Part shown: in pieces, positions 1 through 64,000 of the stretch | Layout: every line of letters starts with the position of its first letter | Position numbering within the stretch: position 1 is the stretch's first letter | From: Verrucomicrobiota bacterium | GTDB taxonomy: Bacteria; Verrucomicrobiota; Verrucomicrobiia; Limisphaerales; J093 | Reading direction: 5' to 3' | DNA length: 64,000 nucleotides | Assembly: GCA_022710935.1 (NCBI GenBank) | Contig: JAKLFY010000017.1 | Span: 1 to 64,000, forward strand | Program-made: the position numbers and the translations under genes | The notes under the pieces: model-generated | What the model was told of the DNA's origin: nothing | What the model saw: only the letters and a program-made list of their open reading frames with translations | The model's database searches: none

Positions 1-167
1 ATGCAACTCCAAAATCAACGCGTGAGACGGTGAGAAACCCCTGTGAAATCAGGCCTGCAATGCCGCTTTGCCCCCGATCACGTCATCCTGGTGTACAAAA
101 TCGAGGGCGAATTCAGGTTATAGATCTTATCGCCACCGCGCGTACGGCTCGTCTTGGAGGAACTGCA

Positions 168-1163
168 ATGCGGAAAAATGAGGAAATTACTGCGCCAATC
201 CCAACGCTCACTCGTGACCTCGATTCGGAAGACGCCCTGCTCACCAGGGCTGACTTCCACCGGCTGGCCGATGTGCCGCCCGAAGTCGAGTGGTTCGCCA
301 ACCTCAAGAACCCGCACACCCGCCGGGCGTACCGCAACGACGTGATGCAGTTCATCGGGTTCGTCGGAATCACGGCACCGGAGCAGTTCCGGGCCGTCAC
401 ACGGGCTCACATCATCGCTTGGCGACAAACCCTCGAACCCCGGCACCTGGCGCCGGCCACGATTCGCCGCAAGCTCGCAGCACTCTCCGCCCTCTTTGAC
501 TACCTCTGCGAAGCCAACGCCATCACTCACAACCCTGTCCACGGCACCAAACGCCCGACCGAAGGCGCCAACGAAGGGAAAACACCCGCCATCTCAGACG
601 GCCAGGCTCGACAACTGCTCGACGCCCCGTCGACCGACACCCTCAAAGGCAAACGCGATCGGGCCATTCTGGCCATCCTCCTCTATCATGCGCTGCGCCG
701 CGCCGAACTCTGCGCCCTGCGCATCAGGGATTGCGAAGAGCGCCGCGGGATCAAACACCTGCGCATTTACGGCAAACGCGCCAAGATTCGCTACGTCCCC
801 ATTCATCCCCGCGCCATGGTGCTCCTGGAAGATTACCTCGATGCTGCCGGCCACCGCGCCGAGGCGGACGGTCCCTTGTTCCGTCCGGTCAAGAATCCAC
901 ACCGCACCACCGGCATGGCTCTCTCGCCCGCCTCTGTTTACCGCAACGTGGTCCTCCACTACGCCAAACAGATCGGCCTCCCGGTCTCGGGGTTCGGTCC
1001 GCACTCCCTCCGCGCCACCGCCGCCACCAACGCCTTGGAACACGGCTCCGACATCGCCAAGGTCCAGGAGTGGCTCGGTCACGCCGACATCTCGACCACC
1101 CGCCTCTACGACAAACGCCACAGCCGCCCCGAAGATAGTCCGACGTTCAAGGTCGAGTATTGA
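168..1163 (+). CDS. Tyrosine recombinase/integrase (XerC/D-like)
   Basis: Site-specific recombinase of 331 residues. The N-terminal SAM-like core-binding domain spans about residues 35-125 and the catalytic domain about 140-325. The catalytic set is visible: Arg177 in HALRRAEL, Lys203 in the beta-hairpin, His279 and Arg282 in HSLR, His305 in LGHADIS and the nucleophile Tyr314. The ATG at 168 is chosen because a strong GGAGGA ribosome site lies just upstream; an open frame continues back to 30 without one. The size fits Xer-type and small integrases rather than long phage integrases. It could integrate or excise the element or resolve multimers. The inverted-repeat-rich DNA immediately downstream is a candidate place for its site. 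Family assignment is firm; the role is inferred. Confidence 0.93.
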
Positions 1164-1212
1164 GGTCCGCCACCCGCGCTTCTGACCAGCAATGCGCCCC
1201 GGCGGCGCGAGC

Positions 1213-1278
1213 GTGGCCCACTCCCCTCCGGCTACGATGCTCATGCTTGCGCGTCTGGGCCTCCGGTGAGTGGGCCAC
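1213..1278. repeat. 11-bp inverted repeat, first of three
   Basis: GTGGCCCACTC at 1213-1223 is repeated as its exact reverse complement at 1268-1278, with 44 bp between the arms. Further partial symmetry (CTCCGG boxes) lies just inside. It begins 50 bp after the recombinase stop codon, so it could be a recombinase site or the terminus of a small element. No gene is seen in it. Confidence 0.6.
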
Positions 1279-1433
1279 CCTCCCGCCGCCTCCACCATCA
1301 CCGGCTGACCTCTGGCTCGCCGGGTTTGCGCCTCCGGCCTTCCGATGTGACCCCACCTCCGTTGAGTCCAGGGCCGGTGCGCCCCCCCGGCGAACCAGAA
1401 GTCAGCCCACACGTCCCCGCACCCTCAGTGCCC

Positions 1434-1519
1434 GGCGCCGGAAGACTGCGAGTCTTGAGCTACCGCTCCGGCCTCCGGCGGCACTCCGCTCTCGCTCAAA
1501 CACGCAGACTTCCGGCGCC
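1434..1519. repeat. 86-bp imperfect palindrome (MITE/REP-like)
   Basis: The left arm GGCGCCGGAAGACTGCG (1434-1450) pairs with 1503-1519 at 16 of 17 positions. A nested TTGAGC/GCTCAA pair and CGGAGG/CCTCCGG symmetry continue the stem. The DNA would fold into one long hairpin. It resembles the mobile palindromic units scattered in many bacterial genomes. No gene is seen between 1164 and 2072. Confidence 0.65.
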
Positions 1520-1761
1520 AAGGTACCGGGACTGACTGCGCCGATTCAGCCGCTTCACTCTGCGCCGCGCCCCCCGTTGCCAGCTTTCACTCCCAGCAGG
1601 CGTCGCGCCGCAGTGGTTCCGCGTCTGAATCGACGCAGACAGTCCGTATTCCCTGTGCGCCAACCGCATTCGGCCCGGTCAGGGTGAAACCAGTCGCCTC
1701 GCTACCGTAGGCCGACGCTGACGTTGGTTCCGCCACCGCGCTCCTCCGTTTCAGGTCTCTT

Positions 1762-1905
1762 CTCTGCCTCGGCTTCAGTCTCTCGCCCTCACCGGCCGGC
1801 TTCCCAGGGGGCCTGCGTGGTGCCCTCTGAAGACTACTCCCACGGGCCGCCCTGGTCCGCCGGCTTTTCGGATGAAGGGCGAGAGACCGAAGCCGAACAG
1901 CAGAG
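1762..1905. repeat. Long imperfect inverted repeat upstream of the helicase-methylase
   Basis: GGCTTCAGTCTCTCGCCC (1771-1788) matches the reverse complement of 1877-1894 at 17 of 18 positions. An outer CTCTGC/GCAGAG pair lies at 1762-1767 and 1900-1905, and GCCGGC boxes lie inside. It sits 170 bp before the chosen start of the next gene, so it could also affect that gene's leader. The open frame that runs through it is considered non-coding here. Confidence 0.55.
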
Positions 1906-2072
1906 CACAAAAAAAAGACCATGAAGACGAAACAGCAAATTCCAGAGTCAGGGCTCCAGAACCGATCCGAACAGTCGGGCACGGCGCACAGTCCCCACGG
2001 CGACCGGCCAGGTCCACGGACCTGCCACGCCGGCTTCCTCACGCGGATGCAGCGCGCATGAGAGGAATCGCC

Positions 2073-5000
2073 ATGCGACGCATTCGACGCGCTCTGGCCA
2101 CCGGGCAGTTGGAATTCTGTCTGCCCGATGGCGCCGCAATCAGTCTGTCGGTGTTCGCTGGGCGAGACCTACAGCCCAACCAAGCGGTTGACGAAAGACC
2201 TTCGACCGAGAGCGACCGCTTGGCGTTGCCGGTTGAGGGTATTGGACCCGAGGTGGCGAGCAGGCCCGACTTGACGACGCTGGAGTTACCCAAGGCGGTT
2301 GAAGCTCCCATTCCGCTCGAAGGCCGGGTGACGATGGAGACGGTCGAGGGTCCCATTGTTGACGATGCGCTCGCCACCCAAGCCGAGCCACGCCACAACG
2401 AGCGCAACTACCGGATCACCGAAGCCGACCAGATCGGGATCGGTTCACGCAGGCGCAAGTGCCAGGACAACCTCGCCGCCATTGCCTTGCTCAAGCAACT
2501 CGAAGTCGAGGGCCGTCTGGCGACCGATGACGACAAGCGCGTCCTGGTCCGGTTCGTTGGCTGGGGCGGGCTGCCGCAGGTGTTCGATGCCTGGAATGAC
2601 GATTGGAGAGAGCCGCGGCAACGGCTTGAGGCCTTGCTCACACCGGATGAACTCGACTCCGCCCGCGCCACCACCCTCAACGCCCATTACACCGCGCCCG
2701 TTGTCATTCGCGCCATGTACGCCGCCCTTGACCGGCTCGGCTTCACCCACGGTCGCATCTTGGAACCGGCGCTCGGTTTGGGTCATTTCATCGGTTTGAT
2801 GCCCGAGGACATGCACGCGCGGTCACTGGTCACCGGCATCGAGATCGATTCGCTCACCGCCCGCCTGGCCCGAAGGCTCTACCCCGACGCCGACATCCGG
2901 CACCAGCCTTTCGAGGAAGCCACACTCGCCGACGGCTTCTACGATCTTGCCCTGAGCAATATCCCCTTTGGCAGTTACACTCCCTACGATCCCCGTTTCA
3001 AGGCTTGGAAGTTCGTCATTCACGATTACTTCTTTGCCGCCGCGCTGGAGAAGGTGAGACCCGGCGGCTTGCTCCTGTTCATCACCTCCACCGGCACCCT
3101 CGACAAGCAGAACGGTGCGTTGCGCGAATACGTTGCCCACCAGGCCGACTTGCTGGGGGCCATCCGCCTGCCCAACGATGCCTTCAAGCACAACGCCCAT
3201 ACCGAGGTCACCACCGACTTGGTGATCCTGCGTAAGCGTCTGCCGGGCGAACTGCCGCAGGGTCCGGCGTGGAAGGAACTCGCTGACCTCACCAACTCGG
3301 TCGGCGAGAGCATCGCCGTCAACGAATACTACACCGCGCATCCCGAGATGATGCTCGGTGAAATGCGACTGGAAGGCCGCATGTATGGCCACGGCGAGCC
3401 GACCCTCCAAGGCAATGGCCGGCCCTTGGCCGATCAATTGGCGGAGACCATCGCCCGGTTGCCCAAGGGAGTCTTCAAAACCGAGGTGCGACGGGTGGCG
3501 CCGCCGGCGCTGGCCCAATCGTTTCCCGCGCCCGAAGAGGTCAAGCCCAACGCCTTCGCGCTGGTCAATGACCAACTCGCCCGGCGCGAGGGGGACCGCC
3601 TGCAGATCGTGACCGGTTCGGCGGGCCAAGTGGCCCGGCGCATTCGCGGCTTGATCCGTGTGCGTGATGCCGTGCGGCGCTGTTTGCGCGCCCAACTCGA
3701 CGGCACCCCCGACGAGGCGGTTACCGAGGCCCGCGAACAACTGGGCCGCACCTACGACGGCTTCGTAGCCCGGTTCGGCCCGATTTCCGAACGAGCCAAT
3801 ACCAGCGCCTTCAAAGGCGACCCGGACCTGCCGCTGCTGTTGTCCTTGGAGCACTACGATGCCGAGACCGGTCGGGCGACCAAGGCCGCGATCTTCCGCG
3901 AACGCACCATCGAGCCGAAGCGACCGACACCCCACGTCAGCACCGCCCAGGAGGCTCTGTTGGTCACCCTCAATGAGCGGGGCGCGGTGGACCTGGATTA
4001 CCTGGCCGGTTTGTTGCATCGCCCTGCCGCCGAGTTCCTGCCCGACCTCCAAGGGGCAATTTTCCTGAACCCGCAAACCCGGCGCTGGGAAACCGAAGAT
4101 GAGTACTTGTCCGGCAACGTCCGCGCCAAGCTCGCCATCGCCGAAGCGGCGGCACTGGCCGACTTGCAGTTTCAGCCTAATGTCGAGGCCCTGCGGCAAG
4201 TCCAGCCGGCGGACTTGAACGCCACCGAGATTGACGCCCGACTGGGCAGCACCTGGATTCCGGCGGAGGACATTCAGCGTTTCGCCGGGGACCTGTTGGG
4301 CGAGGAAGGCATCAGCGTCAGCCACGCCCCGCAACTGGGTCTGTGGGTAGCGCGCGGCGGTTACGGCGTGCGCTTCAGTGTGGCCAACACCACCGAATGG
4401 GGCACCGACCGCCGCAGCGCCTTGGAGTTGATCGAAGACGCTCTGAACTTGCGCGTGCCGACGGTGTATGACCACGACCCGGCCACCGACCGCGAAGTGA
4501 TCGACGGCCCGGCGACCGAAGCCGCCCGCGACAAGCAGGAGAAGCTCAAAGAGCGGTTCAAGCAGTGGATCTGGCAGGACGACGAACGGCGCGAACGGCT
4601 GGTCCGCAAGTACAATGACGAGTTCAATCACACGCGTCTGCGCACCTTCAACGGCGAGCACCTGACCTTGCCCGGCGCCAGTCCGGCGATCCACCTTCGC
4701 CCGCACCAGAAGGCCGGTGTATGGCGGATTCTGCAGACGCCCAATTGTTTGCTGGCCCACACTGTTGGCTCGGGCAAGACCATGCTGATGGCGGCGGCGG
4801 CGATGGAATTGAAACGGCTGGGGTTGGCGCGCAAGCCGCTCGTCACGGTGCCCAACCACATGCTGGGCCAGTTCGCCGCGGAATTCCTCGCCTTGTATCC
4901 CGGCGCCAACCTCTTGGTGGCCACCAAAGAAGACTGCGCGAAGGCGGCCCGCCAGACCTTGATGAGCCGCATCGCCACCGGTAACTGGGATGCCGTCATC

Positions 5001-7262
5001 GTCACCCACGCCGGCTTCGAGAAGATTCCCGTCTCGCGCCAAACACAGGAGGAGTTCTTCAAGGAGCAGTTGCGCGAACTGGCGCTGGCCGTGGAACAGC
5101 AGCGGCAAGAGGGCGACGCCCGCATCGTCAAGGCGCTGGAGCGGGCCAAAAAGCAACTGGAAGCCAAGCTCAAAGAACTGGCGGCCAACGAAAAGAAGGA
5201 TGACGGCCTGACGTTCGAGGAGTTGGGCGTGGACAGACTGTTCGTCGATGAAGCGCACTACGTAAAGAACCTCTTCTACGTCTCCAAGATGACGCGGATC
5301 GCCGGCCTACCGCAAACCGCCTCCCAGAGAGCCTTCGACATGTTCCTCAAAGTCCAGCACGTGCAACGGTTCAACGGGGGCGGGGGCGTTGTGTTCGCCA
5401 CGGGCACGCCCATCGCCAACAGCGTCGCCGAGATGTTCACCGCCCAGCGGTTCCTGCAAATGGGCACCTTGCAGGCGCAGAATGTGGCCCACTTCGATGC
5501 CTGGGCCGCCACCTTTGGCGAGCCGGTGACGGCTATGGAGTTGGCCCCCGACGGCTCTGGCTACCGGATGCACGCGCGCTTCTGCCGCTATGTCAATGTT
5601 CCCGAGTTGATGCAGATGTTCCGGCAGGTCGCCGACATCCAGACGCAGGAAACGCTTCGGCTACCGGTGCCGGACTTGCGAGGGGGCAAGCCCACGGTCA
5701 TCAGCGCGCCCTGTTCGCCGGAGTTGAAGGAGATTGTCCAGTCGCTCGTGGAACGCGCCGAGGCGCTGCGGACCGGGATGGTCGATCCGCGCGCGGACAA
5801 CATGCTGCTGGTCACCACCGACGGTCGCAAGGCCGCGCTGGACCTGCGCTTGCATGATCCACGTTTGCCCGACCATCCCGACAGCAAGGTCAATCGGGCG
5901 GTGACACAAATCGAGCGGGTCTGGCGCGAAATGGCGACCGAGCGCTCGACACAACTGGTGTTCTGCGACCTGTCCGTGCCCACGGGCGGCAAGGGCTTTT
6001 CGGTCTATGAAGACATCCGGGACAAGCTGGTCGCACGCGGCATCCCCGCCGGCCAAATCGCCTTCGTCCAGGACCACGACGGCGACGCCCCCAAGCTCCA
6101 ACTCTTCCGCGACGTGCGGTCCGGCAAGGTCCGCATCCTCTTTGGCAGCACGCAGAAGATGGGCACCGGCGCCAATGTCCAGGACCGCTTGATCGCGGTG
6201 CATCACCTGGACGCCCCCTGGCGGCCTGCCGATGTCGAGCAGCGCGAGGGCCGCATCCTCCGGCAGGGCAATACGAATCCCGAAGTCCAGATCTACCGTT
6301 ACGTGACCGAGCAGTCCTTCGACGCCTACCTGTGGCAGACCTTGGAGACCAAGGCCCGCTTCATCGCTCAGGTGATGACGGGTGAGAGCGATCTGCGGCG
6401 CATCGAAGACATTGACGGCGCGGCGCTCACCTACGCCGAGGTCAAAGCGATTGCCTCCGGCAATCCACTGGTGATCGAGAAAGCCCAGATTGACGCGGAA
6501 GTGGCCCGCTTGAGTCGGCTCCGCTCTGAGCACCAGGAAACCCAGTTCAAACTGCGCAGCCGGGTCCGGCATCTGACCGATGAACTGCCGCGGTTGGAGC
6601 AGCGCCTCGACGCCGTCCGCCAGGACCTCGCCACCCGGCAGGATACCAGCGGCGACCGGTTCGTGATGGTGGTAGAGGGCGAGGCAATCCGGGACCGAGG
6701 CATTGCCGGTGAACGGTTGCTACGCTGTGCCGAGCGCATCCGCGGCACCCGCCAGGAGTGGCCGGCTGGAAGCATTGCCGGTTTTCAGGTCTTCATCAGT
6801 GCCGGCTTCATGCAAGGGCCGGAGATTGTCCTCAAAGGCGCCGGCACCTACGCCGCCAAACTCACCGACACGGCCCACGGCACGATCCGCTCCCTCGAAC
6901 ACACGATCCAGCATCTGGACGAGCACGCGGCCACTCTGGCACAGAACCTCGCCGATACCCGCAAGCGCCTCGCCGACACCCAGGCCCAAGTGGGCGCGCC
7001 CTTCGAGTATGCCAACCGGCTGGCGGAGTTGGTCAAGCGCCAGCAGGAAATCGCCGACGAACTGGACCTGACGAAACCCCAGGCCCGCCAACTGGCACCC
7101 GAAGCCCCGCCACCCCTGGACGAAACCGATGGCGGTGCGTTGGATGAGGACGACGAGGAAGATCACCGCGCGCGCCGCCACGCCGAATGCCGTGATGATC
7201 GAGCAACGTTCGCCGCGCAGTTGCCCGAGTCTGCTGCCGCGCGGGTTGCGCTGACTGCCTAA
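2073..7262 (+). CDS. Giant N6-methyltransferase/SF2 helicase fusion (DarB-like)
   Basis: About 1729 residues. The N-terminal third is a class I methyltransferase: an AdoMet-binding EPALGLGHFIG near residue 240 and a motif IV in the form SNIPFG near 295, where canonical enzymes have NPPF/Y. The centre is a helicase with Walker A TVGSGKT near residue 897, VDEAH near 1057, ATGTP near 1110 and motif VI QREGRILRQGN near 1390. The C-terminal 300 residues are coiled-coil-like. This architecture is typical of large plasmid, ICE and phage proteins such as DarB of phage P1, which protect incoming DNA from host restriction. The ATG at 2073 is preferred because AGAGGAA precedes it; the open frame extends upstream into an inverted repeat. 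A role in shielding the element during transfer is inferred. Confidence 0.85.
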   Translation: MRRIRRALATGQLEFCLPDGAAISLSVFAGRDLQPNQAVDERPSTESDRLALPVEGIGPEVASRPDLTTLELPKAVEAPIPLEGRVTMETVEGPIVDDALATQAEPRHNERNYRITEADQIGIGSRRRKCQDNLAAIALLKQLEVEGRLATDDDKRVLVRFVGWGGLPQVFDAWNDDWREPRQRLEALLTPDELDSARATTLNAHYTAPVVIRAMYAALDRLGFTHGRILEPALGLGHFIGLMPEDMHARSLVTGIEIDSLTARLARRLYPDADIRHQPFEEATLADGFYDLALSNIPFGSYTPYDPRFKAWKFVIHDYFFAAALEKVRPGGLLLFITSTGTLDKQNGALREYVAHQADLLGAIRLPNDAFKHNAHTEVTTDLVILRKRLPGELPQGPAWKELADLTNSVGESIAVNEYYTAHPEMMLGEMRLEGRMYGHGEPTLQGNGRPLADQLAETIARLPKGVFKTEVRRVAPPALAQSFPAPEEVKPNAFALVNDQLARREGDRLQIVTGSAGQVARRIRGLIRVRDAVRRCLRAQLDGTPDEAVTEAREQLGRTYDGFVARFGPISERANTSAFKGDPDLPLLLSLEHYDAETGRATKAAIFRERTIEPKRPTPHVSTAQEALLVTLNERGAVDLDYLAGLLHRPAAEFLPDLQGAIFLNPQTRRWETEDEYLSGNVRAKLAIAEAAALADLQFQPNVEALRQVQPADLNATEIDARLGSTWIPAEDIQRFAGDLLGEEGISVSHAPQLGLWVARGGYGVRFSVANTTEWGTDRRSALELIEDALNLRVPTVYDHDPATDREVIDGPATEAARDKQEKLKERFKQWIWQDDERRERLVRKYNDEFNHTRLRTFNGEHLTLPGASPAIHLRPHQKAGVWRILQTPNCLLAHTVGSGKTMLMAAAAMELKRLGLARKPLVTVPNHMLGQFAAEFLALYPGANLLVATKEDCAKAARQTLMSRIATGNWDAVIVTHAGFEKIPVSRQTQEEFFKEQLRELALAVEQQRQEGDARIVKALERAKKQLEAKLKELAANEKKDDGLTFEELGVDRLFVDEAHYVKNLFYVSKMTRIAGLPQTASQRAFDMFLKVQHVQRFNGGGGVVFATGTPIANSVAEMFTAQRFLQMGTLQAQNVAHFDAWAATFGEPVTAMELAPDGSGYRMHARFCRYVNVPELMQMFRQVADIQTQETLRLPVPDLRGGKPTVISAPCSPELKEIVQSLVERAEALRTGMVDPRADNMLLVTTDGRKAALDLRLHDPRLPDHPDSKVNRAVTQIERVWREMATERSTQLVFCDLSVPTGGKGFSVYEDIRDKLVARGIPAGQIAFVQDHDGDAPKLQLFRDVRSGKVRILFGSTQKMGTGANVQDRLIAVHHLDAPWRPADVEQREGRILRQGNTNPEVQIYRYVTEQSFDAYLWQTLETKARFIAQVMTGESDLRRIEDIDGAALTYAEVKAIASGNPLVIEKAQIDAEVARLSRLRSEHQETQFKLRSRVRHLTDELPRLEQRLDAVRQDLATRQDTSGDRFVMVVEGEAIRDRGIAGERLLRCAERIRGTRQEWPAGSIAGFQVFISAGFMQGPEIVLKGAGTYAAKLTDTAHGTIRSLEHTIQHLDEHAATLAQNLADTRKRLADTQAQVGAPFEYANRLAELVKRQQEIADELDLTKPQARQLAPEAPPPLDETDGGALDEDDEEDHRARRHAECRDDRATFAAQLPESAAARVALTA

Positions 7263-7283
7263 CTCTCAACTCGCGATCACGCC

Positions 7284-7517
7284 ATGACTGAGTTAAGCAG
7301 ACCCGTGCGCCGCCGAACGCGCGCTCCCTTCGCCCATTACCGCAAACGCATCGTGGTCTCGTTCGAACCGGGCGACTTGCTGGCGATGCGCCTGGAGCGC
7401 ACCCGAACCACCTTCCGCGCCACCCTCGCCGCCGTGTATCGCCAACTCGCCACCTGGCACGCCGACGCCGAGCATCGCCGCAAACGCGCGGCGCGGGCAG
7501 CCCGCCGCGTCGGCTGA
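7284..7517 (+). CDS. Small basic protein of unknown function
   Basis: 77 residues and very rich in Arg. It starts 21 bp after the helicase-methylase stop, so it is probably co-transcribed and may act with it. A recognisable core reads HYRKRIVVSFEPGDLLAMRLE, followed by a helical, Arg/Ala-rich tail that could bind nucleic acid. I do not recognise a named family. Support is the tight spacing and protein-like composition; no enzymatic motif is visible. Confidence 0.6.
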   Translation: MTELSRPVRRRTRAPFAHYRKRIVVSFEPGDLLAMRLERTRTTFRATLAAVYRQLATWHADAEHRRKRAARAARRVG

Positions 7518-7554
7518 GCGTCGGAACGACGGGTCTGGACAAAGACCTGCGTTT

Positions 7555-7613
7555 GCGCTGGGGACTCCCGTCGTCCCCAGACCCCGCCGCCAGAGGGTCG
7601 TCACCCTCTGGAC
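7555..7613. repeat. Double-hairpin repeat, copy 1
   Basis: Two consecutive stems: CTGGGGAC/GTCCCCAG (7558-7580), then CCAGAGGGT-CGTC-ACCCTCTGG (7590-7611, nine perfect pairs). An almost identical element lies at 11654-11712 in the same orientation. The pair brackets the leftward three-gene module. The rest of 7518-7822 shows no gene. Confidence 0.8.
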
Positions 7614-7822
7614 ACCCACGCTTCGGGGTTTGGTGCTTGAAGCAGCGCACTTACCAGTCGCACAGGTACCAGAATCCTCGTGGCAGTTGACATGCGGCGA
7701 GCGAGTCCGCATGGGGTGGGATCACGCAATGGAGGAAATTGGACGCTTGCACATTGCCGGTCTTCGCGACACCAGGTTGAGTCTGGGAACGTCGGGGCTG
7801 AAGCTTCCAGCACGGTGGCGAC

Positions 7823-9004
7823 TCAGATCGTTTCGATCAGGTTTTGCATGCAGAATTTGGCCGTTACCCCGTGACGCTGGCAGATTTCGAGAAACGGGCC
7901 AGTCATCAGTTGCTCCACCACCGGTCGGGGTAACCGCCAACTGCCGCCCCGCCAGACGGGTTTCTGCGGTGCCGCCAGAGCGCGATAAACTCTGAGCAAG
8001 TCCTGCATGGCTGCCGGCAAACCGCTGCGCCAGGGTAGCACAATCTTCGCCGGGGAATACACCACGTGCCGCACGCCAACCTCCCTGGCGAACGACACCA
8101 AGCTCTCCAGGTCCGCCAGCGTCTGCGCCTCGACCAGTCCGCAATCGGGCAGGGTCTGAACGGGTTGCGTCGGCAACGGCGAACGGGGAAAGAGCGGATC
8201 GATGCGCAGTACCACCGGAATCCCCGCTGCCCGCAAGGCGCGGATGCCCTCGATGCGCCTGGCCACTGAGGCCGCGGCCACGTCCCAAAACAGCCGCGCC
8301 TCCTCCCGCCAAAAGGCCAGGCTAACCTCTACCTGAACGGCCGGGGAGCCCGCCGCCGCCCAACGATCCGCGCAGGGGTGCATTGGAGCGATTTCGCCAA
8401 GGCTCTTGAGAAGCTGGAGATAATCCGCCCTTGCGGCCACACCCGGATACTTGGTGAGCAAGGTCACGGTGCTGAATCGGTGGCGATGGGCCAGCAGTCC
8501 TTCGAGGGCGCACTTGGTGTGCCCGAAGCGCAGTTCCAGGGGTTGGAACGGGTCGCTACTGTTGGAAAGGTGGACCGGCGCCGGCGGCACGTCGAAACGC
8601 TCCAAGTCCGCCAGGTCTTTCGCCAGAAGCCGGGCGAAGTGCTGTTTGCAGGCCGGCGTAGCGGGCTCGTAACTCGTGGCGTAACAATAAACACAGCGAC
8701 AACTGCAACCGACATACACGTTGATGCAGTAACGGTGGCCGGTGGGGAAGACGGACTGGGCCGCGAAGGGGCAATACCATTTGATGACGCGGGGCCGGGA
8801 AGGCGTGAGAACCGCCTGCCGGGACCGATGCGGCAGGAAGTAGCGGCGCAGCGCCATTTCCTCTGCCGCCGGGCGGCCTTCCCAAACCGGCCGGAAGTGC
8901 GGGTCGATTTTGGCCAGAAAATCTGGATTGGATTGGTCCACCCGGATCACCCCAGACCTGAGATTCTGGTGCGCTTCAACCGGTGTAGATACGAGTTGTT
9001 TCAT
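7823..9004 (-). CDS. Radical SAM protein, spore-photoproduct-lyase-like
   Basis: 393 residues. The radical SAM cluster motif is Cys100-x3-Cys104-x2-Cys107 in VGCSCRCVYCYATSYEP, which resembles SplB and Rv2578c-type proteins. It would bind a 4Fe-4S cluster and S-adenosylmethionine; the substrate is unknown. It is the last of three leftward genes (MoxR ATPase, HExxH/VWA protein, this one). The start is chosen at 9004; an in-frame ATG at 9118 would overlap the upstream gene by 70 bp and adds a poorly conserved-looking leader. An additional Cys102 inside the motif is unusual but does not break it. Family assignment is firm; its function in this module is unknown. Confidence 0.85.
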   Translation of the reverse strand: MKQLVSTPVEAHQNLRSGVIRVDQSNPDFLAKIDPHFRPVWEGRPAAEEMALRRYFLPHRSRQAVLTPSRPRVIKWYCPFAAQSVFPTGHRYCINVYVGCSCRCVYCYATSYEPATPACKQHFARLLAKDLADLERFDVPPAPVHLSNSSDPFQPLELRFGHTKCALEGLLAHRHRFSTVTLLTKYPGVAARADYLQLLKSLGEIAPMHPCADRWAAAGSPAVQVEVSLAFWREEARLFWDVAAASVARRIEGIRALRAAGIPVVLRIDPLFPRSPLPTQPVQTLPDCGLVEAQTLADLESLVSFAREVGVRHVVYSPAKIVLPWRSGLPAAMQDLLRVYRALAAPQKPVWRGGSWRLPRPVVEQLMTGPFLEICQRHGVTAKFCMQNLIETI

Positions 9005-9048
9005 GAGTGGATTGGCAATGGAGTGCTGGGAGCGCGCCTGACTGTCCG

Positions 9049-10296
9049 TTACGGGAGGTCCGTGCAGGCAAAATACTCCGTTCTGGAACCTCTGGGCACC
9101 GCGCCGGTTGAGCCCCACGGCGGCAGCAACCAGATCCAGCGTTCAGGGTGTCGTGGGCACGGCGAGGGCGTCTGGCCATCGGTCAACAAGAACACCAAGT
9201 CCGGGTAGGCCGGCAGCTCTGCCTGGATGTACTCCTCGACGGCTTGGACGCGTGTGCCGCCGCCCCCTCTGACTGATCCCTCTTGTGCCGAAGCTTCGTA
9301 GCAAGCGGTGTCGAAGGAAATGAGCCTGACCCGGCTTTGTGGCCGCCGTTGCCGTGCGAAGGCCAGGGCCACCGACAGAAAGCGCGCCGGCACGCTTCCA
9401 GAAGCGTCAATGGCCATCAGGATGTCCGCCTCGTAGCGCGGCGGGTAGGATGGCAGCACAACACGCGGATAAAGGGCCAGTAATTTGCGGTTAGGCGTAG
9501 TCCAGACCGCGTCGTAGCTGGCGATGCCCGTAGCCATGTCTTCCAGGAACTGCGCCAGGCTCTTGCGACAGTTGGGCGCGGGGGGCACGCGGCGTCGAAT
9601 TCCTCGGGCGACCGTGCCGAAGCAGGGATCATTGGGTGAAAGATTCATGAGCAGCGTCGCCACGAGGGCGGAGGTTTCGTCCGTCCAGTCGGCCATCGTT
9701 GACAGCGGCTCGGCCCTGGGACGGGCGGCAGAGGCGGAGGTGTTCAGAGCCGCATCCCTGGGATCGGCTTCCCAAGGCGAATGATCGTCAAGGGTTTCGG
9801 CATTAGCCAGCCGGTCGTCCAGCTTGCGGCCGTGGCGGACGCGTTGGTGCCCCAGGAGTTGCATGACTTCTTCCGCCGCCATTTGACTGGTGTCACGGCC
9901 CACTAGCCAGGGACCCGTCACCGGATCACCGGGCAGCTTCATCTCTGGAAAACTGGCGAGGATTAGATCGTTGACCACCGCTTCACAGGCCAGCCGGAAG
10001 TAATAGCGGTCGCGTTGAGCCGTGAGAGAGGCAGTGCGTTGCTGGTGTCGCAGCACAAAGTGCAACGCTTCGTGCGTGAGCACCCCGGCCAGCTCGGCGT
10101 TGTTGATTCGCTCACAGAACTCCGGTTGGAAGTACAGCCAAACCTCCTCACCCCGAGCCACGATGGCGGCCGTGCGGACGTGTTCGCTCAGGCGCAGTCG
10201 GCCCAGACGCATGACCGCGGCAGCGATATGCGCCCGCCGACGCTGAAGCCAGCCCAGAAGAAACTCGTACCGTTCGTGAAGATCGTGCTCCGACAT
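9049..10296 (-). CDS. HExxH metallopeptidase-like plus VWA domain protein (DUF2201-type)
   Basis: 415 residues. The N-terminal putative metallopeptidase domain carries HEALH at residues 75-79, inside THEALHFVLRH. The C-terminal VWA-like domain has the metal-ion-dependent adhesion site DASGS near residues 297-301 and a downstream LLTDG. Proteins of this build are usually encoded beside a MoxR-family AAA ATPase, as here: the ATPase stop codon is 3 bp upstream. Such pairs act as ATP-driven chaperone or maturation machines, and related VWA-MoxR sets occur in conflict systems. It overlaps the longest possible reading of the radical SAM gene. The exact target cannot be read from sequence. Confidence 0.83.
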   Translation of the reverse strand: MSEHDLHERYEFLLGWLQRRRAHIAAAVMRLGRLRLSEHVRTAAIVARGEEVWLYFQPEFCERINNAELAGVLTHEALHFVLRHQQRTASLTAQRDRYYFRLACEAVVNDLILASFPEMKLPGDPVTGPWLVGRDTSQMAAEEVMQLLGHQRVRHGRKLDDRLANAETLDDHSPWEADPRDAALNTSASAARPRAEPLSTMADWTDETSALVATLLMNLSPNDPCFGTVARGIRRRVPPAPNCRKSLAQFLEDMATGIASYDAVWTTPNRKLLALYPRVVLPSYPPRYEADILMAIDASGSVPARFLSVALAFARQRRPQSRVRLISFDTACYEASAQEGSVRGGGGTRVQAVEEYIQAELPAYPDLVFLLTDGQTPSPCPRHPERWIWLLPPWGSTGAVPRGSRTEYFACTDLP

Positions 10297-10299
10297 GGC

Positions 10300-11295
10300 T
10301 CAAGCCACCACCTGCAACCGTTCGGTGAGCAGCTCCTCGTAGGCGCGCGCATCGTCCGGGGAGCCATACAACGCCACCGCTTCACGGACCTTCTTGAAGA
10401 CGAAGGGAGTCTTGCTCTGGAGTTGCGCCAGCAGCTCTGCCGGCAGCGCCAGCACCAGGTCGCGCACGCGATTCTTTTGGCTGGGCTTCATCATGGGCAG
10501 CAACTGGGCAAAGCGCAGCCCCACATTGAAGTCATCGGCGACCGCGGACGCGAGTTTCTCCGTATCACTGACAAATTGCTCAATGGAAAGCACCGTCTCC
10601 GGTTCGCGCAACCGCGCTTTGAGCAGATGCACCGGCGCCTTCACCTCCGTCGGCAAGGCATCGGCCGGATCCAGCCCCGCCACGGTGGCACGGCCGATGT
10701 ATTCCAGCCGCCGGTTCGTGATGGCCTGTCGCTGCTTGTCGTCCAAGTCCGCTTGATACCACTCCACCAGAGCGCGGCCCAAGCGCTCGCCGAACTGCTG
10801 AATGAACCAATCGAGACTGGGGCCAAAGGCCACGCGCAGGTGAAGGTGAAACCGGTCCAACAAGGATAGATCCAAGTCCTGCACCTGATAGCCGGCCGAG
10901 GCCGGATTGATGGCGGCCACGACCGAGCGCAGCCGTGGCAGCGCTTCCCCGTTGATGGCGCGGAACTGCGTGATTTCAAGCACCGCATTGATCACCTTGG
11001 GGTGGGCACGGTTCAGTTCGTCGAAGAACAGGACTTCAGCTTCCGAGATGAAGTCGGGCCGCAGAAAGAGCAGCCGGTGCTTGTCATCCTCCATCACGGG
11101 CACGGGCACACCCACCAAGTCGGCGAATGGGTCGAGGGTGGGGGCGCTGAAATACTTCACCCGCAAACCCAGTTGAGCGGCTGCGGCAAAAATGATGGAG
11201 CTCTTGCCCACCCCATAAGGCCCCTCCAGGAGGACGTTCAGCCCGGCCTGCACAGCCTTCACGATCTTCTCCCGGAGTTCGGTTGGGTTCTTCAT
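10300..11295 (-). CDS. MoxR-family AAA+ ATPase
   Basis: 331 residues. Walker A GPYGVGKSS lies near residues 25-33 and Walker B VLFFDELNRA near 90; the C-terminal half is helical. MoxR ATPases work with VWA proteins to remodel or metallate partners, and the next gene in the transcript encodes a VWA/HExxH protein. This is the first gene of the leftward module. The AT-rich stretch around 11480-11505 is the most likely place for its promoter, although no clean -35/-10 pair is evident. The perfect 8-bp stem at 11355-11389 lies in its leader. Confidence 0.88.
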   Translation of the reverse strand: MKNPTELREKIVKAVQAGLNVLLEGPYGVGKSSIIFAAAAQLGLRVKYFSAPTLDPFADLVGVPVPVMEDDKHRLLFLRPDFISEAEVLFFDELNRAHPKVINAVLEITQFRAINGEALPRLRSVVAAINPASAGYQVQDLDLSLLDRFHLHLRVAFGPSLDWFIQQFGERLGRALVEWYQADLDDKQRQAITNRRLEYIGRATVAGLDPADALPTEVKAPVHLLKARLREPETVLSIEQFVSDTEKLASAVADDFNVGLRFAQLLPMMKPSQKNRVRDLVLALPAELLAQLQSKTPFVFKKVREAVALYGSPDDARAYEELLTERLQVVA

Positions 11296-11653
11296 TCACT
11301 GGCGTGGTACCCATCCTTCGGGCGGAAACAAAGGGACGCCAAGCCAAAACGACGGCTGCCGTAATCGGCCACGGCTGTGCCACGGCAGCGCCCTACGGGC
11401 GAGGCGATTGCAGCCGTGGCCCGCGGCAGCCGGCCCCCCCGGCGCTGCTGCGCGAACCAGCGGCCACCGTCCGAAGGAAGTGGTCATCATATATCTATTT
11501 GCTTCAGCAGAGAGAGATGTTGCAGACATTTCTCCCTGCTGCTGGCCGAACGACATCGCGTGGGCCCCTTGACCACCTCCATCTCTAACTCACCACATCG
11601 CAGGCCGTCGCCCAGCATCGCTGCAGCCCCTGAGTAGCGATGGAGCCGTTTTC
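11296..11653. other. Intergenic leader of the three-gene module
   Basis: No gene seen. It holds a perfect 8-bp inverted repeat, GCTGCCGT at 11355-11362 with ACGGCAGC at 11382-11389, and a short AT-rich stretch near 11480-11505 in otherwise GC-rich DNA, which may contain the promoter of the leftward module. Confidence 0.4.
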
Positions 11654-11712
11654 GCGCTGGGGACTCGCGTTATCCCCAGACCCCGCCGCCAGAGGGTCGT
11701 CACCCTCTGGAC
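11654..11712. repeat. Double-hairpin repeat, copy 2
   Basis: Same orientation and nearly the same sequence as 7555-7613: stem CTGGGGA/TCCCCAG at 11657-11679, then CCAGAGGGT-CGTC-ACCCTCTGG at 11689-11710. It lies just downstream of the stop codon of the leftward 11742-12146 gene, where it could also act as a terminator. Confidence 0.8.
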
Positions 11713-11741
11713 TCCCGTGGCCTAACTGGCACGCAAGTCAA

Positions 11742-12146
11742 CTACTTCTTCTCGATCCAGGCGTATTTCCCAGGGCCGGCCTTCTTGATCTCTTCGATGT
11801 TCGCGCCGGTCTTGTAGAACCAGGCGAGGACCCCTTTGTAGCCAAGGCCGAGCTTGCCGGCCAACTCCTTGACCGCGAGGCCGCTCTTGCCCGCCGCTCG
11901 CAGCAGTTCGATGATTGCCGCCTTGAGCGCGCCCCGTTTGACACGCTTTGCCCCCGCCGGTTTGGCCTGCGTTTGCCCACGGGGCTTGCGACCGGTTTTG
12001 CCCTTAACGGCCTTGGCGGGTTCGCCACCTTCGTAGGCGGCCAGTTGGGCATCGATCTTGGCGACCCGGCGTTGCAGCGTTTCCTTCCGTTCGATCAGTT
12101 TGACGATCTGCTTCAGGTCGGCGGAGGTGAGTTGTGTCAGATTCAT
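11742..12146 (-). CDS. Small basic winged-helix-like DNA-binding protein
   Basis: 134 residues. An N-terminal helix (about 10-45, coiled-coil-like) is followed by a Lys/Ala/Gly-rich linker resembling histone H1 tails. The C-terminal 65-residue domain, ALKAAIIELLRAAGKSG through GPGKYAWIEKK, looks like a winged helix. Such proteins are common on large plasmids and in chromatin-like roles. The ATG at 12146 is chosen because it begins the conserved-looking MNLTQLTSADLKQIV helix; longer frames extend into an AT-poor leader. Transcription reads toward double-hairpin copy 2. DNA binding is inferred from composition and fold pattern. Confidence 0.65.
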   Translation of the reverse strand: MNLTQLTSADLKQIVKLIERKETLQRRVAKIDAQLAAYEGGEPAKAVKGKTGRKPRGQTQAKPAGAKRVKRGALKAAIIELLRAAGKSGLAVKELAGKLGLGYKGVLAWFYKTGANIEEIKKAGPGKYAWIEKK

Positions 12147-12272
12147 TGGGTGGCAGGGTACGCGGTCAACGGGTCGAGCGGCAAGGCGACGATTGGCGGT
12201 CGTTCGCCTCGTGCTGCCGGAATTGACCCCTACCCCCACAAACGTCCCACCCCCTGGCGTAGTGTGGCCGGC

Positions 12273-12458
12273 ATGAGATTCAAATACGCAGATTGGATTC
12301 GACGGGATGCCGACGAGGTCGTGGCGGTCTTTGGCCAGGCCAAACTCGTCAAACGGCTCGACGGCAGAACCGAACTGCGCGGCGGCACCGTCCAGGACCG
12401 CCTCGCGGCCAAGGAGTGGATCGCGCTCTTCTGGCACGAAGCGGTGCTGGAGAAGTGA
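12273..12458 (+). CDS. Small conserved-looking protein upstream of the GIY-YIG nuclease
   Basis: 61 residues beginning MRFKYADWIRRDADEVVAVFG. Its stop codon overlaps the GTG start of the next gene (GTGA), so the two are translationally coupled and likely work together. No family is recognised. The short, balanced composition with aromatic residues supports a real protein; no catalytic motif is visible. Confidence 0.6.
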   Translation: MRFKYADWIRRDADEVVAVFGQAKLVKRLDGRTELRGGTVQDRLAAKEWIALFWHEAVLEK

Positions 12459-13021
12459 AGCCGACACAACTGCGCATTTGGCCTGACCTGCAGCCGGTGG
12501 TGGACCGGTTGGGCAAGGCCTTCTTCCGGCAGTTGCCGGAGACCCCCGGCGTCTACCTCATGTGCGGCACCGGGGATGCGGTGCTGTATGTGGGCAAAGC
12601 CCGGAACCTCCGCCATCGCCTGGCCAGCTACCGGGTGGCCAATCCCGACCGCCTGCCCCCTCGCCTCCTCCGTCTGTTGCACCGGGTTGAGCGCATCGAC
12701 TGGGAGACCTGCGACGACGAAGGCGCGGCCCTGCGGCGCGAAGCGGAACTGCTCCTGTCCCTCAAGCCTCGGTTCAATCGCGCCGGCGTCTGGCCCAAAC
12801 CGAAACGATTCCTCGCCTGGCGCGCCCGTCCGGACGGACTCGAACTGGCCGTCACCGAACGGCCGGAACCGGGCTGGCGCTGCGCCGGCCCTTCCCGCGC
12901 GCAGGTGGAGCCTACAGGCCAAGCTGTGCTCCTTCACTCCGGATTCCCACCCCCACAATTCAAAATGCTTCAACTGGTTTTACCTGGATTTGTGCTGGTT
13001 TATGTGGACAAAGCGGTCTAG
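12455..13021 (+). CDS. GIY-YIG endonuclease domain protein, 3' end probably disrupted
   Basis: 188 residues from a GTG start that overlaps the preceding stop. The GIY-YIG core is clear: PGVYLMCGTGDAVLYVGKA near residues 29-47, then the Arg of LRHRLASY and the Glu of ALRREAELL. It resembles the UvrC/Cho nuclease module and would nick DNA, possibly in repair. After about nucleotide 12895 the reading frame turns into low-quality sequence rich in hydrophobic residues over an AT-richer stretch. The original C-terminus therefore seems to have been lost where the defence region joins. Confidence 0.72.
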   Translation: MKPTQLRIWPDLQPVVDRLGKAFFRQLPETPGVYLMCGTGDAVLYVGKARNLRHRLASYRVANPDRLPPRLLRLLHRVERIDWETCDDEGAALRREAELLLSLKPRFNRAGVWPKPKRFLAWRARPDGLELAVTERPEPGWRCAGPSRAQVEPTGQAVLLHSGFPPPQFKMLQLVLPGFVLVYVDKAV

Positions 13022-13089
13022 CCTCGCCGCCGAAAGTCAAGCCCTCCCGTCCCCGTCAGGTTTTGGCTGGAACAAGGGCGAGAATCGTT

Positions 13090-13311
13090 ATGCAGGAACG
13101 CTGGCTATCGGTCGAGGAGATCGCGGCGCATCTGGGCGTGAACCCCGATACGATCTACAAGTGGATCACCCGCAAGAAGATGCCTGGCCACAAGCTGGGG
13201 CGCCTCTGGAAGTTCCTTGCCTCAGAAGTCGACGCATGGGTCAAAGGCGGCCATGCGGCGGAGGACGTCGCCCCAACCGTCACTCCCAACCGAAAGCTAC
13301 CCCGGCGATGA
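13090..13311 (+). CDS. Excisionase-family helix-turn-helix protein
   Basis: 73 residues. It has the MerR/excisionase-type winged HTH signature LSVEEIAAHLGVNPDTIYKWITRKKMPGHKLG followed by the typical LWKFLASEVDAWVKGG wing. Proteins of this class open many restriction and DISARM/BREX-like operons as regulators. The next gene begins 38 bp downstream on the same strand. The start at 13090 begins directly at the domain. It could control the long defence operon or act as a recombination directionality factor; the former is favoured by position. Confidence 0.82.
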   Translation: MQERWLSVEEIAAHLGVNPDTIYKWITRKKMPGHKLGRLWKFLASEVDAWVKGGHAAEDVAPTVTPNRKLPRR

Positions 13312-13348
13312 TGCCCAGGTTTATGCCCGCCAGCCCCCCCGTCACACC

Positions 13349-16219
13349 ATGACCCCCGGCTCCATCGTCCAATGCCGCAACCGCGAATGGGTCCTCCTGC
13401 CCAGCGACCAGGACGACCTGATGCTCCTGCGCCCCCTGACCGGCGCGACGGACGAGGTGGTCGCGGTCCATAAGAAACTCACCGACCTGATCGGCTACTC
13501 TTTCCCGGAAGAACGCGTTCGTTCAGCGAAATTCCCGCCGCCAACCCCGAACGACATCTCCAATGTTGCCGGTGCCCACCTGCTGTGGCAGGCGGCGCGC
13601 CTCACGCTGCGCGAGGGGGCCACCCCGCTCCGCTCCCTCGGGCGCGTGTCCATCCGCCCGCGCACCTACCAGTTCGTCCCCCTGCTGATGGCCCTGCGCC
13701 TCGACACCATCCGCATGCTCATCGCAGACGACGTTGGCGTCGGCAAGACCGTCGAGGGCCTGCTCATCACCCGTGAACTCCTCGACCGCGGTGAAATCAA
13801 ACGCCTTTGCGTGCTCTGCCCGCCCTACCTCTGCGAACAATGGCAAAAGGAGCTGAGCGAGAAATTCAGCCTGGAGGCTGTCATCATCCGCTCTGGCACG
13901 GTCAGCCATCTTGAGCGCCGCATCCCCGCCGGCGCGGGCAGCATATTCAGCTACTACCCTGTCCAGGTTGTCAGCATTGACTTCGTGAAGGGCGACCGCA
14001 AACGCGACAATTTCCTCCAGCACTGCCCGGACTTTGTCATCGTGGACGAGGCCCACGGCTCGGCGTCCGCCGCCGGCACCAACAGCAATCAACACCAACG
14101 CCACGAACTTCTGAAGGACCTGGCCGCCTCGCCCACCCGCCACCTGGTTCTTCTCACGGCCACCCCGCACAGCGGCATTCCCGAGTCTTTCCGCTCGTTG
14201 CTCACGTTGCTTCGGCCCGAGTTCGCCGCCTATGAAATAACCGCGCTCACCGAACCGCAGCGCATCGAACTGGCCCGTCATTTCGTCCAACGCACGCGCA
14301 AAGACATCGAAAAGGACTGGGAAGCCGAACACTGCTTCCCGAAGCGTGTCCCGTCCGATGAGCATTACCGCCTGTCTGACGCCTACGGCAACCTCTTCCA
14401 AAAAACCTACGAGTTTTGCACCGAGCTGGTCCGCACCGGTCAGGCACTGGACAAACGCAAGCAGCGTGTCCGCTACTGGGCCGCGCTCGCGCTGCTTCGC
14501 TGCGTTATGTCCAGCCCGGCGGCGGCCATCGCCGCCTTGGACCGCCGCGACGGCGCCTTGCCCCAAACGGAAGAGGAACCCGATTTCAGCCAGAACATTT
14601 TCGAGTCGGGCAACGAACAGACCGACGACAGCCAGCCCACGCCTCCGGTCGAATCGGCGGAGCAAACCATGCCGGAGACCGACCGGCGCAAACTCCGAGA
14701 ACTCTCACGCTTGGCCGCTTCCATCGCTCTCACACCCGGCGACACCAAGCTCGCCGGCTGTGCCAAGCTGGTCGCCGGGCTGCTCCGTGAAGGCTTCCAC
14801 CCCATCGTCTGGTGCCGCTACATCGCCACGGCTGACTACGTCGCCGAGGGATTGCAGCGCACCCTGAGCACCGAGTTTGACAGCGTCCGCGTCGCCTCGA
14901 TCACCGGGCTGCTCAGTGACGACGAGCGGCGGACCAAGGTGGCAGAGCTTACCGAGGAACGCCGCCGCGTCCTCGTCGCCACCGACTGCCTCAGCGAAGG
15001 CATCAACCTGCAAAACGCCTTCAACGCCGCCCTTCACTACGATCTGCCCTGGAATCCCAACCGCTTGGAGCAACGCGAGGGCCGCGTGGACCGCTTCGGC
15101 CAGACGCTTTCAAAGACCGTCAAAACCATCCGCTACTTCAGCCCGGACAACCCCGTGGACGGCGTCGTCATCCGCGTCCTGCTCAACAAGGCCCGCGAAA
15201 TCCACCAGGCCCTTGGCACCCATGTCCCCGTGCCGGAGGAAGGTGAGACGGTGACGCAGGCCGTTCTCCAGGCCCTCTTCTTCAAGGGACGCACCGCCGA
15301 CGAGGCGCTCCCTCAGATGGAACTCGGCTTGGAGTTGCCCGAAGTGGTTGCACTGCACCGAAGCTGGGACCTCGACGTTGCTCGTGAGAAGGAAAACCGG
15401 ACTCGCTTTGCCCAGCGTGCCCTTAAACCCGAGGAAGTCCGGCGCGAACTGGAGGCCACCGACGCCGTCTTGGGCGACCCCGATGCAGTCCGGCTGTTTG
15501 TCCTCAACGCGGCACAGCGCCTCAGCCTGCAAATCGCCCCCGACCGCCGTCCGAACGTCTTCCGGGTCTCCGTCGCACCCGACGCTCGCGCCAGCTTGCC
15601 CCCTGCCATCAGCGCTGCCCTGCCAGTCACCAAATCAGGCCAATGGCTGGTCAGCTTCGTCTCCCCGACCCCGGAGAGCGCCGAATACCTTGGCCGCAAC
15701 CACCGTTTTGTGGCCACGCTGGCTCAGTCTCTCATGGAGGAAGCCCTGACCAGGAGCGCGGCGGCTCGGGCATCCCGCTGTGGTGCCATGCGCACCCGTG
15801 CCGTCTCCCGGCTTACCACCCTTTACCTTTTGCGTCTCCGGTTCCTTATCGAGCAACCGGATCGCACAGCCTTGCTCGCCGAAGAAGTCCAGGTCGTCGC
15901 CCACACTGGCGACGCGGGCAAGCCCACTTGGATTGACCAGGCCCAGGTGCTCACCCTGCTGGAGAAGGCGCACGCCGACGCCAATATCCGCGACGAAGAG
16001 AAGCGGGAGCTGACCGCCGCCGCTCTGGCCGGCTACGAGAAACTCGATCCCGCCATCAGGCAGACCATCCAGGGCCGCGCCGAGGCTCTCACCGAAGCCC
16101 ATCGCCGCATCCGCCAGGCCGTCTCACTCAAAGTTCGCGGCCTCACAGTGAAGTCCCAAATGCCACCGGACCTGCTTGGTCTGTTGGTACTGCAGCCGCT
16201 GGCTGGAGTCAGCAAATAG
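13349..16219 (+). CDS. drmD: SNF2/RapA-like helicase, DrmD-like
   Basis: 956 residues. SF2 motifs: Walker A DDVGVGKT (130-134 core), IVDEAHGS (DEAH 233-236), LLTATPHSG near 270, and motif VI LEQREGRVDRFGQ near 575. The C-terminal 300 residues lack a known domain. Size and motif set match the SNF2-like helicase DrmD of class 1 DISARM, and it precedes an adenine methylase and a DUF1998 helicase as DISARM genes do. It would use ATP to translocate on or remodel foreign DNA. The stop is 6 bp from the next start, so it is in one operon. The gene symbol is by analogy and could be wrong if this is a related family. Confidence 0.78.
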   Translation: MTPGSIVQCRNREWVLLPSDQDDLMLLRPLTGATDEVVAVHKKLTDLIGYSFPEERVRSAKFPPPTPNDISNVAGAHLLWQAARLTLREGATPLRSLGRVSIRPRTYQFVPLLMALRLDTIRMLIADDVGVGKTVEGLLITRELLDRGEIKRLCVLCPPYLCEQWQKELSEKFSLEAVIIRSGTVSHLERRIPAGAGSIFSYYPVQVVSIDFVKGDRKRDNFLQHCPDFVIVDEAHGSASAAGTNSNQHQRHELLKDLAASPTRHLVLLTATPHSGIPESFRSLLTLLRPEFAAYEITALTEPQRIELARHFVQRTRKDIEKDWEAEHCFPKRVPSDEHYRLSDAYGNLFQKTYEFCTELVRTGQALDKRKQRVRYWAALALLRCVMSSPAAAIAALDRRDGALPQTEEEPDFSQNIFESGNEQTDDSQPTPPVESAEQTMPETDRRKLRELSRLAASIALTPGDTKLAGCAKLVAGLLREGFHPIVWCRYIATADYVAEGLQRTLSTEFDSVRVASITGLLSDDERRTKVAELTEERRRVLVATDCLSEGINLQNAFNAALHYDLPWNPNRLEQREGRVDRFGQTLSKTVKTIRYFSPDNPVDGVVIRVLLNKAREIHQALGTHVPVPEEGETVTQAVLQALFFKGRTADEALPQMELGLELPEVVALHRSWDLDVAREKENRTRFAQRALKPEEVRRELEATDAVLGDPDAVRLFVLNAAQRLSLQIAPDRRPNVFRVSVAPDARASLPPAISAALPVTKSGQWLVSFVSPTPESAEYLGRNHRFVATLAQSLMEEALTRSAAARASRCGAMRTRAVSRLTTLYLLRLRFLIEQPDRTALLAEEVQVVAHTGDAGKPTWIDQAQVLTLLEKAHADANIRDEEKRELTAAALAGYEKLDPAIRQTIQGRAEALTEAHRRIRQAVSLKVRGLTVKSQMPPDLLGLLVLQPLAGVSK

Positions 16220-16225
16220 GTCCCT

Positions 16226-17446
16226 ATGAAACCACCAACTAAAACGAACCACGACAAGGTTGATTACTATTTCTCAAAGAACCCATCTTTCTACTGGATG
16301 GTGAGGTCTCGCAAGTCCCCTCTCTTGCGATTCGTAACCATCTTGCTCATCTGCTATGGCGTGGTCGCCCTCGCGTGCTGGCGACAAGACGCACTCTTCT
16401 TGCCGAAACCATCCATAGGTTTCTTCCAAGATCCATATTTCGTCGCCGTCATCATAACCATGATTATTGTGCTTATCATGATTCGGCGACTGTTGCTAAG
16501 GGTCGAGGATCTCATTGAGAAATTTCCGCAGATGCTCAAACCAGACCAGATTGATGAATTGTCCGAGAAGGGAGCACTAAGCGCCTCATCGGACCGGGTT
16601 CGGGACATCATCGCCCTCCGGGACCCGTCAGCCAGGAAGTGGCACCGTTTGTATATGTGTTTTTGGCTACTGATCGTGGTCATCCTCCACGTTGCCATGC
16701 CGTTCTTGGATCAGATGGGCCATTCGAGCTGGGGAGTTTCACCAAGACAATATCCGCTAAGCTACTCGTTCGCAGTCACGAGTTCCTTCCTCCTTTGGCT
16801 GGTTGTAGCCGGCAATCTGACTTGGTACGTCTTCGCCACTGGCTTTGCAGTTTTTCCGCTCATTAAGCAATACGCTTCCCGCGAAAAGCTCTGGATTGTC
16901 CCGAACGCACCCGACGGCCAGGGCGGACTGTCAGCCATCGGGGACGTCGCATTTGGCATGAGCACGGCCCTCGGAAGTGGAATGATAATGCTCGTTGTCT
17001 GGATCTTTCTGGTTGGTGCGGAAAAGGCACCCACAATTCTGGCAGGCGGCCTTTACAGCCTTGTCTTGAGTGCCACGTTCTTTGGCCCCCTCCGGTCAGT
17101 TCATGGCGCGATGATGCGGGCGAAAAATGGGGAACTCGATCGCATTTCCTCCCTCTTCAGGCGCGAGTACGAAAAACTGCCACCTTCCAACAGCGAGGAC
17201 AACTCCACGAAAGCCACTAACCCGGCGCTTGATTCGGAGTTGTCTGACCGGTTGGCTTTAATGGCCAAGCTTGACGCAGTTTACACCACCGTGAATGCCA
17301 TGCCCGTCTGGCCGTTTGACCTTGGCACCATTCGGAAGTTCCTCCTGCTGATTTCCATCCCAGTTGTTTCTGCATTACTCCAGAAGTTCTGGCCTTCCGC
17401 AGTCGGCACGGTTGTGGCGGAGATCGTGAAGGGATTCAGACCATGA
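16226..17446 (+). CDS. Multi-pass membrane protein of unknown function in the defence operon
   Basis: 406 residues with roughly six or seven hydrophobic helices: near 34-53, 70-90, 140-160, 180-205, 248-270, 272-293 and 366-386. A cytoplasmic-looking acidic/Ser-rich segment lies around 300-350. I recognise no family. The codons are visibly less GC-rich than in both neighbours, suggesting separate acquisition. It is embedded between the DrmD-like helicase (6 bp upstream) and the methylase (48 bp downstream). Standard DISARM has no membrane subunit. It might anchor the complex, sense infection at the membrane or act as an effector; all three are inference. Confidence 0.8.
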   Translation: MKPPTKTNHDKVDYYFSKNPSFYWMVRSRKSPLLRFVTILLICYGVVALACWRQDALFLPKPSIGFFQDPYFVAVIITMIIVLIMIRRLLLRVEDLIEKFPQMLKPDQIDELSEKGALSASSDRVRDIIALRDPSARKWHRLYMCFWLLIVVILHVAMPFLDQMGHSSWGVSPRQYPLSYSFAVTSSFLLWLVVAGNLTWYVFATGFAVFPLIKQYASREKLWIVPNAPDGQGGLSAIGDVAFGMSTALGSGMIMLVVWIFLVGAEKAPTILAGGLYSLVLSATFFGPLRSVHGAMMRAKNGELDRISSLFRREYEKLPPSNSEDNSTKATNPALDSELSDRLALMAKLDAVYTTVNAMPVWPFDLGTIRKFLLLISIPVVSALLQKFWPSAVGTVVAEIVKGFRP

Positions 17447-17494
17447 ACGCCCGCCGCATCACCTTCAAACCGCTCGCTATTTCGGACTTCTGAG

Positions 17495-21541
<4,047 letters not shown>

Positions 21542-21589
21542 CCCTCGTGATTGAACAAACGAACATCGTCGGCATATGATACATCGTTT

Positions 21590-22582
21590 ATGAACGCGAC
21601 CCTGCTTAAGAGGCTTTTCGGAGCCCTGCAAAAAGGCCAGGGAAGGGACATTTCGGTCGTTTGCGAGAGGATAATCGAGGACCAGCGTCGTCGTGGCCAC
21701 AACAAGCTGGCGACCGAACTCGAACGCCTCGCCCCCAGCGGTGAACACGTTGGTGGTGAGGGCTCTCGGTCCCCTGGACCGGAGAACAGGGCGCTCGCTC
21801 CGTTACCGCTTAGCCGACGAGAGGTCGCGGCTCTCGTTCAGGTGATTCCACATGACCAGTTGCGGCACTACATGATCCTGCCCCCTTCGGTCGAGAGCCG
21901 GTTCATGAGGATCGAGAAGGAGTACGCAGCCAGAACCCGGCTCGCCAATTTCGGGTTGAGAGCGCGAACTCGTGTGCTGCTCCACGGTCCGCCGGGCTGT
22001 GGCAAGAGTCTCGGCGCCGAGCGTCTCGCCTGGGCCACAGGACTGCCGATGCACAAGGTTCGCTTCGATTCCCTGATTTCTTCGTATTTTGGCGAGACCG
22101 CCGGCAACCTCCGGCGGGTGTTTGATGACGCCGAGCGCCGGCCTTGCGCCCTCTTTCTGGACGAATGCGACACGATTGCGCGTTCGCGATTGGAGCGCAA
22201 CGACGTGGGAGAGGCCCCCCGTGTCGTGAACATGCTGCTCCAGCTTCTGGAAGATTTCCGCGCTGAAGGAATCGTCATCGCAGCGACAAACGTGGACGAG
22301 GCGCTCGATCCCGCGATCTTTCGCCGATTTGACGAAGTGCTTGAGGTCCCGAGGCCTGGGCGTGGTGAGATTGCGCGCCTGCTCAAAACAACGGTTTCAG
22401 CGGTGGAGGTGGGGCCGACAGTCTCCTGGAATCACTTGGCGGAGTTGCTGGAGGGGTGTTCCTGCTCGGAGGTTGTGCAAGTCGCTCAAAGCGCTGCGAA
22501 GCGCGCGGTAATGGGCAATCGTGCCGTCGTGGAACAAGGGGATTTCGAAGCCTCAATTCCCGAACTTCATCGCGTCGCCTAA
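21590..22582 (+). CDS. ietA: AAA+ ATPase of an IetAS-like pair
   Basis: 330 residues. It has a helical N-terminus, then a single AAA+ domain: Walker A HGPPGCGKS near residue 133, Walker B ALFLDECDTIA near 187, and the sensor and arginine-finger region AATNVDEALDPAIFRRFDE near 225-245. A subtilisin-like peptidase gene starts 18 bp downstream. This ATPase-then-S8-peptidase order matches IetA/IetS, known as a plasmid stability locus and later as an anti-phage pair. It would gate or activate the peptidase with ATP. It is unusual that the pair sits inside a DISARM-like gene string rather than as a free-standing operon. The start at 21590 is chosen at MNATLLKRLFG; upstream codons run into the methylase stop. 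Confidence 0.72.
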   Translation: MNATLLKRLFGALQKGQGRDISVVCERIIEDQRRRGHNKLATELERLAPSGEHVGGEGSRSPGPENRALAPLPLSRREVAALVQVIPHDQLRHYMILPPSVESRFMRIEKEYAARTRLANFGLRARTRVLLHGPPGCGKSLGAERLAWATGLPMHKVRFDSLISSYFGETAGNLRRVFDDAERRPCALFLDECDTIARSRLERNDVGEAPRVVNMLLQLLEDFRAEGIVIAATNVDEALDPAIFRRFDEVLEVPRPGRGEIARLLKTTVSAVEVGPTVSWNHLAELLEGCSCSEVVQVAQSAAKRAVMGNRAVVEQGDFEASIPELHRVA

Positions 22583-22600
22583 CGAGCGCCTGCTTTCGCC

Positions 22601-25216
22601 ATGCCCGATGCCCCCTTTCCCCACCTCGCACTCGTCGCGCTGCGGCACGGCCCCGCCCGCCTGTTCGGCGGCGGAGAACCCGACCCGCGCATCGCCGTCA
22701 ACAAGGACCAACGCCAGCAGCACGTCACACATCTTTCAGGGGGCCTCACTCGCATTGGGCAACGGTTCAACCGGATTTCTCTGGAGCGCGCGGCGCAGGG
22801 ACTGCCGCCCATCGAAGGGGGTGTGCCGTTTATGCTTGAAGTGGCGGAGGGCGACGAAGGGCTTCTTGATTTTCTCGAAACCCGGCTCGGGCTTGAAGTC
22901 GTTGCGGAGTATCCCGACGGATTCCTAATGGTGTCGGCCGCGGACGTGGCGATGCCTGAATTTCAGGATGTTCTCAAGGCATTTCAGGCGAACAAGCACG
23001 GGGCCACCAGGGCCGCATCCGTGTTCGAAATTCATGATGAACCGGACGCTGAGATTCGGCTGAAGCGGATGCTCGGCGATGATCTCTTTGCGTTCTGGCC
23101 TTTCCCTGACGATAAGGAATTCATTCTGGAAGTGTCTTTTAAGTCGCCAACGACGGACGGGCTCAAGCCAAAGCCAAACAAGCGCAAGAAGGAGAAGCCG
23201 GAGGCATACGAGCACAGGCTCGCTGCGTGGGAGGAAGAGCGCCGTCATGCCATGATCGCGATTGACAATGAGCAGATGCGCCGCGAGACATTGGCTGAGC
23301 AGATGATCCAGCCATACAGAGGGGTCTTGCTCAGCGGCTTTGCGCATTCAGCGACCCCCCATTCGCAGTTCGCTGAGCTCTCCGATAGCTTTTCGGTGCG
23401 CATTCGGATGTTGGGTCGCGGCTTCAAGGATTTGATCCAGAATCACCCCCATGTCTTCGAGCTGTCGTTACCGGATGATGTCCTCCTGCCGAGTGTCTTG
23501 GGAGTCGTCGGCGAGCCTGATTACCCCCCAGTCGAGTTAGCTGCCCCAGAAGCCGACGGAAAGGCGGTCTGCGTCGTGGACAGCGGCATTCAGGAGAATC
23601 ACCGGATGCTGCAGGCTGCCATGGATGTTTCAACCTCCCGGTGTTTCATCCCGAACGTACCGGCCAACGACGTGGCAGATTACGTTGTTGATGGCGGCCA
23701 TGGCACCAGGGTGGCTGGCGCTGCGCTCTACGGTGCCTCACTTCCAGGCGCCGGCCGAGTTGAGGCGCCGTTCTGGCTTCAGAATGCCCGGTTACTTCTG
23801 GGGCCTCGGGGGGAGTTACCTAGAGCGATTCATCCGCCCGTTGCACTGCGCGAGATCATCGAACACTTTCGCGACGGCCCCCGGCACACCCGCATCTTCA
23901 ACCATTCCATTTCCTCTGATCGGCCCGCGCGCTCATTGCGAATGTCCAGTTGGGCCGCCGAAATGGACTTCTTAAGCCATTCACGTGATGTGCTGTTCAT
24001 ACAGGCCATCGGCAATCTTAGCCGAGGCCACGGCTCGCAAAGCAATCCGACCATCGAGGACCACCTGTCGGCAGGGCGGAGTTGGCCGGACTATTTGTTC
24101 GAAAGGTCCGCCCGGCTCGCGAATCCCGCCCAGAGCCTCCAAGCGTTGACTGTAGGCTCGATTGCGATGGAAACATACCGCGATGGAAACAGGCGGTCCG
24201 TGGCCCGAGCGACCCACCCCTCAGCCTTTACGCGGTGCGGGTGTGGCCTCTGGGACTCAATGAAGCCGGACGTGGTAGAGTTCGGTGGCGACTATGCGTG
24301 GGATGGCGCCAATCCAGTCAGCTTGGCTTTGCCGCCGGGAGTCTGCCCATCGCTGGTGCGATCAACTCTCGACGGCGGACCGGCGGTTGCTCGTGATGTT
24401 GTCGGCACTTCGTTTGCGGCGGGTCGGGTGACGCATGTGGCTGGCCTACTTGAGAAGCTCTTGCCCGATGAAAGCACACTGGTGTACCGGGCGCTCATCG
24501 CCCAGTCGGCCCGCTGGCCTGACTGGGCTGAGCGCGCCGTAGTGGACGAAAAAGCGAAACACATTCGACTGCTCGGGTATGGCGTCCCTGATGCGGACCG
24601 CGCGACGTCCAACTCGGAATACAGGGTCACGTGCATCACGCAGGGCAACCAGAGCATAAAGGCGGGCGACGCGGCGATATTCGCCTTTTACGTTCCTGAG
24701 GAACTCCGAAGGATGGGGCAAGAGGCGGTCATCCGCCTTGATGTTACGCTTTCGTACTCTGCAGAGCCTCGTCGAACGCGCAGCAGCGGGCGCCGCTACC
24801 TCGCCGTTTGGCTCGATTGGGTTTGCAGCCGGCCGGGGGAAGCGCTGGAAGCGTTCAAGGGAAGGGTCTTCGCCGACGTTGTTCGGAGGAAAGATAGCGA
24901 AGGCGAGGAGCCTGATTGGACCCTGAGCCGGAGAGGGGATTGGGGAGAAATACCCGGCGCGAAGCGAGACGGCGGCACGCTCCAGAAGGATTGGACCTAC
25001 CTGAAAAGCTATGAACTACCGGAGGTGATTGCTGTGGCAGTTCGAGGCCACGAGGGCTGGGCACGACACAATCCAGAGGCGACCGCGCGATTCGCTCTTG
25101 CGGTCTCAATTGAGGCGGTGAATCGCGACTTGCGCGTCTACGAGCACGTCCAGGCTGAGATTCGGGCGCGGGCACCGCAGGTTCGGGTTCCTGCTGCCCC
25201 TCCGGCGGTGTCCTGA
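22601..25216 (+). CDS. ietS: Subtilisin-like S8 serine peptidase of an IetAS-like pair
   Basis: 871 residues with a complete catalytic triad in subtilisin order: Asp of VCVVDSGI near residue 327, His of GGHGTRVAG near 366, Ser of GTSFAAG near 603. A 300-residue N-terminal domain with a charged Lys/Glu-rich segment precedes the peptidase, and about 220 residues follow it. No signal peptide is seen, so it should act in the cytoplasm. It fits the large peptidase partner IetS. It begins 18 bp after the ATPase stop and ends 18 bp before the DUF1998 helicase, so it is a co-transcribed middle gene. The substrate is unknown; infection-triggered proteolysis is inferred. Confidence 0.75.
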   Translation: MPDAPFPHLALVALRHGPARLFGGGEPDPRIAVNKDQRQQHVTHLSGGLTRIGQRFNRISLERAAQGLPPIEGGVPFMLEVAEGDEGLLDFLETRLGLEVVAEYPDGFLMVSAADVAMPEFQDVLKAFQANKHGATRAASVFEIHDEPDAEIRLKRMLGDDLFAFWPFPDDKEFILEVSFKSPTTDGLKPKPNKRKKEKPEAYEHRLAAWEEERRHAMIAIDNEQMRRETLAEQMIQPYRGVLLSGFAHSATPHSQFAELSDSFSVRIRMLGRGFKDLIQNHPHVFELSLPDDVLLPSVLGVVGEPDYPPVELAAPEADGKAVCVVDSGIQENHRMLQAAMDVSTSRCFIPNVPANDVADYVVDGGHGTRVAGAALYGASLPGAGRVEAPFWLQNARLLLGPRGELPRAIHPPVALREIIEHFRDGPRHTRIFNHSISSDRPARSLRMSSWAAEMDFLSHSRDVLFIQAIGNLSRGHGSQSNPTIEDHLSAGRSWPDYLFERSARLANPAQSLQALTVGSIAMETYRDGNRRSVARATHPSAFTRCGCGLWDSMKPDVVEFGGDYAWDGANPVSLALPPGVCPSLVRSTLDGGPAVARDVVGTSFAAGRVTHVAGLLEKLLPDESTLVYRALIAQSARWPDWAERAVVDEKAKHIRLLGYGVPDADRATSNSEYRVTCITQGNQSIKAGDAAIFAFYVPEELRRMGQEAVIRLDVTLSYSAEPRRTRSSGRRYLAVWLDWVCSRPGEALEAFKGRVFADVVRRKDSEGEEPDWTLSRRGDWGEIPGAKRDGGTLQKDWTYLKSYELPEVIAVAVRGHEGWARHNPEATARFALAVSIEAVNRDLRVYEHVQAEIRARAPQVRVPAAPPAVS

Positions 25217-25234
25217 GCACGCAGGCCTTACGTC

Positions 25235-28200
25235 ATGAGCATCTTCAACCTCCACGCCACCGTCCTCGGCGACTACTGCGATTTCGTCCGCTCGTTCTTC
25301 ACTGTGGCCGACGGCCGTGCCCGCGCGTTCGTGGACCGCGAACTCATGGAACAGGCTCGGCTCTGGCCGGAGGCGTTGCTGCAGGTCAGCCCGTCGTACG
25401 CGCGCGTTGCCTCAGTCGATCAATTGGCCGAGCAAGGCGTGCTGCTTTATGAGACGGCCGAGATCTTCCGCACCGAGACAGGTTCGCCTTTTGAGATCTT
25501 GGAGCTGAATGAGCGCGGTGGTACTCCAGGCGTCATTCGGCAGGGCCAGCCGTTCCACCTCTACCAGCACCAGGTTGAAGCGATGGAACTCGCTCGCCGC
25601 GGCGAAAGCTACGTCGTCACCAGCGGCACCGGTTCGGGCAAGAGCCTCACGTATTTTCTGCCGATCATTGACTCGTTCCTACGCCGTCCCCCCGCACGCG
25701 ACCGCGTCGAGGCGCTTGTTGTGTATCCCATGAACGCCCTGGTGAACTCGCAACTTGAGGCACTCAACAAGCTGAAGAAGGGCTACGAACAGCGCACCGG
25801 CCGGCGTTTCCCTACCAGCTTCGCCAAATACACCGGCGACGTACAGGGCGAGGCCCGGCGCGATCTACAGAACCACCCGCCCCAAATCCTGCTCACCAAT
25901 TACGTGATGGCGGAACTGATGCTCGTCCGCCCCGACGACCAGCCATTCCTCCCCCCACTCGCCACTCGCCACTCACCACTCGCCACTTCTTCCGGGGTTC
26001 GCTTCCTCGTCTTCGACGAGTTGCACACTTATCGCGGTCGCCAGGGCGCGGACGTGGCCATGCTCATCCGGCGCTTGAAGGAACGCTGTGCCGCGCCCGA
26101 ACTGATTTGCGTGGGCACCAGCGCCACGATGGTCGCCAGCCGTGACGCCACGCCCTTGCAGCGACGCGAAACCGTAGCGGATTTCGCCTCGCAAGTCTTT
26201 GGGCGCCCGATTACCGAAGCCCAGGTCATCGAGGAAACGCTCGAACCCTTCACTCAGGGCGGCCCGCCTACACGGGAAGAACTGGTGGCCGCTGTGAGGA
26301 CGTGCACGGAACAGCGGGAGCAAGCTCTACGCACTCCAAACGCTGGCGCGACTTCGAGCAGGCCGCCTGACGCGCGAAGCGTTTGGAGTGCGTCCGGCTT
26401 GCCGACGCTTTCACTTGACGAGTTCCGGCGGCATCCGCTGGCACGGTGGGCGGAATGGGAGTTTGGCGTCGAAACAGAACCGGGAAACCGCCTCCGGCGG
26501 CGAGTTCCGCACACGCTTTCGGAGGCTGCCGCGCGGCTGGCGGAAGCCACTGGGATTGACCGTGGCCTATGCGAAGGGCGGCTGCGCGCCTTGCTCACCC
26601 GCGGCGGCGAGTTGCTCCGCGACGACGGCGGGCGCGCGTTTGCCTTCAAGCTACACCAGTTCATCGGGCAGGGCCGTGCCGTGTTCGCCACCCTTGAACC
26701 GGCCGCCACACGGCAATTTTCCCTTGAAGGCCAGGCGTTTGCCGGGCCGGGCCGACTCTTCGTGCCCATCAAGTTCTGCCGCCACTGCGGTCAGGACTAC
26801 TACCACGTCATTGGTACTGGTGGCGGCTCCCGCTTCCTGTCGCATCCACTTGGCACGCACACCATTCAGAACGGCGACCAGGCCGGCTACCTGATGCTCG
26901 CCCCTTTGTCGAATGACTGGAGCGAGGACCGTATTCCCGACGAATGGCGAGACCAGCGAGGCCGCCTCAAGCCCACTTGGCGTGACCGTGTCCCCCAGGC
27001 CGTCTGGGTCACCCCCAACGGCGACTCCTTCACCATGCCCCGCAACGGCGCAATCAAACTTTGGTGGCAGCCGACCCCGTTTTCCCTCTGCCAGAATTGC
27101 GGCGAGTTCTATACCGCTCGTGAGCTGGAGTTCGCCAAGCTGGCTTCGCTGTCCAGCGAAGCCCGCACCAGCGCAACCACTGTGCTCGCCACGTCGTTGC
27201 TCCGCCGCGCCGCCAGCCAGGAGGGCGCGCGCGACAAATTGCTCACCTTCACCGATAATCGCCAGGACGCTTCGCTCCAGGCCGGCCATTTCAACGATTT
27301 CATTCACGTCTCCCTTCTCCGCTCGGCCCTTCACGCCGCCCTCTTGCGCGACGACGAACTCACCTTTGAACGCGTCGCCGATGCCGTGGTCCGCACCAGC
27401 GGTCTCACCACCCGCGAGGTAGCCAGGAACCCGGAGCTGGATCCGGAGTCCCCGGCTGCCGCGGACGTTCTCCGCGCCTTCACCGAACTGACCGAATACC
27501 GCCTCTACGAAGACCTGCGGCGCGGCTGGCGTGTCGTCCAGCCCAACCTCGAAAACGTCGGGCTGCTCCGCGTCGGCTACCGTGGCCTGGAAGCCCTCTG
27601 CGCCGCCGACGCCCGCTGGCGCTTCCATCCCTCAGTCGCCCTAATCGCGCCAGCCCAGCGCGAGCGCCTCGTCCGCGCACTCCTCGACCAGTTCCGCCGC
27701 AAGCTGGCCATCGCCTGCCGCTGCTTGGAGGAAACCAACCAGCAACAAATCCGCCGCCGCGCCGAACAACACCTCAACGAGTTCTGGGGCCTGGACGAAA
27801 GCGCCCCGGAACTGCGCACGGCCAACCGCTTCGTCCGCGAGGGCCAATCTCAGCGCCTGGCCGACGGCTTCAGCCTCGGCGCTCGCAGCAAGCTCGGCCG
27901 CTTTCTTGCCTCCGAGCTCAACCTCGATCCAACCGCCTACGAGGCCTTTATTGACGGCCTGCTCGCGATGCTTGTCGGCCAGGGCCTTCTCCGCCGCCTG
28001 GACCCACTCGACGACCACCAGTTCTTCCAGTTGGACGCCGCTTGCCTGCTGTGGCGCTTGGGCGATGGCAGCGCGCCGCCGCTTGATCCCCTTTACGCGC
28101 GTCGCGCCGGAGCCGACGGCTACGCCGAGACGCCGCCGCCCGTGAACGCCTTCTTCCAGCAGTTTTACCGCGACTCCGCTGCCGCGCTCGCCGCGCTGGA

Positions 28201-30508
28201 AGCCCGCGAGCACACTGCCCAGGTCGTCAAACCTGGCGAACGCGAGCGCCGCGAACGGCGCTTCCGCTGGGAGAACAGCGACACCACCAAGGAGCGCGAC
28301 GGCCTTCGCCGCCTGCCTTACCTCGTCTGCTCCCCCACCATGGAACTTGGCGTGGACATCGCCGACCTCGACCTAGTCCACCTTCGCAACGTGCCGCCGA
28401 CGCCCGCCAACTACGCTCAGCGCAGCGGACGGGCCGGCCGCCAGGGGCAGCCTGGTCTGATTTTCACCTACTGCGGTGCCATCAATAGTCACGACCAATA
28501 CTTCTTCCAGCGCCGCGCTGACATGGTGGCGGGCAGCGTGCGCCCCCCTCGCCTGGATGTTGCCAACGAGTCACTCGTGCGGGCGCATCTCCATGCCGTG
28601 TGGCTCGCCCAGGTGCGACTGCCACTGGGCGACTCCATCGAGGAAGTCATTGATACCGACGACGAGGCCCAACTCCCGCTGCGGGCGAGTGCCCTTGACG
28701 CCATTCAGCTTTCCGAGCCCGCCCGCAACGAGGTGCGCGCCCGGGTCCGCCGCATCCTCCAATTCGATCTTGCTGCACTCGCCAACGCCGGTTGGTTCAG
28801 TGACGCATGGCTGGAAGCCGTCATCTCCGAAGCCCCCGTCAATTTCAACCGCGCCTTCGATCGGTGGCGTGAGCTTTTTCGTGCCGCGATACGGCAATTG
28901 ACCGAAGCCCAGACCGCCCTCAGGCGGGCGCGTGACCGTGATGCCCAGGCAGACGCCCGCCGCCGCGAGGAAGAGGCGCTCCGCCAGCTCAACCTCTTGC
29001 GCCAAATCTCCAAGAACCGGGAAGAGAGCGACTTTTACCCCTATCGCTACCTTGCCAGTGAGGGATTCCTGCCCGGCTACAATTTCCCGGCCCTGCCCGT
29101 GCGCGCCTGGGTGCCGCGAGACGATGGCGAGTTCATTTCACGACCCCGCTTCCTCGCGCTGCGCGAGTTTGGTCCGAACAATATCCTCTACCACGAGGGC
29201 GCGAAGTGGGAGGTCGCCAGCTTCCAGTCTCCCCCCGGCGGGCTGGAGGAGCGCCGCAGCCAAAAGCGCTTCTGCGGTGCCTGTGGGGCTTTCTGCGACA
29301 CCGGGCTTGATTGCTGTCCGGATTGCACCAGCCGCTTTGACCCAACGAACAGTGAGTTGCTTACCATGCTGGAGCAGCCCAATGTGCGCTGTCGCCGCCG
29401 CGAGAGAATCACTTGCGACGAGGAGGAGCGCCGGCGCCGCGGCTTCGAAATCACGGTGGCCTACCAGTTTGCCACTGAACCCGGCGGCGCACGCCGGATT
29501 CGCGAGGCCGACGTAATGGTCGGCCAGACACCCGTCCTTCGTCTCACCTACGGCCCAGCGTCCACACTGCTTCGGGTCAACCGTGGATGGCGCAGCGCCA
29601 CCACGCCTGGCTTCCTCGTGGACCTCGAAAGCGGCGAGGTTCTAAACGCGCCGCCGCCAGCCACCGGACCAGCCCCTCGCCCCCGCCGTCTGGAGCGCGT
29701 CAATCTCTCGGTTCAAGCCACACAAAACCTCTTGTTAGTGCGCTTGCTCCGCCCGGAGCTTAGGAGCGATCCGGGCTTGGAAGCCACCCTGCAATACTCG
29801 ATCCAGCGGGGCATGGAGCAGTTATTCCAACTGGAAGAATCGGAACTCGGCGCGGAGCGCGTCGGTAAAGGCGAGCAGCGTGCGTTGCTCTTCTTCGAGT
29901 CAGGCGAAGGCGGCGTCGGCGCCCTGCGCAGGCTGGTTGACGAAGCCGACGCTGTGGCCCGTCTGGCTGTCGAAGCACTGGAGCGCTGCCATTTCGATGC
30001 GGCGGGTACCGACCAGCGACCCACCTGCCTCGCTGCGTGCTACGAATGCCTGATGAGCTTTGGCAACCAGCACGAGTCCTTGAGCCTCGACCGCCACCGG
30101 CTGAGGCAGCACTTGCTCGACCTGGCGACCAGCCGTACCTTCCCGCGCATTGCGGGCCGCGACTGGAATGCACATCTCCCCTGGCTTCGCTCGCTGACCG
30201 ATTCCCGCTCCGACATCGAGCGTAGCTTCCTCACGGCGTTGGCGGCAGGATTCCATCGTTTGCCCGACGAGGCCCAAAAGCCCATTCCAGAACCGCGCTG
30301 CATCCCGGATTTCTTCTACGCCCCTAACGTCTGCGTCTTCTGCGACGGCTCCGTCCACGACGAACCCGCCCAGGTCACCCGCGACCGTGAGTTGCGCGCA
30401 GAACTGGTGAGCCGGGGCTACCGCGTCATCGTCATCCGCTACGACCGCAACCTCCAAGACGAAATCGTCGCCCACCCCGACGTCTTTGGGATTCGGATAG
30501 CCAGGTAG
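25235..30508 (+). CDS. DUF1998 helicase with C-terminal PD-(D/E)XK-like domain (DrmA+DrmB-like fusion)
   Basis: 1757 residues. The helicase core has Walker A SGTGSGKS near residue 132, FDELH near 260, GTSATM near 290 and motif [13 protein letters not shown] near 1063. Cysteine pairs for zinc occur at CRHCG (near 514), CQNCG (near 619) and CGACGAFC...CCPDC (near 1347). A DUF1998-type segment, [15 protein letters not shown], lies near 1600. The last 80 residues (IPDFFY...[11 protein letters not shown]...VIRYD) look like a Vsr/PD-(D/E)XK nuclease. DISARM normally splits helicase DrmA, DUF1998 protein DrmB and phospholipase-D nuclease DrmC; this protein seems to combine the first two and to replace the third. 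DruE of Druantia is an alternative relative. Two repeat insertions are read in frame (25957-25984, 26329-26393). Confidence 0.8.
25957..25984. repeat. Tandem 7-bp repeats inside the helicase gene
   Basis: Four units of ACTCGCC (third unit ACTCACC) run from 25957 to 25984 and are translated as the Leu/Ala/Thr/His-rich linker [16 protein letters not shown] directly before the FDELH strand. Slippage could change the reading frame because the unit is 7 bp. Confidence 0.75.
26329..26393. repeat. 65-bp perfect-armed palindrome inside the helicase gene
   Basis: ACGCACTCCAAACGCT (26329-26344) and its exact reverse complement (26378-26393) are separated by 33 bp. The element is read in frame ([11 protein letters not shown]...SVWSASG). 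The perfect arms suggest a recent or selected insertion of a MITE-like unit into a loop of the helicase. Confidence 0.8.
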
Positions 30509-30511
30509 TCC

Positions 30512-30757
30512 ATGCAACCACACGCCTTTGCAGCAGTTTTGACAGAAAGAGATCCTGCTGAGAGCACTGAAGGCGGTCTTGAGGCGGCCGTTGCGCCGCT
30601 CGTTCAGCGAATCGCCGCCAGTGGAGACGAATCCCGCACGCTGGCCGCGTTGCACGACGCGCTGCTGCCGAAACCGCTGTCAGGCGAGGCGCGGGTGCGT
30701 GTCGCAACCCAGATGACCGACTACGAAGAGAAACCCAATATGAGGAAGAGCTTATGA
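30512..30757 (+). pseudogene. Remnant of a type I restriction specificity subunit (hsdS 3' end)
   Basis: An 81-codon frame starting 3 bp after the helicase stop. Residues 39-64, SGDESRTLAALHDALLPK followed by PLSGEARV, match the highly recognisable C-terminal tail of HsdS proteins (typically ESRTLAALRDALLPKLLSGELRV), encoded at 30626-30700. The rest of HsdS, including both target-recognition domains, is absent. It is probably a scar of a lost type I restriction locus, possibly still translated. A second, more decayed tail lies at 31898-31981. Confidence 0.75.
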
Positions 30758-30975
30758 ATGCGGAGCAATCACCACAAATACCCAAACCGGAGAGCGATCT
30801 CTCACCAAACCAAATTGAACAGGTATTTTCTCTGCTCACGTTGCAGACCGAGGAGGATCGGCTGAAATTCAAGGTGATGGCGGAGGTTCTCCGACCAGAG
30901 GACGGCCCTTCGCACACCTGGTCGTCTGCCACCACAACTTCTCACGAAGAAACACAGGGAGGAGCGAATGCCTAA
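30754..30975 (+). CDS. Small acidic protein upstream of the SDH-type peptidase
   Basis: 73 residues. A GAGGAAGAG ribosome site precedes the ATG. The middle segment DLSPNQIEQVFSLLTLQTEEDRLKFKVMAEVL looks like two helices; the tail is Ser/Thr-rich. It overlaps the peptidase start by 8 bp, so the two are coupled. I do not recognise a family. It could be an adaptor or regulatory partner of the peptidase. Confidence 0.6.
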   Translation: MNAEQSPQIPKPESDLSPNQIEQVFSLLTLQTEEDRLKFKVMAEVLRPEDGPSHTWSSATTTSHEETQGGANA

Positions 30976-31876
30976 TTGGAACCAACTCTTTAACGAGGTC
31001 AAGGCGCTCGGTAGCCCCCACGATGTGTTGCGTCGGAAATATTTGGCCGCGCTCCACGAAGAGACGAAGCGCAACATCATCACGTATTATAGCGGGTGGT
31101 TGCAGAAACCCAGTTTCCCTGGAGGGGCGATCAATGATGAGGACAAGAACGGCTTCATGACCACGGTCAACGGCCTCGACAGGTCCTTGGGCCTGGACCT
31201 CATCTTGCACACGCCGGGCGGCGAGACTGCGGCCACAGAATCATTGGTGGACTACTTGCGAAAGATGTTCAAAGGCGACATCCGCGCCGTTGTCCCTCAA
31301 GTGGCGATGTCTGGCGGGACGATGATCGCATGTGCCTCCAGGGTCATTCTGATGGGTAAACAGTCCAGTCTTGGGCCGGTTGACCCCCACTTCGGCGGAA
31401 TCCCAGCACACGGGGTCATCGAGGAATTCAAGAAGGCATACGAAGAGATCAAGCAAGACCCCGCAAAGATACCCGTATGGCAACCCATCATCGCTAAGTA
31501 CTCACCGGCCTTCATTGGAGAGTGCCAGAAGGCTATCACGTGGTCCGAACAACTGGTTCGCGATTGGCTTGCGACCGGTATGCTTGCCGGAGATGAGAAG
31601 AAGGACGAGAAAATCAACCGGATCGTCGGAGAGCTGGGTAATCATGCGCTAACCCTTTCACATGCCCGACACTTGCCGGCTGACACCTGCTCTGCGATGG
31701 GCCTCAAAGTCGAGATGCTAGAAGAGAAGCAGTCGCTGCAAGACGCAGTGCTCAGCGTTCATCACGCATATATGCTGACACTATCGCAAACCCCGGCGTG
31801 CAAGATCATTGAGAACCACACGGGTGCGGCATTCATTCAGAGTGCTCAGGTGCAGATCGTTCAGACGGTCAAATAG
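30968..31876 (+). CDS. SDH-type serine peptidase with ClpP/crotonase fold
   Basis: 302 residues. It shows the hallmarks of the SDH_sah family, a ClpP/SppA-related fold: HTPGG at 81-85, nucleophile Ser115 in AMSGGTMIA, and LGPVDPHFGG at 135-144. No signal peptide or membrane segment is visible, so it is cytoplasmic. Members occur as stand-alone proteases in bacteria and in defence neighbourhoods. A strong GGGAGGA ribosome site precedes the start, and the gene overlaps the 73-residue ORF. It is bracketed by two decayed hsdS tails. It is the second protease in this operon besides the subtilisin. The substrate is unknown. Confidence 0.82.
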   Translation: MPNWNQLFNEVKALGSPHDVLRRKYLAALHEETKRNIITYYSGWLQKPSFPGGAINDEDKNGFMTTVNGLDRSLGLDLILHTPGGETAATESLVDYLRKMFKGDIRAVVPQVAMSGGTMIACASRVILMGKQSSLGPVDPHFGGIPAHGVIEEFKKAYEEIKQDPAKIPVWQPIIAKYSPAFIGECQKAITWSEQLVRDWLATGMLAGDEKKDEKINRIVGELGNHALTLSHARHLPADTCSAMGLKVEMLEEKQSLQDAVLSVHHAYMLTLSQTPACKIIENHTGAAFIQSAQVQIVQTVK

Positions 31877-31897
31877 ATAATGTCTCCGGGCTCCAGA

Positions 31898-31981
31898 GAC
31901 GAAGACGGCACCTTGCCCGCACTGCTTGACGCGCCACCGCCAAAGCTGCTCTGCGGCGAGTTGTGCGTGCCGACCACGTGA
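31898..31981 (+). pseudogene. Second hsdS 3'-end remnant
   Basis: The frame starting at 31898 encodes RDE-less DEDGTLPALLDAPPPKLL then CGELCVPTT and a stop at 31979-31981. It aligns without gaps to the tail at 30626-30700 at both DNA and protein level (ESRTLAALxDALLPKxLSGExxV pattern). No start codon serves it. It lies 22 bp after the peptidase stop and just before the GmrSD-like gene. Confidence 0.65.
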
Positions 31982-31987
31982 ACAATC

Positions 31988-34609
31988 ATGCAAGCCCAGC
32001 CAAAAACCATTCGGGATATCCTCCACACCGGGGATCAATACATCATCCCCCTGTTCCAGCGCTTCTATTCCTGGGAAAAGTCCCACTGGGAACGCCTGCG
32101 GATGGACATCTGGGCACTGATGGAAGACGGCGCGAAGCCGATTCACTTCCTCGGGCCGCTCGTCTGCACCCTGCCGCCGCGCTTGCCCGGTAACATATCC
32201 GCCTTCCAACTGATTGACGGCCAGCAGCGCGTGACCACGCTCACGATTCTCCTGGCGGCCATCCGTGATGTCGCCAGGTCGCGTAACCTCAACGACTTTG
32301 CCGACGAAGTCACCGAGGATTATCTCTTGTTCAAAAGGAAACAGGGCAGCGACCGCTATAAGGTCCTTCCCCGCCTCGGCGACCGCGAAGTCCTCACGGC
32401 GTTGGTTGAAGGCAACGATATGTCAGGCTTCGCGGACAGCCGTGTTTTTGAAGCGTGGAAGTACTTCCACCGGCACGTCCAGCATCTGTCGCGTAAGGAC
32501 ACCCATGAACAACTCGCCAGATTGCTGGACGTCATCACCACCCGCCTGAATTTGGTTGCCGTTCTGATTGATGCCGAGAATCCCTACGAGATTTTTGAGA
32601 GTCTCAACTCCACCGGCCTGCCGCTCAAGGAATCTGACCTCATCCGCAACTTCGTCTTCATGGCCATCCCGTTGGCCAAGCAGCAGGAGTTCAATGAGCA
32701 ACACTGGAAGACGTTTGAGGAGATGTTCGATGCCACGGAAATGGACGAAGCCGTCGAGATGACGCCTTTTTACCGGGACTACCTGATGCGGAAAGGCAGA
32801 TATTCCAAGGAAGACGCCACCTTCGTGGATTTCAAAGCTGCCCATGAGCAGGCCATCCAGAATCCCGATGCCCTCGTTGTTGAACTCAAGCGTTACGCCC
32901 GCCTTGATCTCATGTTGCGCCGGCCCCGTTCTGTGCGGGACGACGCGCTGCGCGCCATCTTGCGCCAGGTCGAAGGCATGGAGATCACAACGGCTTACCC
33001 GCTGATCCTCAATCTCCTCGACCGGTTCGACCGCGGCCAGTTGACCAAGGAGGATTTGTGTGGTTGCCTGCATGATCTCGTCAGCTTTGTCCTTCGGCGC
33101 TCCATCTGTGGCGAGACCACTCGCACCTACGGCAAGTGGTTCGTCGAGGCCATCACTTTGATTCGGAACAACCCGCGGGTCGACCTCCAAGCCTATTGGT
33201 TGGGCCGCAGGTGGCCAGATGACGCCGCCGTCCGCGGGCGTCTCCCCAGTTTTGAGCTGTATCGCCGTGAAAGCACCAAGACCCGCGTCATTCTCGAAGC
33301 GTTGGAGGAGAGTTTCGGCCATCGCGAGCGTGTCGACCTGTCCACCCTGACTATTGAGCATGTCGTGCCCCAAACCATTTCCAACAACAAGCACGGCAAG
33401 GCGTGGAAGGAGATGCTTGGCGACGAGTGGGAAATGATCCACGACACCCTGCTCCACACCCTGGGTAACCTCACTCTCACCGGCTACAACACCGAGTTGA
33501 GCAATTCCGCCTTCGACGTCAAACGCGTCGAACTCGGCAAAAGCCATCTTGACCTGAACAGCTACTTCCCGGCCTTGCCAAAATGGGATGCCGAGGCCAT
33601 CCGCGTGCGGTCGGTTGTTTTGGCGGAACGCCTAGTCAACCTCTGGCCACGCCCCGCAACAGATGTCGTCTATGCCGCTTCCGCCGAGGCCATGCCCCAA
33701 CCGGAGGGTCTGACAAATGCCGCCAAGCAACGCCTCGAATACTGGCGTCACATGGACGTCCGACTGGAGGAACGGGGCGTGCGCCCCGGCCTCATCGTTG
33801 CCGCTCCCGATTCCTCCATCACCGCCGCCATCGGGGATTCCGGCGCTGCTGAACTTGAGTTTGGTTTCAACCAGCAGCGCGGTCGCATATTCCTTTCCCT
33901 CAACCTCTCTGATGAAATCGGCGCATACATCGCCGGCCACCTCGCCGAGGCCAAAAGTGTCGTCGAGCAGGAATTGGGCTACGCGCTCGAATGGGAAATC
34001 CGCAACCAGGGCGGTGAGATCTCCATCTCTGACGAAGGCATTCAAATCCGCGATGAAAATGACTGGCCGGTCCAACACGATTGGTTTGGCGACCGCCTGG
34101 AGGACTTCCAGCGCGTGCTCCAACGCCGCGTCGTGGCGCTGGAACAGGAGGCCCTGAATGTGCCCGAACTCCGCCAGGCTTGCGAACAGCGCGCGTTGCT
34201 TGTCCGGTACTGGCGAGCCTGTTCGGCGGCATTGGCCGGGTCAAACCTCTCGTTCCCCGAGAGTGCCCCGGACGCGGGCCGCACCCTCTGCCGGTTCAAG
34301 CCGCTAGACGATGGCATCCATTTGGGTGCCCAGTATTACCCCACCACTTCAACGCTCTGTGTGTATTTTGCAGTTGGAAGTTCTGCCGGGCGCAACTACC
34401 GGCGTCTCTACAAGGAACTCGTGGAAAGCCACATCCCGGAGCTGGAGAATCAGGTCGGCGAGACGCTGCATTGGGAAGACCCCTATTTCTGGGTCGCCAT
34501 ACCCGCGAACATCGCCAACGCGGACGACTGGCCGCGCCAGCATCAATGGGTCAGGACAGTGGCGGAAAGGTTTGTCGCGACATTCAAACCCAGGCTCGGG
34601 ATCGAGTAA
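31988..34609 (+). CDS. DUF262/DUF1524 GmrSD-like protein with two DUF4268-like repeats
   Basis: 873 residues. The N-terminal DUF262 domain carries the ParB-like NTPase signature IDGQQRVTTL at 76-85. The DUF1524 HNH nuclease segment reads TIEHVVPQT near 455 and LGNLTLTGYN near 492. The C-terminal 300 residues contain two copies of a DUF4268-like domain, each with a YWR start, a UWxI-type strand and a DDW/NDWPxQHxW end (about 575-720 and 740-870). GmrSD enzymes are type IV restriction systems that cut modified DNA and also occur as single polypeptides. It is the last gene of the rightward string, 111 bp after the peptidase gene. The start at 31988 is chosen at MQAQPKTIRDIL. Confidence 0.82.
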   Translation: MQAQPKTIRDILHTGDQYIIPLFQRFYSWEKSHWERLRMDIWALMEDGAKPIHFLGPLVCTLPPRLPGNISAFQLIDGQQRVTTLTILLAAIRDVARSRNLNDFADEVTEDYLLFKRKQGSDRYKVLPRLGDREVLTALVEGNDMSGFADSRVFEAWKYFHRHVQHLSRKDTHEQLARLLDVITTRLNLVAVLIDAENPYEIFESLNSTGLPLKESDLIRNFVFMAIPLAKQQEFNEQHWKTFEEMFDATEMDEAVEMTPFYRDYLMRKGRYSKEDATFVDFKAAHEQAIQNPDALVVELKRYARLDLMLRRPRSVRDDALRAILRQVEGMEITTAYPLILNLLDRFDRGQLTKEDLCGCLHDLVSFVLRRSICGETTRTYGKWFVEAITLIRNNPRVDLQAYWLGRRWPDDAAVRGRLPSFELYRRESTKTRVILEALEESFGHRERVDLSTLTIEHVVPQTISNNKHGKAWKEMLGDEWEMIHDTLLHTLGNLTLTGYNTELSNSAFDVKRVELGKSHLDLNSYFPALPKWDAEAIRVRSVVLAERLVNLWPRPATDVVYAASAEAMPQPEGLTNAAKQRLEYWRHMDVRLEERGVRPGLIVAAPDSSITAAIGDSGAAELEFGFNQQRGRIFLSLNLSDEIGAYIAGHLAEAKSVVEQELGYALEWEIRNQGGEISISDEGIQIRDENDWPVQHDWFGDRLEDFQRVLQRRVVALEQEALNVPELRQACEQRALLVRYWRACSAALAGSNLSFPESAPDAGRTLCRFKPLDDGIHLGAQYYPTTSTLCVYFAVGSSAGRNYRRLYKELVESHIPELENQVGETLHWEDPYFWVAIPANIANADDWPRQHQWVRTVAERFVATFKPRLGIE

Positions 34610-34644
34610 TGCGCGTCAGTGAAAGGAGCACACCGCGAACGCCT

Positions 34645-35166
34645 TCAGGTCGGCATCTTTAGGCCAAGCGTCTCGAAATGAAGTAGCGCCTCGGCGTTGC
34701 CTTTGGCGTCGTCCACTGGATTGTGGGTGTGGCGGGTGCGCCGGAACTGCTTCGACTCCGTCGCTTTGCTCATGTCCCGCATCAGTCCGCAGTACAGATC
34801 CCCGATTCGCCGTCCTGAGAAACCGAACGGGTTACCGCCCGTGAACCGGTGGAAGTAGTAATTGATGAACTGCCAATCGAAGGCGAGGTTGTCCGAGATG
34901 AAGACTGCCCACCCCTTCCCCACGGCGGCAAGCCAGCGGCCAAACTCATCCATCACTTTGGTGGGGTCGTTGAATTCAAGGTGTTCCGCCCGTGTGAAGC
35001 CGCTCACCCGCAACGCTTCGTCCAGATAGCGCTCGCTGATGGGCCGGACCTGACCATAGAACGTCTTCTGCAGCGACGGTTCCACCAACACCGCCCCGAA
35101 GCAGACCATGGAATACTCCCCGGGAATGGGACCATCCGCCTCCACATCGACGACCACCAAATTCAT
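34645..35166 (-). CDS. DEDDh 3'-5' exonuclease (DnaQ-like)
   Basis: 173 residues, a single exonuclease domain. ExoI motif DVEADG has the Asp/Glu pair at residues 7 and 9. The exoII Asp is in SDNLAFDWQFIN near 95, and the exoIII His/Asp in HNPVDDAKGNAEAL near 150. It is convergent with the GmrSD-like gene and 76 bp from the DNA polymerase IV gene on the same strand. It would remove nucleotides from DNA or RNA 3' ends. Pairing with an error-prone polymerase suggests a repair role; membership in the defence system is uncertain. Confidence 0.82.
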   Translation of the reverse strand: MNLVVVDVEADGPIPGEYSMVCFGAVLVEPSLQKTFYGQVRPISERYLDEALRVSGFTRAEHLEFNDPTKVMDEFGRWLAAVGKGWAVFISDNLAFDWQFINYYFHRFTGGNPFGFSGRRIGDLYCGLMRDMSKATESKQFRRTRHTHNPVDDAKGNAEALLHFETLGLKMPT

Positions 35167-35241
35167 GCACGCAAGGTAGCGCCGGGTGGCGTCGGCTGTC
35201 AGGTCTTCCCTTCAGCCACAGACGGCGCGGCGCCACGCCCG

Positions 35242-36315
35242 CTACAGCAAGGTCAACTGCTGTGCCGTCGGCTCGCGCAGGTTGCTCACCCCCAAGCCGA
35301 GCAGTCGCAGGGGACGAGAGACCAACCTCTTTCGCCCGAGCACGAAACATCCGAGCCGATAGATGTCCTTGGCTTCGGTGATCGGGTCCTCGACGCTGAG
35401 CTGGCGCGTCAAGGTGGTGAAGTCGCCATACCGCACCTTCACCTGGATCGTGTGCGCTGCCAGGTGACGCCGCTTCAGCTTGGCCGCGATCTCCGCGGCT
35501 TGCTCCCGCAGACACGCCCGCAGGACGCCCCGGTCCTCAGTGTCGTGCAGGAACGTTTCCTCACCGCTGATGCTTTTGACCTCGTCGCCCAACTCCAGCG
35601 GCCGGTCGTCTTCGCCCACTGCGAACTGCTTGAGCTTCGGCCCGAATGAGCCCACCAGCGCCCGCAGATCGCCGCCGTAATCCTGCAGGTCACCCACCGT
35701 CCGAATGCCAGCTCGCAGCAACACCTGCTCGGTGACCCGGCCCACGCCGTACAACACGCGCGCCGGCAGCGGACGGAGAAACTGGACCTTGTCCCGCTCG
35801 GAAACCACGGTCAGCCCGTCCGGCTTCTCGAAGTCGCTGGCGATCTTGGCCAGCAGCTTGTTCGAGGCGATGCCGATGGTCGCCGTCAAACCGCGTTCAG
35901 ACCGGATGCGCTCTTTCAACTGGCGGGCGATCGGCACGCATTGGAGCAAAGAGGCGTCGGCATCCTCCGCCTGGCAGCGGGCGGACAAGTCCAGATACGC
36001 CTCGTCGATGGACATCGGCTCGATCACCGCGCCGGTTTCGCCCATGATTCGGAGAATGAGCCTGGATTCCTCCTTGTACCGATCCATACGCGGGCGGACG
36101 AAGATGCCCTTGGGGCAGAGGCGACCGGCGGTGGCGCTGGGTATGGCGGAGCGGACGCCGAACTTGCGCGCTTCGTAGCTGGCGGCGCAGACGACGCCAC
36201 GCTGGGTGGGCGGGGCGCCGACGATGACCGGCTTGCCGCGCAACGCCGGATTGTCGCGCTGCTCCACCGAGGCGAAGAACGCGTCCATATCAAGATGGGC
36301 AATGACCCGATACAT
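35242..36315 (-). CDS. dinB: DNA polymerase IV, Y-family
   Basis: 357 residues, normal length for DinB. The motifs are LDMDAFFASVEQ at 8-19, SIDEAYLD near 105, and the helix-hairpin-helix region LPARVLYGVGRVTEQVLLRAGIRTVGDL. The C-terminal little-finger domain is present. It performs translesion synthesis. The ATG at 36315 (MYRVIAHLDMD) is chosen; a frame extending to 36438 covers what looks like promoter DNA shared with a divergent short ORF. Mobile elements often carry Y-family polymerases that become SOS-induced; no LexA box was recognised here. Confidence 0.93.
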   Translation of the reverse strand: MYRVIAHLDMDAFFASVEQRDNPALRGKPVIVGAPPTQRGVVCAASYEARKFGVRSAIPSATAGRLCPKGIFVRPRMDRYKEESRLILRIMGETGAVIEPMSIDEAYLDLSARCQAEDADASLLQCVPIARQLKERIRSERGLTATIGIASNKLLAKIASDFEKPDGLTVVSERDKVQFLRPLPARVLYGVGRVTEQVLLRAGIRTVGDLQDYGGDLRALVGSFGPKLKQFAVGEDDRPLELGDEVKSISGEETFLHDTEDRGVLRACLREQAAEIAAKLKRRHLAAHTIQVKVRYGDFTTLTRQLSVEDPITEAKDIYRLGCFVLGRKRLVSRPLRLLGLGVSNLREPTAQQLTLL

Positions 36316-36417
36316 CGTAAGAGCAGAATGCCATTCCCCAGGGCATTCACCAAGGCTCCGACTTTCGTTGTCGGGCTTTCGTTGCTGCCAAGTCTCGGAG
36401 ACAATTGTCGCCGAACG

Positions 36418-36502
36418 GATGAAGCGCCGAACCCTCAAACTGGAGAGAGACCTGGCGGAAGACCTTCGCCAAAAGGGCTACACCGTCACAGGTGGGCATT
36501 GA
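36418..36502 (+). CDS. Very short ORF divergent from dinB
   Basis: 27 codons, MKRRTLKLERDLAEDLRQKG onward. It could be a truncated gene or a small basic peptide. It overlaps the 3' end of the leftward gene at 36486. There is no other support. Confidence 0.25.
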
Positions 36503-37217
36503 CCCCTCCAACCTCGCCTCTGTCTCTTACCGGGCCTCCAGCCCTTCGGACCGGACCCGCCGATGCCACCTGTGCTTCACACCCTCGCTTTCGATCGAAC
36601 GGCTGCGATGGCCGTCGACGAAGACCGACGGCACTTATCGGCACAAGTTCCAGGCCGGCCAGTTTGCGTCGTTGGTTCACGAGGCGCAAAAGGCGCCAGA
36701 GTTGGCGCCGTACTGGCGCCCAGGGCTCGAAGGGCAACCCACGAAACTCGGCGCTGATCGCTTCCGCCGCCCGATGCAGAGCCAGGCCCTCAAACCGGGC
36801 CTCAAGTTTAGCATAGAGGCCGGCATCAATGCGCACCGAGGGGTGCCAGGTGGTACTTCGCCAGCCAGGCCGGTAGCCGATGGAGTACCGGTGGAAGTGA
36901 ATCGGCGCTTCGCGGATGTCTTTCACGGCTGCTCCCTCCGCCTCGAAGAACCGATGCCGGCCCTGTGTGGCGATGATGACGAAGAACCGGTCGAACCGTA
37001 GGTATTGCACATTGGCGCAGCCTTGCTTCTTCCGGCGCGCGCGCGTCCAGCGCGAGATGTCGATGTCGTAGCGGCGGATGATTTTCTCGTCGATTCGTTC
37101 GGGGACCTTGTGCGGCGGAATCCAGCCCGTCACGTAGAAGTAATAGCCGTGCCCCACGTAGGCGACGGCCAGTTGCCGCACGAACCCCTCGATGCTTCCG
37201 GCCACGCAGCGGTACAT
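36486..37217 (-). CDS. Element protein of unknown function
   Basis: 243 residues. The start at 37217 (MYRCVAGSIEGFVRQLAVAY) follows a GGAGGTGAG ribosome site. The N-terminal 120 residues look well structured: HGYYFYVTGWIPPHK, a basic RWTRARRKKQ patch, and RFDRFFVIIATQGRHRFFE. The C-terminal 100 residues are Arg-rich (KLEARFEG...VRRQLWRLLRLVNQRRKLAG). I do not recognise the family; the basic patches suggest nucleic acid binding. It lies between dinB and the hairpin-rich region, and the first dispersed 18-bp palindrome is 83 bp upstream of its start, where it could control transcription. The last 40 residues may be spurious read-through into the island junction. Confidence 0.55.
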   Translation of the reverse strand: MYRCVAGSIEGFVRQLAVAYVGHGYYFYVTGWIPPHKVPERIDEKIIRRYDIDISRWTRARRKKQGCANVQYLRFDRFFVIIATQGRHRFFEAEGAAVKDIREAPIHFHRYSIGYRPGWRSTTWHPSVRIDAGLYAKLEARFEGLALHRAAEAISAEFRGLPFEPWAPVRRQLWRLLRLVNQRRKLAGLELVPISAVGLRRRPSQPFDRKRGCEAQVASAGPVRRAGGPVRDRGEVGGVNAHL

Positions 37218-37299
37218 GTCTCGCTCACCTCCAATGAGTCGGGTGGCCGGCGTATGCGCCGCCCACCACGTTACATTCGCCCGAGCCGACCGCCCACGC

Positions 37300-37317
37300 T
37301 GTTCACACGTCTGAACA
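37300..37317. promoter_or_regulatory. 18-bp palindrome, copy 1 (candidate operator/centromere)
   Basis: TGTTCACACGTCTGAACA, one mismatch from the perfect palindrome found at 49231-49248. It lies upstream of the leftward gene starting at 37217 and left of the rep/par block. Confidence 0.7.
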
Positions 37318-37410
37318 ACGTGGGCGCGACCGTCTCGCGCACGGTCAGGAAGATGGAGACTGTTTACGGCACAATCTCCGAAGCACAAATCCTTCGCGAC
37401 CGGTGCCCCG

Positions 37411-38594
37411 GCTTTCTCCGTCCGGAGAAAGCGGTCCCTTCGGTCGCTGAAACCTCTCGTTGCCGAGCGCGCGCAGCGCGCGCTGTATTCCCAAGTAGTT
37501 GTTGCGCTATTACATGGTTGTTGCGCTCCCTACCTTAACCCTTGCTGCTTCAGGGATCGGACCCGAAGCAGTCAACCTCCTGTGCCAAAAGACAAGCCAC
37601 CTCCCGATGGTCTCTCCTTTAGCCGCTCTATCTTTCGCTTCTCTGAGCGAATCCACCCGGTGTTGGACGCCGGGTGAATTCATCGTCGAGACGAGTAGTA
37701 TCCGTCACCTCTTTCGGTCGCCGTTGATTGGCCCGGCACCACCCGTAGCCACGGCAACACGACGGCCACTGCCTTGCAGTCGTCGTGCGGGATCACTCCG
37801 CTCCTACTTGAGGCCCGCTCCCAGAGTTCAGCTTTTCAATCACCTGGCAGATTCCCAGGCACCGGCCACCACGCCGGCCGCTGAACTCCTTCCCCGGTTA
37901 GCGCTGCTCTTCTCTTGATCAGTCACGTCGGTAGGGCACACGTGTGTGCCCGGCCGGCCGCCGGTATGTGGAAAGCTCCCGCTTTCCCATAGTTTCCATC
38001 CCGCGGTTGCGGGATGATTTCGGGGGGCAGAACACAGAAGCTCCCCCCTACCCAGGTCCGGCGACGGCATTCCCAGTTCGGCACCGTCTCTGACCAAGCT
38101 GACCAGCAAGGGCTTGATGCCCCTTTCATCGTTGAGCTCTTCACCGGCCGCGTTTTGCGCGGCACACCGGGCGGTCTCTTGACTCCGCCCGACTCCGAGT
38201 GTCGCCACCCGGAGGCTCCCGACGCTGGCGAATGTTCCACGAACCTCACGAGCTTTTCACCCGATTGGCCATCATGGCTTTGGTCCTTGAGTCCCACCGG
38301 GGGATTAGTGCGAACGCCGTAGCGTCGCACGCACCCACTTTGAGCAGCACGGCTTGAAGTCGGTTTGGACCCGGCTTCGAGCATGTCCCGGTCGCCCTTG
38401 CTCCTGCGCATTTACAGTCCCATGGGATAGAACCTGGAGATTACTCTTGAGAGAACCGCATGCCGACTCTTGCGAGCCAGATGATCGTTCAATCCGCGAA
38501 GGATTACTTCCAGGAGCCTCCCTCGCACTGGACGAGCCACTCTCGTGGCATCCAGCGCTACGGATCGCGCACGTGACAGGTGGTGATCCTGTCC
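37411..38594. ncRNA. Hairpin-dense non-coding region (candidate structured RNA or origin)
   Basis: No convincing gene. Strong stems follow one another: 37411-37432 (GCTTTCTCC arms), 37466-37484, 37545-37571, 37634-37651, 37654-37676 (CACCCGG arms with GT/AC extension), 37758-37787 (CACGACG and ACTGC double stem), 37934-37951, 37970-37987, 37998-38015 (ATCCCGC-GGTT-GCGGGAT), 38022-38048 (six G/C pairs), 38147-38163, 38169-38190, 38308-38330 and 38576-38594. Such density of perfect stems is not expected from decayed coding DNA. Which strand is transcribed, if any, cannot be decided. It could also serve as a replication origin or transfer region next to rep. No match to a known RNA class was recognised. 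Confidence 0.4.
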
Positions 38595-39035
38595 CCTTAG
38601 CCCGCGCTGGTGAGACGCAGGTTTGCCGGGTGTCCGCGACTCGTCTCGACGACGCAAAGATGTGCGTTTGCGTCAACCGCTCGCGCTCAAAAAGAGAGCG
38701 CGATTCGATCGCCCTTTAGCACAGACGATCTGCTGCCGCCAAATGGAAAGTGATGGGCAAATGCGGGGCGCGGATTGAAGCGCCGCAGTACAACCGCCAG
38801 GATCGCGAACCGATCTCGTTCAGCCCAGCGCGACCTCGGGGGACCGGCTGTCCAGCGACCAACTGCTGCAACATTCCCGGCTGCTCGCGCAAGTATCCTG
38901 TAGAATGTGCCCTCGGCTTGACCAGGTCGCGCGTCGGCAGAGAAAACGTCTGCGGCGTGCGGATCACCTGTTGTCAGGTCGGGGCGAATCGTGTTACAGG
39001 CCATGCTGGTTAAATACCGTTACCACTGGAGGGTC
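38595..39035. other. Leader region of the RHH/rep genes
   Basis: No gene or strong motif recognised. A GGAGGG ribosome site closes it at 39027-39032, immediately before the ATG at 39036. Confidence 0.4.
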
Positions 39036-39239
39036 ATGGCACGCAACATGGACAAGAGAAGGAAGCTCACCCGATCCACCGGCGTCACGTTGGATCTGCC
39101 TGTGTTCGACTATTTGTGTGAACTGGCGCAGCGCGACGAACGCGATCGCAGTTATTGTATCAATCGGATCATCCGCGATCACGCCGAACGCGCCGGCACG
39201 CCGTTGCCGTCGCCGTATCCGACCGAACGGTCGGCGTGA
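39036..39239 (+). CDS. Small ribbon-helix-helix-like protein
   Basis: 67 residues. The segment STGVTLDLPVFDYLCELAQRDERDRSYCINRIIRDH has the beta-strand then two-helix pattern of Arc/MetJ/CopG repressors. It precedes the Rep-like gene by 16 bp, the usual place of a copy-control repressor or accessory replication factor. Both genes use the same start context, GGAGGGTCATG, so similar translation rates are expected. It likely represses its own promoter and rep; this is inferred from position and fold. Confidence 0.7.
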   Translation: MARNMDKRRKLTRSTGVTLDLPVFDYLCELAQRDERDRSYCINRIIRDHAERAGTPLPSPYPTERSA

Positions 39240-39255
39240 GGGGTGCGGGAGGGTC

Positions 39256-41160
39256 ATGACCGAAGTATCGAAGACACATCCGCCCGCATTTCCCGGTTTT
39301 CCCGATTTTCAGGCCAATGTGACCTTTGTCCCGCTGCAGTTCTTCACCATCGTCCTTCCCCACTCCTCGCGCGGCTGTGTCCGGCTGGTGGGTTACATGC
39401 TCCGGCGCATCCTGGGCTGGGTCGACACCGACGGCAATCCAACCCGCGAAAAGCTGCAGTTCAGCTATCGGGATTTGATCCGGGACGCGGGTGTTTCACG
39501 TGAAAACGTGCCCGAGGCCCTCGACGAGGCCATCCACCGAGGCTTCGTGCGCTGCGTGCGCCCGCCGCGGGCCGCCCGGCGGGGCCAGGCGGCGCAGTGC
39601 GGCATCTACGAGTTGAACTGGGACGAACGGGGACCGTACACGAATGCACCCGAGTCGTTCGATGGCTTCTACTTCCCGGAGGCGGCGGTGATGACCTTTG
39701 ACGAGAGCGGAACTGCGGTCCAACGGCCCAAGGTGGCGCGCAAGAACATTCCCAACACCTTCTTCGACTACCTTTTGCCGCGCGAACGGCTGTCCGTCAT
39801 CCGGGTCGTGGGCGCGATGCTCTTCTACAGCATCCAATGGGGACCCGGCGGCGAACGCAAAGTCCCGGTTACACTCTCGATTTCCGAACTGGCCCGCTTG
39901 ACCCAACTCTCGCGTCAACATGTCCACACCGCCCTCACCAATGCCGAGGCTGCGGGCTACCTCACCTGCGTCGAGCCAGGCCGGTTCGATGCCAACGCGG
40001 GCATCGAAAGCCGCCCGGCCACCTACGCCGTGCGGTGGATCAGTGCGATGATGGTACCTCTAAACGGCGAGGACTTGGATGGTTCCACAGCTCCCCACTC
40101 GGAAATGGCGAATGGTGAGCAGTCCGAAAAGGTGAACGGCAGAGCGGTCAGAAAAGGTGAACGGGACCAGTCCGAAAAGGTGAACGGGGAGCGGTCAGAA
40201 AAGGTGAACGGTATAAGGATTAAAAAGGAACTTAAAACAGGTACAACAGCAGCAGCAATGTACCACCGTGAGGCGGCTGCGCCGGATGCTGCGGCTGTCG
40301 ATCCCGCCAGTGTGGAGTTGCTGGTGCAGACTGGGTTCGACGAACGGGGGGCCCGGTCTCTGACCGCCCAGTCTTCCCCGGAGATCATCCGCCAACAACT
40401 GGAATGGCTGCCGCTGCGCAGGGCGAGACACAGCCGGTTGGGACTCTTACGCCGGGCCATCGAACAGAACTGGCCCAAGCCGGAGCGGTTCGACGGGCCG
40501 GCGCCGGCGGCCGGGGAGGCGGCGGAGGTCTTTGCCCGGTACTACTACGCCGGTTATCACGGGAACGAAGGCGAGCCCGCCGCCGAACCGCAAGCCAAGG
40601 ACGTGCACGCCGCCGCCAGCGTAGTCGGTCGGCTGCTGGAAATTGACCGCAAGCCGTCTTTGGTACCCGAATGGGCTCGGGAATTCGGCCGGTTCGTCCG
40701 CGGTCGACAGCGGGGCGATGCTCGCGCCAAGCCCTACTTGGGACCAGCCGCGCTGCTCCATGCCGACGACTTCGTCCTCCGCGTCCGCATCCGAGCCCAA
40801 CGCGCACGGGTTGCACACCCGTTGCCGGTGCAGCCATCGCGGCAGGAGTCCTTTGCCGACGCTTACCACCAGTACCTCGCACAGACGGAGCAACGGTATC
40901 GCCAGGAACTGCCCGAACTGTATGCGGAATTCACCCAGCACCGGCAGCAGAGCCGCCACATCATTGAGTCCGGTCTCTGCCGCGAACTGCCCCGGATGCT
41001 GGAGTGGTTCGACGCCGACGCCACCCGCCTGAGCGCTTTCGCCAAGTATTTCCGCCGGCACCGGGAGCACCCGGTGCCCGGCTTTGAGCAATGGGATGCG
41101 CGGTATAACCGGCGGCCACCGCCGGACCCGCCGCCAGCATTGGAGCACGTCGCAGGATGA
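39256..41160 (+). CDS. Plasmid replication initiator-like protein
   Basis: 634 residues. The N-terminal 260 residues contain two winged-helix-like units: PLQFFTIVLPHSSRGCVRLVGYMLRRILGW with FSYRDLIRDAGVSRENVPEALDEAI, and LLPRERLSVIRVVGAMLF with ISELARLTQLSRQHVHTALTNAEAAGYL. These resemble Rep proteins and helix-turn-helix primosomal proteins. A low-complexity Ser/Glu/Lys/Asn stretch near 285-320 corresponds to the DNA direct repeats at 40101-40211. The C-terminal 300 residues are helical and unknown. The stop overlaps the parA start (ATGA). RHH, rep and parAB neighbours support a replication role; no catalytic motif proves it. Confidence 0.6.
   Translation: MTEVSKTHPPAFPGFPDFQANVTFVPLQFFTIVLPHSSRGCVRLVGYMLRRILGWVDTDGNPTREKLQFSYRDLIRDAGVSRENVPEALDEAIHRGFVRCVRPPRAARRGQAAQCGIYELNWDERGPYTNAPESFDGFYFPEAAVMTFDESGTAVQRPKVARKNIPNTFFDYLLPRERLSVIRVVGAMLFYSIQWGPGGERKVPVTLSISELARLTQLSRQHVHTALTNAEAAGYLTCVEPGRFDANAGIESRPATYAVRWISAMMVPLNGEDLDGSTAPHSEMANGEQSEKVNGRAVRKGERDQSEKVNGERSEKVNGIRIKKELKTGTTAAAMYHREAAAPDAAAVDPASVELLVQTGFDERGARSLTAQSSPEIIRQQLEWLPLRRARHSRLGLLRRAIEQNWPKPERFDGPAPAAGEAAEVFARYYYAGYHGNEGEPAAEPQAKDVHAAASVVGRLLEIDRKPSLVPEWAREFGRFVRGRQRGDARAKPYLGPAALLHADDFVLRVRIRAQRARVAHPLPVQPSRQESFADAYHQYLAQTEQRYRQELPELYAEFTQHRQQSRHIIESGLCRELPRMLEWFDADATRLSAFAKYFRRHREHPVPGFEQWDARYNRRPPPDPPPALEHVAG
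39492..39507. promoter_or_regulatory. parS-like palindrome inside rep
   Basis: TGTTTCACGTGAAAAC matches 14 of 16 positions of the canonical chromosomal parS (TGTTTCACGTGAAACA), including the complete inner palindrome TTTCACGTGAAA at 39494-39505. It lies 1.6 kb upstream of parA-parB within coding sequence. Confidence 0.45.
40101..40211. repeat. Iteron-like direct repeats inside rep
   Basis: GAAAAGGTGAACGG occurs at 40126-40139, 40151-40164, 40174-40187 and 40198-40211. A degenerate fifth copy, GGAAATGGCGAATGG, begins at 40101. The starts are 25, 25, 23 and 24 bp apart, about one helical pitch times two. Because the spacing is not a multiple of three, the second copy is read in a different frame; the conservation is therefore at DNA level. 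Confidence 0.7.
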
Positions 41161-41927
41161 GAGTGATTGCCATCATCAACCAGAAGGGCGGCGTCGGCAA
41201 GACGACGACCGCGGTGAATCTCTCGGCTTATCTGGCCCGAGCCGGATTGGAAACGCTGCTCATTGACCTGGACCCCCAGGCGCACGCCACGGTCGGGCTG
41301 GGCCTGGAGCCGGACCTTCTGGATGGAGCCACGATTGGCGAGGTGCTGCTGTCCGACGACGGCTCAGTCGAGGCCATCGTGACCGCGACATACCTGGCGG
41401 CGCTCAAGGTCGCCCCGGCCTCGATCCGGCTCTCGAAGGTCGAGTCGCTGCTCCAGGCACGGCACTTCCGCGAGCAGCGCCTGCTCCACGCGCTGGAGCC
41501 GTTGCAGGGCTTTCAATACGTCGTGATCGACTGCCAGCCTACCTTGGGCGTCCTGCCCGTCAACGCCATGGTCGCCGCCGATCATTTCCTCATTCCGGCA
41601 CCCCCCGCCGGCTATGCGTTGCGCGGCTTGGGCGATCTGCTCGAAACCCTCCACGGCGTCAAGCGCTACGCCTCGGGATGGGATTTTCGGGTGTTGCTCA
41701 CCATGGTGATGGGCAAGGCCACGGTGACCAATGAACTGATCCGGGTTGCTCTGGAACCGCTGCGGGAGAAAGTGCTCCACACCACCATCGCCCGGTGCGA
41801 AATCCTCAATCGCGTCCAGACCGTCGATCACCCCAGGGACATCGGCGCTTACGCCGCCAACAGCCGCGCCGCCGCAGACTACCAATTGTTGGCTCAGGAG
41901 ATTCTTGCATTATGGCCACCTCACTAA
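41157..41927 (+). CDS. parA: ParA partition ATPase
   Basis: 256 residues, Soj/ParA type Ib-like without an N-terminal HTH. The deviant Walker A is KGGVGKTTT at residues 10-18 (signature lysine present), DLDPQAHAT is near 38-46, and the Walker B region VVIDCQPTLG is near 122. It drives segregation of replicated copies along the nucleoid together with ParB. Its start overlaps the rep stop, and its stop overlaps parB by 16 bp, so rep-parA-parB is one transcript. Confidence 0.95.
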   Translation: MRVIAIINQKGGVGKTTTAVNLSAYLARAGLETLLIDLDPQAHATVGLGLEPDLLDGATIGEVLLSDDGSVEAIVTATYLAALKVAPASIRLSKVESLLQARHFREQRLLHALEPLQGFQYVVIDCQPTLGVLPVNAMVAADHFLIPAPPAGYALRGLGDLLETLHGVKRYASGWDFRVLLTMVMGKATVTNELIRVALEPLREKVLHTTIARCEILNRVQTVDHPRDIGAYAANSRAAADYQLLAQEILALWPPH

Positions 41928-42730
41928 GAGAACGACTCGCCCGCCAAGCCAACGGCGAACTGCACCTGCCCCTCGATCCGGTCAGGCACGATGAACCGCG
42001 CCTGGTGGTCGTGCCCCTGGACCTCATCGAGCGCGATCCTGAGCAGCCGCGCAAAGACTTGGGGGACCTGACCGAACTGGCTGAGTCGATCCGCGAACAG
42101 GGCGTCGTCCAGCCGCTGATCGTCGAGCCCATCGCCATGGATCGTTTTCGCCTGCTGGCCGGGGAAAGGCGCCATGCGGCCTGTAAACTCGCAGGCTTAC
42201 ACGAAGCACCGTGCATCGTGCGGACTGTCGAGGACCACTCGCGTCTGGCGCTGCAATTGATCGAGAATCTGCATCACAAGCCTCTCACCCCCATCGAGGA
42301 GGCCACCGCCTATCGGCGGTTGCTCGAAGAGTTCAACCTGACCCAACGAGAGCTGGCCCAAAGACTGGGAAAATCCCTGGGGTCCATTAACCAGACGCTC
42401 CGGCTGCTTGACTTGAGTCCGGAAGTCCAAGCCGATGTACGGACGTCTGAACCACCTAGCAAATCAGTACTGCTCGAAATCGCCAAGGAACCTGACGGGC
42501 AACGCCAGAGTGCCCTCCTCAAGGAAGCTCAAGCAGGCAGACTAACGGTGCGGGCCGCCAAGCAAAGGAAGCAGGCAACGGCCACGGGGCAGGCGAAGAA
42601 GACGTCCAAGGTCCACGCGATTGAATTGACCCAAGCCACCGTCACGATTCGGTTTCATCAGGGGGAGGTGACCCAGGCGGGCTTGATCGCAGTGCTGGAA
42701 GAGGCCCTGGCGCGTACCCGGTCTGCCTGA
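41912..42730 (+). CDS. parB: ParB/Spo0J-family centromere-binding protein
   Basis: 272 residues. The N-terminal CTPase domain shows GERRHAACKLAG near residues 88-99 and the ENLHHKPLTPIEEATAYRRLL segment. A central HTH reads LTQRELAQRLGKSLGSINQTLRLL, and a short C-terminal dimerisation region follows a Lys-rich linker. It should bind parS-like sites and load ParA. Two kinds of candidate site are present: the canonical-like parS at 39492 and the four 18-bp palindromes, one of which starts 22 bp after the parB stop. The start at 41912 (MATSLRERLAR) lies inside parA; a longer frame exists but lacks a better start. Confidence 0.93.
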   Translation: MATSLRERLARQANGELHLPLDPVRHDEPRLVVVPLDLIERDPEQPRKDLGDLTELAESIREQGVVQPLIVEPIAMDRFRLLAGERRHAACKLAGLHEAPCIVRTVEDHSRLALQLIENLHHKPLTPIEEATAYRRLLEEFNLTQRELAQRLGKSLGSINQTLRLLDLSPEVQADVRTSEPPSKSVLLEIAKEPDGQRQSALLKEAQAGRLTVRAAKQRKQATATGQAKKTSKVHAIELTQATVTIRFHQGEVTQAGLIAVLEEALARTRSA

Positions 42731-42737
42731 CGGCCGC

Positions 42738-43142
42738 TCATTCCGGCTCCGTGTTCACACGTCTGAACAAGTCCTCGCCTGCCCCTTCAGTTTCACCGTG
42801 GGGCACGCGCCGGATGCGGCGCACATAAACACTCTCCTGGCTCGTCGTTTCGTAGCGTTCCCCTTGCTCGCAAATCCGGCTGACCCGGTGCTCCGCCAGC
42901 CGGGCATACACTTCGTGCAAACCCCGCCCTTCGACGATGACTTCATCGGTCGTGAAACTCAGCACCAGCCGGTCCGCCGCCCACCGCATCCCGGCCAACA
43001 GGGCGTAGGGCAAGAAGAAACTCTCCTTGGGTTGGTAGAACGCAACTCCCGGCGGTTTGTCCGCCAACGTGTAGGGGTCGTCCAACGACGGATAGGCCGT
43101 TGGCGAGGGCGGAGGTTCTGGTCGACCGCGCAGCATGGTCAA
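42738..43142 (-). CDS. Protein of unknown function downstream of the relaxase
   Basis: 134 residues. Its ATG overlaps the relaxase stop (ATGA), so it is translated with the relaxase. The central part SFFLPYALLAGMRWAADRLVLSFTTDEVIVEGRGLHEVYARLAEHRVSRICE reads as a small alpha/beta domain and the termini are Pro- and Glu-rich. No family is recognised. It may be an auxiliary mobilisation protein; the convergence with parB suggests the transcript ends near 42740. Confidence 0.6.
   Translation of the reverse strand: MTMLRGRPEPPPSPTAYPSLDDPYTLADKPPGVAFYQPKESFFLPYALLAGMRWAADRLVLSFTTDEVIVEGRGLHEVYARLAEHRVSRICEQGERYETTSQESVYVRRIRRVPHGETEGAGEDLFRRVNTEPE
42752..42769. promoter_or_regulatory. 18-bp palindrome, copy 2
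   Basis: TGTTCACACGTCTGAACA, identical to the copy at 37300-37317. It lies between parB and the tail of the leftward relaxase transcript and forms part of the last codons of the leftward gene ending at 42738. Confidence 0.7.
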
Positions 43143-45940
43143 AGTCCCACGCCCCGTTTGACACCCTGACGGGGCGTGCCAATGGCGGCGTGGCGGAGTT
43201 GTTGTGTCACCCGATCCATCAGTTCCACTGCGGCCTTACGGGTGCCAGGACGGTCGATCGCCTCCATGAGCTTGGTTTTGTCATCGGTGTAGATCTTGAT
43301 TTCTTTACGCCCGCGCGAAGCGCTTACATAGAACTGCTTCTGGTTCACGGCTTGCCCCGAGTGAGAGTCCATCGCGACAAAGACACTGTCCACCGTTTTG
43401 CCTTGGGAGCTTTGGCTAGTGACACAATAGCCGTAGGTGAACCGTCGGAAATCATGCGGAATAGTGCGGCCGTTCTTCAGCTCAATGCTCCCGTCGGGCT
43501 TAACCGATTCAACCATCACCACCTGACCATTGAGCAGCCCGTCCTTGCGTTGGTTGCCTTGAATGAGCAACTGCTCGTGGCGCGCAATGGGCAGTGACTC
43601 GACCCGGGCGACATCGAAGCATTTCACCTGCTTGCAGGTGACGGTCACTTCCTGCCGGTCGAGCTTGCGCACCGTGAGACCTTCCGGGCTTGTGGCGATG
43701 ACCTCGCCCCATTCCCCAGCCGCGAAGTCTTTGGTGGCGCGATGAAAGGTGAGGATATGACCAGGCGTGTAGTTGCGAAAATCGCGCCGTTGCGCCTCGG
43801 TCCATTGGAGCGGGCGGTGCGACTCGACACCGGTTTCCTTCGGGTCCAGGTGGCCGGTTTCTTTCAGACGGCCACGGACCTCGCCGCTGACGCGTTCGAT
43901 CTCGGACCAGGTCGGCGCGACAATCAGTGCCGAGTGGCCCCCTTCGATGGCGCGGACGTAATCGGTCGCCAGCCGCAGATACCGTTCATCGGTGCCCACC
44001 TCTTCAACTGCACCCATGCGGTCCAACCGTGCGAAAGCGGCGGTGGGATGGCCGGCGGCGATCTCGGCGATTGCTTGGCGATACTCGACCTCCGTCTGCC
44101 GGCGAATCTCGCCCAGTTCCGCCACTTGGAGTGTGCTGCGTCCCTCCAGCAGCCGCAGGGCGTCCCCGGCTTCAACACCGGTATGCTCACGCGTGTCACC
44201 ACAGAGGATCAGCCGGGCGTCGGCACTGCGCCGCAGTTCGAGCAACTGCACCATCTGGCGGTTCGAAAGCAGTCCTGCTTCATCCACCACGACGGCCTTG
44301 CGTTGCAGCTCGGCCTGCAGGGCCGGATTCTGGAGCAAGTGTTGCACGGTCTGGCTTTTGACAAAGCCTTCCTCACGCAACACCTCGACCGCCGCCGCTG
44401 TCGGCGCAAATAGGAAGACCTCGTGGTCCCTGGCCTCCACTCCCGCCACCAATTGGTTCAGCACAAAGGTCTTCCCCGCTCCGGCACCGCCGCGGATGCC
44501 CATGACCGCATCCGGCGAACCGAGGACGGCTTCCACCACCCGGCGCTGCTCAGCGCTGAGTTCAGGCGCAGGGCGAAAGCTCGGATTCAGCGGTCGATAC
44601 TGACCCACTCCTTCGTTGACCAATGTGATCATCCGCTTCTCGTCTGCCAGAGCCTGCCCGGTCGTCAGCATCCCCTCCACCCGGATCAGATCGGTTTGCG
44701 GACCCACTGCGCCGCGGATTTGGTCCAGAGTCAATCGCCCGCGACTGTAGCCCAATGCAACGGTCAACAGCTCATGTTCGCCGGTCACGCTCGCCCGCTC
44801 GAACACGTGGTCCCGCGCGTACTCGACGGCTTGCTGCGGTGTGCACGGTGGGTTGGCGTCGGGCAACTTCAAGCCCGCCAAGTGCCTGCCGACGACCTGC
44901 TGCTCGCGGGCGGCTTCCGGCGGCTGTTGTGAAGTCTTAACGCTCACTTGGTCGTTGGGTTCCGGCGCTGAGGTGAGCTGAATTTCGGGAGTGATCGCAG
45001 GCTGTGGGGGAGTTGGCGTCAAAGGAACGACCTTTCCCGTCCGAAGGCCTTCCAGCAGTGCCAACTCTTCGGGCGTGAGTTGCTCCTGTTGCCGCCGAAC
45101 CAATTCAGTAGCCGGAATGTCTCGAAGCTTCCTCTGACGGGTCGAATGGGCCACCGCCGCACGCGCGTTGTTGGTCAGCGGCTTTCCCAGCTTCTCGACG
45201 ATCCGGCCTTCTTCATGCGCGATGGCCCGGCTGCGTTTGCTCAGCCGTTCGATTACGTCCTCTGGCACCCCGGCGATCTCGTACCCGTTTTTGGTTGTAC
45301 GCAGACGGTAGCCCATGCCCGTCAGTTCACCCGCCAGATGATTGCGATAGACCTCCGTCAGAAACTTGGTCTGCTCGAACATGGTCCCCGCTTCCAGCGC
45401 CTTCCAGCGACTCTCCACTGGGTCCCAGGTCGCGTTGAACACGACCAGGTGCGTGTGCAGGAGCGGGTCCAATGCGCGCGAGGCGTCGTGCCGAAACACG
45501 CCGGCCACGATCTCACCGGTGGTCCGGGCCTCGCGCCGGTTCCCTTGACGCACACGCGCGCACGCTGCCTTCTCCAACTCGACGATCGCGACATCGACCG
45601 CCCGGTCGTGCGCGGCCACGATGCGTTCGTCTCCCATCGTCACCGCCATGATCGAAACGCTCTTGGGCGGCGAGATGGCGAAATCATCGTAGATGCGCCG
45701 CTGCTTCCGGGTGCGCACGGTGAGCTTCTCGCCGGTCAGTGGATGCCGGTTGTCGCATAGCCGGTCGTACGCCTCGTCCCCGACTGGTCCGTTGACTGGC
45801 AGACCGAGCCGTTCGGCCCCGCGCCCCACCCAGTGGCCTTCCAGTTTGTGCCCCTCGGAGTAGTAATCGCCGTGGGCGAGGTGTTCCCGGAAGTAACGCT
45901 TTGCGTTCCTAACGCTCTTCTGTGTTCGAGCCGTGATCAT
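43139..45940 (-). CDS. MobF-type relaxase/helicase (TrwC/TraI-like)
   Basis: 933 residues. The N-terminal relaxase domain has a candidate catalytic tyrosine in HGDYYSEGHKLEG near 24-27 and the metal-binding triad in FRHDASRALDPLLHTHLVV near 148-166. The C-terminal SF1B helicase shows Walker A GGAGAGKT near 483, VVVDEAGLL near 550 and the late motif TYGYCVTSQSSQGKTVDSV near 838. It would nick oriT, stay attached to the 5' end and unwind the transferred strand. A region of Pro/Thr-rich linker lies near 300-350. The hairpin at 45974-45994, just upstream of its start, is a candidate part of oriT. It is shorter than F TraI, similar to TrwC. Confidence 0.92.
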   Translation of the reverse strand: MITARTQKSVRNAKRYFREHLAHGDYYSEGHKLEGHWVGRGAERLGLPVNGPVGDEAYDRLCDNRHPLTGEKLTVRTRKQRRIYDDFAISPPKSVSIMAVTMGDERIVAAHDRAVDVAIVELEKAACARVRQGNRREARTTGEIVAGVFRHDASRALDPLLHTHLVVFNATWDPVESRWKALEAGTMFEQTKFLTEVYRNHLAGELTGMGYRLRTTKNGYEIAGVPEDVIERLSKRSRAIAHEEGRIVEKLGKPLTNNARAAVAHSTRQRKLRDIPATELVRRQQEQLTPEELALLEGLRTGKVVPLTPTPPQPAITPEIQLTSAPEPNDQVSVKTSQQPPEAAREQQVVGRHLAGLKLPDANPPCTPQQAVEYARDHVFERASVTGEHELLTVALGYSRGRLTLDQIRGAVGPQTDLIRVEGMLTTGQALADEKRMITLVNEGVGQYRPLNPSFRPAPELSAEQRRVVEAVLGSPDAVMGIRGGAGAGKTFVLNQLVAGVEARDHEVFLFAPTAAAVEVLREEGFVKSQTVQHLLQNPALQAELQRKAVVVDEAGLLSNRQMVQLLELRRSADARLILCGDTREHTGVEAGDALRLLEGRSTLQVAELGEIRRQTEVEYRQAIAEIAAGHPTAAFARLDRMGAVEEVGTDERYLRLATDYVRAIEGGHSALIVAPTWSEIERVSGEVRGRLKETGHLDPKETGVESHRPLQWTEAQRRDFRNYTPGHILTFHRATKDFAAGEWGEVIATSPEGLTVRKLDRQEVTVTCKQVKCFDVARVESLPIARHEQLLIQGNQRKDGLLNGQVVMVESVKPDGSIELKNGRTIPHDFRRFTYGYCVTSQSSQGKTVDSVFVAMDSHSGQAVNQKQFYVSASRGRKEIKIYTDDKTKLMEAIDRPGTRKAAVELMDRVTQQLRHAAIGTPRQGVKRGVGL

Positions 45941-45973
45941 GGTCTCGGGTCCTCCTCAACGCCGCGCAGCAAG

Positions 45974-45994
45974 TCTCCTATCGAAGATAGGAGA
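45974..45994. other. Perfect hairpin upstream of the relaxase gene (candidate oriT element)
   Basis: TCTCCTATC-GAA-GATAGGAGA, nine perfect pairs with a three-base loop, 34 bp upstream of the relaxase start. MobF relaxases recognise inverted repeats next to nic, and oriT is usually beside the relaxase gene. The sequence matches no known nic site that I can name. The rest of 45941-46661 contains the palindromes listed separately and no gene. Confidence 0.35.
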
Positions 45995-46109
45995 TGGTGT
46001 CCCCACAACTCGCACCCACCGCCAACACCTCCGGCACGCCCCCGCGCCCACGCCGATCCGTCGGGCCCCGGCGATGGCACAAGGCCCTCGCAACAGGTCC
46101 ACGCCGGCG

Positions 46110-46127
46110 TGTTCAGACGTTTGAACA
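46110..46127. promoter_or_regulatory. 18-bp palindrome, copy 3
   Basis: TGTTCAGACGTTTGAACA, one mismatch from the perfect palindrome. It lies 170 bp upstream of the relaxase start, in position to control that transcript. Confidence 0.7.
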
Positions 46128-46294
46128 AGCACCACGCTCCGCCCTCCGAACGCACCGGTTGATCGCGTGACTTCAGTCCGGCCTGGCCTACCAGAGGCGA
46201 GCCGACAACGGACCTCGTACGGTTCAAGTAGCGGGCTGCTACAGAGGAGTCGCTGGGATACACGCCACCGCCTCCCTCACCCGCCCTCCCAGCA

Positions 46295-46321
46295 CCCTCT
46301 CCCCATCGGATGGGGAGAGGG
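46295..46321. repeat. Palindromic repeat related to the one in the methylase gene
   Basis: CCCTCTCCCCAT-CGG-ATGGGGAGAGGG, a perfect 12-bp stem with a three-base loop, followed by gccggcgtgaagg. Its relative at 18930-18956 sits inside coding sequence. No T-tract follows, so it is not a typical intrinsic terminator. Confidence 0.7.
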
Positions 46322-46661
46322 CCGGCGTGAAGGGTCCGTACAGTGTATACTGCCGGCGAATCAGTAAGCTGTTTGGCGAGTGGGAGGGTCAGCCGTCCAG
46401 TCGCGGCGCGTCCGGGGCTCCATTCAGTCTTGGGGTCGGCTTGAGCCTTCATTGCAGTAGTGTTCACCAAACATATTCGCCGCCGCCCCGCTCAATGTTG
46501 CAGGGGAACCACCGCGATCCGATCCCGATGAGAAGTGGAGGGGGACTGAGACCGGTCTAGGATCGCCGGCCCGCGAGCTTGGCCGCGCCCGCGCGGCCCT
46601 GAGTTATTACGGGATAGCCGGCAGCGGCCCTTTCGGCGGGCCGCCCGGCACCCCAGGAAGA

Positions 46662-47456
46662 TCAGCCGGCCCCGAACAAGCCGCGCAGGATCAGCGAGGC
46701 AACATCCTGAATGGCACACAGAGACCGCATCAACGTCTCGGCGTCGCCCCGGTAATACTGGATGTAATCCCGAGCCGCGTCGCCGGCCTTTAGCCCAATC
46801 GCTTCCGACACCACACAGGCCACAGCTTCCGCTTCGGTCTCTCGCTCTGTTTTCGATTGACCGTTGCCGTGGTGGTGCAGCAGTTCGTGGCCAAATTCAT
46901 GAACCAACACGGAGAACTCCTCCGCCGCCGATAGCCCTTCCCGGAGCAGAATGGAGCCCCCGCGCGAAACCCCGTCAGGCCCGCCAAGCGTCGCGGCATA
47001 GCTCAGGGCGATCTGATGCTCAGCCACCAATTCCTTGAGCCGGGGCAGGTAGAGCCCCGGCTCTCCTTGCGCTTCGGCCAACTGGGCCAGCGGTTCCCCT
47101 TCGGTTTGCACTACGTCGAACACGTAGCTCACCTTGAACGCTGCCGGGGGCGGCTGGGTCTCCGGTTCCGACTCTTCTTCGGTTGATGGCCTGCGCGCCA
47201 CCGGCGCAATGATGGCGATGCCCTTCTCCCCCTTCTTCACGAATCGCCCGAGTTGCTTCCACGCGTGAAACCCCGCCACGTGGGTCGCATCGGGTCGTTG
47301 CGCCATGATCAGCAGCACGTTGCGGAAACTGTAACGGTGGAACTTGGCCAGCACCGCCAGATAACGTTTGAGCGTCTCAGCTTGGCCCTGGACCAGGGCT
47401 TCCACCAGTTGCTGCAACTGCGCGTCAATGATCTTCCGAGCTTCGTCGGCCTTCAT
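46662..47456 (-). CDS. ardC: ArdC-like anti-restriction protein
   Basis: 264 residues. The N-terminal ssDNA-binding domain has LAKFHRYSFRNVLLIMAQRPDATHVAGFHAWKQLGRFVKKGEKGI at about 36-80. The C-terminal metallopeptidase-like domain has HEFGHELLHH near 188 and a downstream ERETEAEAVA glutamate. ArdC proteins enter recipients early in conjugation and protect incoming DNA from restriction. The gene is near the relaxase, as expected for a leading-region gene. It is followed 66 bp upstream by the DUF2958 gene on the same strand, a frequent companion on plasmids. Confidence 0.88.
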   Translation of the reverse strand: MKADEARKIIDAQLQQLVEALVQGQAETLKRYLAVLAKFHRYSFRNVLLIMAQRPDATHVAGFHAWKQLGRFVKKGEKGIAIIAPVARRPSTEEESEPETQPPPAAFKVSYVFDVVQTEGEPLAQLAEAQGEPGLYLPRLKELVAEHQIALSYAATLGGPDGVSRGGSILLREGLSAAEEFSVLVHEFGHELLHHHGNGQSKTERETEAEAVACVVSEAIGLKAGDAARDYIQYYRGDAETLMRSLCAIQDVASLILRGLFGAG

Positions 47457-47522
47457 CGGTTGGTTCCTCCAAAAGTTGAAGCGGAAGGCTTGCAGCCCTC
47501 CGCGTTGGTTCAGCTTGGGCCG

Positions 47523-47816
47523 CTAGTCCTTGATCAGGCTCAGCGGCACAGGCCGAAAATACAGGTCTTGCTCGATTTCCAGCCCGCCCGGCCCGCGCAC
47601 CTGTTCCAGTTCCGCCAGGGAGAAATACCCGAGTTCGTTCTCCAGGCCCTCGACCCAACCAAACATCAGGTCCTCCCCGTCAAACTCGATGGCGTACCAG
47701 GTCCAGTTGGACCACGGGGTGAAAAACTTGGCGCGCACCATCGGATCGGGGTTGTGCTCCTGCGAGTAAAGCGGCGGCAGGTGCTTATTCAGATACTCGC
47801 GATACAGATTCTTCAT
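47523..47816 (-). CDS. DUF2958 family protein
   Basis: 97 residues. It matches the DUF2958 pattern: LPPLYSQE, AKFFTPWSNWTWYAIEFDGEDLMFGWVEGLENELGYFSL, then RGPGGLEIEQDLYF. These proteins are common on conjugative plasmids beside ArdC-type genes; their function is unknown. It is probably co-transcribed with the ArdC-like gene. Confidence 0.88.
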   Translation of the reverse strand: MKNLYREYLNKHLPPLYSQEHNPDPMVRAKFFTPWSNWTWYAIEFDGEDLMFGWVEGLENELGYFSLAELEQVRGPGGLEIEQDLYFRPVPLSLIKD

Positions 47817-48230
47817 GTTTCAGTCCTCCATCAAACGTTCAATCAACCACCAACTCCCAAACGATTTTCCCGGCGTCGTGGGGTTGGCCTTTCACCCTTT
47901 ACTGGAGGCCAATCCCAGGATGCCGGAGAAAAGCAATTGGCGGGGCGGAAGGAACCCGGCGCAGAAGGGATGCGCGTGCAGGGCCCGTGACAGCCGTCCG
48001 GCTGGCGCGGGCGTTGCCGCATCCCTGGCTCCAGGCTTGCACGCGCCGTGACAGCTTCGCTGGCACAAGCGTGCCTTGGCCTGGAGCAAGCCGGGGTCCG
48101 CGGGGGGGGCTTTACGAGCGGGGTCGAGCGGTGCCGGGGCGGCAGGGGCGCGAGTGCTGCGACGAGGGCGGGGCGGGGGCCACAGGAGATTCCATGGCGC
48201 GTCGTCCGGTCTTGCCGCCGACTTGCGCGC
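47817..48230. other. Intergenic region
   Basis: GC-rich, with no gene, strong hairpin or promoter recognised. It probably contains the promoter of the DUF2958-ardC transcript near its left end and the 3' end of the leftward 48231-49001 gene at its right end. Confidence 0.4.
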
Positions 48231-49001
48231 TCAGCGCTTCAACACGGGGCCAAACGCGTCAGTCAATTCTCTGGTTAGGCTGTGATCTGGCTTCGCAGCC
48301 CGATACGCTTCCGACCAGGTTCGCCCGTCCGGTGAAAGGTCCGCGCCCAAGACGTAGTACATGTCGAAGAACTCGTGTAGACTCGGCTGCCATTGGAAAG
48401 GCAGCCCCGAGCAGTCGATCCCCTCAACGTGGTCAACCTCCTCGTCCGTGTCGATCTGTGCCCACAGGACGACACGCTCAATGAAGCATCGGCTCCTTGG
48501 AGACTCGTAAAAGTACTTAACGCAGAACCAATCACCTTCAACCGGCAAGAGCGTCTTGACGCAGAAGCGGCTTGTCCTCTTGTTCTCCCAATCCGGGAAA
48601 GCGGTCTTCAGCGGACTACCGGAAGCGAGGATGTCAGTCACCTCTCCACCCGAAGCACGATTTGGTCTGATGCTCTGGTAAACCTCCAACCAAGTTCGCC
48701 CGTCAGGACATATGTCGGTTCCTTGGACGTAATACTGGGCCGCGCAGTTGCCCGGGTAGCAGTGCTCCGGGTAGTACATTCTCTCCGAGACGGGCAGGCC
48801 CCTCGAGTCAAGCCCGGAAAGCCTCTCATTTGCCTCGCCCTTGGAGACGAGTCCCCATAGGACGACGCGGTCAATGAAGCATCGAATCTTCCCAGATTCG
48901 TGAGCATACTCAACGCAGAACCAGTCTCCACGGACCGGAAGGAGTACCTTCAAGGAGTAGCACGCAACCGTCCAGTGTCTCTTCTCTGAAGTCGTGCTCA
49001 T
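48231..49001 (-). CDS. Protein with two tandem copies of an unknown ~110-residue domain
   Basis: 256 residues built from an internal duplication. Copy 1 (about 12-115) and copy 2 (about 143-240) share LLPVxGDWFCVxY, xRCFIxRVVLW, GxDxxGLPxx and YYVxGxDxxPDGRTWxEVY. The domain is rich in Trp, Cys and acidic residues. I recognise no family. Codon use is less GC-biased than in its neighbours, suggesting separate acquisition. It is isolated by 400-bp gaps on both sides and is probably an accessory cargo gene. Confidence 0.68.
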   Translation of the reverse strand: MSTTSEKRHWTVACYSLKVLLPVRGDWFCVEYAHESGKIRCFIDRVVLWGLVSKGEANERLSGLDSRGLPVSERMYYPEHCYPGNCAAQYYVQGTDICPDGRTWLEVYQSIRPNRASGGEVTDILASGSPLKTAFPDWENKRTSRFCVKTLLPVEGDWFCVKYFYESPRSRCFIERVVLWAQIDTDEEVDHVEGIDCSGLPFQWQPSLHEFFDMYYVLGADLSPDGRTWSEAYRAAKPDHSLTRELTDAFGPVLKR

Positions 49002-49356
49002 GAGTCTAGCGCCAAGTTCGATTCAGTGGATCCCAAATGGCTGCCGGCTGTCACCATGCCGCGATTGTGCCGCCGGCGGTCTCGGATCGTTTGAGCAGCC
49101 TTCGACCGTAGCGATATTCCAAAGGGCACACAAGTTCCGTGTATGGAATTAGGGGAAAGCGGGTAAACCGGGCCGCAGCCAAGCCGCCTGCGCAAGAGCG
49201 GGGTGCAGGTGGAAGCGGTGGTGATTCTCTTGTTCAGACGTCTGAACACAAGTCAGCACTCCGGAGATCGAGCCACTTGGCGCTCTGGAACGACGCTTCC
49301 TCTTCAGCAGCTTTTGAAACGCTGTGTCTGCAATCGGCACCCTCACACGAATCGAC
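49002..49356. other. Intergenic region containing palindrome copy 4
   Basis: No gene recognised. The perfect 18-bp palindrome lies at 49231-49248. The coupling-protein transcript ends here from the right, and the promoter of the leftward duplicated-domain gene should lie near 49002-49100. Confidence 0.4.
49231..49248. promoter_or_regulatory. 18-bp palindrome, copy 4 (perfect)
   Basis: TGTTCAGACGTCTGAACA equals its own reverse complement over all 18 positions. The other three copies differ from it by one base each. Confidence 0.75.
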
Positions 49357-50826
49357 TTACCAGATACCCCAACGCCGGAACCACGGGCACACCGACCCAT
49401 CGGAGGCCAAGGGTGACAGGACCACTCTGTGAAAGCCCTTTTCACAATGCACCACCACGCAGCGATGCTTGCGCAGGCTGCGCAGCTCGTGCGACGGGAT
49501 CTTGTGCGCTTCATCCTCGATCACTGTGCGCGAGCGGCCCTGACGGTTGTAGGTCCAACTGGTCTTGCGCCGCTTCCGTTTGCCCAGGAAATCGGCGCTC
49601 GCTACCGCGTCGGCTTCGTCGGCGGCCTTGAAGATGATGCGGTTGCGCAGGTTGAGAGTCAGGACCCGCGCCTTGGCCTCTCCCAGCGGCGGCACGAAGG
49701 ATGTCGAGCTTTGTGTCGCCATGACCACGGCGCAGCGCGCCTCCCTCAGCCGGTCGATGGCGTTGTGGTCGCTCAGCCCATCGCGCGCGTCGGTGACGAA
49801 TTGCTGCGCCTCATCGGCCCAGAGGACAACCAAGTTGTCACGCTGGCGCGCTTCGCTCGACCGGTCGAAGCGCCGGAAGGCGTGGATGTAGAAGAGCGTC
49901 TTGAGAAATGTCCCCACGTACCGACGCTCGGTGGCAAACTGCTGGGGGATGGCCAGGCAGATGATCTTGCCCTGGTCGATGTCCGACATCGCGAAGGTGC
50001 TGTCGCGACAGAATAGTTCGGCGATGGCGGGCTGGAGGAACGGTTGCAGGTAATTGGCGACGGTCGATTGCACCCCGCCCCATTGTTCGGGCGGCTGATT
50101 GACGTAGCTGTGGCGGAAGTGGGCGGCCAGCGCCTGCGCCGTCGGCGTCCTGAGCTTGTCCAAATCACTCAACGCCTGCTGCAAATCCTCCTGGTTGACC
50201 AGCAGATGGCAGGCGTTCTCCAGGCTCACTTCGCATCGCAAGACCTGGAGGGCATCCAGCGCCCGGGCGATGTGGTCGTGCGCCTGCTTCTGGAAGAACG
50301 ACTGGTCGCGGTTCTGCCCCAGCGCGACGGCGGTGTCGACGACGATCTTGCCGTACGTTTCGGCCGGGATGCTGCGGTCTCCTACCAGATTGAAACGGTG
50401 TGTCGGTCGCTCCGCGTCGTTGCCTGGCACGCGCAGCAGCAGCACATCGTCGGCGCGGCCGAACTTCCGTGCCATTGCCAGCAGTGTTTCGTGGTAGATG
50501 CCTTTGTCGTCGATACACAAGCCCCCCCAGTTGGGAGCGTTCTTGAAGACCTGCCAAAGCAGTTGGTTGATGCCCGAGAGGGTCTTGCCGCTGCCGGTGT
50601 CGCCGCTGATCAGCCACCCCCGGCAGAAATCCTCAACGGTCCACCGCAGCCCGCCCAGGCGCACGATTCGGCTGCTCCGCCCGCGTGCTTTGCCGAGCAA
50701 CGACCAAGCCCCTACTGCCAAGGCCACGCCACTGACCACCAATTCCGCCGGAGCTTCAGCCCAAAACTGTGCCACGCCGACGCCCATCAATGCTCCAGCT
50801 ACGAGACACCAACGGGTCATCATCAT
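49357..50826 (-). CDS. Type IV coupling protein (TraD/TraG/VirD4-like)
   Basis: 489 residues. Two hydrophobic segments at about 5-22 and 28-46 form the membrane anchor. Walker A GDTGSGKT is at 75-82 and Walker B LVVLWADEAQQF near 347. The segment VMATQSSTS is near 383. It links the relaxase-DNA complex to the secretion channel. Its ATG overlaps the stop of the upstream AAA gene (ATGA); three Met codons stand in a row at 50826-50818. It is shorter than VirD4, lacking most of the all-alpha domain, but the core is intact. Confidence 0.87.
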   Translation of the reverse strand: MMMTRWCLVAGALMGVGVAQFWAEAPAELVVSGVALAVGAWSLLGKARGRSSRIVRLGGLRWTVEDFCRGWLISGDTGSGKTLSGINQLLWQVFKNAPNWGGLCIDDKGIYHETLLAMARKFGRADDVLLLRVPGNDAERPTHRFNLVGDRSIPAETYGKIVVDTAVALGQNRDQSFFQKQAHDHIARALDALQVLRCEVSLENACHLLVNQEDLQQALSDLDKLRTPTAQALAAHFRHSYVNQPPEQWGGVQSTVANYLQPFLQPAIAELFCRDSTFAMSDIDQGKIICLAIPQQFATERRYVGTFLKTLFYIHAFRRFDRSSEARQRDNLVVLWADEAQQFVTDARDGLSDHNAIDRLREARCAVVMATQSSTSFVPPLGEAKARVLTLNLRNRIIFKAADEADAVASADFLGKRKRRKTSWTYNRQGRSRTVIEDEAHKIPSHELRSLRKHRCVVVHCEKGFHRVVLSPLASDGSVCPWFRRWGIW

Positions 50827-51719
50827 GGCTGCCGCCCTTCCGTCCCACGCGTAGCCGGTTCGAGGACCAAGGCCTTGCCGGTGGGATCGACGCTCAGAAC
50901 TCCGTGGCCTCTGCCACCCTCCGTGAGACTCTTTACGACGGCTTCGCCAACCAATCGCTCGATCGCCCGCCGCAGGGGACGCGCGCCGTAGCGCCGGTCG
51001 AACCCTACCCGCATACAGCACTCGACAACCCCGGGGCCGACGCTGATCCGGTAGCCCTTCTCCCCGAGCGAGGCGACGAACGATTCCAGATGCAGGTGGG
51101 CGATGTCGATCTGCGTGTCGTAGCCCAGGGGGCCGAACAGCAGCACTTCGTCGAACCGGTTGACGATTTCCGGGCGCAAGACCTGCTCAGCTTCGCGCCT
51201 CACGTGCCGCTGGACGGTTGCCTGAGTCGAGTGTCGCAGGTCGAGCAGGTCGCCCGTGGCGATGTTGGACGTGCACACGATGAAGAACCGGCTCAGGTCG
51301 CAGCGCTCGCCCAAGGCCAGCGAGACGTGCCCAGGTTCGAGTATCTGTAACAACAGATCGAGAATCTTCGGGTGGGCCTTCTCGATCTCGTCCAGGAGCA
51401 GCAGCCCCTCGTCGGCGTGGCGGCAGATATCCCCCAGCCGTCCGCGATCGCGGTTGCGGTTGCCCAGGAGCACGTCCAGCGATTCAGGCCGCTGAAACTC
51501 GCTCATGTCCAGCCGCCAGGGATCGCGTCCGAAAACCGCTTTGCTCAACGTCAAGGCTGTTTCCGTCTTGCCCACCCCGGTGGGCCCCAGGAGCAGAAAG
51601 CGCGGCGCACGGAGCGTGAGCTTCCGTGCTGCACGCATGGCCGCCGAACTGATCGCCGCCAATGCCGCCTCCTGGCCCCGAATGACCGCGCTCAGCCGCG
51701 CAAGAATCGAAGTGTTCAT
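50823..51719 (-). CDS. ClpB/ClpX-like AAA+ (AAA_2) protein coupled to the T4CP
   Basis: 298 residues, a single Clp C-terminal-type ATPase module. Walker A is GPTGVGKT near 45-52, Walker B GLLLLDEIEKAHP near 104-116, sensor 1 FIVCTSN near 146, and the RRYGARPLRRAIERLV sensor-2/D2-small domain near 248-263. It lacks the N-domain and first ATPase of ClpB. Start-stop overlap with the coupling protein indicates a joint role, perhaps unfolding proteins for export or disassembling the relaxosome. The start at 51719 is chosen at MNTSILARLSAVIRGQEAAL. Clp-like ATPases beside a T4CP are not part of the standard VirB set. Confidence 0.83.
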   Translation of the reverse strand: MNTSILARLSAVIRGQEAALAAISSAAMRAARKLTLRAPRFLLLGPTGVGKTETALTLSKAVFGRDPWRLDMSEFQRPESLDVLLGNRNRDRGRLGDICRHADEGLLLLDEIEKAHPKILDLLLQILEPGHVSLALGERCDLSRFFIVCTSNIATGDLLDLRHSTQATVQRHVRREAEQVLRPEIVNRFDEVLLFGPLGYDTQIDIAHLHLESFVASLGEKGYRISVGPGVVECCMRVGFDRRYGARPLRRAIERLVGEAVVKSLTEGGRGHGVLSVDPTGKALVLEPATRGTEGRQP

Positions 51720-51984
51720 GCAAAGGACAAGACAGAAGACTCCCCGGTGCGGATAGCACGGGTGCTTCTTCCCTAGATTACATCGGGCGACGATCGATTT
51801 CGTTGCGTGGAGTGGCGTCGATAAAGTTTGCCCGCCTCCATGCAAGGGGCTACGCTTCTACGCTCGAACGGTGCACTCAATGCGGCGGCCCCAAGCGGCC
51901 GGTGGTGTCCCCTTCTGTCGGGCGGCACAGATCTGAATTTCGCCTTGGGCGCTACGGGTCGCGCGGTTTTGAACGGGCATTGCT

Positions 51985-53223
51985 ATGAAGAACAACGACG
52001 CTCTAACACTGGAGCAACACCAGGCATGCGCCGTGGCGTTCCTGCTCGCCGAACGAAAACTTGGCCAAGCTAACGTCGCCGAACTGCTTCGGCTCAGCCA
52101 AGCCACGATCTCCCGGCGGGTAATCCTGGCCAAGAAGATGGGCGTCCTCGAGGAGAGCATCCGTTTCATCGCGCCACGGCCCGAGCTCGCCGAACAGCTT
52201 AGAGAGCGATGGGCTCAACCGTTCACTGCTTACGAGCGGCAAATCAAGGAACGCTACGGGACGGCCTTGCGCCAAGTTCGTGTCTTCCCCAGTCGCGCTA
52301 CCATTGAGAGCCGAGACGACTGGGATCATGCCGTCGTCACGTTTGGCGAGGCCGCAGCCCGGCACGTCCTCGAACTCGTTCGCCGGAGCCGGATCGTCGG
52401 CATCTCCTACGGACGGACGCAGAAAGCGATCGTGTCGGGCTTGCTCGGCCTGCTGAAACAGATACCGACAGATCGCCCGAAGAAGGCCAAGTTCATCCCC
52501 CTCTGGGGCAGCTTGCATGGTTCTCCCCGCCAGGACGTGCCGGACCCTCATCTTGGTGAGGTATTCACCAAACCAGAGGAGATCTCCCCCGATTTCATGG
52601 CCAAGGAACTCAACGAGGTGCTCGCTGGCGGCCCCCAGCACTATTGTCTGGAGGCAGTCCCCAGTTTCCTTCCTCCAGGGTTCTTCAAAGCGGATCGCGC
52701 AATGGCGCCCGTTCAGGGCACTGAGCTCGATCCCTCGGACCAGTCTCGCCGAAAGGCGATCCTCGATTTGTTCCAGCACCCCAAGATGAGCGAGCACAAG
52801 AGAATCTTCGGGGACCGCCCCAAACGGGGTGAAATCTACAAAGCCTCAGCGATGTTTGTGACCGCTGCCTCTCCTACGGATTTTTCCATCGGCCGCTTTT
52901 ATCACGCCCGGCTCATGGATTGGTTCGATCTGGGCGAGCGGCAGATGCGCGAGCATTTCCTTGGCGACCTCGGGTTGGTCCTCCTTGGCAAGGGCACCAA
53001 GGGCGAGCGGTTGGCGGCACGCCTGGACCATCTGTCGCTCTGCCTGCAGCGCAAGCACTTGGCCGACTGCGCCGAACGCGCCCGCAAAACTGGCCATCCC
53101 GGCGTAGTTGCGTTCGCCGTGGGGAAAGCACGCGCGCTCATGTTACACGAGTGCATCCAGCAACGCCTAGTCAACGAAGCGGTCATCGACCCGCATTGCG
53201 CGGCGGCCCTTTGCCATTTGTAG
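51985..53223 (+). CDS. SorC/DeoR-like transcriptional regulator
   Basis: 412 residues. The N-terminal HTH is LGQANVAELLRLSQATISRRVILAKKMGVL at 27-56. The rest resembles a SorC sugar-binding effector domain, with VGISYGRTQKAIV near 140 and LGDLGLVLLGKGTKGERL near 330. SorC proteins are usually about 320 residues, so the effector part has extra segments. It lies divergent from the coupling-protein operon and upstream of the VirB operon with its putative control region at 53503-53576; control of transfer in response to a small molecule is inferred. Confidence 0.6.
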   Translation: MKNNDALTLEQHQACAVAFLLAERKLGQANVAELLRLSQATISRRVILAKKMGVLEESIRFIAPRPELAEQLRERWAQPFTAYERQIKERYGTALRQVRVFPSRATIESRDDWDHAVVTFGEAAARHVLELVRRSRIVGISYGRTQKAIVSGLLGLLKQIPTDRPKKAKFIPLWGSLHGSPRQDVPDPHLGEVFTKPEEISPDFMAKELNEVLAGGPQHYCLEAVPSFLPPGFFKADRAMAPVQGTELDPSDQSRRKAILDLFQHPKMSEHKRIFGDRPKRGEIYKASAMFVTAASPTDFSIGRFYHARLMDWFDLGERQMREHFLGDLGLVLLGKGTKGERLAARLDHLSLCLQRKHLADCAERARKTGHPGVVAFAVGKARALMLHECIQQRLVNEAVIDPHCAAALCHL

Positions 53224-53435
53224 CACTCTTCCCTCCCCTGGTCGCGGGGAAACAGGGATGACTGTTTTGGGGAAGCCCGGCACAGTCACCGGAAGCCGAT
53301 TATTGCCTTCTGACAAACCTCCGCGCCGCTTGCGCCTTCTGTCAGCGCGGTCGCGGCGTAAATCCACTTGAGGCGGGCTGGCGTTCCCGGCTGCACGACC
53401 AAATGCAGGGGGTTACGCCTTGCGGCGACCAGCCC

Positions 53436-53463
53436 GCCGTTTGCATACAGGAATGCAAACGGC
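53436..53463. terminator. 11-bp perfect hairpin downstream of the SorC-like gene
   Basis: GCCGTTTGCAT (53436-53446) pairs with ATGCAAACGGC (53453-53463) around a six-base loop. It lacks a good T-tract, so termination is possible but unproven; it may instead be an operator. The rest of 53224-53774 contains no gene. Confidence 0.4.
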
Positions 53464-53502
53464 CCCTAAATAGCACGGTCTGGCAGAGCTTGTCCAGCGC
53501 TG

Positions 53503-53537
53503 ATGAATACAACACTCTGCTTTGTGAATGAATACAA
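53503..53537. promoter_or_regulatory. Direct repeats upstream of the transfer-operon promoter
   Basis: ATGAATACAA occurs at 53503-53512 and 53528-53537, 25 bp apart, in a short AT-rich stretch just upstream of the -35 box at 53549. The arrangement suits an activator binding two turns apart, possibly the SorC-like protein. Confidence 0.5.
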
Positions 53538-53548
53538 TCATCTTTTAC

Positions 53549-53576
53549 TTGACAATCAAATTCACACCCTTATTTT
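53549..53576 (+). promoter_or_regulatory. Sigma-70-type promoter for the transfer operon
   Basis: TTGACA at 53549-53554 and TATTTT at 53571-53576 are separated by 16 bp in the most AT-rich DNA of the region. It points toward the sigma-like gene and VirB2-VirB10. Confidence 0.6.
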
Positions 53577-53774
53577 GCCGCCAGCCGGCGGGGCGTCCTT
53601 GGGCCGCCCACAGGCGCCGGTCCAGTGCTAGAGCCGAAACGAGAAGACCAACTCGATGAGGCCGCGACGCGGATCAAACCTGATCGCACCTGGGCGCGGG
53701 GCCCTCCATGGGTTTCTCGCCCAGCGTGGCCGTCGTTCTGGCGCACCCTGCACGCTCCCATCCCCCAGAGTCCT

Positions 53775-54377
53775 ATGAAACCGGACGAAACCTCACAAAC
53801 CGCAGCCCCCTCCTCTGCCTGCCCAGCCCCCACCCAAGATGACCGGGTGAAAGCCTATTTCGCTAGCTACCGTTACGGACTGTCCAAATGCCGCTTCTCG
53901 CCGCATGCGGTTGATGTGGCTCTTGACGGGTATGTGCGCGCCAACACGAGTTGGCAGCCCCGAAGTCCATATGCGTATTGGGCGCACAAGAACTCGGAGT
54001 GGGCCGTGGACGGGGAGATCCGGAACCGCTGCCGGCACCATGAATTAGCAATTCAGCACTGCGAGGTGATTTGTGAGCTGCTGTTCCCCTCCGTTGACCG
54101 GCGGTTCACCACGCAGCACTATCGCCTGCTCCGCCAAGCTCTGCGGCGCTTGCCCTATTACCAGCGAAAGGCCATCTGGCTGCACTTGGCCAAGGGCGCT
54201 AAAGTCGTGGGGCTCGCTAAGCGGCTCAGACGGCGCGCTAATACGTTGCGCTCCGACATCTGGCGCGGCCTCCAAACGCTGCGTGAGGAGCTCGCAAAGC
54301 TGCCCGAGTTTGAGGGCTATCTTCCAAGTACGATGGAGCGTTTGCCGCGCCGGTCCGATTCTCATCTGAGCCTATGA
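53775..54377 (+). CDS. Sigma-factor-like HTH protein heading the VirB operon
   Basis: 200 residues. The C-terminal segment LRQALRRLPYYQRKAIWLHLAKGAKVVGLAKRLRRRANTLRSDIWRGLQTLREEL resembles sigma-70 region 4 (ECF type), and an upstream helical segment could be a degenerate region 2. It may be a transfer-specific sigma factor or just an HTH regulator. The ATG at 53775 is chosen to skip a Pro-rich leader; an open frame begins at 53625. It is first in line after the promoter at 53549. Confidence 0.5.
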   Translation: MKPDETSQTAAPSSACPAPTQDDRVKAYFASYRYGLSKCRFSPHAVDVALDGYVRANTSWQPRSPYAYWAHKNSEWAVDGEIRNRCRHHELAIQHCEVICELLFPSVDRRFTTQHYRLLRQALRRLPYYQRKAIWLHLAKGAKVVGLAKRLRRRANTLRSDIWRGLQTLREELAKLPEFEGYLPSTMERLPRRSDSHLSL

Positions 54378-54629
54378 ATTCGATCCCACCGAGCATTCCG
54401 GGTCGCGTCCTGTCTTCGGCTCTCGCGTGCCTCTCTTACTGCCCGCGCGACGCCGTCCCGCTGCCCGTCGCCACCCAGATTGGCCCCACGCCGCTTGTCG
54501 TTGCGATCCCCTCGGTTGGCAGAGTTTCGCCGCGCCGTATCAGACGCCCGCGAATCTGCCAGCCTCTTGCGCTGGCTGCGACGAATTCCTGCAACACTTC
54601 GCGCCCTCAACCGACGATCCTTCAAACCT

Positions 54630-54896
54630 ATGAATGCAATCGCAGTCAGAATTCCAGTTGTCCTCGCCCAAGCATCGGTCGATAGTCTTAGAGCCCAGAT
54701 CCAGGATGTTCTCAACATCGTGATGATCTTTGGGTTCGTCTACGGAACGATCCTCATCATATCAGGGGCGAGGCAAATTCGTCACGGAGACTACGCCAGT
54801 GGATTAGAAGCGATTATAGCTGGCCTACTGATCGCCGCAGCGCCAGTGATCATGCGCATCCTCTTCGCCACCATGGGCAACAGCACCAGCCTCTAG
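54630..54896 (+). CDS. VirB2/TrbC-like pilin
   Basis: 88 residues. A signal-like N-terminus ends near VVLAQA, then come two hydrophobic helices, VLNIVMIFGFVYGTILIISG and LEAIIAGLLIAAAPVIMRIL, separated by a short polar loop. This is the size and layout of VirB2/TrbC pilins, and it precedes a VirB3-like gene. The ATG at 54630 is chosen because it starts the signal sequence; the open frame upstream is Arg-rich and implausible. Confidence 0.78.
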   Translation: MNAIAVRIPVVLAQASVDSLRAQIQDVLNIVMIFGFVYGTILIISGARQIRHGDYASGLEAIIAGLLIAAAPVIMRILFATMGNSTSL

Positions 54897-55138
54897 GAAC
54901 TCAAGCGGGAGACAGCAGAGGTAACGCCTCCCGCGATAAAACGTCGCAGCGACCCTAGGTATTCAACATGAAATGCGGTTACCGTAGCTTGCGAATGTTC
55001 CGGCGAGTGCCAAGCGCCTCGCTACACTCAGTGTGTATCAAATCAAAGCGAGTGATCTCGAAACGTCCGTCCAGGCGTCGTCGTTGCGCGACTGGAACTA
55101 ACTCAATCGATGCCGCTCCGTAGCTCGCCTCCCATCTT

Positions 55139-55555
55139 ATGGTAGAGTCCAATCTACGTCTCACCGACACGAACAGTGCCACGGACAGCGATGGCCGGGT
55201 GTGGGGTATTGAGGCACCGCTTTTCAGTCTGGTGCTGTGCGCGGCGTTTCTATCGATCGCGCTCTGGCTTGCGCTCTGGAACCGGACGGGGATGTCGGCC
55301 ACGTCAACCATAGCTGTCGGCGCGATTCCGGTCATTGTGACGCTTGCCTATGTCCTGTTCAAGCAGTCCCGCCCACCGGGGTACGACGTCGACTTAGTCG
55401 AGTATTGGCTGTCCGGCCAGGCCTTTGGCCCCAGGGACCAGCAACCCAACTCCGACGACTCGGACGGGCCTTCCATTCTGCCGACGCTCGCACGCATGAG
55501 CGAACCCTCGGCCAGTGTCGCGAAGGTGCAACCACCAAAGCCTGCGGGCTCCTAA
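55139..55555 (+). CDS. VirB3/TrbD-like membrane protein
   Basis: 138 residues. The VirB3-like start of the fold GIEAPLFSLVLCAAFLSIALWLALW is followed by a second helix, TIAVGAIPVIVTLAYVLFKQ, and a polar tail. The position between the pilin and VirB4 supports the call. It is longer than typical VirB3 (about 100 residues) because of an N-terminal 25-residue polar leader and a Pro/Ser-rich tail. Confidence 0.72.
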   Translation: MVESNLRLTDTNSATDSDGRVWGIEAPLFSLVLCAAFLSIALWLALWNRTGMSATSTIAVGAIPVIVTLAYVLFKQSRPPGYDVDLVEYWLSGQAFGPRDQQPNSDDSDGPSILPTLARMSEPSASVAKVQPPKPAGS

Positions 55556-55559
55556 TCTC

Positions 55560-56939
55560 ATGATCGTCACCGCTCCCAACGGCTGCTTCTCAGACGATTC
55601 GCTCGTACTCACCGGTGGCGACGCCACGGTGGTTGCACGAGGCTTTGAGTGCGTGCTGCCCGACTTCTCGCAAGCCTCTTCCTCGGTCCTTAACACCCTC
55701 CAGGATCAGGTGCGCCTGGCCTTGCGCAGCCTGCCCGAGCACCAACGGCTTCAGATTCAGTGGTTCTGTGACCCCGACTACGGCGCCTATCTTGACCGTT
55801 ATGAGCGAGAGTCGGAGCGGACTGTCAACGCCTGGGTCTGCCAGTGCCGGAGCGAACGCGTGGAGCGGTACCGCGCCCTGATGCGCACGGGCCAGTTGCG
55901 GCGTCAACGCCTGGTTCTATTTGTTACCCAGAGACTGATCGATCCTCCACTGCTATCGACACGCCGGAATGTTCTGATCAAACACCTCCACGGCGTGATC
56001 ACGCAGGTGGCCGAAGGGCTGTGCCTGACGGGGCGAACCACAGCCGATGCACTTTCAGGGCAGGGCATTCGGCTCACGCCTATGAGGGACGCTGATCACT
56101 ATCAGCTCTATGCGCGTTTGCTGAACCCCTCCCTCGATGACCGGCCCGATTATAACCCGCTGGCGACTTTCGCCCCCTCGCTCTCGCTGCACGACAATTG
56201 CTGGCTGGCCGAGGCCGTGGGGACGCGGACCGGATTCGAGCTCGACGGCTACAGTCATGCATTGCTAGTTTTGACGCGCTGGCCGCAGTCCACCTATCCC
56301 GGCATCCTCCATCGGTTGACCCGCCTGCACCAACTCCGGTTTCAAATCACCCTCAACGTCGAGCCGTTGCCGGTGATGGACGAAATCCAGAAGGAGGAGC
56401 GGCGCTATGCCCGACTTCAGGGCGAGTATAAAGCCGAGGGCCGGCCCAGCCTGGCAACCGTGCTGGAGAAAAAGGAACACAAGATCCACCAACTGATGAA
56501 GGGCTTCCTGCGCCCGTTCCGTGTGCAATTCATCGTGCGGGTTTGGGCACGTAATCCAGAGGAATTGACCCTGGCGATGGCGGGGCTCAAGCAGGCTATT
56601 AACGGCATGAACGGGGCCCAGTACTTTCAACCCGCGCTGCCTTCGACTACCCGCAAACTCTGGTTTCAAACCTGGCCGGGGTGGACGTGGGGCACGTGCC
56701 GCCGCTGGTACTTGTACGCTGAAGATACCTACCTTGCCGATTTGTTGCCCCTGACCAGCAGCGCTTGTGGCTACCTCGCTGAAGCCGAAGCCATCTATGA
56801 CGGACCGGAAGGCAGCCTTGTAGGCGTGAAAACGGCCTCCCAGCCCGGCCCGACGGGGGCCCCCCAACACGCGGTGATTTTCGGTGCCACCGGCTCCGGC
56901 AAATCGATGTTAATCGCCGACCTACTCACCCAAACGTAA
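55560..56939 (+). CDS. VirB4/TrbE-like ATPase, N-terminal part ending just after Walker A
   Basis: 459 residues. The N-terminal VirB4 domain is complete, and near its end FGATGSGKS (about 442-450) is the Walker A motif. The stop codon follows 9 codons later (ADLLTQT-stop). The rest of the ATPase is encoded by the next ORF, whose ATG overlaps this stop as TAATG. In ordinary VirB4 the sequence would run on as LLTQ-YYD-IIID, exactly what the two ORFs supply. So either the protein functions as two coupled chains, or a single-base deletion or sequencing error split the gene. The start at 55560 (MIVTAPNG) overlaps nothing. Confidence 0.82.
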   Translation: MIVTAPNGCFSDDSLVLTGGDATVVARGFECVLPDFSQASSSVLNTLQDQVRLALRSLPEHQRLQIQWFCDPDYGAYLDRYERESERTVNAWVCQCRSERVERYRALMRTGQLRRQRLVLFVTQRLIDPPLLSTRRNVLIKHLHGVITQVAEGLCLTGRTTADALSGQGIRLTPMRDADHYQLYARLLNPSLDDRPDYNPLATFAPSLSLHDNCWLAEAVGTRTGFELDGYSHALLVLTRWPQSTYPGILHRLTRLHQLRFQITLNVEPLPVMDEIQKEERRYARLQGEYKAEGRPSLATVLEKKEHKIHQLMKGFLRPFRVQFIVRVWARNPEELTLAMAGLKQAINGMNGAQYFQPALPSTTRKLWFQTWPGWTWGTCRRWYLYAEDTYLADLLPLTSSACGYLAEAEAIYDGPEGSLVGVKTASQPGPTGAPQHAVIFGATGSGKSMLIADLLTQT

Positions 56940-58258
56940 TGTACTACGACCTAACCATTATCATCGACCGCGGGCTCTCCTACGAAGCCTTGGTACGTCT
57001 GCTGCAGGCCAAAGCTGCACCGATTATCCTGCGGCCCAACGGCAACATCACTCTCAATCCCTTCGACACACAGGGCCTCCCCCTCACTTCGGAGTGTCTC
57101 GCCCGCATCGCAGCCCTCGCTGCTGAGATGAGCGGCTCGGCGCCTAATGAGACCGCCGCCCGTCTGCGCCGCGCCCTCTTCACCAAGGGCAGTCAACAAC
57201 TTTGCCACGACGTGTTTGAACAGTGGCAAAGGGAGCACCCGCAAGACCTCGACTCCGTCGCCCGTTTGGGCTGCATTCTCGAACGGCGCCGAGCGCAATC
57301 GCCCGAGGCAAACCTCTTGGATCTCTTCGTCGACTTTCGCGACTGGGCAAGCGACCACCCGGACGAAGCCGGTGCTCTCCTGCAAGAAATCACCGAAGCG
57401 GACCTCGTGAGAACCTTGAACGACCCGGGCACCCGTCGCCAAGTGCGCGATCTGGCTTTCGCACGGTTGAGCGCCCACGAACAGCCCACCCTGCGGATGC
57501 TCCAGGAATTGCTTCAGTTCGATGCCAGTTCGGCCGACCGGTCCCTGGCACACGAACTCGCACTGCTGCTACTGCCCTGGTGTGCCGACGGCAGTCACGG
57601 TCCACTCTTTGACGGTCCCACCAATATTGTCCTCGATACCCCGCTACTGTATTTCGAGTTGGGGCAAATCCCCGAGTCGGATACCGACTTCATGTCGGCG
57701 GCGAACTTTTTGGTCCAGGGCTGGGTTTGGCAACGTATCTACACTCTACCTCGCTCCCGCCGCAAACGCATGATCATCGAGGAAGCGGCGGCGTTCTTGG
57801 CCATGCCAGGCGCAGCGGACATTGTCCAGCGCGCCTACGAACAGGCCCGGAAATACAGCACCTGGATCGTTACCGTCTTTCAGCAGTATTCCCCGTTGCG
57901 CAACAACCCGATCCGAGCCGCCGTTCTGGGCAATAGTCAGCAATTCTTCATCCTCAAGCAAAACGATCCCGAAGACCTCCGGCAACTGGCGGCGGACCTG
58001 AACCTCTCCCAGACCGCGGTTGACGAAATCTTGCGCTACCCCAAACCCGAGCAGGCCGGCTACTCGGCATTCACCTACTTCCATCGCGATACCCCCCATC
58101 CGGTTTGCGCAACGGCCTTCCACCGGCCTTCACCCGAGATGGCGTATCTTACCACCACCACCGGAGCGCACGTTGAACAACGGCGAAAAGAACTCAAGGC
58201 CGGCCGACCCCTTTCTTTCTCATCCCCACCGAACTCTCAACAACACCAATCCGTATGA
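56939..58258 (+). CDS. VirB4/TrbE-like ATPase, C-terminal part
   Basis: 439 residues, beginning MYYDLTIIIDRGLSYEALVRLL, the strand that normally follows Walker A by a few residues in VirB4. The Walker B-like RKRMIIEEAAAFL is near 275, and the motif VTVFQQYSPLRNNP near 317 and QFFILKQNDPEDL near 340 are conserved VirB4 features. It energises pilus assembly and substrate transfer. The end overlaps the lipoprotein gene (ATGA). Without the preceding ORF it lacks Walker A, so it cannot be an active ATPase alone. Confidence 0.82.
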   Translation: MYYDLTIIIDRGLSYEALVRLLQAKAAPIILRPNGNITLNPFDTQGLPLTSECLARIAALAAEMSGSAPNETAARLRRALFTKGSQQLCHDVFEQWQREHPQDLDSVARLGCILERRRAQSPEANLLDLFVDFRDWASDHPDEAGALLQEITEADLVRTLNDPGTRRQVRDLAFARLSAHEQPTLRMLQELLQFDASSADRSLAHELALLLLPWCADGSHGPLFDGPTNIVLDTPLLYFELGQIPESDTDFMSAANFLVQGWVWQRIYTLPRSRRKRMIIEEAAAFLAMPGAADIVQRAYEQARKYSTWIVTVFQQYSPLRNNPIRAAVLGNSQQFFILKQNDPEDLRQLAADLNLSQTAVDEILRYPKPEQAGYSAFTYFHRDTPHPVCATAFHRPSPEMAYLTTTTGAHVEQRRKELKAGRPLSFSSPPNSQQHQSV

Positions 58259-58665
58259 AGCTGCAATCTACAATCTTGTTCATCGTGAGCGTTGTTTCTC
58301 TTGCCGGTTGTGCCAGCGGACCAGCCAGCCATTTCCTGATGAGCGCCGGAGGCGCCGGGGTCGGTGCGGCGATCGGCAGCCTGGCTTCCGACGGCAATCC
58401 CGCGATCACCGCCCTCTCCGCCGTGGCCGGTGCGGGGCTGGGCGAGGTGGTCAACCAAACGCAAACCAAAGCGGCATCCAAGGAATTCACCAACGGTTAC
58501 AACGCCGGCCGAGCCGATGCGGTGAAAGCCCAGTACTGGATGCTGCAACGCCAGCAACGACCGCAAGACGATGAGCTACTCTACTATCCCATCCCCGTCC
58601 CGGCCCAGCAGATTGACGGGGTGAACTACCAGCCAACCACCAACTACATCGCCCTGCCCAAATGA
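58255..58665 (+). CDS. Lipoprotein with glycine-zipper segment
   Basis: 136 residues. A lipoprotein signal with lipobox LAGC at residues 17-20 is followed by a glycine-zipper-like helix, SAGGAGVGAAIGSLASDGNPAITALSAVAGAGLGEVV. The tail is polar. It sits where VirB7-like or entry-exclusion-type lipoproteins occur, between VirB4 and VirB5, with ATGA overlaps on both sides. It probably inserts in the outer membrane or periplasm as part of the channel. Confidence 0.72.
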   Translation: MKLQSTILFIVSVVSLAGCASGPASHFLMSAGGAGVGAAIGSLASDGNPAITALSAVAGAGLGEVVNQTQTKAASKEFTNGYNAGRADAVKAQYWMLQRQQRPQDDELLYYPIPVPAQQIDGVNYQPTTNYIALPK

Positions 58666-59459
58666 AAACACTCATCCTCGCTCTCTGCGCCTGCTGTGCG
58701 CTTGTCCTCCCGGCCCACCCCCAAATCCCGGTGACCGACGCCGGGGTGATCGCCGCCCAGGCGGTCGAACTGGCCCGTACCATCGAGATGATTGCCAATC
58801 AGTTCCACCAGATCACACTCCTTGGTGAGCAGCTCACCGAGGCCCAATTCGTTTCCCGGGTCTTGGGAGACCCCGCCACCATTCGCACCGTCTCTGGTCT
58901 GCCCACGCTCTTGGGCGATCTGCAGGCCACCGGGTCCAATGTAGCCCGCATCGCACTGATCGCGGGGACAACGGCCCTCGATGCCCAGCAGTACACCGGC
59001 GGCGGTCTCTTTCGCCCCGTCGGCGAGGCGTTCCGGACCATCGACGGCGACTTGATCCCGCGACAAGACGATACCTTCAAGCCCTACGCCGCTGTCATCC
59101 GCGCCGTCGCCAATCACGACGCCGTTGAACAGGACGTCTTGGCGCGCCGCCAGAGCCTCCGGGCGGCCATTCACCAGACCCTCGCCGCCCTCCAGGCCGC
59201 CGCCACCGATGCCGAGGCCCAAAAGCTGCACGGAGTCCTCTTGGGCCAGATGGCCGACTTGGAGGCGATCGACCGCGAACTGGGCTTTGCCGCCCAGCGC
59301 GCGATCATCCAGGACATCGAGAACCGCAACGACACCCTGCGCCAGGAAGCCGCCGCCCGCGAAGAACAAGCCGCTGAGTTCCAGCGCAGCGTCGAGCATC
59401 TGCGCCAATTGCTACGGCCACCCACCGCTCCTGTGCGCTTGAGTTCCAGCACCCCTTGA
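58662..59459 (+). CDS. VirB5/TrbJ-like secretion component
   Basis: 265 residues. A Sec signal peptide (LILALCACCALVLPAHPQ) is followed by an extended helical protein: AVELARTIEMIANQFHQITLLGEQL resembles TrbJ, and a coiled-coil occupies the C-terminal third (QAAATDAEAQKLHG...AREEQAAEFQRSVEHLRQLL). VirB5 and TrbJ are pilus-tip and periplasmic factors. The gene order VirB4-lipoprotein-this-VirB6 fits. Its start overlaps the lipoprotein stop. Confidence 0.74.
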   Translation: MKTLILALCACCALVLPAHPQIPVTDAGVIAAQAVELARTIEMIANQFHQITLLGEQLTEAQFVSRVLGDPATIRTVSGLPTLLGDLQATGSNVARIALIAGTTALDAQQYTGGGLFRPVGEAFRTIDGDLIPRQDDTFKPYAAVIRAVANHDAVEQDVLARRQSLRAAIHQTLAALQAAATDAEAQKLHGVLLGQMADLEAIDRELGFAAQRAIIQDIENRNDTLRQEAAAREEQAAEFQRSVEHLRQLLRPPTAPVRLSSSTP

Positions 59460-60292
59460 ACGCGCCCGTTATGTCGCTTCCCGCCTTGCCAGATCCACTC
59501 ATCGATTACGCCAGCGTCTTCCGCACCCTGATGCCAGTCAACGCGCTGCTCATTCTCGGCGGCTTCATCGCCACCGTCAGCCGCCACCGCGCGCCCGAAG
59601 CCGTCCTCCACGCGCTGGTCGGTGCCGCCCTTGCCGTCACGTTGGTGACCAACTTCGCTCCCCTCGCCGACAGCGCCCAAGACGCCGTCGAGAACTTGGT
59701 CACCAACGTGCTCCATGCCCGACCCGCCGACGTTGCCGACAAATATCTCACTGCCCTCCAGACGGCCATCGCGGCGCAATCGGCCGAAAGTCCGACGATT
59801 CTCGGCACGCTGTGGAGGGTACCCATGCTCCTGTTCGAAGGCGTCTTGGTCGCCATCGTTCTGTTTGCCGCCTTGGTCGCGGCCATCGTGTTCTTCCTCG
59901 CCTATGTCCTCCAGAAACTCCTCCTGGAAATGGGCTACGCGCTGGCGCCCCTGTTCTTGGGCTTTCTCGGAATCAACGCCGTTCGTTCCATTGGCGTACA
60001 GTACCTGCTTGGCCTGGCCGGCATCATTCTCTGGCCCCTGGGCTGGGCCGTGGCGTCGTTAGTCACCGATCGCTTGATCGACTATGCCACCGATCAGAAT
60101 TTCATGACCCCCTCCGCCACCGGCCTCGCCTATGCCCTGCGCAACCTGCTCGCTTCGCTCATGCTTGCCGTCTGGGTCATAATCTCCACGGTGGCCGCCC
60201 CGCTCGCAATTCAACGGGCCTTAAGCCACGGCGTGCAGATCGGGAACCAGTTGATCGGCGGTTCCACCACGTTGCTCGCCACCCGAAAATGA
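59456..60292 (+). CDS. VirB6/TrbL-like polytopic membrane protein
   Basis: 278 residues. There are five or six membrane helices, including LMPVNALLILGGFIATVS, VLVAIVLFAALVAAIVFFLAYVL, MGYALAPLFLGFLGINA and LLASLMLAVWVIISTVAAPLAI. It forms the inner-membrane part of the channel. The TTG at 59456 overlaps the previous stop (TTGA) and gives coupling; ATG at 59471 (MSLPALPDPL) is an alternative start. The end overlaps the VirB8-like gene (ATGA). Confidence 0.78.
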   Translation: MNAPVMSLPALPDPLIDYASVFRTLMPVNALLILGGFIATVSRHRAPEAVLHALVGAALAVTLVTNFAPLADSAQDAVENLVTNVLHARPADVADKYLTALQTAIAAQSAESPTILGTLWRVPMLLFEGVLVAIVLFAALVAAIVFFLAYVLQKLLLEMGYALAPLFLGFLGINAVRSIGVQYLLGLAGIILWPLGWAVASLVTDRLIDYATDQNFMTPSATGLAYALRNLLASLMLAVWVIISTVAAPLAIQRALSHGVQIGNQLIGGSTTLLATRK

Positions 60293-60957
60293 ACACCGCC
60301 CCGCTTCGGCCTGACCTCCGCCTCACTCCGACGGAGCGCCAGAGCCTGCCCCGCGCCCAAGAGCGCCTTCTCAACCCGCTGCGCTTGTTCGTCGACATGA
60401 ACTTGGCCGCCAAGTTCTGGTTCATCCTCTTCCTCCTCGCCCTGGCGTTGCCGCTGGTCGAGCGCCTGGTGGTCCCACCCCGCCACCCTGGCAACGTCAT
60501 TGTCCTCGATGCCGCCGGCAACCTCCATCAGGGCACGCTCCTGCCGTTCCGCGAGGCCACCGCCCTTCACCTCCAGCAGGCCAAGTTGGCCACCGAGGCC
60601 TTTCTCAATCGCACCCCGCTGGACTTCGACAATCCCGAATCCCTTCAGTCGCTCTTCACCTCAGCGGCCCTGGCCAAAGCAAAGGCGCAGTTTGCCGAGG
60701 AGGCGCCCGAGCGCTCGGCCAAGCAAATCCATCAGAAGGTGGAAATCGACAAGATTGATCTGCTCCAAACCCGCGATGACCTCCTGTTGATCGACGTCAA
60801 CGGCCAGATTCTGCGCGTCGGTTCCTTTCACGACCAATTCTTCTCGGAGGGCGTCGGCTTCCGCCTGCGCCTGAAAATGACCCCCAACCCCAACCTCAGC
60901 CTCAACGGACGGTTCCCGACCGTTGTCACCGACTTCCGATATGAAACACCTAGCTAA
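60289..60957 (+). CDS. VirB8/TrbF-like inner-membrane protein
   Basis: 222 residues. A cytoplasmic N-terminus of about 40 residues is followed by one membrane helix, FWFILFLLALALPLVERLV, and a periplasmic alpha/beta domain. The topology and position between VirB6 and VirB9 fit VirB8/TrbF, the assembly hub that links inner-membrane components to the core complex. The start at 60289 (MNTAPLRPDL) is set by the ATGA overlap; the frame extends upstream only as antisense-like sequence. Confidence 0.72.
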   Translation: MNTAPLRPDLRLTPTERQSLPRAQERLLNPLRLFVDMNLAAKFWFILFLLALALPLVERLVVPPRHPGNVIVLDAAGNLHQGTLLPFREATALHLQQAKLATEAFLNRTPLDFDNPESLQSLFTSAALAKAKAQFAEEAPERSAKQIHQKVEIDKIDLLQTRDDLLLIDVNGQILRVGSFHDQFFSEGVGFRLRLKMTPNPNLSLNGRFPTVVTDFRYETPS

Positions 60958-61801
60958 ATTCCTTCTCGCTGCCACCCTGGCCGCAGCCGCGTCCGCCCAA
61001 ATCACCGAATTCACCCTCGACGAGCGCAAGCTGTTCCAGGTCCCCGTCAGCCAGACGCGGATCACGACCTTCGTCTTCCCTTGCGCGATTTCGGCCATCG
61101 ACGCCATCGGCATGACCCTCGACGGCAGCACCCCCGGCCTCTTTCAGATTGCCTACCAGCCCACCAACTTCTTCTTCTCCTTGCGGGCCCTAACCAACGG
61201 CGCCACCGCCAACATCAATGTCGTCCTGCGCCAGAAGCTTTACGTCATTGAGGTCTCCGAGAGCAAAACCCCCACACTCTCCGTCATCTTTCGCGAGGGG
61301 CCGACACCCACAGCCCAACCCAAGATCGAGAAACCGCGTCCCACCGTCACTCAACTCTTCGGGTTGCTCCTGAAGGCGAACAACTATCTCACTCTGAAGA
61401 CCCACCATCCTGCGCTCCTGGTCGGCACAACGAACATCCTGCTCAATTGCACCAATGAGTACGATTCCTTCAAAGTCCAGCTCACCAGTGTGACGCGATT
61501 TGACGCCGAGGACACCCTCGTCTTCTGCACGCTGCTTTCCAGCAAGACCGGCGCCAAGGTCTATTATGACCCACAGTCCGTTTCCATTCGCGTCGGGTCC
61601 AATGTGTATCACGCGGCGATCACTGACGCCGCAGGCGTCATCTACCCTGACTTCCCTTATCCGATGACCTTCGCCATCGTCGGTTCTCCGGACGGGCAGC
61701 GTAATGACCTGTCCCCGAATAACGACTTTGTCGTGCTGCTCACGCCCAAGAGCGCACCGCCACCCAAAGGACCCAGTAATGAACCCTCGCCGACTTCTTG
61801 A
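60941..61801 (+). CDS. VirB9/TrbG-like core-complex protein
   Basis: 286 residues. It has a signal peptide cleaved near AAAASAQ and then a beta-rich protein: a VirB9-like N-terminal domain (ITEFTLDERKLFQVPVSQTRITTFVFPCAISAIDA) and a C-terminal domain of about 100 residues. The Pro-rich hinge is near 118-130. It pairs with VirB10 in the outer-membrane core. It starts inside the VirB8-like gene (17-bp overlap) and its 3' end overlaps the VirB10-like gene by 23 bp. Confidence 0.72.
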   Translation: MKHLAKFLLAATLAAAASAQITEFTLDERKLFQVPVSQTRITTFVFPCAISAIDAIGMTLDGSTPGLFQIAYQPTNFFFSLRALTNGATANINVVLRQKLYVIEVSESKTPTLSVIFREGPTPTAQPKIEKPRPTVTQLFGLLLKANNYLTLKTHHPALLVGTTNILLNCTNEYDSFKVQLTSVTRFDAEDTLVFCTLLSSKTGAKVYYDPQSVSIRVGSNVYHAAITDAAGVIYPDFPYPMTFAIVGSPDGQRNDLSPNNDFVVLLTPKSAPPPKGPSNEPSPTS

Positions 61802-62834
61802 GTTCTTCCGATCGCCGAATGGTCGCTTCCTGCTCTTCCTTCTGGCTGGGGCTCTCGTCGCGGTTCTCGCGCGCGGCTGGAGAAACCGGGCGCCGCAGGC
61901 GGAGCCTTGGGCGCGGCATGGCTCTTCCCCTGGTTCCTTTGTTGAATCCACCAACTTTAGGACCGCTCCCTTCAAACCCGTGCCGAAGCCCCCAGAATCC
62001 CCGCCCCCGACCGTGACGTTGCCTGCCAAGACCAACGTTATGGAACGGTTAGCGCCGATCCGGATTCACGCCAGCCCGTACACCGCGCCCCCCGAATCTC
62101 CCACCGAGTATGCGCCCTACGGTCGTTTGATCCGCTGTCGACTGGTCAATACGGTTGACTCGGCCAACATCGCCACCCCCATCATTGGCCTCGTCCTGGA
62201 AGAGCTCTGGCATGCCGGTCGACGCATCATTCCGACCAACGCTGAAGTCCATGGCCGGGCACAATTGGACCGCACCCGCGAGCGCATTGCCAGTCAGTCC
62301 ACCTGGACCATCATTCTGCCCCCGGGCCTGGAATTGACCGTTTCGGGAATCGCCTTGGACCATGCACCACGACCGGACGGCTCCGGCTGGGACATCCAGG
62401 ATGGCAGCGCGGGGTTGCGCGGCGACATCTTGAAGACCGATGAGCTTGCCGAAGTCAAGCTCTTCGCCAGCGCGGCCCTTGCGGCTGCGGCCCAGGCGCT
62501 GCAGCAGAACCAACAAACCATCTATGGGCTCCAGGTCCTGCCCACCGCCCGGAATGCCGCCCTGGCCGGTGGCGGTCAAGTCCTCAGCGCCTACGCCCAG
62601 CAGATTCGTGAGGCCTTTGAACGCGACGGCATCTTCGTGCGCGTGCCCGCCGGCAAACAGTTCTACCTCTACGTCACCGAAACCATTGATCTTTCAAAAG
62701 CCCGCATTGCGGGCACGCGGGCCTATCCTGAAACCCGGGGCGATACGGCCGGCAACGATACGCGCCCAGCAAGACAGCTTATCTCCGCACTCCCACTCAA
62801 TTCCGTACAACCTCTCCCCTTGTCCATACGATGA
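61779..62834 (+). CDS. VirB10/TrbI-like core-complex protein
   Basis: 351 residues. A short cytoplasmic N-terminus and a membrane helix (FLLFLLAGALVAVLARGW) are followed by a Pro-rich periplasmic stretch near 60-90. The C-terminal beta-barrel domain has CRLVNTVDSANIATPIIGLVLEEL and GRAQLDRTRERI, matching the VirB10 C-terminal fold. It spans the envelope and senses ATP use by the VirB4/coupling ATPases. Its end overlaps the next lipoprotein gene (ATGA). Confidence 0.8.
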   Translation: MNPRRLLEFFRSPNGRFLLFLLAGALVAVLARGWRNRAPQAEPWARHGSSPGSFVESTNFRTAPFKPVPKPPESPPPTVTLPAKTNVMERLAPIRIHASPYTAPPESPTEYAPYGRLIRCRLVNTVDSANIATPIIGLVLEELWHAGRRIIPTNAEVHGRAQLDRTRERIASQSTWTIILPPGLELTVSGIALDHAPRPDGSGWDIQDGSAGLRGDILKTDELAEVKLFASAALAAAAQALQQNQQTIYGLQVLPTARNAALAGGGQVLSAYAQQIREAFERDGIFVRVPAGKQFYLYVTETIDLSKARIAGTRAYPETRGDTAGNDTRPARQLISALPLNSVQPLPLSIR

Positions 62835-63439
62835 AAACTCCAGTCGCTCTCTCCATCCTTCTCGTCCTCGCCGCCGGCTGCGCGCACGAACAGTATTATG
62901 CACCCCCTGTTGCCGCGCGCGCGCCATTGCCCCGACCCGCCCTCACCCCGGCCCCCGTTTCGACCAACAACCTCGATGCGATCCGTTATCCAGGCACCTA
63001 TAGGGCCTACTCCCTCGGCCGCCGCATTGACCCCCGGAACCCAGGGCTCATGTACGAAGCCGGCCAGGTCTATGTCCGCGAACTGCCTGAGACCTGGAAC
63101 CTGCATCCGCAAGGCACGATCGTGGTTCCCTCCGTTTTCAGCCTCGCCCGGACCAACACCGCCTACGACCCCTTGCCCCTCACCGATCAACTCAAAGTCG
63201 AATTAAACGCGCAAAAGCAAGCGACCAAAAACGTGCAGGAACATGCCGCTCGCCTCGGCCAGGCCGTCAGTAACCTGGCTCCCGCCGCCGGCACGGTGGC
63301 GCAACAGCAGCAGCAGATTCTTCGACGCCTTTTCACCACTGATGAACGGTTGCGTCTTCTGGAGCAATCGCAGTCCCGTACCAATTCGCGGCCCGCCTCC
63401 AGCAACATTTCCACCAATCGCAGCCCGGTGCCGTGGTGA
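62831..63439 (+). CDS. Lipoprotein at the end of the VirB operon
   Basis: 202 residues. Its lipobox is LAAGC at residues 13-17. A Pro-rich segment is followed by a compact domain, YPGTYRAYSLGRRIDPRNPGLMYEAGQVYVRELPETWNLHPQG, then a coiled-coil-like C-terminus with a Gln run (VAQQQQQILRRLF). It is translated with VirB10 through an ATGA overlap, so it is probably a structural accessory of the channel. I do not recognise a family. Confidence 0.7.
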   Translation: MKTPVALSILLVLAAGCAHEQYYAPPVAARAPLPRPALTPAPVSTNNLDAIRYPGTYRAYSLGRRIDPRNPGLMYEAGQVYVRELPETWNLHPQGTIVVPSVFSLARTNTAYDPLPLTDQLKVELNAQKQATKNVQEHAARLGQAVSNLAPAAGTVAQQQQQILRRLFTTDERLRLLEQSQSRTNSRPASSNISTNRSPVPW

Positions 63440-63500
63440 CCCCCTTTCCTTCCTCCGTCAACACGTGCTATAGACCGTGCTGCAAGGAGGGTAAACATCA

Positions 63501-63767
63501 ATGGAAGACAGTATGCCAAAAACCAAAGATAAGCCAGTACAAGAGGTCCGGATCGGCGCCATCAAAGCCGCTATCTGGAAAAACGACACGGACACCGGCG
63601 TCCGCTACAACGTCACCTTCGCCCGTCTCTACAAAGACGGCGATGACTGGCGCTCGACCGAATCCTTCGGGCGCGACGATCTCCTGCTCCTGGGCAAGGT
63701 CGCCGATAACGCCCACAGTTGGATCGTCGAGCAAAGCCATCCGAAGGAGACCGAGAAAGCGGAATAA
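63501..63767 (+). CDS. Small element-encoded protein (DUF736-like pattern)
   Basis: 88 residues. The core IGAIKAAIWKNDTDTGVRYNVTFARLYKDGDDWRSTESFGRDDLLLLGKVADNAHSWI is a pattern I associate with small beta-rich proteins common on plasmids and ICEs, sometimes grouped with DUF736-type ssDNA-binding-like folds. A GGAGGG site lies 10 nt before the ATG. Its function is unknown; it could be expressed strongly and independently of the VirB operon. Confidence 0.68.
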   Translation: MEDSMPKTKDKPVQEVRIGAIKAAIWKNDTDTGVRYNVTFARLYKDGDDWRSTESFGRDDLLLLGKVADNAHSWIVEQSHPKETEKAE

Positions 63768-63888
63768 CGGTCCCTCCGACAGGGGTTAGTACCAAGGTTG
63801 CAGGCTTTTAAGGATTGAGCCGTAATCAATCCTCACCTTTTCCCAACGTGCTTGTCTGGAACATTCAAGCAACGCCATTGCACCTCCG

Positions 63889-64000
63889 ATGAGTCCCGAA
63901 CAGAAGGAATTCATGAGCCTGCTCCTGCCACCGGCACGGCTCAGTCAAGAGCAGGCCGCTTGGTACCTGGGCTTCCAGGTTCACGATATCCCGGTCCTTG
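63889..64000 (+). CDS. Start of a gene cut by the window end (HTH-like N-terminus)
   Basis: 37 codons are visible: MSPEQKEFMSLLLPPARLS then QEQAAWYLGFQVHDIPVL. The LSQEQAAWYLGFQVHDI segment looks like the beginning of a helix-turn-helix. The rest is outside the window. Confidence 0.5.
   Translation, partial: MSPEQKEFMSLLLPPARLSQEQAAWYLGFQVHDIPVL

Follow-up and report, generated by a model that had tools for sequence, protein, structure and literature searches.

The gene at positions 25235–30508 of the window, the 64,000-nt stretch of Verrucomicrobiota DNA that we analysed, encodes a 1757-residue protein that we identify, with a probability of roughly 0.85, as ArmC, the helicase–nuclease subunit of a Type I ARMADA system for which we propose a mechanism involving ArmA, ArmB, ArmC and an IetA/IetS-like pair. 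ARMADA is an anti-phage system described in a 2025 preprint by Bell et al. (PMC12458937). The fusion of helicase, DUF1998 and Vsr domains is already known from ARMADA ArmC, and the protein described here is a further case. The evidence comprises which genes are present and in what order, the fold of the domains, the conservation of residues and the position in the tree. All features discussed lie on the plus strand.

ArmC, a YprA-family helicase with DUF1998 and a C-terminal Vsr-like nuclease, is encoded by one open reading frame that starts with ATG and has no internal stops. Pfam places DEAD at amino acids 111–300 of this frame (1.7e-22), Helicase_C at 1002–1071 (4e-8) and MZB/DUF1998 at 1519–1606 (1.8e-8). 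The helicase motifs are GTGSGKS at 131, DELH at 261 and QRSGRAGR at 1062. The RecA1 domain (amino acids ~108–345; 25556–26269) contains the DEAD match, and its Walker A K136 and the DE-x-H at 261–264 were conserved in every sequence aligned there among the 42 compared. In the RecA2 core (amino acids ~985–1135; 28187–28639), which carries QRSGRAGR and the Helicase_C match, R1066 and R1069 were found in 42/42 sequences. Two zinc-binding modules were defined by Cys 515/518 with 619/622 (26777–27100; kept in 39–40 of 42) and by Cys 1347/1350 with 1361/1364 (29273–29326; 40–42 of 42), and they are followed by the DUF1998/MZB zinc domain (amino acids 1519–1606; 29789–30052), for which the Pfam match is over the cut-off. 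Each cysteine of the CxxC pairs at 515/619, 1347/1361 and 1602 is present in at least 39 of the 42 sequences, except for C1598, which is present in 35. This conservation fits the three Cys-pair zinc sites that a sequence-only reading of this DNA had noticed. Between amino acids 320 and 900, where a BrxA-like helical insert after RecA1 is expected for ARMADA I, the predicted model had a pTM of 0.45 with low-confidence domain packing, and searches of this region with Foldseek and VIA-align gave nothing useful.

The C-terminus of ArmC is a predicted active nuclease of the Vsr type. AlphaFold2 modelled amino acids ~1640–1749 with a pLDDT of ~92–98, and alignment of this model using VIA-align gave Z scores of 9.1 against I-Bth0305I and 8.1 against Vsr (1cw0), scores of 8–9 being modest; Foldseek alone returned no matches to the model under an E value of 0.5. 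Pfam DUF559 was matched by 32 of 40 relatives and MTES_1575 by 28 of 40 (best E value 1.3e-9), and the protein from the window itself reached only 0.0021 in the same search. Five candidate catalytic residues of the EDxHD type (E1662, D1692, D1704, H1708 and D1717) were invariant in 42/42 sequences, in which identity within the domain falls to 25%. The earlier reading had placed a nuclease at residues 1650–1757; a nuclease is indeed there, and its core begins slightly earlier, at about residue 1640 (amino acids ~1640–1750; 30152–30484). With the fold modelled and both the acidic residues and the histidine kept in all homologues compared, neither of the findings named beforehand as speaking against a nuclease, a predicted structure without the core or homologues without the acidic residues, was made. 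The intact frame, the Pfam domains and the modelled fold likewise bear out the proposal that a single chain combines helicase and DUF1998 with a nuclease of Vsr/PD-(D/E)XK-like type.

A fold of this kind may also be structural or bind DNA without cutting it, and the effect on phage would then come from ArmA or from the IetA/IetS-like pair, which has motor and protease motifs and is another possible effector. There is precedent in the YprA family, in which some C-terminal nucleases are inactivated, among them those of Druantia I/II and the extra nuclease domains of ARMADA II (PMC12458937). We consider a non-cutting domain unlikely in ArmC, as the five candidate residues are invariant even at the lowest identities. 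A predicted active Vsr domain is what is described for ARMADA: Type I ArmC normally has a fused C-terminal, predicted active Vsr nuclease, and the same holds for ARMADA II (PMC12458937).

We placed ArmC in a tree using a quick IQ-TREE maximum-likelihood search with long outgroup branches. It joined seven C-A-B and four A-B-C ARMADA I references with an SH-aLRT support of 100, apart from ARMADA II and Druantia III; the Type I label of these 11 reference loci was assigned here by gene order and content, not through the accessions of Bell et al. DruE had been suggested as an alternative relative of this protein, and the DruE side is closer than DrmA (PADLOC 1.5e-78 versus 1.3e-13). DruE models were the top PADLOC matches, solved relatives of 2108 and 1970 amino acids headed the PDB list, and Druantia III shares the logic of a YprA-family helicase–nuclease, with DruE reported as a helicase–nuclease that loads on a 3′ tail (PMC13192584). 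An ARMADA model was absent among the PADLOC matches (2023), so DruE is probably just the nearest model available. In the tree the Druantia III references group in a clade of their own, the neighbours of the window gene are ArmA- and ArmB-like, and the DruH model was absent from the matches of the neighbouring genes, whereas Druantia III consists of two components only, with DruH as the partner. According to Bell et al., the DruE of Druantia III has PLD domains at its end, and that of Druantia I/II has inactivated Vsr domains there (PMC12458937); the window protein instead has a Vsr-type nuclease with an intact site. That the protein is DruE itself is thus very improbable, and we regard it as a cousin.

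The sequence-only reading had favoured DISARM, with the fused domain replacing the PLD nuclease DrmC. The two systems overlap: both have a helicase, a DUF1998 and a methyltransferase function along with an SNF2 helicase, the locus includes a DrmMI-like methyltransferase and a DrmD-like helicase, and two proteins are common to DISARM and ARMADA (PMC12458937). However, DISARM spreads these functions over separate genes (DrmA, DrmB, DrmC, DrmMI and DrmD), with the DrmA helicase apart from the DrmB DUF1998 protein and no Vsr domain, whereas the window encodes helicase and DUF1998 in a single chain. DrmA models matched ArmC weakly (1.3e-13 over 66 amino acids; NF038325 at 18 bits against a cut-off of 950), and a DrmA sequence sat on a very long branch in the tree, where it was used as outgroup. 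A PLD gene had been noted as missing nearby, and the 97-kb contig that holds the window indeed has zero PLDc_2 matches, which also speaks against both DISARM and a PLD-bearing DruE. As the protein groups with the ARMADA Type I lineage, in which a C-terminal Vsr domain is the normal state, we give almost no credence to a DISARM variant; DISARM with a replaced DrmC was a false lead that is now removed.

The genes around ArmC match Type I ARMADA in content. Six genes from ArmA to ArmC share one orientation, and the gaps between them do not exceed about 50 nt. ArmA (13217–16219; 1000 amino acids) is a RapA/BrxHII-type SNF2 helicase with Walker A and DEAH motifs; it matched the PADLOC DpdE model PDLC02853 (1.7e-181, amino acids 44–996) and DrmD (3.7e-86), as well as BrxH and RapA models, and scored 323 bits against NCBIfam DrmD, under the cut-off of 610. 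RapA-like ArmA, DrmD and DpdE proteins cross-match each other's models. Dpd/BRIGADE, brought up by DpdE being the best PADLOC model for ArmA, was weighed by tree and gene content and set aside. ArmB (17495–21541; 1348 amino acids) is a PglX/DrmMI-like N6-adenine methyltransferase that matched Pfam Eco57I (1.6e-15), PADLOC DrmMI (2.2e-73) and PglX models and has NPPW at amino acid 773. The order is A-B-C; ARMADA I is described as C-A-B, or as A-B-C in many archaea and cyanobacteria (PMC12458937), which makes this the less common order as described for bacteria. Type II ARMADA shares ArmA, ArmB and ArmC in that order and the Vsr domain on ArmC, but forms a separate clade, has a longer ArmC (2113 amino acids in locus L078) and adds ArmD, a UvrD-like protein with a RelE-like domain. 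A search of the 97-kb contig found no ArmD-like UvrD helicase gene, and the gene that follows ArmC is ClpP-like. For an ARMADA II of E. coli, anti-phage activity was reported and all four genes were required (PMC12458937); the phage tests that we found in the literature concern Type II, and none Type I itself.

Compared with ARMADA Type I, the window has two additions, both new relative to the main text of Bell et al. The first is X406 (16226–17446), a membrane-like protein of 406 amino acids with several hydrophobic segments, encoded between ArmA and ArmB. It had no match in Pfam, PADLOC or NCBIfam and no homologue in the 96 related genomes searched; one weak partial match came from a Microvirga plasmid (E value 8e-6). 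Among the loci compared, X406 occupies this interval in the window only: ArmA and ArmB are spaced by −3 to +4 nt in 14 of 16 close relatives and by 1276 nt here.

The second addition, an IetA/IetS-like pair, separates ArmB from ArmC. The AAA+ ATPase (21551–22582) matched PADLOC IetA (1e-70) and NCBIfam IteA (1.2e-60, under its cut-off) and has GPPGCGKS and FLDECD motifs; its frame opens at TTG 21551, and the first ATG, at 21590, is the likelier start. The S8 (subtilisin) peptidase (22601–25216; 871 amino acids) matched Pfam Peptidase_S8 (2.9e-23) and PADLOC IetS (5.3e-57), with the Asp, His and Ser motifs DSG, HGT and GTS at 327, 367 and 602. The pair thus shares with IetAS the Walker A and Asp-His-Ser motifs, and because scores fell under the NCBIfam equivalog cut-offs we call it IetAS-like. 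Relatives on plasmids (loci L102, L104 and L105) stand alone, whereas the window pair lies inside an ARMADA operon. A promoter scan found four sites, where chance alone would give 2.4; the one that begins at 21551, shortly 5′ of the first ATG of the IetA-like gene, proves nothing. The terms 'Iet', 'protease', 'peptidase' and 'accessory' do not occur in the main text of Bell et al. (PMC12458937).

We propose that ArmB methylates host DNA at adenine, which may serve as the self mark, and that ArmA would remodel unmarked DNA or translocate along it. By analogy with MrfA, SftH and DruE, ArmC may load where DNA has a single-stranded 3′ portion and would then translocate by means of its RecA motors and a zinc-rich OB/DUF1998 canopy. 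Its Vsr-like domain, with a putative metal-dependent EDxHD-type site, would nick or cut the invading DNA, and if so a separate nuclease such as DrmC would not be needed. The IetA/IetS-like pair would be a second, self-standing defence module in which the ATPase controls the protease; it is probably on the same transcript as the ARMADA genes and may cooperate with them.

ArmC itself is of a known kind, and the interesting part of the locus is the cargo slot. We compared the ArmB–ArmC junction in 23 related loci and found cargo, often defence-like, in 17; the remaining six were empty, with a gap of at most 16 nt. In four loci the cargo lies between incomplete copies of the 5′ end of ArmC, which suggests an exchange slot; the repeats seen at the junctions of L026, L046 and L052 also occur at other places in the same loci and were left out of this count. 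In the window, the IetAS-like genes are flanked by neither direct repeats nor ArmC 5′ copies. On balance we lean slightly towards a model in which A-B-C ARMADA I operons accept unrelated, often defence-like modules between two genes that otherwise overlap or nearly do so, and exchange them by recombination that leaves copies of the ArmB 3′/ArmC 5′ region, such that one transcript would combine core restriction with a swappable second line, here the IetAS-like pair. BREX with auxiliary effectors similarly carries accessory nuclease or toxin genes inside a core defence locus (PMC12839542), but its core genes differ, and in the parts of that paper that we consulted we found no description of junction duplications around cargo.

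With the window protein, ARMADA I gains a well-conserved member, and the Vsr-like site proves invariant over many phyla. If the junction is an exchange slot, scanning ArmB–ArmC junctions would directly list new accessory defence genes, as the scanning of defence islands has done, and the joint action of core and cargo would become testable.

The protein encoded at 25235–30508 on the forward strand occupies one unbroken reading frame of 1,757 codons, along which Pfam places DEAD, Helicase_C and MZB (DUF1998) domains in that order; the helicase motifs GTGSGKS, DELH and QRSGRAGR are all intact. The fusion of helicase and DUF1998 in one chain, proposed by the sequence-only reading, therefore holds, and the three zinc sites that it claimed agree with CxxC pairs at 515/619, 1347/1361 and 1602, kept in 39–42 of 42 compared sequences (the window, relatives from contig searches and four loci of related genomes).

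We predicted the fold of the last 168 residues from an alignment of 40 relatives and obtained pLDDT values of 92–98 over most of residues 1640–1749. Foldseek returned no significant match for this model; VIA-align ranked the EDxHD homing endonuclease I-Bth0305I (Z 9.1, 90 residues, 2.8 Å) and Vsr (1cw0; Z 8.1, 90 residues, 2.5 Å) among its top four, together with two mitoribosomal proteins (Z 8.2–8.5), and placed further members of the PD-(D/E)XK group, TnsA and Bax1 among them, lower down. Pfam DUF559 was matched in 32 of the 40 relatives and MTES_1575 in 28 (best 1.3e-9; the window's own domain, 0.0021). E1662, D1692 (in PDFFY), D1704 (in CDG), H1708 and D1717 are present in all 42 sequences, and their order resembles, by a presumed residue-to-residue correspondence, the motif that names the EDxHD nuclease family (PMC3943268). 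Given the Vsr/I-Bth0305I-like fold, the Pfam matches and these residues, the domain is predicted to be a working nuclease, which is likely and bears out the suspected Vsr/PD-(D/E)XK-like ending.

Upstream, on the same strand, lie genes for a RapA/BrxHII-like helicase (ArmA; 13217–16219), a 406-amino-acid protein with several hydrophobic segments (16226–17446), a PglX/DrmMI-like methyltransferase (ArmB; 17495–21541), an IetA-like AAA+ ATPase (21551–22582) and an IetS-like S8 peptidase (22601–25216), with stop-to-next-start gaps of 6, 48, 48, 18 and 18 nt when IetA starts at ATG 21590. The 406-amino-acid protein has no family and almost no homologue. What defines ARMADA is the combination of two helicases, one of the YprA family and one BrxHII-like, with a PglX-like methyltransferase; in Types I and II the ArmC C terminus is a predicted active Vsr nuclease, and many archaea and cyanobacteria were noted to have their Type I genes in the order A-B-C (PMC12458937). 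We labelled reference loci by neighbouring genes: ARMADA II with ArmD (L078 from E. coli, L081), Druantia III with DruH-type genes (L078, L080, L082), and ARMADA I in C-A-B (L069, L071, L072, L074, L075, L084, L085) or A-B-C order (L070, L086, L087, L088). The window and all Type I references formed one clade of 33 rows (support 100), apart from ARMADA II and Druantia III. The system is thus ARMADA Type I and the protein its ArmC, not a DISARM variant whose fused domain replaces DrmC. As had been noticed, a phospholipase-D gene is missing nearby; searches of the whole 97-kb contig found neither such a gene nor one of UvrD type. A BrxA-like insert in ArmC, sought by structure model and structural search, gave no useful match (residues 320–900, low confidence, pTM 0.45). 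Close relatives, mostly 44–87% identical, come from Verrucomicrobiota, Acidobacteriota, Planctomycetota, Chloroflexota, Armatimonadota and others, so the system is widely spread. The genome that the window comes from holds a second MZB/DUF1998 helicase, distant in the tree (L089; G000:C193, about 40660–42546, 913-amino-acid frame), perhaps of the housekeeping YprA/MrfA type.

The IetAS-like pair looks like an inserted module, because such pairs are free-standing on plasmids of Burkholderia, Synechocystis and Leptolyngbya (L102, L104, L105). Across 23 loci (the window and 22 close relatives), the ArmB|ArmC junction was empty in 6 (gaps of −3 to 16 nt; L015, L022, L023, L033, L049, L061) and occupied by about 0.9–7 kb in 17, the frameshift-ridden L056 among them; L030 was scored as occupied, since what adjoins its ArmC is no more than a 3′ fragment of ArmB. 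By contrast, ArmA|ArmB spacing was −3 to +4 nt in 14 of 16 close relatives, too tight for a gene. Pfam and PADLOC identified as cargo CBS-DUF4268, OLD-like AAA ATPases, GmrSD_N, a weak HEPN match, DUF3644, AAA_14-DUF4143, PIN, M78/IrrE peptidase and RmuC, as well as AbiEi/AbiEii upstream of ArmC in L036, with almost no mutual likeness; in A-B-C plasmid loci this junction holds VapC, Uma2, Rpn and AAA/radical-SAM genes.

Cargo at the ArmB|ArmC junction lies between partial duplicates of the ArmC 5′ end in four loci: L029 (10001–11331; 214 nt, 93%), L044 (3407–6002; 312 nt, 73%, ArmB 3′ end included), L017 (2406–5594; 68 nt, 76%) and L036 (525–3742), where three copies (73–91%) have two modules between them, AAA_14-DUF4143 and AbiEi/AbiEii. 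A control piece from the ArmC interior gave no such copies in these loci; L053 has a shorter copy (40 nt), and none surrounds the window's cargo. The copies, few as they are, fit recombination at the junction that inserts or exchanges cargo. In the window's genus (G001), close to another ARMADA I operon, a short ORF (L062:2153–2461, reverse strand) matches the ArmC start (residues 1–28) and the ArmB end (about residues 1243–1345) in one frame and looks like a collapsed junction remnant.

Directly downstream of ArmC is a ClpP-like SDH-type serine protease (30968–31876), the second protease adjoining the operon after IetS, followed by a GmrSD-type gene (31988–34609) whose C-terminal DUF4268 also occurs in the L014 slot cargo (8312–9985). 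Since the defence genes adjoin conjugation genes, for a ParA-like ATPase (41157–41927), a TrwC-type relaxase-helicase (43139–45940) and a TraC-like protein (55515–56939), the contig probably represents a conjugative plasmid or an integrated element. At 1872–11295, a 1,796-amino-acid SNF2 helicase on the forward strand and radical-SAM-like, DUF2201 metallopeptidase/VWA and MoxR-type AAA genes on the reverse strand, the latter three without a PADLOC match, are possibly a further defence-like cluster.

MrfA and SftH are 3′–5′ helicases (as cited in PMC12458937), Druantia III DruE is a helicase-nuclease that loads on 3′-tailed DNA (PMC13192584), and in ARMADA II protection depends on each of the four genes and does not kill the cell (PMC12458937). 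By analogy, self DNA would carry a mark placed by ArmB, and unmarked DNA would be the target of ArmA and ArmC and be cut by the Vsr-like domain. The helicase-DUF1998-Vsr fusion of ArmC is already known (Bell et al., 2025 preprint); new here are the IetAS-like cargo and a probable slot at ArmB|ArmC. Embedded cargo as such has precedent, as BREX loci carry internal auxiliary effectors (PMC12839542).
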